A DNA stretch of 27,736 bases from a virus. Under the pieces are notes generated by a model that saw nothing but the letters and a program-made list of their open reading frames with translations, ran no database searches and was not told the DNA's origin. The stretch covers positions 1-27,736 of IMG/VR virus record IMGVR_UViG_3300040807_001643, one strand, 5' to 3'. Numbering within the stretch: position 1 is the first letter of the stretch; each line of letters begins with the position of its first letter. Made by a program: the position numbers and the translations under genes. Shown here one piece after another: positions 1 through 27,736 of the stretch.

Positions 1-368
1 CTAAACATAGGATATTGAATATTTGCTGTAGTTCCCCAACTTAAATTAATAACGTCGGGTTGAAAATCTTGGTATGCTCGTAACAAGGGATTAGGCTTAT
101 CGTGATCTACATCTTCTGCTATTACAGTAACCTCTTTGTAATCGTTGCCAAATGATCCGTAAAAGTTTTGCAATGCCAACGGCCCGTGTGTAGTTGGACC
201 AGCTTGAAAATAATCTAAAATTACTGCTACTGGTTCATTTTTATCAACTTTAAGAATATCATCGCCGGCTAAACTAATTGGCTCGCCATTACTATCATTG
301 CCATTGTGCTGACATGCTGCTAATAATGGAAATAAAGAGAATATGCTTCTTGGAGTTTTCTTTTTCAT
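1..368 (-). CDS. Subtilase-like (S8) lipoprotein, C-terminus cut off by the window edge
   Basis: Only the first 122 codons are visible; the gene runs off the left edge. The N-terminus is lysine-rich, followed by a hydrophobic stretch and a lipobox (LAAC, Cys19), so the product is probably exported and lipidated. After a short linker, residues 47-112 resemble the start of a subtilisin-type catalytic domain. There is a hydrophobic strand ending in Asp52 (VAVILD), then THG with His61, then INLSWG at 107-112, which matches the strand before the substrate-binding region. The catalytic Ser would lie outside the window. The usual Asp-Thr/Ser-Gly around the catalytic Asp is replaced by DYF, so activity is uncertain. 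The start ATG overlaps the stop of the upstream 293-aa gene (ATGA), so the two are probably translationally coupled. The subtilase assignment is inference from motifs. Confidence 0.6.
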   Translation of the reverse strand, partial: MKKKTPRSIFSLFPLLAACQHNGNDSNGEPISLAGDDILKVDKNEPVAVILDYFQAGPTTHGPLALQNFYGSFGNDYKEVTVIAEDVDHDKPNPLLRAYQDFQPDVINLSWGTTANIQYPMF

Positions 369-1246
369 TTGCTTTCCTCAAAACTATTTACAGTGTTCAA
401 AAATCCTTGTAGTCCAAAAAGGTTTTTTTGTTGTGCTTCTTGTAAGCTCATTCCTCTACCTAGCAGGTAAGAAGACATAGGACTTTCTAATCCCTTACGA
501 GCATTTTTCCATAGTTGAATTTTTATAGTTTTAATTTCATCCCAACTTACATCTTTGTTTTTAATTCGCATTATAGTATCAACTTCTTCTTTATCGATGA
601 TATGATCATTAAACAATATGTGTTTGATAAGAATCATATCTGTTAGCAACCAAACAACATAATTTATATCATAGCCTACCTTACTGTCAACCGTTGGATA
701 GTAATCATTATACATATTCCAATTATTTTTCTTGTCAACGTGTTCTTGGTTATTACCATCAAATTTTTGACTCCAATTGTATTCTACACTAGGAATACAA
801 TTCCAAAAATTTTCATAAGACAAACGTGCCTGCTGCCAAAAGTTTAATCCATTACCTGGAACACAAATAAAATCATAATACTTAGAAAATAATTCTTGAT
901 TTATGATACTAATTTTGTCAAATTTAATTGCTGCTAAATGTTTGATAGCATGCGAAAATTCGTTTTGTTTTAAATTCTTAGGACGAAGTAGCATTGCAGC
1001 ATAATTAGCAAGTATTGCTGATGCTTGCTCTTGCATTAATCCTTTATCATAAGTTATTGATAATACTTCGTCATTATTAGGAAAAGCAAAAAAAGGATTA
1101 ATCTGTACTTTGTGTGAATAAAAAAGTATACTGTCTCGATCACTATTTTCTTTGTTTGTTTCAGTTAAGTAACTACCTACAACTGCTTCAAAGATAGGAT
1201 TGTTATGTTCTAGTTGAACATTGAATTGGTGATCAAGTTTTTGCAT
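365..1246 (-). CDS. Hypothetical protein, 293 aa, family not recognised
   Basis: I do not recognise a family. The protein is soluble-looking, rich in Asn, Lys and aromatic residues, and has no signal peptide. There is one moderately hydrophobic stretch around residues 195-212 (NYVVWLLTDMILIKHILF), flanked by charged residues and more likely a buried helix than a membrane span. The start ATG overlaps the stop codon of the exonuclease upstream (TAATG), and its stop overlaps the start of the lipoprotein downstream. It is therefore the third gene of a four-gene coupled unit starting at about 1934. Being fixed between a nuclease and an exported protease-like lipoprotein suggests a shared expression time but does not reveal a function. 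Confidence 0.8.
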   Translation of the reverse strand: MQKLDHQFNVQLEHNNPIFEAVVGSYLTETNKENSDRDSILFYSHKVQINPFFAFPNNDEVLSITYDKGLMQEQASAILANYAAMLLRPKNLKQNEFSHAIKHLAAIKFDKISIINQELFSKYYDFICVPGNGLNFWQQARLSYENFWNCIPSVEYNWSQKFDGNNQEHVDKKNNWNMYNDYYPTVDSKVGYDINYVVWLLTDMILIKHILFNDHIIDKEEVDTIMRIKNKDVSWDEIKTIKIQLWKNARKGLESPMSSYLLGRGMSLQEAQQKNLFGLQGFLNTVNSFEESK

Positions 1247-1770
1247 TAAGATAACCCTAATTCTTTATAGGCCATTTGCACACCTTTTGCTTGATAATAA
1301 GCATCGGCTAATGCGTTGTGTAAATCTTTTTGTATACCCTTTCTAGGGTCATTTTTACACATGCTAAAAAGTGTGCGACTATCTCGTACTTGCCAAAAGT
1401 TCCAAGGAATATTTTTGTTGTTTTGTCTAAGCATATCTTCAAGAATAGTAATATCAAATCCGTAACCGTGTCCCCAAAGTACATCTACACCATTCATCCA
1501 TTTAGGCAATGTATATAAAAAGTCTATTACGGGTGTTCTGTCGTCTTCTCCAAATGCTTCTTCTTGCGCTTTTGGATCTTGGTTACTCCACCAAGCAAGT
1601 GTGTCTTCGCTAACATCTCTATCTTGACTGTCAAATTCTAATTTAAAATAAAACTCACTATGGGGTTCAGAGTTGTCGTAAGGATTAAATTTTACACCAC
1701 CTACTGTTAAAACGCTTGCTTTAGGTGTAGTATGCAGCGTTTCTAAATCGATCATTCCGTGAGTAGCCAT
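1246..1770 (-). CDS. DEDDh 3'-5' exonuclease (DexA/Rv2179c-like)
   Basis: This is a DnaQ-superfamily 3'-5' exonuclease of 174 aa, about the length of the stand-alone phage and bacterial exonucleases. Motif Exo I is MIDLET with Asp8 and Glu10. Exo II is the segment around 99-108 (WGHGYGFDIT) with Asp106. Exo III is the HNALAD segment with His151 and Asp156, which makes it the DEDDh subclass. The Trp-rich strand near residues 57-65 (DTLAWWSNQ) is also typical of the T4 DexA-like and Rv2179c-like exonucleases. It would degrade single-stranded DNA or RNA ends in the cytoplasm, for example for nucleotide recycling or repair; which substrate is not decided by the sequence. It starts 2 bases after the stop of the small membrane protein gene. 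Confidence 0.85.
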   Translation of the reverse strand: MATHGMIDLETLHTTPKASVLTVGGVKFNPYDNSEPHSEFYFKLEFDSQDRDVSEDTLAWWSNQDPKAQEEAFGEDDRTPVIDFLYTLPKWMNGVDVLWGHGYGFDITILEDMLRQNNKNIPWNFWQVRDSRTLFSMCKNDPRKGIQKDLHNALADAYYQAKGVQMAYKELGLS

Positions 1771-1772
1771 CG

Positions 1773-1934
1773 TTAGCCCTTCCTATTTTCTTGTCCAATA
1801 CCTGAGATGATAAGGAATACGTAAAGAATAGGCCATGCCCATCCTGTTAAGAATCCTGTGATATGTAGTGCCATTAATGCAATGCCTGTAAGTCCTGTTG
1901 TACCTACGCCTGCTGTTTGTGGTGTAATTTTCAT
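1773..1934 (-). CDS. Small membrane protein, 53 aa
   Basis: A 53-aa reading frame with a strong ribosome binding site: AAGGAG lies 5 bases before the ATG at 1934. After a short polar N-terminus it is almost wholly hydrophobic, with one long or two short membrane segments (about residues 12-28 and 31-45), and it ends in a charged tail (GQENRKG). It is the first gene after the sigma70-type promoter at 1958-1986. The stop is 2 bases before the exonuclease start, so the genes form one operon. Function is unknown. Small hydrophobic phage proteins of this kind may act at the host inner membrane, but nothing here shows that. Confidence 0.75.
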   Translation of the reverse strand: MKITPQTAGVGTTGLTGIALMALHITGFLTGWAWPILYVFLIISGIGQENRKG

Positions 1935-1939
1935 GAAAA

Positions 1940-1982
1940 CTCCTTAGCTTTATACATATTATAACGTATAAATGCTAAGGAG
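1940..1982. repeat. Inverted repeat over a promoter
   Basis: The 9-base arms CTCCTTAGC (1940-1948) and GCTAAGGAG (1974-1982) pair perfectly. Inside them TTTATAC (1949-1955) pairs with GTATAAA (1966-1972), leaving one unpaired base at 1973 and a 10-base loop. Sixteen paired bases in 43 is not expected by chance. The repeat covers the -10 and most of the spacer of the promoter and reaches the Shine-Dalgarno of the small membrane protein gene. It also follows the MazG-like stop at once, so it could be an operator, a readthrough terminator (only a TTTT follows it), or both. Confidence 0.7.
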
Positions 1983-1986
1983 TCAA
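1958..1986 (-). promoter_or_regulatory. Near-consensus sigma70 promoter
   Basis: On the minus strand TTGACT (1986-1981) is followed after 17 bases by a perfect TATAAT (1963-1958). The predicted start is near 1951, giving a leader of about 17 bases that holds the AAGGAG ribosome binding site of the small membrane protein gene. This points to expression by unmodified host RNA polymerase, unlike the NATAAATA late promoters elsewhere in the window. Confidence 0.75.
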
Positions 1987-1993
1987 GTAGTTT

Positions 1994-2344
1994 TTATATA
2001 AATTTATTTAACTTAGGGGGTTGCCAGCCTTCTGGCTTTAGAACTTTGCCATCTTCACGTTTGCGCACCTTGCCTGTTTCTGCATCAATCTTAGCAAAGT
2101 TTGTGTCCATTACTTCTTTCCACGCACCTTCTCCGTCAAAGCCGCCTGCTCTAATAGCACCCATAGTAACAACTAGGATGTCTACTAGTGCATCTAACTG
2201 TTCTACCTTGTCGTTTGCTGCCACTGCTTCTACTAGCTCGCCCACTTCCTCGTCAATAAGACTGAGATACATTGCGTAATTTTCTTGACTAGGTTTTTGA
2301 TCACACGCAGTTTGAAATTTGTCAATATCTTTAAAAGGATTCAT
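1994..2344 (-). CDS. MazG-like nucleotide pyrophosphohydrolase
   Basis: A 116-aa all-alpha NTP/PRA pyrophosphohydrolase (MazG superfamily). The metal-binding signature is clear: DEEVGE gives EExxE with Glu32, Glu33 and Glu36. About 15 residues on, Asp51 and Asp55 in QLDALVDILV give the DxxxD half. A short C-terminal segment is rich in Lys and Pro. Such enzymes hydrolyse nucleoside triphosphates to monophosphates and pyrophosphate. In marine phages MazG relatives have been discussed both as dNTP or ppGpp-level modifiers and as host-DNA recyclers; this sequence does not decide the substrate. The start overlaps the stop of the co-chaperonin gene, so it is the last gene of the operon behind the promoter at 3183. 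Confidence 0.8.
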   Translation of the reverse strand: MNPFKDIDKFQTACDQKPSQENYAMYLSLIDEEVGELVEAVAANDKVEQLDALVDILVVTMGAIRAGGFDGEGAWKEVMDTNFAKIDAETGKVRKREDGKVLKPEGWQPPKLNKFI

Positions 2345-2748
2345 TACTGACTCACAAAAGCTGAAGGATCTATAGTTGCATGTTCACCGTCACTATATTC
2401 TGCGCCAATTTGAACACTTTCGGGTTTTTCATCCGAGTATGCTAAAATACTTTCAGTTTCTACCATACGTATTTCTATTTCACCTTCTTCTGTTTCTAAT
2501 TTAATACTACGTGTCCAGCGACCGTGTTCTATAAGAATCCATTCTCCGACTTCATAAGGATCTCTATTTCTAGGTCCTTTAGAATATATTTTTGCCCAAC
2601 GTGGATAAATTCCTCTAGTTTTACCGTCATCGTTGCCTAAAATTATTCCACCCTTAGTAGTTTGCTCACCAAAATACATATCAGTTACTAAAACTCTATC
2701 ACCAATTGCTTTTGGAGTTCCTTTAATACTATTAATGTTTTGAGACAT
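2344..2748 (-). CDS. GroES-like co-chaperonin (T4 Gp31 functional type)
   Basis: The protein is 134 aa against about 95-110 for GroES and Gp31. Residues 12-90 follow the GroES fold: the entry strand PKAIGDRVLV, then the mobile loop with TTKGGIIL near residues 30-37, then the PRWAKIYSKGP and DPYEVGEWILIEHGRW segments. The HGRWTR motif and PRW are typical of the GroES-like proteins of marine T4-like phages. The C-terminal extension of about 35 acidic residues is not part of classical GroES. It would cap the host GroEL to fold phage proteins, in T4 the major capsid protein. It lies between the lysine-rich 135-aa gene and the MazG-like gene with 1-base stop/start overlaps, in a unit with a late promoter. 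Confidence 0.85.
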   Translation of the reverse strand: MSQNINSIKGTPKAIGDRVLVTDMYFGEQTTKGGIILGNDDGKTRGIYPRWAKIYSKGPRNRDPYEVGEWILIEHGRWTRSIKLETEEGEIEIRMVETESILAYSDEKPESVQIGAEYSDGEHATIDPSAFVSQ

Positions 2749-3155
2749 TATTCACCTTTTCTTACAAAATTTCCGTCTGCGTCTTCTATCCATTCATCTT
2801 GTGCTTCAGCTTCATTGAACATTTCTTGTTCTTCAGTAGTTAACTCAACTTTTGGTTCTACTTTTTTTGTAGTTTTTTTAGCTGGTTTTTCTTCAGCTAC
2901 TGGTTCTTGAACTTCGTCTGTTGGCGTAGGTGCTGGCTTGCCGCTAGATTGTTTTACTGATCCAACTTGATCGTAATATTCTTTAATTAGATCTTCACGC
3001 TTTTTTACAATTTGTCCGCCTGGTCCCAAACGATCACCTCGGGCGTTTACTTTTGCATTACCAACAGCCGGAGTTAGTTCATTCTTTTTCATTAATAGAT
3101 CCATGTCAACGGCTTTACCTCGCATGCTTCTATATGTTTTTCTACCTTTGGCCAT
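2748..3155 (-). CDS. Lysine-rich hypothetical protein, probably a conserved T4-like phage protein
   Basis: The 135-aa product has a basic N-terminal half, including AKGRKTYRSMRGK and a GDRLGPGG turn near residues 40-48. A low-complexity Pro/Glu/Lys linker (about 70-103) follows, then an acidic C-terminus. The N-terminal block looks like one seen in proteins of marine T4-like phages, but I cannot name a function. The two-part charge pattern would suit a nucleic-acid- or scaffold-binding protein; that is inference. It is the first gene after the GATAAATA promoter at 3183-3190 and overlaps the co-chaperonin start by one base. Confidence 0.8.
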   Translation of the reverse strand: MAKGRKTYRSMRGKAVDMDLLMKKNELTPAVGNAKVNARGDRLGPGGQIVKKREDLIKEYYDQVGSVKQSSGKPAPTPTDEVQEPVAEEKPAKKTTKKVEPKVELTTEEQEMFNEAEAQDEWIEDADGNFVRKGE

Positions 3156-3182
3156 TTTGCCTTCTCCTATTATATACGTATA

Positions 3183-3190
3183 TATTTATC
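3183..3190 (-). promoter_or_regulatory. T4-type late promoter (GATAAATA)
   Basis: The minus-strand octamer GATAAATA, preceded by C, lies 28 bases before the ATG at 3155. It overlaps the stop codon of the upstream DnaE-like gene. It would drive the lysine-rich protein, co-chaperonin and MazG-like genes late in infection. Confidence 0.65.
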
Positions 3191-3707
3191 GTAAAAACTC
3201 TCGCCAATCCAGGTCAAACTGGATTGAATTTATTTTATGTACACCTATTATGTATAATACATAACTTGCTACACTTGATCCTCTGCCTACACCCCATACA
3301 ATGTCATTCTCACGCATAAAGTCTACAAGATATACCATATAGCGTAATAAGTCTAATAAATTTTTTTCTTCATACGCAATAAATTCTTCATCAATTCTAT
3401 CAACTTCTTTGTGTGTTTGACATCTTTGTTCTACCCATGAATATATATCCATATTCTTATATTCTTCAGGCATAAACCATTCACCTTGACATACACCGTC
3501 AAAAGTCTTTTGATCTACATCTAGTGGAATATATTTCTGCAATGGACTCATACCTTGTTCTTCCATTGCACTATTGAATTTTTCTATTTCATCAGTAGGT
3601 TCACACAAAACCACATGAATTTTATCTGTTTGGCCAGAATAAATCATATCGATAAGATCACGATTAGAGAATCTTGGTATACCTAGTTCGTCAGTTTTCA
3701 TAAGCAT
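3186..3707 (-). CDS. Stand-alone fragment related to DNA polymerase III alpha (DnaE), no catalytic part
   Basis: A 173-aa protein. Residues 138-173 (starting WGVGRGSSVAS, then a YVLYIIGV helix and LDWREFLR at the end) match the conserved bacterial Pol III alpha block GxGRGSAxGS...LGIT...LFERFL. The residues before it (about 105-137, with a DLLRYMVYLVDFM helix) fit the preceding DnaE helix. In DnaE the catalytic aspartates follow the FERFL block, but this protein stops there, so it cannot polymerise DNA alone. No Shine-Dalgarno is visible; M1 or M3 could be the start, and translation may be coupled to the 78-aa gene whose stop is 9 bases upstream. Whether this is a degenerate remnant or a kept nucleotide- or DNA-binding module cannot be told, but the frame is intact. 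Confidence 0.7.
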   Translation of the reverse strand: MLMKTDELGIPRFSNRDLIDMIYSGQTDKIHVVLCEPTDEIEKFNSAMEEQGMSPLQKYIPLDVDQKTFDGVCQGEWFMPEEYKNMDIYSWVEQRCQTHKEVDRIDEEFIAYEEKNLLDLLRYMVYLVDFMRENDIVWGVGRGSSVASYVLYIIGVHKINSIQFDLDWREFLR

Positions 3708-3716
3708 ATATGTATT

Positions 3717-3953
3717 TTACGATACATTTATAAGATTGTCAAGATCAGAATTGCCTTGATTTTGTTCTTGCTGTAATTTTTTTTGTTCTAGTCGCTTTTC
3801 TTCTAAAGCAATTTTATATGTGTCAAGAGCAAGAATAATTTGATGTCTAGTTTGTTCGTTAGAAGTAATATGGTAAACTCTGTTAAGTTTAAAAATTTTT
3901 TCTTCTAACTCAGACTCAGATAATTGGCTAGCATCGTTAATTAACGGGTGCAT
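3717..3953 (-). CDS. Coiled-coil hypothetical protein, 78 aa
   Basis: A small, highly charged protein. The first 30 residues contain SELEEKIFKLNRVYH, followed by a long Glu/Lys/Gln helix (about residues 33-66) with heptad-like spacing, and the end is Asp/Asn-rich (NSDLDNLINVS). Proteins of this look are common in marine T4-like phages, but I know no assigned function. It starts on the stop of the 193-aa virion protein (TAATG) and ends 9 bases before the DnaE-like gene, so it belongs to the operon driven from 4553. Confidence 0.8.
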   Translation of the reverse strand: MHPLINDASQLSESELEEKIFKLNRVYHITSNEQTRHQIILALDTYKIALEEKRLEQKKLQQEQNQGNSDLDNLINVS

Positions 3954-4534
3954 TAAGGTTCAAACCTTCCGTGATATTGTCCAAATACATAAGAATTTCC
4001 TCCATCGTACGACCAAAAGTCTACGATTATTGGATTAGTTGGACTGTCTACTAAAAAGTTTGCAGGCCAGTTTGGAGATTTATAAATTGTTGCGCCGCCT
4101 AGAGCTGAAAAGTTTACAGTTACAGGTTCTCCTTCTGTACCAAAAAATTGTAATCTAAATTTTGCTACTCTGTCACCTTCTGTTGGAAAATTTGATAATG
4201 TTAAACTTATAGTTGTTCCGGCTGCTTCTTCAGCAAATCTAATACTTTGATACATTCCGTTAGTAAAACTAATTTCTTGTTCTGATGAAACATTACCGAC
4301 AGAGGAAAAGGATTCGGTGCTTGCATTAAGTGTGCCATCTGTAAGAAGTGTACCGTTAAAGTTATTCTCGGCATTTAGTTTTGCAGTGCTATTTTCTAGT
4401 GTAGTAATTTCTGTAGCGGCAGTTGTTAATCCATCTTTAATGATTTGGAAATTATCACGAAACCCTTGAGTATCGTTATCTACCCCGGCTACCGGATATG
4501 CTGCGTCAATTGTTGTTGCTACTATATTGCTCAT
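3953..4534 (-). CDS. Small virion structural protein with fibre-type N-terminus
   Basis: A 193-aa protein. Residues 8-36 contain DAAYPVAGVDNDTQGFRDNF and an IIKDGL helix. This is a divergent version of the N-terminal block seen in the neighbouring fibres (a Gly/Asp turn, then R-x-x-F/N-F and an amphipathic helix). A short coiled coil follows (ITTLENSTAKLNAE), and the rest is a Thr/Ser/Gly-rich beta domain ending in YVFGQYHGRF. It is likely a minor tail or fibre component, possibly a short fibre or baseplate decoration. It is the first gene after the GATAAATA promoter at 4553-4560 and is separated by 47 bases from the sulfotransferase upstream. Confidence 0.7.
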   Translation of the reverse strand: MSNIVATTIDAAYPVAGVDNDTQGFRDNFQIIKDGLTTAATEITTLENSTAKLNAENNFNGTLLTDGTLNASTESFSSVGNVSSEQEISFTNGMYQSIRFAEEAAGTTISLTLSNFPTEGDRVAKFRLQFFGTEGEPVTVNFSALGGATIYKSPNWPANFLVDSPTNPIIVDFWSYDGGNSYVFGQYHGRFEP

Positions 4535-4552
4535 GATGTTTCCTCTTTGTAT

Positions 4553-4560
4553 TATTTATC
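4553..4560 (-). promoter_or_regulatory. T4-type late promoter (GATAAATA)
   Basis: The minus-strand octamer GATAAATA, preceded by C, lies 19 bases before the ATG at 4534 in the 47-base gap after the sulfotransferase gene. The leader contains AGAGGAAAC, a fair ribosome binding site. Confidence 0.7.
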
Positions 4561-4581
4561 GTATAGTGCTTCTATTATAAT

Positions 4582-5109
4582 TTATTCTGAAGTAAGTTTT
4601 TTCCATTTATCTACTGAAATCTCTTTTCTTTCAGAAAGAATTTTTCTATAAGCAGCAAATTCTGCATCCATTTGTTTTTTTGAATAATAGCGTTCAAACA
4701 TTGGTTGCCAATTTCTGCAATTAGAATGTGTAGTAATCACATGCGGGCCGTATTCTGAGACGTAATTGTTATATTTTTCAAATTTAATGATTTCAAAATC
4801 AATAGTTGTAGAACTAATTTGTTCAAGAAATAAACCTGAATGACTTTTAGTCCAGCTGTCGCCCTTGTTCATGTTTTCTGTATGTTTAATTGCAGACTGT
4901 AATCTTGAATAAGGATTCCTAATTACAAGTATTTTATTTTTAACTCCAGAACTTAGCCATTCTCCTACACTACCCGAAGAACTTAATTTACGATTTCCTG
5001 ACGAATCTGGTTCTGTTAAATAGTTCAATCCAAAGTAATTGTACATACTAAAGTGTCCACTTCTTGGAGCACATAATACGCTATAATTTTCGGTAGATCG
5101 TAAAAACAT
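4582..5109 (-). CDS. Sulfotransferase-like protein
   Basis: A 175-aa protein with both PAPS-binding signatures of sulfotransferases. The 5'-phosphosulfate loop is VLCAPRSGHFSM at residues 11-22 (compare PKxGxTS/PRSGSxW in the families), directly after the first strand. The 3'-phosphate motif is LVIRNPYSRLQSA at residues 61-73 (compare the consensus R-x-P-x-x-R-x-x-S). The protein is shorter than most cellular sulfotransferases (about 200-300 aa). It would move sulfate from PAPS to a hydroxyl of a glycan or other acceptor. Its place inside the fibre cluster, 11 bases after the 1173-aa adhesin gene, suggests the acceptor is a virion protein, a virion glycan or the host surface. Acceptor and activity are inference. 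Confidence 0.7.
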   Translation of the reverse strand: MFLRSTENYSVLCAPRSGHFSMYNYFGLNYLTEPDSSGNRKLSSSGSVGEWLSSGVKNKILVIRNPYSRLQSAIKHTENMNKGDSWTKSHSGLFLEQISSTTIDFEIIKFEKYNNYVSEYGPHVITTHSNCRNWQPMFERYYSKKQMDAEFAAYRKILSERKEISVDKWKKLTSE

Positions 5110-5120
5110 GTTTTAAGTCC

Positions 5121-8100
5121 TTATTCATTAAATTGATAATTTGCAAATAATATAAAAGTTTCATTTTCTTTATCATTTGCAGACTTTACAATATATCTAT
5201 CTATGTCGTAGTTAAGTTTTTTAGGATCAAAATTGGATCCGTTAAGATTTCTAATTATGTCTGCTGCATATCCTGGTTTACAATAGCATAACGGTATTGC
5301 AGGAATGTAATCTAATTCTTGTAAACCTACTTGCGGAGTTCTCATCCACAAAGGCAAGTAGCTTCTTTTAGTTTTTCCAATAGTTGATATATTATCTCTC
5401 ATATTATCTAAGCTACTAATATATTTCAAATTATCTTTACTTTGACTTATATTAATTGCATTAGAATCTACTTTTATTGTGTTTATAGGTTGAGGTTGTA
5501 TTTTATAAGGCTCTGAATCTGTTACTTGTAATTCAATTGTTACATTATCGGTACTACGAATTACTATTTCAAAATCACTTTCATCTGCATCAACTGACAA
5601 CGTTTGGTCTTTAGTTTCTATTATAATTTCGTTATTATCTACTTGTATAAATTTTATTGTATTTCTTCCGTAAATAGGCAGTGCATCATACCCTGCTCCT
5701 GTTTTAGTAACATCGTCTTTTGAATTATAAAGCATACTGTCTACTGTAATTTGTTTAGTAGTGTTTATTTTAAAAGATTTTGCTGTTGTTCCTTTTGTAG
5801 CATTAGCAGGATCTATTACAGGAATATAAACTACTTCATAGATAACATCATTTGTGCCTGGCAATTTTGCAAAAGCAGATTGTAAACTTCCTAGAATATA
5901 TTTCTTTCTTTTGTGATTTTTTGCAGCAGCTGAAACAAAATTGTTTATATTCTTTGCTTCTATTCCAGAGTACACTAAAAGTTCTAAATCAGTTTGTATT
6001 CCAAATTCAGGGTCTTGAGGTCTATAGATTTTCTCTGGCTCAAATATATCTGAATTGCTAGTAAAAGATTGCAAATAGCTTCTTTCTATTTCTTTCAGCA
6101 TAGGTTTCATATATATTTTAGTATACTTTGTATTATCATTATCCTCTACAACTAAAACAAATTCTCTTGTTAGAGTAGCGTAATTAAATCTGTCTCTTGC
6201 TTGTACCGTAAACTTAAATTGTCTATCAAATAACGTATCTCCTGGAAATGAACCATCCCAAGTTGCATCACCGTCGAAATATGTTAAACCTAAGCCATCT
6301 GAATTTTGATATTGTCTAGGAACACCTATAATTTCCCCGTCATATGTAAGAGACATCCCATTTGGCAGTTTACCGCTTACAATTGAATATATCATTTTTG
6401 TATCAGGTACTGTACTTTCAGCCTTAACACTTAATGTGCTTTGTAAGTTTGCTGCAATAGTACCTAAATCACTATCGGTAATCCAAGCAATAGTACTATC
6501 TATTTCACCAATTGTTTTAAGTTCAAAGGTTTTTATTGAGCTTGGTATATCTACTTCGTCCCTATTTGATATAACAATATTTTTACTGAAAAAGTCCTTT
6601 TGGAATAATGCAATACCTATATTTCTTCCTTGATTTAGATTGCTTTGTAAATTAATATCTAATTCGATTCGATCTTCATTATCTCTTATTAAATCTATTC
6701 TAAAGTCTGAACTGTCGGCACCTTTAAAAAATTGACTTATATTTTGCTTAATTCTTGTTAAACTTGTACTAGGTAGTTTAACATTCCAAACTCTGTCATC
6801 TTTAGCTGTAATATAAACCGGCCCGCCATATTCTCTTTGTATTGCCTGCCTAGTTACTGTGAGCCTATTAGATAAACTTAATTCTTCTAATGTCTCTGCA
6901 ACTTGTGTCCATTTTGCACCTTCAAATATTATTTGCTGATTACCATTAGCATCTAAAATAAAATCTCCGTCGCCGTCTATCTGTGCTTCAGTAGTATGTG
7001 CTTCAACACATTTATATATAAATCCATTACCACCTAAGTTTTCGTCGTATATAACATAGTCGTCTACAAAATAACTTTCGCCTATTTCAATATTACTAGG
7101 TGCATAATAAGGAAATATTGGATTATTTTGCGGACTGATTTGAACAACATCATATTCGATGTAAGGAACAATACTTCCAATTGTGTATTTTTCTGTTTCT
7201 GAGAATTTTAATGTTCTATTTTTATATTTTTCTTTTTCTTTTAATCCTAATCTATTAGCAAAAAAATAAGACTGGCCTTTTTTTGCTGTTTGAGAAACAA
7301 CTAAACTTATTTCAGGAGCCAATGTTTCATCTAAAAATATTACATCATAGTCTGTATTAGAATCATCTACGTTTATAACATTATACAATCTATTTTTTAT
7401 TAAAATTTGTCTGCCTCTTAGTGCTAACAAGTCGTTAACGCCGTCATCTAACCCTGTTAAATCAGTTTTATAAATTTTAAAACTAGAATTTCCTAATAAA
7501 ACATCTTCATAATATGTTCCAAATATTTCTACAGTTTCTAAATCAAAAGTTAATCTTGTTGCACGTAGCGTAAATTTATGATCTTTTACTACGGCAGGTT
7601 GGTATGGCAAGTAACCTGTAATTGTTCCTGTAGAATAATCTAAATTTAATCCTGTAGGTAAAACACTAGGTGTACCGTCATTGTTTATATCTTCTAGTGT
7701 ATAACGTACAATGCCTTCTAGTTGATCGTTTTCGATAGTTTCGATTGGTAAAATTACAAAATTATCTGCTCTTTTATAACCTAAATTATTAGGTGTAAGC
7801 CATACTGGTGTTCTTACATTTGTTGCATCCGATGTAAATACGCCAGTACCTGCATGCATTAGAGTGTTATCAGATTTTAAATAATCATCACCGACAAGAT
7901 ATATTTTAAACTCTCTTGTGGTAAAAGTGTCACCGTCTGTTACAGTTACTCTGAAAGGATAGTATCTATTAAGTTTTTTTGGCTGGTTAGTAGTTGTATT
8001 AAAATCAAAGACTTCACTATCGTAAAAATAACTTCCGTAACCATTATTAGACAATGCTGCAAAATCTATAGGCAAATTTCCGTATGGTGCTGCATCGTAT

Positions 8101-8642
8101 CCACCTCGTTCTGTTCGCTGATCTAATGCTAATAAAGGCTCAACTATTCCAGTAAGTCTACCATCTTCAGTTAAAGATATACCGGGCGGTAATTGGCCAT
8201 CTCCTTCTGCAATAAAATATTCTAACTCGTCTCCTGCAGAAATATCAGGATCTGTTGCTATTAATTGATAGTCTATTATTGAGTTATCGAGTATAAAAAG
8301 TTGTTCATTTGATCCTACTGGTAACAATCCTTCATTTGTTAACCAAACTGGTTCATCTGGTCCACTTACAACAATTTCTAAAGTTCTATCTTCAAATATA
8401 TCTTCATGATATACACGTATTGTAAATTTATATGACGTGTCTCTAATAACTTCGTATGCAGTTCCTACTATGTATAATCCTTCTAGTCTACATCCACGAG
8501 GTAAAGAACCCGAAATTAATTCAGCACTAGGATTTTGTAAATAAGAAACTAAAGGTAAGCGAATGCTTACTGTAGATCTTTCTATTAAAGTTGTAATTTT
8601 GTATCCAGTACCAACTGTCCAAATACTGCCAGGTTCTGCCAT
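5121..8642 (-). CDS. Large virion protein with Ig-like/cadherin-like (He_PIG type) domains
   Basis: A 1173-aa protein built of repeated beta domains. At least three segments show the putative-Ig (He_PIG) pattern: a W(L/I)T strand, a central Y-x-I/L strand, LPxGxxL, then DG-x-I/L-x-G. They lie at roughly residues 100-165 (LPPGISLTEDGRLTG), 280-360 (LPTGLNLDYSTGTITG) and 718-780 (LPNGMSLTYDGEIIG). Residues about 380-640 are a different mixed region. The last 100 residues are rich in Asn and aromatic residues. No signal peptide is present. Such proteins in marine T4-like phages are tail or baseplate adhesins that probably contact the host surface. The gene has its own late promoter (8665) and is followed after 11 bases by the sulfotransferase. 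Confidence 0.8.
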   Translation of the reverse strand: MAEPGSIWTVGTGYKITTLIERSTVSIRLPLVSYLQNPSAELISGSLPRGCRLEGLYIVGTAYEVIRDTSYKFTIRVYHEDIFEDRTLEIVVSGPDEPVWLTNEGLLPVGSNEQLFILDNSIIDYQLIATDPDISAGDELEYFIAEGDGQLPPGISLTEDGRLTGIVEPLLALDQRTERGGYDAAPYGNLPIDFAALSNNGYGSYFYDSEVFDFNTTTNQPKKLNRYYPFRVTVTDGDTFTTREFKIYLVGDDYLKSDNTLMHAGTGVFTSDATNVRTPVWLTPNNLGYKRADNFVILPIETIENDQLEGIVRYTLEDINNDGTPSVLPTGLNLDYSTGTITGYLPYQPAVVKDHKFTLRATRLTFDLETVEIFGTYYEDVLLGNSSFKIYKTDLTGLDDGVNDLLALRGRQILIKNRLYNVINVDDSNTDYDVIFLDETLAPEISLVVSQTAKKGQSYFFANRLGLKEKEKYKNRTLKFSETEKYTIGSIVPYIEYDVVQISPQNNPIFPYYAPSNIEIGESYFVDDYVIYDENLGGNGFIYKCVEAHTTEAQIDGDGDFILDANGNQQIIFEGAKWTQVAETLEELSLSNRLTVTRQAIQREYGGPVYITAKDDRVWNVKLPSTSLTRIKQNISQFFKGADSSDFRIDLIRDNEDRIELDINLQSNLNQGRNIGIALFQKDFFSKNIVISNRDEVDIPSSIKTFELKTIGEIDSTIAWITDSDLGTIAANLQSTLSVKAESTVPDTKMIYSIVSGKLPNGMSLTYDGEIIGVPRQYQNSDGLGLTYFDGDATWDGSFPGDTLFDRQFKFTVQARDRFNYATLTREFVLVVEDNDNTKYTKIYMKPMLKEIERSYLQSFTSNSDIFEPEKIYRPQDPEFGIQTDLELLVYSGIEAKNINNFVSAAAKNHKRKKYILGSLQSAFAKLPGTNDVIYEVVYIPVIDPANATKGTTAKSFKINTTKQITVDSMLYNSKDDVTKTGAGYDALPIYGRNTIKFIQVDNNEIIIETKDQTLSVDADESDFEIVIRSTDNVTIELQVTDSEPYKIQPQPINTIKVDSNAINISQSKDNLKYISSLDNMRDNISTIGKTKRSYLPLWMRTPQVGLQELDYIPAIPLCYCKPGYAADIIRNLNGSNFDPKKLNYDIDRYIVKSANDKENETFILFANYQFNE

Positions 8643-8664
8643 ATTGTTTTTCCTTTTGTAACAG

Positions 8665-8672
8665 TATTTATC
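8665..8672 (-). promoter_or_regulatory. T4-type late promoter (GATAAATA)
   Basis: The minus-strand octamer GATAAATA, preceded by C, lies 23 bases before the ATG at 8642. It sits in the 35-base gap after the 242-aa fibre gene, so the big adhesin and the sulfotransferase can be expressed apart from the upstream fibres. Confidence 0.7.
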
Positions 8673-8677
8673 GAGCG

Positions 8678-9406
8678 TTAATCTGCGATTGCGCCTAGAT
8701 CAATTGTCCTTGGATCAGGAAGTGGGAATGTTCCAAAATCTACATCAGCATCTTCAATAAGCCAATCGATAATACCGTTTACTGTTCTTCCCATTTCTCC
8801 AAAATCAAAATAATTGTCAAAATAAGGTGCAATAGTAGAAGGATCGTAGCCATTTATTAAACCTGTGACATTACCTATAAGATTACCTGTAAAAGTATTT
8901 GCTTGAATGTTGTTAGCACTTAAAATATTATGAGCATCTGCATCCAAATCGCCACCTAGAGTAGGGTCTGTGTCTTGTATTACTCTAGTAGTCTTTGTAT
9001 TATCGATCCTCATAATTTTTGCAACAGGATCTATACTAGTTGATAAACCAACACCTGCATATAATTTAAATCTATCGGTTGTAGATAATGTCATCTCTTG
9101 ACGATTATTAGATTCTACTATTATTTCGTTAAATGACTCTGTTATATTTGATATTTGTATTTCTCCAGTAGGAGTAGCTTCTATACCAATTCCGTCGCCT
9201 GCACTAATACTTTTTAATTTAATATCATAGTTAACAATATTATCAAAAATACCCTCGCCAGATCCTAAATTAGTAACTGTTGTTTTTTCATTATCACGCA
9301 GATCAAGATCTTCAAAGTTTGCATTAACTTTTATAAATGCTTCACGGAGATCATCTCCTGTTCCATCATTTGCTATTTGCCCTATGTTAATTAATTCTAT
9401 AGCCAT
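8678..9406 (-). CDS. Tail-fibre-like virion protein, 242 aa
   Basis: Residues 1-35 carry the shared fibre N-terminus: a short strand (ELINIGQI), the turn NDGTGDDLREAF, then KVNANFEDL. The remainder is Thr/Asn/Ile-rich beta sequence. It includes DPTLGGDLDADAHNI near residues 148-162, a motif common in marine phage fibres, and it ends in DPRTIDLGAIAD. It is probably a short fibre or a connector that docks by its N-terminus and carries no own receptor-binding tip. A GGAG ribosome binding site precedes the ATG. It follows the 845-aa fibre gene after 11 bases and has no separate promoter, so the two are likely co-transcribed. Confidence 0.75.
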   Translation of the reverse strand: MAIELINIGQIANDGTGDDLREAFIKVNANFEDLDLRDNEKTTVTNLGSGEGIFDNIVNYDIKLKSISAGDGIGIEATPTGEIQISNITESFNEIIVESNNRQEMTLSTTDRFKLYAGVGLSTSIDPVAKIMRIDNTKTTRVIQDTDPTLGGDLDADAHNILSANNIQANTFTGNLIGNVTGLINGYDPSTIAPYFDNYFDFGEMGRTVNGIIDWLIEDADVDFGTFPLPDPRTIDLGAIAD

Positions 9407-9417
9407 TTATATCTCCG

Positions 9418-11955
9418 TTATAGATTTGCTAGTACCCATGCTTTAAATGCAGCATAGTCTCCAGCGCCATCTTGTAATGCTGTTTTTAGATCTTCAATAC
9501 TTACATAACCTGGTATAGTCCCAGTTAGTGCATCAACAAGAACAGTTGAATCGTCTGCAAAAACAGAACCTATCACATCAAATTTGTCGCCTTCTTGTAA
9601 AGCACTATCTGCAAGAGCACCTTGTGCTGATGTTGCAGCATCGATAATACCGTAACCTGCAAGCGTTGAAGGTGTTGACGTAAGATCGCCAAATGCTACA
9701 CTAGTTAAATATTCAGCGCCTGCATGATCTCCCCATCCGTATGCTGTATCCCAATTAGTGCTATCTTGTATATTTGCTTTAGGTATAATCCCATTTACAC
9801 TATCTACAAGTAATGTTGAATCGTCTGCAAAAATACTACCTTTAATGTCACCAGTTATGACGCCATTTACTGTAAATGAAGTACCTACAGTTCCATTAAT
9901 ATTAATTGTATCTGAAGTTAAGTTAATAGAATTATTAGTACCTTGAGGCCTAATTGTAATTGCATTATTAGACCCAACTGCTGTTGTAATTTGTATACTG
10001 TCGTCTGCTGTAATATTATTTGCAATAAGAGCACTTGCAAAACTTACAGTACCGTTTATTGTTGTTGTAATTCCTGCCCTACCAATATTAACAGCAGTAG
10101 CATTAGTTCCACCTATATCAAGTTCGGCCGAGTTGTCAATATCACCTGATAGATTAAATGTTGCGCCTGTAACTGTAACTCCTGATAAATCTAAAGTTGA
10201 ACCAGTATTAATATCTATAGTGTTAGTACCATTACCGATAGTTACTGTTCCACTTGTGCTTGTTCCGATGTTAATAGCACCCGAAGCAGCACCAATTATA
10301 CTAGTTGTACCTGTTGTTGCAATTTGTATATTACCAGAACTATCATTATAGCTTACACTACCAAACGATCCGCCCAAAGATATTGTGCCGCCATCTGATG
10401 GATTGATTTGTCCACCAATTATAATTGGAAGATCTGCGGTTGTAGCATTTATAGAGTTATTAACAGCATCTACTATAACTGTACTATCATCGGCAAATAC
10501 AGAACCTGTCATGTCACCAATCAAGTAACCTGTCACTATGCCTACTACAGGTCCTGTGTGTGTACCTGCAGAATCACCAGTTAGGTCACCTGTTACATCG
10601 CCAGTTACATTACCTGTAAGCGCACCTTCAAAACGAGTTGTTGCAGAAACAATGTTCCCATTTAAATTATTTGTTCCTGTAGTAAAATAACTATCAGCTT
10701 CACTCCAAACAAAAGATACGTTAGGATTGGTACCACGATCGATCTCAATTCCTGCTGTTCCTAATGATACTCCTGCACCAGTTTCACCTTCATTAAGTGT
10801 AATAATATTATCAGTGATGGTTGTATTAGTTGTTTCTACACTAGTAGTTGAACCTTGTACTGTTAGGTTTCCTACAACAATTACATTATCTTCAAATGTT
10901 GCTGTACCTGTTACATTTGGTGCTACAATTTTTCCGGCAACGCCGTCTATAATAACTGTACTGTTATCCGATACAACAGAACCAGTAAGGTCGCCTACAA
11001 ATCCGCCACTAGCTGTAATAGGTTCTGAAACATCACCTAGTAATCTAATTTTATTTGCATCAATATTAACTTCACCGTCTGCTAGTGCTGGAGAAATGTT
11101 AATAAGTTCTTGTAATGATGATCCATTAGTTGTTAGTACAAGTCCGCCTACACCTGTTATACTATCTTGTATAGTTAATCCAACTGCTTGAGCACCACTA
11201 AAAACAAATGTTCCGTTAACATCTACATTTGTAACTGTTAGGTCTCCAGCTACAATCTCGTTAGATTGAGTAAAATCGTTTTGAATATCTCCTAATACAA
11301 GTCCCGCTACACCGTCAATTATAACGGTAGAATCGTCAGCAACAACACTACCTTTAAGATCTGAGACAAACGGATCTGACCCAAATAACGTACCTAGAGT
11401 GTCATCTAGGTCAGCTGTCCTTAAAAATCCAATATCGTCTGTAAATTCAGATAGAAATTGCGGAGTACCTTGTAGTGCTGCATAAGTTATTTTACCTGTA
11501 GCATAATCAAAAACAACACTACCGGTTGTATCAACAAGACTACCAGCTAATTGATTAACTCTAATTTTATTAAATCTAAAGTTATCACTTCCTATGTTTT
11601 GCGATCCGTTATCAGTAGGAATAATATCACCACTTATATTAATACCTTCAACATCGATATTACCAATATCGCCTAACGGTCTAAATTCTATGCCGTTGCC
11701 CGCCGCATTAACTTTTACAAAATAATTTGCAGAGCCTGTAAAATTGTCTGGAGTGTCTACTAGATCAGAAAATTCAACAGGAGCAACAGTATTACCTCTA
11801 ACAAGAAGTTCTTGTGTGCTTATTGTACCAGCTGATGTAATATCGTTAACACTTGTTATGCTACTGTTAGTTAAATCAAGATTATCTCCGTCTGGCAATT
11901 CTTTAATTTTATTGCCGTCTGTAGTGTCTAGTACTAGGGGAAATCTATTTGCCAT
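9418..11955 (-). CDS. Repetitive tail fibre protein, 845 aa
   Basis: A Gly/Thr/Asn/Ser-rich, low-charge fibre. The N-terminus (MANRFPLVLDTTDGNKI) differs from the block shared by its neighbours. Residues about 58-95 contain FSDLVDTPDNFTGSAN, which also occurs in the 2644-aa fibre (FTDLSDTPNNYEGNEN). At least five copies of the module GS(V/I)(F/V)xDxSTxxxD(G/A/S)V are spread through the chain, and a central part is made of VTGDVTGDLTGD-type short repeats. The C-terminus ends in SIEDLKTALQDGAGDYAAFKAWVLANL, an amphipathic helix that may trimerise. This is probably a distal or whole-length fibre. A late promoter lies 25 bases upstream of the start. Confidence 0.8.
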   Translation of the reverse strand: MANRFPLVLDTTDGNKIKELPDGDNLDLTNSSITSVNDITSAGTISTQELLVRGNTVAPVEFSDLVDTPDNFTGSANYFVKVNAAGNGIEFRPLGDIGNIDVEGINISGDIIPTDNGSQNIGSDNFRFNKIRVNQLAGSLVDTTGSVVFDYATGKITYAALQGTPQFLSEFTDDIGFLRTADLDDTLGTLFGSDPFVSDLKGSVVADDSTVIIDGVAGLVLGDIQNDFTQSNEIVAGDLTVTNVDVNGTFVFSGAQAVGLTIQDSITGVGGLVLTTNGSSLQELINISPALADGEVNIDANKIRLLGDVSEPITASGGFVGDLTGSVVSDNSTVIIDGVAGKIVAPNVTGTATFEDNVIVVGNLTVQGSTTSVETTNTTITDNIITLNEGETGAGVSLGTAGIEIDRGTNPNVSFVWSEADSYFTTGTNNLNGNIVSATTRFEGALTGNVTGDVTGDLTGDSAGTHTGPVVGIVTGYLIGDMTGSVFADDSTVIVDAVNNSINATTADLPIIIGGQINPSDGGTISLGGSFGSVSYNDSSGNIQIATTGTTSIIGAASGAINIGTSTSGTVTIGNGTNTIDINTGSTLDLSGVTVTGATFNLSGDIDNSAELDIGGTNATAVNIGRAGITTTINGTVSFASALIANNITADDSIQITTAVGSNNAITIRPQGTNNSINLTSDTININGTVGTSFTVNGVITGDIKGSIFADDSTLLVDSVNGIIPKANIQDSTNWDTAYGWGDHAGAEYLTSVAFGDLTSTPSTLAGYGIIDAATSAQGALADSALQEGDKFDVIGSVFADDSTVLVDALTGTIPGYVSIEDLKTALQDGAGDYAAFKAWVLANL

Positions 11956-11979
11956 TCTCTAAAATCCTGTTATTTAATA

Positions 11980-11987
11980 TATTTATC
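11980..11987 (-). promoter_or_regulatory. T4-type late promoter (GATAAATA)
   Basis: The minus-strand octamer GATAAATA, preceded by C, lies 25 bases before the ATG at 11955 in the 40-base gap after the 332-aa fibre gene. It would drive the 845-aa and 242-aa fibres. Confidence 0.7.
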
Positions 11988-11995
11988 GTATCTGC

Positions 11996-12994
11996 TTAAA
12001 GCGCCGCTATCCTAGTTTGGAAATCCGTAAAGTCTATACTTGCTGCTGCTGCTGCTTTTATATCAGCTTTTAGTTGCTCTACACTAGGAATAACACCGTT
12101 CACGCCATCTACTAATGTTGTGCTGTCATCAGCAAATACACTACCAGTTAAGTCTCCATCTATTGTTCCTATTATTGGACCGCTTAATGCAATTCCGCCA
12201 TTGCCAGCGCCGTCGCCACCTAAAAGGCTTATGATACGTCCGCTTATAATTACGTCACCACCTTGCATGCCAGGTTCTGCAATACCGCCACTGAGCCATA
12301 AACCGCCACCGTTGCCATCTTCTAGTGTTGCACCGTAGATATCAAAGATGCTATCTGTGGTGGATACTTTAAATCCTCTCTCGCCTGGTGTAGATGCTGT
12401 ATTAAGATACAAAACCTCATCAGTAGTAGAAATAGTATTGTTGAGCACAGTGTTTTGTAGATTTATTTTACTATTCACACCATCTACTAATAGAGTGCTG
12501 TCATCAGCAAATACACTACCTTGTAAGTCACCTGTTAAATCTGTTAAATATCCGGCTGCACTATGATCGCCCCAACTAAAAGCCGTATCCCAATTAGTTG
12601 CTTCTGTGCCACTAATGTTTGCACTAGGAATAACACCGTTCACGCCATCTACTAATAGTGTGCTATCGTCGCCAAACACACTACCTACTGTATCTTGTAC
12701 TTCTGCAGGTGCTCCGCCATTTACAAGTAAAGCACCTCCTGCTGTAACTTCAATTCTAGCACCGTTTAAGTAGATAAAGTCTGCAACGTGTAAATCTGCC
12801 CATTGTTTAGCTGCACTTCCTAAATCAATTGTAGCATCTGAATCTGGCAAAACATCTGTTGTTGCTCCAGAAGGATTTCCCAAAGCAAGATACAATTCAT
12901 CAAAGTTATCGTTAACTTTGTCAAATGCAGTGCGTAACGGATCTCCATCACCTTTGTTTGGACTTGTTCCTAAATCAATTATTTGTTTTGCCAT
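11996..12994 (-). CDS. Tail fibre protein, 332 aa
   Basis: Starting at ATG 12994 gives MAKQIIDLGTSPNKGDGD as N-terminus. GGAG lies 6 bases upstream, so this start is better than the in-frame TTG at 13006, which overlaps that GGAG. Residues 4-36 carry the shared fibre block (GDGDPLRTAFDKVNDNFDEL). A Gly/Ala-rich beta body follows, with three copies of the GSVFxDDSTxLVDGVN module and a SWGDHSAAGYLT motif also found in the 845-aa fibre (YGWGDHAGAEYLT). The end, VEQLKADIKAAAAASIDFTD, looks like the C-terminal helix of the 845-aa protein. The two are therefore paralogues of different length. The gene start lies inside the 48-aa gene in another frame. Confidence 0.8.
   Translation of the reverse strand: MAKQIIDLGTSPNKGDGDPLRTAFDKVNDNFDELYLALGNPSGATTDVLPDSDATIDLGSAAKQWADLHVADFIYLNGARIEVTAGGALLVNGGAPAEVQDTVGSVFGDDSTLLVDGVNGVIPSANISGTEATNWDTAFSWGDHSAAGYLTDLTGDLQGSVFADDSTLLVDGVNSKINLQNTVLNNTISTTDEVLYLNTASTPGERGFKVSTTDSIFDIYGATLEDGNGGGLWLSGGIAEPGMQGGDVIISGRIISLLGGDGAGNGGIALSGPIIGTIDGDLTGSVFADDSTTLVDGVNGVIPSVEQLKADIKAAAAASIDFTDFQTRIAAL
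12082..12145. repeat. Intragenic DNA repeat in fibre gene, copy A
   Basis: Encodes a STTLVDGVNGVIPS-type module. Bases 12082-12116 (35 bases) are identical to 12622-12656, and bases 12121-12145 (25 bases) are identical to 12496-12520. Identity at DNA level, not only protein level, points to recent duplication or gene conversion. Confidence 0.8.
12478..12520. repeat. Intragenic DNA repeat in fibre gene, copy B
   Basis: The middle copy of the GSVFADDSTLLVDGVN module. Bases 12496-12520 are identical to 12121-12145 of copy A. The part to the left differs by a few bases. Confidence 0.75.
12622..12656. repeat. Intragenic DNA repeat in fibre gene, copy C
   Basis: A 35-base perfect direct repeat of 12082-12116, coding the LLVDGVNGVIPSA segment. 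The bases that follow (12657-12690) remain similar to copy A but carry several substitutions. Confidence 0.8.
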
Positions 12995-13121
12995 TTGGTG
13001 CTCCAAGTTGTACTCTTAATTTTCCAGCAGTTGCAACAACACGTCTTGGCTGCGGGTTTTTGTTGTCTACAGAAGCTTTTGCTCCTTTTTGAATCAATTT
13101 ATCTATATTTTTATTTTCCAT
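12975..13121 (-). CDS. 48-aa basic protein between two fibre genes
   Basis: A short reading frame starting at ATG 13121, with AGGA 9 bases upstream. Its start overlaps the stop of the 2644-aa fibre (TAATG), the same junction type as between many genes here. The product is basic and soluble (MENKNIDKLIQKGAKAS at the start, then PQPRRVVATAGKLR). Its last 20 bases run in another frame through the start of the 332-aa fibre gene, so translation would be coupled. Without it there would be an otherwise unusual 126-base gap between fibre genes. No family is recognised; a fibre-associated chaperone or assembly peptide is only a guess. Confidence 0.6.
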   Translation of the reverse strand: MENKNIDKLIQKGAKASVDNKNPQPRRVVATAGKLRVQLGAPNGKTNN

Positions 13122-16100
13122 TAGTGTTTTCCTACAACCACTTCAACAATTCCTCTATCCTGATCAGTTTTTTCGCTTATTGCTTTACCAAGCACTTGTC
13201 CTACGCCCGGGGAGTTGTTTACTATTGCATAACCTGGTACGGCACTTGTAACCAGCATATCGCCTTTCTTTACAGTTCCAATAACTTTACATGGTACTCT
13301 ACCTTGTAATGCTAATCCTACAACGTGATCACCTTCCAATGCACTATTCATCAAGTGTGCTGGGTTAGTTGTTACAACACCTGCTACACTGGTTTGTCCT
13401 TTAGCACTACACACTGTTACTTCTGCATCACCGCCAAATACAAGCACTGTACCTGGTTCATAGTCCGCATCACCTAAGTAGTTTTCTGCCAAGTCAGCAT
13501 AATATGCTTCAGTAGCAGTACCATGGAATGTTGTTGCATATACGTTTGCATATTTTAGTGATGTACTACCTATATCATAGGTATTGTCTGTATCAGGTAA
13601 TGCACCTGATGAACTAAATGTCATCGGAGATACACTTGAACTTGTAGCACTATCAGCAGTAATTATTGCAATTTCACCTACAAGTGATTTACCAGTATTA
13701 GCACCAATACCTATACCTGTTGATGCTGCGCCTTTTTCACCTGGTGCTTCAATGAAACTAGAATAAATCCAATCTACACCTAAATTGCTTTCGCCATTAA
13801 AGTTTGACAAACCTTGTAGTGTACTTTCTGCTACACCTGTTGCACCAATATTAACACTTCCTGAAATTTCTAAATCAGGAAATGTAGGAGCTACATATCC
13901 AGGATCAGCAGGTGCACCTACAGCAGGAGAGCCGCCAGCAGCTCTTAGTATTTCACCTTGCGAAGGAGTTTTAAAAATTACAGTTGTACCATCTAGCGAT
14001 AGTATTTCGTAACTTGCATCACCACCTAATATAAGTGAGTTAACTTGTATACTGCCATCGGCATCTGTTTTAACAATACTGTTAACTTCACCCGAAACAC
14101 TTACGTTAGAAATACCATAAGTACCTTCACCGGTTTTAATTAGTGCTTCACCTGGATCATCTGGTACTGTTAATTCAGTTACGAAGTCCGCATCTCCTAA
14201 GCCACCACCTTCTGAAATTATTGTGCTAAATGGAATTTGATCTATGTCATTATCTGAACTATCACCGCTCCAGTTTCCTAACACAGTACCATCATTTATT
14301 CTTTGTATTTTTTCTAATGGTAATTGGCCGTTGTCTATGCTTACCCAACCATCAGTAGTTGTAAATATACTTTCATCAAATGCAACAACACCTAAATCAT
14401 TTTGAGTAATACCTGTTGAACTTGCTCTTGTAGTTGCACTATTCAAGTTAAGCTTACTTTGAGAAATATTTGCTACACCATTTACATCGTCATTTACAAT
14501 AGAGTTTGGCTTTAATTGGAAATTTAGAGTTGTATATCTATCTGTTACAACACCAAATCCGTCTATAGTAACTTCTTTATTTGTTAACAGTTCTATATCA
14601 CTAGCTGGACTTTCAACACCGTTTACCCATTCATCAACAGGTCCGTCTACTACTAAACCTTCTGCACCGCCTGATACTAACAGTACATCAGGATCAGGCG
14701 AAGATCCAATCGGTTTACCGTCACTAAATGTTCCAGTAAGAGGTGTAAATGTTATTTCGGTTAAATCTCCTTCGTATCCTTCTACATTTTGTACATCTAC
14801 GATTGTTCCTGTAGCACCTGTAACGCTACCTGTAATTGTATCTCCTCGTTCAAAGGGTCCACTAACAATTGAACTTGCTAACACATAGAGTTTTTTATAC
14901 TCTGTTGATACTAGTAATTGGTTAGCGCCAAAGCTTTGATATTGCAAGCTTCTTAGATCTTTAATTTCGTCACTTAACCCACGACCGTCATCAACATATT
15001 TTTTAGTTGCAGCATCTGATTCAGAATTAGGTGCTTTTAGGTTTGTAATTGTATTACCAGCAGCGTTTAGATCGTCTGTCATTGGTACTGCGCCGTTTGG
15101 AGCAAGTACACCTGGACCTAGTTTGTTTGAAACAGGAGTACCGTTTACATCGTAACCTAGTCTTCTGTTAACATAACCACGTACAGCAAGTTCTGTTGGA
15201 ACAGTATCTGATGCGTTATCTGTCATCGCTGTGTCTGTTGAAAATTCAGTAATAACAACACCGCGTTTAAAGCCTAGTCCGTCAACATCTGATAGTGCAA
15301 GTGATGCACTAAATGTAACTGTACCAGTACCTTGGTCAACACTAAAGAATCTACCAACTCTAAAGATACCGTTTTGGTCTGTACTTACATAGAACACACG
15401 ACCTTTACCACGTTCGTCAACTTCTTTTGCTTGATCTTTTGAAGCTGGTTCACCAAAAATAACTGTAGGATAATTGGATTCATTAAAACCGCCTGAACCA
15501 ACATCTAAGAAATCATGTGATGTAGCACGACAAGTTGAAATATTAACTGTTACTGTTCCTTCGGCGCCAGCTTTTAGACCTGCTCTAATTGTTACAGTTT
15601 CTGACCCTAATACAACAGGAGAGCCTAATCCCTCTTCTAATCCACCTGGATTAGAATAATCTTCTAAATTAATACTGTCAATTACTGCAATGTCGACAAT
15701 TACATATTCATTGTCTTCGGCTAACGGAACTTCTGTATTAGTTCCATCTACTCCTCTTGCATTATACACATAAAACTTTTTACCACTCCATGTAAATATA
15801 GGAGCTTCTTGTAAGTTTTCTACTGTCCAACCAATCGGTCTATTAGCTTCAGGAGTTCTAGCATTATTATTCAATCTAGAAATTTCATTATCATCTAGTG
15901 TTGGTTGTACTGCAAGAACTCTGTCTCCAATTGTGCCGCCTTTGGTTGTTCCTAATCCTGCTAGAGGAATTTCTTGGGCTTTTGCACTATCTATAATCAA
16001 TCTAATATAATCATATGAACTATCAAAACCTGATTGTAATTGATCATTTTCTAATTCATTGCCTAGACTATCTGATGTTAAGAAACTAATACTTCTATAA

Positions 16101-19100
16101 ACAAAGTCTGGATTTTCGTTAAAGATAACAGCAGTACTTGGACGAATTGTAAGAACATCTGGTCTTGCAAAGTCTGAAATAATATGAGTTTGGTTTCTTC
16201 TATAGTTAATTCTATCACCAAATCCTACATCCTCTAATAACCCATCTGTACTAAACTGTGAGTCACTAGTTGAGAAATTTAGTTTGTAAACTTTACCACT
16301 ATACATTGGGCTATTAGAATCTACAAACGGAGATCCTGTTATTGTTGCGCCTGTTACAGATCCGCCATCAACTTCGGTAATTGTAATAAATGCATCGTTT
16401 TCAATTGTGCCACCACCTAAATACAATCCGTCAACTTCCATAGTGTCGCCAACTGTATAATTGCTGCCAGTATTGTTTATCTCTATACTATAACCATCTC
16501 TAATAGTTTTGTATAAAGTAAATGTAACACCTGCTGCTAAACCGTTATCTAAAACTTCGTTCTTAAATGGAATATCACCGCCTAAATATCTTATTCTTCC
16601 TATATGGGCGGCTGTTGGTGCAACATTTGCAACTTCATAACGTGCAAAAGCAGGACGATCGGGGTGATATATATCAAATTCTGATCTATTACTAGGAAGT
16701 TCTTTAAAGTCATAAGCATATAAGAATAGATTTAATTTTTCGTTAGCATAACCTGTGCTATCTACTCTTATAGGTATGCTATCCGCGCCTAATGCTATTG
16801 CAGTAGAATCTCCTGTAATTGGACCAGTAATTACTAGTTCGTTTGTTGTATCAAAAGCACCTGAAGTATCTTTTAAATATATTACTGATTCACCGATAGG
16901 AACAGCTACACTATCTCCTATTTGACTCGTATCTTTAGATACAGTACCTGTAGCATTTGTTATGTTTTGTGTTATTACTTCGCCTTCTTCTAGTATAACC
17001 GGACCTGCAAGTTCTAAAATTACGTTAGCACTAAATGTTTTTGCACTTTCAACCATGTCTTGTGCAAGTGCAATACTGTCTGGAATTTCGTTTGGATCTG
17101 ATCCTTCAGCAACTAGTCCGTATTCGCCATAACAACTTGAACCAGTTAAAGATCTAATCTCTGATCCATTTTTAGCATAGTAACTGGTCCAACAATAGTA
17201 CGTAAACATACTAACCATTTCTGATAGCGCACCGTTTACACAAACTAGACCATAACCTTTATCATTAATTTGAGTAAAGTCGTTACCTAGCATACTTCTG
17301 TTACCAGCTGTTTGTAGTGTAATTGGAATCGGCGAACTTAAATCGTCGAGATCTACCCCTGTAGATAGTTCACTAGTTAGTCCTGTAAATCCTTGTCCGT
17401 CATTTGAGCCCGGTGATAATATTAGTTCTGCTGTTCCTAGTTCTTTATCGTACTGTGTGACTGCATTGATCTGGAAACGTCTGCCATCGATATAAAACAC
17501 ACTTGGAGTTTCTGGCCTACGCACAAAAAGTCCTTGTGGTTCTAATGCACTACCTAAACTCTGTATGCTTAATCTAAATGCATCACCGTCTACTCTTTCT
17601 ACAACTTGAACTGCTGAGTTACCTACAAACGCATCGACAAATAGTCCTCCGCGGAATGCTTGTTTATTAATACTTGCAGCAAAACCTGTACCTGTTTGGC
17701 AGTACGGTGATTTAGTTAGTACTTGTCCTTCTGGATCAAGTACCATTTGGAAACCACCATGTCCTTGTCCGGTAATATTACGTAAGATAGTAGCGTCATT
17801 CATTAAGAACACATCCATTTCTGTATTTCTTAATGGCGGATTATAATCATCATTGAATGCAAATACAACTGTTTCGATCAAGTTATATATAACAGTTTGT
17901 GGTCCGTCTATTTGTCTCCAAAAATTAGCTATTTCAACAGCATCAAATGTACCACTCGATGTGTGTTCTGTTGTTGGAGTATAATAACGATCTTCACCTC
18001 CGATAAAATATTTTACTACGTTACCTAATCTATATAGTGTAGAAGCAGTCCATTCTGCTGGGTCACCGTCTCCATTAAATCCATCATATGCATAATCTAA
18101 GTTAACACCCGGATTTGGTGCTGATCCACTTGGGCCATACAATGTTGTTGGTTCTACACCTCTAATAATATCGTTTGCAAGAGTGTATATATGACGGATG
18201 CCGTCTATTGTTTCATCCTCGGTTCCTACTTCAACTGCACCTGCATAGTATTCACCTTGTGCCTCTAAAGAAAATTCATTGCCACCGTTGCGCAAATCTT
18301 TAACAAGAGCATCTACAATCAAACCAGAATCTCTTGAACATTTGGTTCTAGAATAACCTGGAGAACCTATAAGAGCAGGATAAGTGGTTTCTATATAATT
18401 AACAACTTGTTCTTGAATAAACTCTCTGTTGTCAATTAAAGCTAGTGCTGCCGTTTCCCAATCGCCAACGTTTTCGTAACCTGCACCAACATTTTTAAGT
18501 TTGTTAGGTTTTAGCAAATAATGATTACCAAAATAACCTTCTACTTCGTCTGAAATTGGATTAGTATATTGTACACCATTTGGAACTGTTACTACTGTAA
18601 AGCTGTATACTGCTGCGCCATTATTACCTAAAGCAGCATCTTGTACTGAAACAATTTCATTTGCTTGAAAATCTTTACCAGCATTAGTTACTGTTACATC
18701 TGTAACAGCGCCTGTTCCATCTACTGTAATTTCAAATATTGCATCGCTGCCTAGTTTGTTTGTAACATAGTCTACATCAGTTACAGTGTAAGTACCTGCT
18801 GGTCTTAGTGCATCTGCACTAGCAGTAAAGTCTATAGTTTCAATACTTGATTTACCTAAAACAAGTCCGTCAAATGTAGCATCTCTATAAAAGAAAAGAC
18901 TTGCATATCTTGATTGTGAAACACGATTTTTTGGACGTATTATAGTTCTTCTAAATTCGTCACCTTTGATAGAAACATTTGGCGGAACACGTATAGGAAA
19001 ATCTTCTTCGTATATACCAGATTCAACTCTAATAGTGACTTGAGTTTCATTGACAATATTGCCATATTCTAAAGGCTCGCCTTCTTCAAATTCAATAGGT

Positions 19101-21055
19101 TTTAGTAGTTGTACTTCAATTTCGTCAGTCTCAATTACACTAACCGGTCTTGATCCTGCTTCATACTTATAGTCGATTATTCTACCAATAGCACCTGAAT
19201 TTTTACCTCGTACTACTTTACCTGGAATAATATCTGTATTTCCTGGATTAGCTTGATCTATAAATCCATAGTTACCGTTGCTAATATTAATTTTATAAGT
19301 TGTAGTACCATCAACAACTTGCGGAGCATCTAGCACACCGTTTTCAATAACATCTAAAATAATATCAAACTTAGCTGCAATAGATTCGTCTGCTAAACTG
19401 TCAGGTATAACAGCAGCATCTATAAATTGTTCTACTCTATCTTGATAAGTTGTTGGAACAGCAGTGTTAGTAAGAATATAATCTCTAACTAGAACTTTAG
19501 CATATTCTATACCTGCAACAGTGTATGCTTTTTGTGAACCAATTGCTTTTTGTGCGCTCACATTTGAATAATATCTTACGCCCGCATAACGAGATAGATA
19601 GTTAGCATTATTTCCTAGTAGTGCATCAAGACTAACACTGTCTAGTATTAGTTGTACATCTCGTTGACATATTTCTTTATCATAATTATCTGCAAAAGAC
19701 GGATACAATGCATCTATGTATCCTGTAACTTCTTTTGCAACAAACTCTTTATTTTCAACTATAAGAGTTCTTGCATTTGATCTTCCTGAAATAGGACTTG
19801 TTATGCCAGCTGTGACAATAGTTCCTTCACTTTCGCCTGTGTTATATGTCATAGTTTGCATATAAGGACCAGGTTCTTTTGGAGAAGACAACATTATTTC
19901 TTCTGCTTTTTGTGCAGCAGCATTTATTGTTTTATATGCATACGCAGGATTTCTTCCTTCTTTTCCTACTGGAGTATAAGTTTGTCTGTCGTCTCCTGAT
20001 GCAGCACTAACATAAATGTTAACTTTACTAGATGCTGCGGCATTATCGACATAAAGCTTTGTTGCTGCTTGCAGATCATCTGGACCAAATGGTAAACCTG
20101 TACCAACTAATTCGCCAGGGTGATCATATAAATTTAACGGTCCTGTCATTGTATCGCCTTGACGACGAACAATACTCTTACGTGGAAGTGCTACATTAGA
20201 TAACCAGTTACCTTCTAAACTATCATCATAAGCAGCATCGAGTAACGTAAATACTCCTGTACCACCACTTAACAGTATTCTACCATTCCCAGAAATAGCG
20301 TCATCTTCTGTAGGAAATAGCCCTATATCGTTATCATTAGCAATACCTATATAGTATGTTGTTCCAGTCACTACACCAAAAGGATCGTCTCCTGTACTAT
20401 TAAAAATAAAAGGAGCACCTGTGTAAGCTTCTGATAGTCCGTGATTATTTGCTCTAAAATAACCTGCTGTAAGGCCATCGGCTGTTATTGTATAGATATC
20501 AGTACTAGCAGGTTCGTCCCCGACTCTTAAGCCACCGCCTGCAACTGCCTTTTCTTGATAGTTTCTGTCGGCATAGTTTTTGTTAATTACTAATGCACCA
20601 ATGTCTAAATCTGTTCCATGTACATCGTTGAAAAGGTTAATTGCATCTTGACTAACGGTAACATTTGCAATAGGTTGAGTCGCTGCATCTAAGGGTCCAC
20701 TTAAAGTAGGTTCTGGGTCATTCGACAGTTTAGATACTAATTGTTTTACAATTAATTTTCCGTCAATTGAAAAATCAAATCCAATAGTATCGTTAGATCC
20801 GTCTAAAGCATTATCAGAAGCAAATTCTAATAAGTTTAATCCACTACCGTCTGAACGTACAACAGGAATTTTATTTTCGTTGCCTTCATAATTGTTAGGA
20901 GTATCACTTAGGTCAGTAAATGATATCTGTCCACCTATACCAAATACAGCATAAAGTTCTTGGAAGTTTTCGTTTACTTTACGAAACGACTCGCGAATAC
21001 TATCGCCTGTGCCGTCATTACCCTCTACGCCAATATCAACCTGTTGTCTTGCCAT
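13121..21055 (-). CDS. Giant tail fibre/adhesin, 2644 aa
   Basis: The largest gene of the window. Residues 4-37 carry the shared fibre block (VEGNDGTGDSIRESF, then KVNENFQEL). Residues about 50-75 repeat the FTDLSDTPNNY module of the 845-aa fibre. From about 345 on, the NIYVSAASGDD and YAYKTINAAAQKA segments resemble the entry of phage parallel beta-helix domains. IRVESGIYEEDFPIRVPPN near 680 continues that fold. Two segments with KEICQRDVQLILDSV and TKCSRDSGLIVDALVKDL are repeated units. TYDIGSTSLKYANVYATTFHG precedes a C-terminal domain of about 128 residues (from YYADLAENY to the end), which resembles C-terminal domains of cyanophage fibres. A GGAG precedes the ATG; the gene is 13 bases after the Fe-S carrier gene. 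Most likely a host-recognition fibre. Confidence 0.85.
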   Translation of the reverse strand: MARQQVDIGVEGNDGTGDSIRESFRKVNENFQELYAVFGIGGQISFTDLSDTPNNYEGNENKIPVVRSDGSGLNLLEFASDNALDGSNDTIGFDFSIDGKLIVKQLVSKLSNDPEPTLSGPLDAATQPIANVTVSQDAINLFNDVHGTDLDIGALVINKNYADRNYQEKAVAGGGLRVGDEPASTDIYTITADGLTAGYFRANNHGLSEAYTGAPFIFNSTGDDPFGVVTGTTYYIGIANDNDIGLFPTEDDAISGNGRILLSGGTGVFTLLDAAYDDSLEGNWLSNVALPRKSIVRRQGDTMTGPLNLYDHPGELVGTGLPFGPDDLQAATKLYVDNAAASSKVNIYVSAASGDDRQTYTPVGKEGRNPAYAYKTINAAAQKAEEIMLSSPKEPGPYMQTMTYNTGESEGTIVTAGITSPISGRSNARTLIVENKEFVAKEVTGYIDALYPSFADNYDKEICQRDVQLILDSVSLDALLGNNANYLSRYAGVRYYSNVSAQKAIGSQKAYTVAGIEYAKVLVRDYILTNTAVPTTYQDRVEQFIDAAVIPDSLADESIAAKFDIILDVIENGVLDAPQVVDGTTTYKINISNGNYGFIDQANPGNTDIIPGKVVRGKNSGAIGRIIDYKYEAGSRPVSVIETDEIEVQLLKPIEFEEGEPLEYGNIVNETQVTIRVESGIYEEDFPIRVPPNVSIKGDEFRRTIIRPKNRVSQSRYASLFFYRDATFDGLVLGKSSIETIDFTASADALRPAGTYTVTDVDYVTNKLGSDAIFEITVDGTGAVTDVTVTNAGKDFQANEIVSVQDAALGNNGAAVYSFTVVTVPNGVQYTNPISDEVEGYFGNHYLLKPNKLKNVGAGYENVGDWETAALALIDNREFIQEQVVNYIETTYPALIGSPGYSRTKCSRDSGLIVDALVKDLRNGGNEFSLEAQGEYYAGAVEVGTEDETIDGIRHIYTLANDIIRGVEPTTLYGPSGSAPNPGVNLDYAYDGFNGDGDPAEWTASTLYRLGNVVKYFIGGEDRYYTPTTEHTSSGTFDAVEIANFWRQIDGPQTVIYNLIETVVFAFNDDYNPPLRNTEMDVFLMNDATILRNITGQGHGGFQMVLDPEGQVLTKSPYCQTGTGFAASINKQAFRGGLFVDAFVGNSAVQVVERVDGDAFRLSIQSLGSALEPQGLFVRRPETPSVFYIDGRRFQINAVTQYDKELGTAELILSPGSNDGQGFTGLTSELSTGVDLDDLSSPIPITLQTAGNRSMLGNDFTQINDKGYGLVCVNGALSEMVSMFTYYCWTSYYAKNGSEIRSLTGSSCYGEYGLVAEGSDPNEIPDSIALAQDMVESAKTFSANVILELAGPVILEEGEVITQNITNATGTVSKDTSQIGDSVAVPIGESVIYLKDTSGAFDTTNELVITGPITGDSTAIALGADSIPIRVDSTGYANEKLNLFLYAYDFKELPSNRSEFDIYHPDRPAFARYEVANVAPTAAHIGRIRYLGGDIPFKNEVLDNGLAAGVTFTLYKTIRDGYSIEINNTGSNYTVGDTMEVDGLYLGGGTIENDAFITITEVDGGSVTGATITGSPFVDSNSPMYSGKVYKLNFSTSDSQFSTDGLLEDVGFGDRINYRRNQTHIISDFARPDVLTIRPSTAVIFNENPDFVYRSISFLTSDSLGNELENDQLQSGFDSSYDYIRLIIDSAKAQEIPLAGLGTTKGGTIGDRVLAVQPTLDDNEISRLNNNARTPEANRPIGWTVENLQEAPIFTWSGKKFYVYNARGVDGTNTEVPLAEDNEYVIVDIAVIDSINLEDYSNPGGLEEGLGSPVVLGSETVTIRAGLKAGAEGTVTVNISTCRATSHDFLDVGSGGFNESNYPTVIFGEPASKDQAKEVDERGKGRVFYVSTDQNGIFRVGRFFSVDQGTGTVTFSASLALSDVDGLGFKRGVVITEFSTDTAMTDNASDTVPTELAVRGYVNRRLGYDVNGTPVSNKLGPGVLAPNGAVPMTDDLNAAGNTITNLKAPNSESDAATKKYVDDGRGLSDEIKDLRSLQYQSFGANQLLVSTEYKKLYVLASSIVSGPFERGDTITGSVTGATGTIVDVQNVEGYEGDLTEITFTPLTGTFSDGKPIGSSPDPDVLLVSGGAEGLVVDGPVDEWVNGVESPASDIELLTNKEVTIDGFGVVTDRYTTLNFQLKPNSIVNDDVNGVANISQSKLNLNSATTRASSTGITQNDLGVVAFDESIFTTTDGWVSIDNGQLPLEKIQRINDGTVLGNWSGDSSDNDIDQIPFSTIISEGGGLGDADFVTELTVPDDPGEALIKTGEGTYGISNVSVSGEVNSIVKTDADGSIQVNSLILGGDASYEILSLDGTTVIFKTPSQGEILRAAGGSPAVGAPADPGYVAPTFPDLEISGSVNIGATGVAESTLQGLSNFNGESNLGVDWIYSSFIEAPGEKGAASTGIGIGANTGKSLVGEIAIITADSATSSSVSPMTFSSSGALPDTDNTYDIGSTSLKYANVYATTFHGTATEAYYADLAENYLGDADYEPGTVLVFGGDAEVTVCSAKGQTSVAGVVTTNPAHLMNSALEGDHVVGLALQGRVPCKVIGTVKKGDMLVTSAVPGYAIVNNSPGVGQVLGKAISEKTDQDRGIVEVVVGKH

Positions 21056-21068
21056 TTAATTTGCTCCG

Positions 21069-21428
21069 TTAAAATTGTGGAATACTATCCATATCAAAGT
21101 TTACACTAACACCACAACCGCACGACGATTGGGCATTAGGATTTTTTATTTCAAAAGTTGAACCTACTAAACTGCGTGTATAATCAACTGTTGTTCCTAT
21201 CAAAAACATAAGTGAGTGTTTGCCTATTACAAAAGTACAGTTATTGTCTGTCTTAATAACTTCGTCACCTTCTTCAAGTTCTTTTGGGGACTGCATTATT
21301 CCCCATTCATACTCAAACCCTGCACAACCACCACCTTTGATGTTTAAACTAATTGCATAACACGCATTTTCTTCACATAATAAATCAATTTGTGCTTTTG
21401 CAGCATCAGTAAGTGTACAGATACTCAT
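21069..21428 (-). CDS. A-type iron-sulfur carrier protein (IscA/HesB/ErpA family)
   Basis: A 119-aa protein of typical family length with the three conserved cysteines. Cys35 lies in IKGGGCAGFEY, and Cys103 and Cys105 lie in the C-terminal SSCGCGVSV motif. FLIGTTVDYTRSLVGSTFEI (residues 75-94) is the diagnostic central strand pair. Proteins of this family carry Fe-S clusters to apo-enzymes in the cytoplasm; relatives (hesB) are known from marine T4-like phages. Here the gene is placed under a CATAAATA late promoter and directly ahead of the giant fibre gene, so it is likely made late together with structural proteins. It may support an Fe-S enzyme of phage or host. It could also bind iron for virion assembly, which is speculation. 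Confidence 0.9.
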   Translation of the reverse strand: MSICTLTDAAKAQIDLLCEENACYAISLNIKGGGCAGFEYEWGIMQSPKELEEGDEVIKTDNNCTFVIGKHSLMFLIGTTVDYTRSLVGSTFEIKNPNAQSSCGCGVSVNFDMDSIPQF

Positions 21429-21448
21429 GTTTTTTCCTTTCTTAATAC

Positions 21449-21456
21449 TATTTATG
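21449..21456 (-). promoter_or_regulatory. T4-type late promoter (CATAAATA)
   Basis: The minus-strand octamer CATAAATA lies 21 bases before the ATG of the Fe-S carrier gene. It is the only late-promoter match upstream of the giant fibre gene and would drive both. Confidence 0.6.
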
Positions 21457-21463
21457 ATATAAT
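21455..21463 (+). promoter_or_regulatory. Extended -10 promoter for the zinc-ribbon gene
   Basis: TGATATAAT on the plus strand is a perfect TGnTATAAT extended -10. The expected start is near 21470, about 20 bases before the ATG at 21490. No -35 is visible. It overlaps the divergent late promoter by two bases, so the two could compete. Confidence 0.4.
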
Positions 21464-21489
21464 TTTATAATCTTAATGTAAATATAATT

Positions 21490-21777
21490 ATGTTCATAAA
21501 AGAATATAAAAAACAAACGCGGCACGTTAGAACTAGCAAAATGGGCAAGGAACACAGCTACAAGCGTGAATTGACTGTATGTGTGTTTCGTTGTGACAGT
21601 TGTGATGAAGAATTTGAACGTGCAAGAGGCAGCATGGATCCTAAGCGACTAAACAACAATTATTTTCACGTATGTTCAAACTGTGATGCCAAAGTATTTG
21701 CTCAAAAGAAAGGCGTGGAACGCAAACAAGTTTGGAATCTCCACGCCAGTTCTGATATACCTATAAGTAAATTATAG
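21490..21777 (+). CDS. Zinc-ribbon protein, 95 aa
   Basis: One of only two plus-strand genes. The central fold is a two-knuckle zinc ribbon: CDSC (Cys35, Cys38) and CSNC (Cys62, Cys65) are separated by 23 residues containing FERARG and HV before the second pair. The N-terminus is very basic (KEYKKQTRHVRTSK) and the C-terminus is unremarkable. Such proteins occur in marine T4-like phages, usually unnamed; nucleic-acid binding is likely but unproven. No Shine-Dalgarno precedes ATG 21490. An in-frame ATG at 21541 is no better, so the start is uncertain. The last 6 bases overlap the end of the convergent 417-aa gene. Confidence 0.75.
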   Translation: MFIKEYKKQTRHVRTSKMGKEHSYKRELTVCVFRCDSCDEEFERARGSMDPKRLNNNYFHVCSNCDAKVFAQKKGVERKQVWNLHASSDIPISKL

Positions 21778-23025
21778 GTTTTTCCAAGTAAATGCTCCAA
21801 AGAACATTTCATCCTCAGACATCTGTCCCCAAGGTACTTCTCTTGCTGGGTCTGGATTCATTGGATTGTCTGCACTATTATCAAATGCACCTTCTACGAA
21901 CAAACGAGTTCCTGCAGGAATAAACTTAGGCTCTTTCCATGTGTATGAAAGTTGCCAAGCATAGTCATACTTAGGAATATCAATTAGTTCTTCTCGTGTA
22001 CCGTCAGCATAAATTGCAGTTGCTCGCATACTCTTGCCACGGAAGTGCATGTGTGGTAAGAATGTGTGCAACATAATATCATTCTTTAGAGTAATCTCTG
22101 CTGTCTGTACAAAGTTAGGATCAAACGGTGGAATAGGTGTCCAGTTGTTAGGGAAGATACAAGCACAATCGCCTGCCATTCTTTCCTCTGGTACTACGCC
22201 TTCGTCGTGAAAGTATAATCCAATACGTGCTCTGTCTGTTCTAGCTGTACCATCAGGCGTGTAGTGTAACTGTAGATTCACAATTGAACCTGCTCGCAAC
22301 AAACCACCTGTGTTCTCGTCATAGTAATCAGGATCACCGCCAGGCACATATGCACTGATAGTTGCATACTCCATATTGCCTTGTCCTTCGCCCTGTGCGC
22401 CTAACAAATTGCCGTTACGCTCACCTGGTATAGATACTGTGTTAAGCATGTGGTGCATCACAGTAGGCTCTGAGGGCAAGAACTCTGAACCACGCAACCA
22501 CTTATCTTCTGTTAGACCAAGATCAACACTTGTGTATCTGTATGGAATCGCATTAGGACCCATTGTACCAACTGCTGGAATCTCTTGTGGTGGCACTTCA
22601 ATAATCATATCAGGTTCACCATGTACCCACTCTGATGTAGAGTAAGTAGTTTCTGTGAGAGGATCTTTATCGCCTTCAACAGGTGCGCCTGCGTCAATCC
22701 ACGCCACAATCGTATCAACCTCACGATTACTTAGAGTTCTGTGATTGACAATTGTACCTGCATACTTGCGATCAATTTGACCTGGAGGCATATGCTTAGT
22801 GATAATAGCCTCTTTGATTGCAGGTGCAAACGCTTGTAGCATTTGATAGTTTGACATAGCCCATGGAGCAATGCCGCCTTCTCTGTGACATGCTTGACAC
22901 TGCTCTACAAAGATAGGTGCAACATCTCTTGCATAATCAATTTCATCTGCTTTTGCTGCTACGGTTACAAAACTAACTACAGTTAATAGTAGTACAACAA
23001 AACTAGTATGTAATATTCTAATCAT
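21772..23025 (-). CDS. Secreted cytochrome c - type-2 copper monooxygenase-like fusion (417 aa)
   Basis: Residues 1-26 are a signal peptide (basic start, hydrophobic core, cut near VAAKA), so export to the periplasm is expected. A c-type haem motif CQACH (Cys43, Cys46, His47) sits in a short cytochrome domain, with HMPP (Met79) as a candidate axial Met. Residues about 135-417 resemble the catalytic core of PHM/DBH-type copper monooxygenases, with every metal position filled. MHHML (His191-His192) and LQLHYT (His254) correspond to the CuH site. PHMHFRGK (His325, His327) and SEDEM (Met407) correspond to the CuM site. The cytochrome could replace ascorbate as electron donor; this is inference. 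The start overlaps the stop of the small cytochrome gene by 8 bases. The substrate is unknown. A non-catalytic copper protein remains possible. Confidence 0.8.
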   Translation of the reverse strand: MIRILHTSFVVLLLTVVSFVTVAAKADEIDYARDVAPIFVEQCQACHREGGIAPWAMSNYQMLQAFAPAIKEAIITKHMPPGQIDRKYAGTIVNHRTLSNREVDTIVAWIDAGAPVEGDKDPLTETTYSTSEWVHGEPDMIIEVPPQEIPAVGTMGPNAIPYRYTSVDLGLTEDKWLRGSEFLPSEPTVMHHMLNTVSIPGERNGNLLGAQGEGQGNMEYATISAYVPGGDPDYYDENTGGLLRAGSIVNLQLHYTPDGTARTDRARIGLYFHDEGVVPEERMAGDCACIFPNNWTPIPPFDPNFVQTAEITLKNDIMLHTFLPHMHFRGKSMRATAIYADGTREELIDIPKYDYAWQLSYTWKEPKFIPAGTRLFVEGAFDNSADNPMNPDPAREVPWGQMSEDEMFFGAFTWKNL

Positions 23026-23389
23026 TTTTTAATACCTCTTTAATATATTTTGCCATCAGTTCTATTTCTTCATCTGTAAGAGTGGCTGCTTGACCAAACA
23101 TAATACCACTCATGTCACCACGAGTAATCATTTGCTTGTAATCAACCAATGCTTCAACAATAACTTGTTCTTCCATCCAGTTTAGACTAGGAAAACCTGG
23201 CTTGCCTTGTGCTTTGTTACCGTGGCAAGCAGCACAAGTATTCCATTTTGCTTTTACTGAACTAAAGTCCACTTCTTGTGCATATAGAGTCCTTGCTCCT
23301 AATAATACTACCAATTGGAATACTAAGAGTGCCACAAATACTATTGCACTTCCCCATAGACCTTGTCTTGCTTGTTTTACTGTAGGCAT
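23018..23389 (-). CDS. Membrane-anchored monohaem cytochrome c, 123 aa
   Basis: Residues 14-33 form one hydrophobic segment after a basic start. This is an uncleaved anchor or a signal peptide (possible cut after LYAQ). The rest is a class I cytochrome c: NTCAACH (Cys52, Cys55, His56) binds haem, GFPSLN follows, and MSGIMFG (probably Met97, possibly Met93) gives the axial Met. LTDEEIELMAKYI is the C-terminal helix that packs on the N-terminal one. It would carry electrons in the periplasm, here most simply between the host respiratory chain and the two haem-copper proteins on either side. The start overlaps the stop of the 424-aa gene (TAATG), and its stop overlaps the start of the 417-aa gene. 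Maturation would need the host Ccm system; none is seen here. Confidence 0.85.
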   Translation of the reverse strand: MPTVKQARQGLWGSAIVFVALLVFQLVVLLGARTLYAQEVDFSSVKAKWNTCAACHGNKAQGKPGFPSLNWMEEQVIVEALVDYKQMITRGDMSGIMFGQAATLTDEEIELMAKYIKEVLKND

Positions 23390-24663
23390 TAATCATCTCC
23401 TGTGATGTTACGTTGCTCTAATAGTTTGTTATATCCTTCTTCATCTAAGTGTGTGATAGCAAGCCAAGCGTGAGTCATTTCGTCACCTGTTCTTGAACCT
23501 CCCATTACCCACATGTCAGGGTCTGGATTATTTGGATTGTCCACAGTGTTGTCGTACCACTGCTTGAGTATAATAACTGCTCCCGCAGGTATTAATGGTG
23601 CTACTTCTGGAGCATACAAATGACTGTGATGCCACGTGGCGCTCCAATTAGAGATTTGGCTAACTGCTTCTGTACGACCTGTCTCAGGATAGAAAATCTC
23701 TAAACTTGCTGCATTCATCCTTAAATGCCCGTGTGGTTGGAAACTATCTAAACGCACAGGATGGTCGAAAGTGTGGAAACCTTGTGTCATTTGATAGCCA
23801 TGTGGTGGGATAACCAAATCGTCTTGGTCTCCTAAGCGATACAAACTCAAGTCCTGCTTGTATTTCAATTGTTGGCTTTCCTCTTCTGTGTATAACCACA
23901 GTCCAATTTCTACCACATTGTCTTTGATCATTCCGCCTGGTGCCATTGCGCCAAGTCCACCTGGGAACATATGAATGTCCCACGATACTTGTGCGTTTGC
24001 TGGTAGTGTGCGACAGACTCCCTCTGGAACAATCTCTCCCCACTTTCCCATAGCATACTCCGTAAGCATACCTTCACGTCCTTCTGCTGTGATAATAGAG
24101 GAGTTTGCGTGATGTACAACTGCTTTTGCATCACCACGTGGTTTAACTTGTACTGCTTTGATACAACGATCTTCTGTAAGGCCGCTTGGTACTAAGTGCT
24201 TGTGCCAAAGATCGTTTCCGTTTGCTGGTATGTCTATTGCTACACTTGGAATTACAGCATCAGGTGGTCCAAAGTCACTTTCAAAGTTCCAAGCATCTGG
24301 ATCACGTAAATCTGCAGACTGTACTACGATATCTGCATCACCGTAAGGTGCACCTGCGTTAACCCACGCAACAACTGTGTCTATTTCATCTTGCGATAAA
24401 CGCCAGTCACCTTGTAGGTCTTGAATGCCTATGCCGTGATCGTAAGCATACGGAGGCATTTCTCTATTTGCAACTCTCATTTGTATAAGAGGTGCCCACG
24501 GACGTACTTGTTCGTACGTTTCAAAACTCATTGGTCCAATGCCACCTTGACGATGACAAACTACACAATTGTTGTTGATTATTTTTGCTACTTCGTCAGT
24601 ATAGGTTTGCGCTGCTGACATCAGCGGGAATAGCACAGCAAGTGCTGCGATAATGTGTTTCAT
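23389..24663 (-). CDS. Secreted cytochrome c - type-2 copper monooxygenase-like fusion (424 aa)
   Basis: First gene of the redox operon; CAGGAG precedes the ATG by 8 bases. Residues 1-18 are a signal peptide (cut near MSAAQ). The haem motif is CVVCH (Cys33, Cys36, His37), followed by GGIGPMSFETY and NREMPP (Met69 a candidate axial ligand), and the cytochrome domain ends near 105 in VVAWVNAGAP. Residues about 140-405 have the copper-monooxygenase pattern: VVHHAN (His184-His185), DIHM (His231), QPHGHLRM (His311, His313) and GDEM (Met396). It has the same layout as the 417-aa protein, but most other residues differ. The two are therefore old paralogues, possibly with different substrates or as two halves of one enzyme. 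The catalytic assignment rests on ligand spacing and not on tested activity. Confidence 0.8.
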   Translation of the reverse strand: MKHIIAALAVLFPLMSAAQTYTDEVAKIINNNCVVCHRQGGIGPMSFETYEQVRPWAPLIQMRVANREMPPYAYDHGIGIQDLQGDWRLSQDEIDTVVAWVNAGAPYGDADIVVQSADLRDPDAWNFESDFGPPDAVIPSVAIDIPANGNDLWHKHLVPSGLTEDRCIKAVQVKPRGDAKAVVHHANSSIITAEGREGMLTEYAMGKWGEIVPEGVCRTLPANAQVSWDIHMFPGGLGAMAPGGMIKDNVVEIGLWLYTEEESQQLKYKQDLSLYRLGDQDDLVIPPHGYQMTQGFHTFDHPVRLDSFQPHGHLRMNAASLEIFYPETGRTEAVSQISNWSATWHHSHLYAPEVAPLIPAGAVIILKQWYDNTVDNPNNPDPDMWVMGGSRTGDEMTHAWLAITHLDEEGYNKLLEQRNITGDD

Positions 24664-24719
24664 ACAAATTCTCCTGAGAACAATTAATATTTAAACACAT
24701 TATCTGCACAATGCAACCT

Positions 24720-24749
24720 ATTCTAGTGTAATGTTACAATTTATTACAA
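24720..24749 (-). promoter_or_regulatory. Candidate promoter of the redox operon
   Basis: On the minus strand TTGTAA (24749-24744) is followed after 18 bases by TAGAAT (24725-24720). The predicted start near 24713 would give a leader of about 50 bases before the ATG at 24663. There is no NATAAATA octamer in this gap. A second weak pair (TTGCAT, 17 bases, TAAATA) lies closer to the gene. Early expression is suggested but the match is only moderate. Confidence 0.35.
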
Positions 24750-24914
24750 TTACTCTGCTTTCCAGATAGTCCAAGCGCCATACGCAATAGCGCCGTAAGC
24801 TACTAGAGCAGCAATTGGTTTGAAGATAAGAAACGCAACGCCTGCGCCTACAAGTATAGCACCGTCTAATGTTGTACGTTCTTTGAGTCTTGCATTAATC
24901 CATTTTTGAACCAT
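24750..24914 (-). CDS. Small membrane protein, 54 aa
   Basis: The start is ATG 24914, with AAGGAGA 6 bases upstream; the in-frame TTG at 24935 overlaps that site and is rejected. An amphipathic basic N-terminus (VQKWINARLKERT) is followed by two hydrophobic segments (about residues 18-33 and 35-50) with a short turn at Pro33, ending in WKAE. This is probably a two-helix inner-membrane protein. A similar short protein is, to my memory, common in marine T4-like phages without known function. It has a perfect TATAAATA late promoter 22 bases upstream and is divergent from the next gene on the right. Confidence 0.8.
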   Translation of the reverse strand: MVQKWINARLKERTTLDGAILVGAGVAFLIFKPIAALVAYGAIAYGAWTIWKAE

Positions 24915-24935
24915 TTTTAATCTCCTTCTGTACAA

Positions 24936-24943
24936 TATTTATA
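24936..24943 (-). promoter_or_regulatory. T4-type late promoter (TATAAATA, perfect T4 consensus)
   Basis: The minus-strand octamer TATAAATA lies 22 bases before the ATG at 24914, in the 59-base divergent gap. It is one of two exact T4-consensus copies in the window. Confidence 0.7.
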
Positions 24944-24973
24944 TAAGTAATTGTTCCTATAGGAGGAATAATT

Positions 24974-25309
24974 ATGACTATTGAATTAGTAATTGGTGCT
25001 GTGATTGTTGCAGCCGTGGTTGCTTACTTTCTATTTAGGCAACCTGCCCAGGAAAATCCTGTAGTTGATGCAGTTAATGCTGTAACTACAGAACCTGAGC
25101 CCGCGAAAGTAGAAACGGTTGTTGAAGTTGACGCAAAGACTGTAAAAGTCACTAAGGCGAGTTTGTCAAAATTAACTAAGCAAGGCTTAGAAGATTTGGC
25201 AAAAGCAAATTATGGTGTTGACTTAGACAAGCGTAAAAAGAAAGATGAATTAGTTAAAGAAGTACTTGGTCTTGCAAAGGCCGAAAAGGCAGCTCTTAAG
25301 AAGGCCTAA
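24974..25309 (+). CDS. Membrane-anchored protein with SAP-like C-terminal domain
   Basis: A 111-aa plus-strand gene with a strong GGAGG site 8 bases before the ATG. Residues 4-22 are a single membrane segment (Val/Ala/Ile-rich, ending YFLFR). A Pro/Glu/Val-rich linker follows (about 25-58). Residues 62-102 (LSKLTKQGLEDLAKANYG, then DKRKKKDELVKEVL) look like a SAP or Rho-N-like helix-turn-helix DNA-binding module. The combination would tether DNA or a DNA-protein complex to the inner membrane, an idea not tested here. The end overlaps the convergent 95-aa gene by 14 bases. The gene is divergent from the 54-aa membrane protein. Confidence 0.75.
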   Translation: MTIELVIGAVIVAAVVAYFLFRQPAQENPVVDAVNAVTTEPEPAKVETVVEVDAKTVKVTKASLSKLTKQGLEDLAKANYGVDLDKRKKKDELVKEVLGLAKAEKAALKKA

Positions 25310-25583
25310 TAGATTTTCTTAACTGTTCAATTGCAGTCTCACAGCGAGTCAGCTTGCGTTCTAGGACGTTTATAGCTGCTCGCTGTTTTCTTGATTGTTC
25401 TTCCAAACTGCGGACATATGCCTCCGTGGGAATCTTTTGAACTGAACCATCTTCGCCCAACATCTCAAACATGTCAGCACCTTGGGCACGTAGGCCACCT
25501 GCTACACGATTAGGATTTTTATCAGATGATGACTGGGTCTGGGTTGGATTTTTTCTTCCGTACATTTGATTCAAATAGCTCAT
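25296..25583 (-). CDS. Hypothetical protein with C-terminal coiled coil, 95 aa
   Basis: ATG 25583 has GGAGG 7 bases upstream. The first 30 residues are polar and disordered-looking (Asn/Gln/Ser-rich), followed by GGLRAQGADMFEMLGEDGS. Residues about 50-92 (AYVRSLEEQSRKQRAAINVLERKL and on) form a strong heptad coiled coil. The family is not recognised by name, though the layout is typical of conserved small proteins in T4-like marine phages. The start lies inside the 3' end of uvsE: the two genes overlap by 62 bases in different frames. It has its own late promoter, which also lies inside uvsE. Confidence 0.75.
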   Translation of the reverse strand: MSYLNQMYGRKNPTQTQSSSDKNPNRVAGGLRAQGADMFEMLGEDGSVQKIPTEAYVRSLEEQSRKQRAAINVLERKLTRCETAIEQLRKSIRPS

Positions 25584-26616
25584 TAGTGTCCTCCATACTG
25601 TATTTATATAGTGCAATGCTTGCAAGATTTTTTGCCTTAGACTCTACCATAATGTCTGCATAAGGTAGAAACTCTAGTGCCCAGTCGTTGACAGCATCGT
25701 TCCACATGTAGTCTGAGTGAGCTCTCAGTTTGGCTTTTTTGTATCCTTGTTCGAGTAACGTTTGGAAATCGGGTCGAATATCTCGTGGTAAGTGTCCGAT
25801 ATGCTCTTCCCTTGACACCGAATAGTGTATAACAGGGCGTACACCACGCCAGCTGTCAATGATGCGATAAAAGCGGTCATCAGTAGGTTCAATATATTCT
25901 CCTCCACTATTACACCAATGATGGTGTATATCTAGCACCAAAGCGAGATCGTCTGCAAGCTCAAGCGATGCGTCAATTCCCCATTTGTTTTCGTCGTTTT
26001 CGATAGTAATACAGTTTCGTGCCTCTGGCGTGAGACGTTTAAGCGCGGCTTTGATACCGGCTGGACCTTGTCTACCTGAGATGTGGACGTTGCACTTGAA
26101 GTCTTGGAACTGCTTGCCGTAGCCCATCCACCTCGCGACGTTGATGTGATATTCAAACTCATCTATTGACCTTTCGACGATTTCTGGACTATCTGAAGCA
26201 AGGACTGTAAATTGGCCTGGGTGCATTGAGAGCCTAACATCAAGTTCTCTGGCTCGTTCTCCAACTTTTGCGAATTCTTTTTCACAGTACGCAACCACAT
26301 CTGGACGGCGCCAAAAATAACACCAAGTAGGCTCGGTATAAACAGGAAGTACATCAGAGCCCAGTCTGACCATTCTAAGCTGAGGGGGAAGATTTCCAAC
26401 ATACTCTATAAGTCTCCCATAGGACGCAATGTTATGGACCATAATGTCCCACAAGCGTTCTTCAGCAACATCTACAGTTTGACGGTTAAGCCACTGCACT
26501 GTTGTTGCTCTAGTATTTAGCGGTCGTTGTATCTCTTCTAACAGCTTCTTTTTTTGCGATTGATCTGGGTGCATATACTTGCAAGCAAAGCCTATGCGTT
26601 GTTGTGTAGATTTCAT
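25522..26616 (-). CDS. uvsE: UV damage endonuclease UvsE (UVDE family)
   Basis: A TIM-barrel endonuclease that nicks DNA 5' to UV photoproducts and starts alternative excision repair. Motifs in order (numbering from the chosen start): IGFACKYM at 8-15, SMHPGQF at 130-136, NVHISG at 177-182, ITIENDE at 203-209, LVLDIHHHW at 226-234, HSDYM at 300-304 and VESKAKNLA near 324. These supply the His/Glu/Asp metal ligands of the family. An ATG at 26649 is in frame, but the promoter at 26655-26683 predicts transcription to begin at about that ATG, so I chose 26616 (GGTGA 4 bases upstream); a leaderless start at 26649 is possible. The length of 364 aa is somewhat above the bacterial family. Useful to a virus in sunlit water. 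Confidence 0.9.
   Translation of the reverse strand: MKSTQQRIGFACKYMHPDQSQKKKLLEEIQRPLNTRATTVQWLNRQTVDVAEERLWDIMVHNIASYGRLIEYVGNLPPQLRMVRLGSDVLPVYTEPTWCYFWRRPDVVAYCEKEFAKVGERARELDVRLSMHPGQFTVLASDSPEIVERSIDEFEYHINVARWMGYGKQFQDFKCNVHISGRQGPAGIKAALKRLTPEARNCITIENDENKWGIDASLELADDLALVLDIHHHWCNSGGEYIEPTDDRFYRIIDSWRGVRPVIHYSVSREEHIGHLPRDIRPDFQTLLEQGYKKAKLRAHSDYMWNDAVNDWALEFLPYADIMVESKAKNLASIALYKYSMEDTNELFESNVRKKKSNPDPVII
25601..25608 (-). promoter_or_regulatory. T4-type late promoter (TATAAATA) inside uvsE
   Basis: The minus-strand octamer TATAAATA lies 18 bases before the ATG at 25583. It sits within the last 90 bases of the uvsE coding region. A GGAGG follows in the leader. Confidence 0.6.
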
Positions 26617-26654
26617 AAAGTCACCACAGGTTGTAAATTTTAAGTCCATAGTTT

Positions 26655-26683
26655 ATAATAACACCTTTATTGCCAATTGTCAA
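26655..26683 (-). promoter_or_regulatory. Sigma70-type promoter for uvsE
   Basis: On the minus strand a perfect TTGACA (26683-26678) is followed after 17 bases by TATTAT (26660-26655), one mismatch from consensus. The -35 lies in the last codons of the glycosyltransferase gene. Expected transcription start is near 26648. Confidence 0.65.
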
Positions 26684-27539
26684 TCACCCATTTATCTTTA
26701 CAGTTGTGCGGATTTGGGTCTCCATGAAATACTGCTACACTTGTTCCATCTTTTATTACAGGATCTCCATTAACTGCAAAGTCTCTTTGTCCTTTTGGTT
26801 TATTATCAAACCTTGGTTTGCCGCGCATTTCCCACTTATAACTTTGTATCCATTCGTCTGGCCAAAAATTAAAATTTTGTGTTATACAAACTCTAATCCA
26901 ATCTTGGTCACCTGGATAGCGTTTCATAATACTTTGTGAATTGTTTATAAAGTTTGTCCAAACTTCTGAATGTTGCCCTGTGTTTAATCTAAAAACACTT
27001 GAATTAAACTTTTGATAATTTTTAATTACAAATCTATTAAAGTCTCTAATAATATAAAACTTACCTGGATCGTGTGTAAATAGATAATCAATATTATCAA
27101 ATATAATTACATCTAGATCAAAAAATAATATTGTACCTTTAATAGGCAAGTTAGGATTAAAAAACATTGGCTTATACCACCATCCTTTTAAAGGATGATC
27201 TGGCAACGGCTCAATTCTAATCTCTTCATTTATTCCTTCAGGATTTTCTGTAAAGCAAACAAATTCATGATCAATAGTTAAGTTTCTTTTTACCATTGCA
27301 TATAGTTTGTTTACATAATCTGCATTATACTTGTCGCCGTATTTTAAACAAACTACATAATTTTGGAACGGTGTTCTAGTAGGAGGTTGAGGTGCAGGTA
27401 TAGGTCTTTTGACTTCTTTTATTGGTTCTACAATTTTCTGAGGATGAGTGCTTGCACCTATTTGCTTGAGAGATTTCTCCTTTGCTTTACGGATTTTTCG
27501 TTGCTCTTTTGTTTCGCCTTCTATGTACTTTTTAACCAA
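26667..27539 (-). CDS. Glycosyltransferase (GT-A fold, DxD motif)
   Basis: The N-terminal 55 residues are basic and Pro-rich. The catalytic-like domain begins at YVVCLKYGDKYN. ILFFDLDVIIFDNIDYLF (near residues 137-154) holds the DxD metal-binding motif. WWYKPMFF precedes it, and VFHGDPNPHNC near the end resembles the C-terminal HG-x-x-(K/N)P segment of sugar-nucleotide transferases. The frame has no ATG upstream, because it runs into the QueD-like gene. The likely start is TTG 27539, with GAGG 7 bases upstream, giving 290 aa. It would add a sugar to a phage DNA base, protein or host-surface glycan; which one is open. Its stop lies 17 bases before the ATG at 26649 and inside the uvsE promoter. 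Confidence 0.75.
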   Translation of the reverse strand: MVKKYIEGETKEQRKIRKAKEKSLKQIGASTHPQKIVEPIKEVKRPIPAPQPPTRTPFQNYVVCLKYGDKYNADYVNKLYAMVKRNLTIDHEFVCFTENPEGINEEIRIEPLPDHPLKGWWYKPMFFNPNLPIKGTILFFDLDVIIFDNIDYLFTHDPGKFYIIRDFNRFVIKNYQKFNSSVFRLNTGQHSEVWTNFINNSQSIMKRYPGDQDWIRVCITQNFNFWPDEWIQSYKWEMRGKPRFDNKPKGQRDFAVNGDPVIKDGTSVAVFHGDPNPHNCKDKWVIDNWQ

Positions 27540-27541
27540 AA

Positions 27542-27736
27542 CTAAGCCTCGTAGATCGCAGAGTTTGCTCCGTGTTCTGCACACTCTACTCGTACACAGT
27601 AACAACGATTGTTTGTTGATTCTCTAATTAATTTATCTGCAAAGTTAAATGCGTGTTCTGCAAACTTTTCTGCACCAACACCATCAAAGATGCGTAGCTC
27701 TGCTAGTCCTTTTTCTTCTAGTGCTTTAAGTGTTTC
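27542..27736 (-). CDS. QueD-like 6-carboxytetrahydropterin synthase, C-terminal part (N-terminus outside window)
   Basis: Only the last 64 codons are visible. AEKFAEHAFNFADKLI followed by VRVECAEHGANSAIYEA at the C-terminus is the characteristic QueD/6-pyruvoyl-tetrahydropterin-synthase ending, with the catalytic-pocket Glu in the E-x-G-A-N-S-A segment. The zinc-binding histidines would lie upstream outside the window. QueD makes a pterin precursor of queuosine and other deazaguanines. Marine T4-like phages often carry pieces of this pathway, for tRNA or for DNA modification. The stop is 2 bases before the TTG start proposed for the glycosyltransferase, so they share an operon. Confidence 0.75.
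   Translation of the reverse strand, partial: ETLKALEEKGLAELRIFDGVGAEKFAEHAFNFADKLIRESTNNRCYCVRVECAEHGANSAIYEA

Follow-up and report, generated by a model that had tools for sequence, protein, structure and literature searches.

The locus and its hairpin

One stretch of virus DNA, a record of 27,736 bases that is here called the window and that carries tail-fibre genes together with a gp31/GroES-like gene, raises the question of what is served by a promoter lying inside a large inverted repeat that also takes in a ribosome binding site. The repeat is found on the minus strand between a MazG-like gene (1994-2344) and TM53 (1773-1934), a gene encoding a predicted membrane protein of 53 amino acids, with the order on that strand being TTGACT, 17 bases, TATAAT, 12 bases, AAGGAG, TTTTC and the ATG of TM53. 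The initial annotation of this DNA had placed a TTGACT-17-TATAAT promoter within the repeat and had taken AAGGAG to be common to the repeat and the ribosome site, and both descriptions hold, with the -35 hexamer at 1986-1981, the -10 hexamer at 1963-1958 and the Shine-Dalgarno AAGGAG at 1945-1940, 5 bases ahead of the ATG at 1934. As the stop of the MazG-like gene lies 7 bases ahead of the -35 box, the mRNA of this gene enters the hairpin. At E 0.001 TM53 matches neither a Pfam nor a PHROG family, and it has no relative in a collection of cultured phages. The next gene, dexA (1246-1770, minus strand), encodes a DexA/Rv2179c-like exonuclease and begins 2 bases past the TM53 stop, its translation may be coupled to that of TM53.

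RNA folding, together with the covariation described below, gives a hairpin of 20 bp at 1938-1984 of the minus strand, with a 5' arm at 1984-1964, a loop at 1963-1958 and a 3' arm at 1957-1938, in which A1973 of the 5' arm is the one unpaired base. The last bases of the -35 hexamer open the 5' arm, the 6-base loop coincides exactly with the -10 hexamer TATAAT, and the Shine-Dalgarno is inside the 3' arm. Judged by promoter spacing the transcription start is predicted about 7 bases past the -10 box, at 1950-1952, and thus within the 3' arm. The hairpin has a minimum free energy of -25.4 kcal/mol compared to -7.6 +/- 2.4 for shuffled sequences (z -7.4), none of 200 shuffles being as stable, and the opposite strand folds too, less far beyond its own shuffles (z -4.6). 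A separate repeat search returned arms at 1939-1951 and 1971-1983 that are 92% complementary. The repeat had been described as 43 bases long with 16 paired bases; it is real, although folding extends it to 20 pairs and its ends differ by a few bases. Above its base the stem is rich in A and T, and TTTTC comes after it.

Further copies of the arms had been suggested as something to look for, yet the only exact copies of the arm GCTAAGGAG in the window are the two arms themselves, and with one mismatch allowed there are 6 sites compared to 4.25 +/- 2.07 expected. Comparison with Rfam gave no match that reached a gathering score, with three miRNA-precursor models scoring 18.6-24 bits against gathering scores of 78-100.

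Other genes of the window, all on the minus strand, are of some interest in their own right. A tail-fibre-like protein of 2644 amino acids is encoded at 13121-21055 (phrog_9851 and others), and a UV-endonuclease of the UvdE family at 25522-26649 (PF03851, 2e-38). Three genes at 21772-24663 have haem-binding CxxCH-like motifs, the 123-aa product of one matching cytochrome c (PF00034, 3.6e-07) and the 424-aa product of another weakly matching PF13442; it is possible that these are host-derived redox genes carried by a phage. The gene at 21069-21428 has a PHROG match of unknown function and a CATAAATA motif ahead of it, the cysteine pattern of its product looks like what is presumably that of an A-type iron-sulfur carrier.

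Leaders in related phages

A search of viral contigs with TM53 found 94 encoding stretches, of which 80 were kept, and a search with MazG found 315, of which 80 were kept. It is apparent from these that p193, p78, DNA-polymerase-like, p135, gp31-like, mazG, TM53 and dexA recur in this order and share a strand. TM53 gave 102 plus-strand hits, 3 of which have no ATG and were set aside; the remainder comprise 57 unique leaders, and 47 of the 57 have a near-consensus sigma-70-type promoter, defined as no more than one mismatch per hexamer and a spacer of 16-18 bases. Read-through RNA was simulated for the leaders, and of the 51 that were scored, with 6 of the 57 dropped, 45 have a closed Shine-Dalgarno, meaning an unpaired probability below 0.2. 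On the transcript that starts after the -10 box the predicted median unpaired probability of the Shine-Dalgarno in the same 51 leaders is 0.53, being above 0.5 in only 29 of the 51.

Not all leaders follow the pattern. In L066 the promoter is present and the Shine-Dalgarno is fully open, in L025, L061 and L076 it is closed only in part, and in L040 it is mostly open with the AUG sitting in a helix instead. L069 has a promoter without a hairpin, and L017, L064 and L071 lack both the hairpin and a clear promoter directly ahead of TM53. The unit is also missing there in L024, where it stands one gene earlier, ahead of an extra gene. A sigma-70 promoter alone need not bring a hairpin in these phages, as the DNA-polymerase-like gene has 45 unique promoter leaders that fold weakly, with a median minimum free energy of -4.3.

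Covariation of the two arms

Both TTGAC and GGAG are present in 49 of the 57 leaders, the other 8 lacking one or the other and being dropped. Of these, 41 share one register, with no fewer than 8 of the 10 lowest positions paired, and among the 41 there are 29 different arm pairs. Beyond the fixed CTCC/GGAG pair, 205 of 232 cells are paired in the 29 arm pairs, compared to a mean of 144.7 (sd 7.3) and a maximum of 172 when the 3' arms were re-dealt 5000 times. Kinship was allowed for with a tree of the 41 loci built from four proteins, on which changes were counted by parsimony. Positions 4-11 show 95 pair changes, including 46 compensatory double changes, 11 that are one-sided yet leave the pair intact, 21 breaks and 10 repairs. 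When only positions 4-9 are counted there are 43 compensatory changes in the true register, against 0, 3, 3 and 0 when the register is slid by -2, -1, +1 and +2. In L036, L045, L060 and L061 the 5' arm has shifted from the -35 box into the spacer, with the Shine-Dalgarno region still paired. The conserved property is pairing with the Shine-Dalgarno and not the sequence of the arm, and the inverted repeat before TM53 is confirmed as a real and strongly selected RNA element. Conservation of the arms alongside the promoter hexamers, on which the initial annotation had staked its reading, is absent for the sequence of the arms and present for their pairing.

The kind of mismatch that is tolerated also bears on the nature of the helix, as a sense-strand RNA helix favours G-T over A-C mismatches and a DNA palindrome has no reason for such a preference. 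Of 96 sequence-defined arm pairs, 69 have 4 or more Watson-Crick pairs out of 7, the sole basis of selection, and their mismatches include 46 G-T and 14 A-C. Without selection on pairing the 96 arm pairs have 60 G-T and 42 A-C, compared to 73.5 and 59.9 when re-dealt, which is a weak effect. The excess of G-T over A-C points to a helix of sense-strand RNA.

A proposed gating of TM53 translation

The reading that is preferred here, with a probability of roughly 0.8, is that an RNA hairpin enclosing a sigma-70-type promoter makes the translation of TM53 depend on where its transcript starts. Transcription from the inner promoter would give an RNA that begins within the 3' arm and is without the 5' arm, leaving AAGGAG free and allowing TM53 to be made. 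RNA started upstream, notably from T4-type late promoters at p193 and p135, would hold both arms, and the resulting fold would hide the Shine-Dalgarno with the consequence that TM53 would not be made. dexA would probably be made along with TM53 by coupling. The net effect would be an early-type gene that lies inside a late-transcribed cluster on the same strand without being translated late. Of the two parts of this proposal the mechanism is very likely and the early/late timing is plausible.

Candidate sources of read-through RNA are found upstream in the window, with the T4-type late-promoter motif GATAAATA present at 3183-3190 ahead of the 135-aa gene (p135) and at 4553-4560 ahead of the 193-aa gene (p193), both on the minus strand. 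In relatives 73 of 76 p193 leaders and 33 of 83 p135 leaders have the late motif NATAAATA no more than 65 bases from the start, and within that distance it was found in none of 57 TM53, 80 mazG, 77 dexA, 69 gp31-like and 77 p78 leaders. The window has 7 copies of NATAAATA on the minus strand and 0 on the plus strand, where base composition alone predicts 11.5 and 6.2, so the count is not enriched; all 7 are positioned 25-35 bases ahead of an ORF start that has a Shine-Dalgarno-like site. A scan of the minus strand over 1-6000 called no terminator-like site.

The assignment of sigma-70 promoters to early and of NATAAATA to late transcription is borrowed from T4-like phages. In the marine T4-like phage Melnitz, according to part of the published account, predicted sigma-70 promoters were assigned to the early class and TATAAAT to the late one, with no promoters of a middle class being found (PMC9004378). 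If the assignment holds, TM53 would be an early product that is kept off late RNA. A sigma-70 promoter is also found ahead of the DNA-polymerase-like gene in 47 of 84 leaders, thus early read-through is possible as well and a strict early/late timing is not forced. Of 12 large related records, which are fragments, 4 have a match to the late sigma factor family phrog_234, and no such match was found in the fragmentary records G001, G002, G003, G005, G012 or G013.

Other possible roles of the hairpin

The layout had first been read as the operator of a dimeric regulator, in which a DNA-binding protein on the palindrome would block the promoter. A palindrome that covers the region from the -35 box to the start does have the right geometry, but its half-sites change freely with compensation, as the 29 arm pairs in 41 leaders demonstrate, and the arms vary in length, in their bulges and in how they are placed against the promoter (L036, L045, L060 and L061 being examples). 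The constant partner is the Shine-Dalgarno, G-T exceeds A-C, and across 20 records there is about one arm match per record. With arms that diverge, pairing that is kept and so few matches the operator was rejected, and the chance of it being correct is very slight. It had also been suggested that the hairpin could end or attenuate transcription coming from the mazG gene. That the hairpin would act on mazG read-through RNA is retained here, but what has been conserved is the pairing with the Shine-Dalgarno. In the window the stem is strong and leads into TTTTC, which fits an intrinsic terminator, and 24 of 48 leaders have a T run behind the stem (4 or more T in a stretch of 8 bases); the other 24 have none, the stem of the window is rich in A and T above its base, and the scan of 1-6000 mentioned above made no call. 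Termination could add to the effect where a T run is present, as the main role it lacks support with half of the leaders having no such run, and is thought unlikely.

A stem of 20 bp is sufficient in length for RNase III, and a site at which this or another enzyme cuts or stabilises the polycistronic RNA, with the hiding of the ribosome site as a side effect, would be compatible with the fold. It would leave unexplained the pairing of the stem with the Shine-Dalgarno and the presence of a promoter within it, as well as the joint absence of clear promoter and hairpin in L017, L064 and L071, and only a slim chance is given to it. A/U-rich hairpins that sequester a Shine-Dalgarno can also serve as RNA thermometers or ligand switches. 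As such a switch would have to act on TM53's own transcript, which is predicted to be without the 5' arm, and as Rfam returned only miRNA-precursor models far below their gathering scores, this is scarcely credible. Gating of TM53 by the start of its transcript remains the preferred reading.

The unit ahead of other genes

The unit is not limited to TM53. A TM53 match is lacking in 41 of 107 unique mazG/gp31 loci, and in a number of these 41 dexA comes first with the promoter-hairpin unit directly ahead of it, strongly so in L087, L103, L115, L121 and L142 and more weakly in L095, L130 and L135. In others without TM53 (L092, L093, L096) there is a promoter only, without a strong hairpin, and in some (e.g. 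L081, L105, L107) no promoter-hairpin unit is found at the mismatch level used. L103 (record G014, 6387-6436) has a second promoter-with-arms match just past mazG, TTGACTCCTTGTT...AACAAGGAG, with the pairing judged by eye. In six named cyanophages the mazG gene starts before the preceding gene has ended or within about 20 bases downstream of it, leaving the unit no room.

Viral contigs were also scanned with the pattern TTGACTCCT-N14-TATAAT-N5-30-AGGAG, which occurs in at least 120 stretches, and 87 unique matches were analysed; a complete control scan with the non-complementary TTGACTGGT gave 51 stretches, 36 of them unique. Of the 87 unique matches listed, 58 gain at least 4 of 5 further pairs when the stem is extended, compared to 3 of 36 in the control. 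Downstream of the 87 matches listed are dexA (26), TM53 (20), p78-like genes (2), a DNA-polymerase-like gene (1), no ORF (3) and other genes (35), with the last including, among the matches listed, cyanophage-type MazG (144-aa family), dUTPase and DNA ligase. As 14 of the 35 other matches listed extend by at least 4 pairs, some of the 35 are plain promoter matches.

For the units before other genes a gene resembling p193, with its GFRDNF motif, is found directly upstream at a distance of 10-22 bases in 14 of 37, and 12 of these 14 genes have NATAAATA within 60 bases of their start. The 37 leave out L258 and L293, which have no full upstream ORF; a few units that are TM53-like or have a weak hairpin remain among the 37. 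A p193-like gene upstream and a gene of nucleotide metabolism downstream suggest that the unit marks the border between late-type structural and early-type genes, in distinct gene contexts. Three loci, L360, L361 and L362 (pieces of the records G001, G003 and G018), share a layout in which the late-type motif GATAAATA leads directly into the hairpin ATGCGTA...TACGCAT. In this hairpin the AUG is in the stem and AAGGA is looped out, and it precedes a protein of 90-odd residues starting MSRPKP.

Comparison with known systems

Control of translation by a promoter within a hairpin is well described for T4, where e, soc, 49 and I-TevI (also I-TevII/III and segB, and mobE of Aeh1) are the examples given in the parts of the literature drawn on here (PMC3014915, PMC2988022). 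In these a long RNA hides the Shine-Dalgarno or AUG in a helix, and the RNA that starts from a promoter within the 5'-strand DNA lacks that strand and is well translated (PMC3014915, PMC2988022). The T4 genes so controlled are, in the same sections, all late genes present on early or middle RNA, and the inner promoter is of the T4-late type (PMC2988022). When T4 gene e was put through the same leader analysis as TM53 it showed the same layout, its hairpin being recovered with two TATAAATA motifs. As in the T4 group, the predicted read-through RNA of TM53 has a stable helix that encloses the Shine-Dalgarno or AUG, and there is a promoter within the hairpin DNA from which the predicted RNA would be without the 5' strand. 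Unlike the T4 group, the inner promoter is not of the late type TATAAATA, as none of the 57 TM53 leaders has NATAAATA and 47 of the 57 have a sigma-70-type promoter. In T4 the late inner promoters keep late genes off early RNA, whereas for TM53 the candidate read-through comes from late-type promoters. Hence the logic of the unit looks reversed relative to that of T4.

Phages that have the TM53 unit are uncultured marine phages related to T4. They resemble Melnitz in having sigma-70 promoters together with a late TATAAAT scheme, but in that part of its description no hairpin-embedded promoter is reported (PMC9004378). A search of the literature led to T4 reviews and uncovered no account of a phage with the reversed arrangement, a sigma-70 promoter in the hairpin and late read-through. 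As far as the sequences indicate, the unit is the known physical trick of T4 e, soc, 49 and I-TevI with another class of promoter, and it is the latter that appears to be new.

Outside of phages, the transposases of IS10 and IS50 are shielded from outside transcription by a sigma-70-type promoter in an inverted repeat, with read-through RNA hiding the ribosome site. This is the nearest parallel in logic to the TM53 unit, differing in that the genes gated here would be TM53, dexA, mazG, dUTPase and DNA ligase in an ordered late phage cluster with no transposase.

A possible rule for early-type genes

A hairpin may not be the only means of tying translation to the start of the transcript. In the window the DNA-polymerase-like gene (3186-3707, minus strand) has the promoter TTGACA-17-TAAAAT at 3714-3742, with its ATG exactly 6 bases past the -10 box. 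The same distance is seen in 45 of 47 promoter-bearing leaders of this gene, there being 85 unique leaders of which 38 have no such promoter, and a Shine-Dalgarno was found in none of the 47. The mRNA of the DNA-polymerase-like gene is thus predicted to be leaderless.

It can be proposed, tentatively and with somewhat less than even odds, that start-gated translation is a general rule for early-type genes in the late cluster, using embedded-promoter hairpins for TM53, dexA, mazG and others and leaderless mRNAs elsewhere. If true, each gene would be read only from the RNA of its own promoter, in a mirror image of T4 e, soc and 49 and with no regulatory protein. If such a reversed scheme is widespread, a compact phage could set genes for host takeover and nucleotide metabolism beside its structural genes, and would switch off these early genes late in infection without a repressor. 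For uncultured phages the unit would also provide a sequence signature by which the starts of early genes may be recognised.
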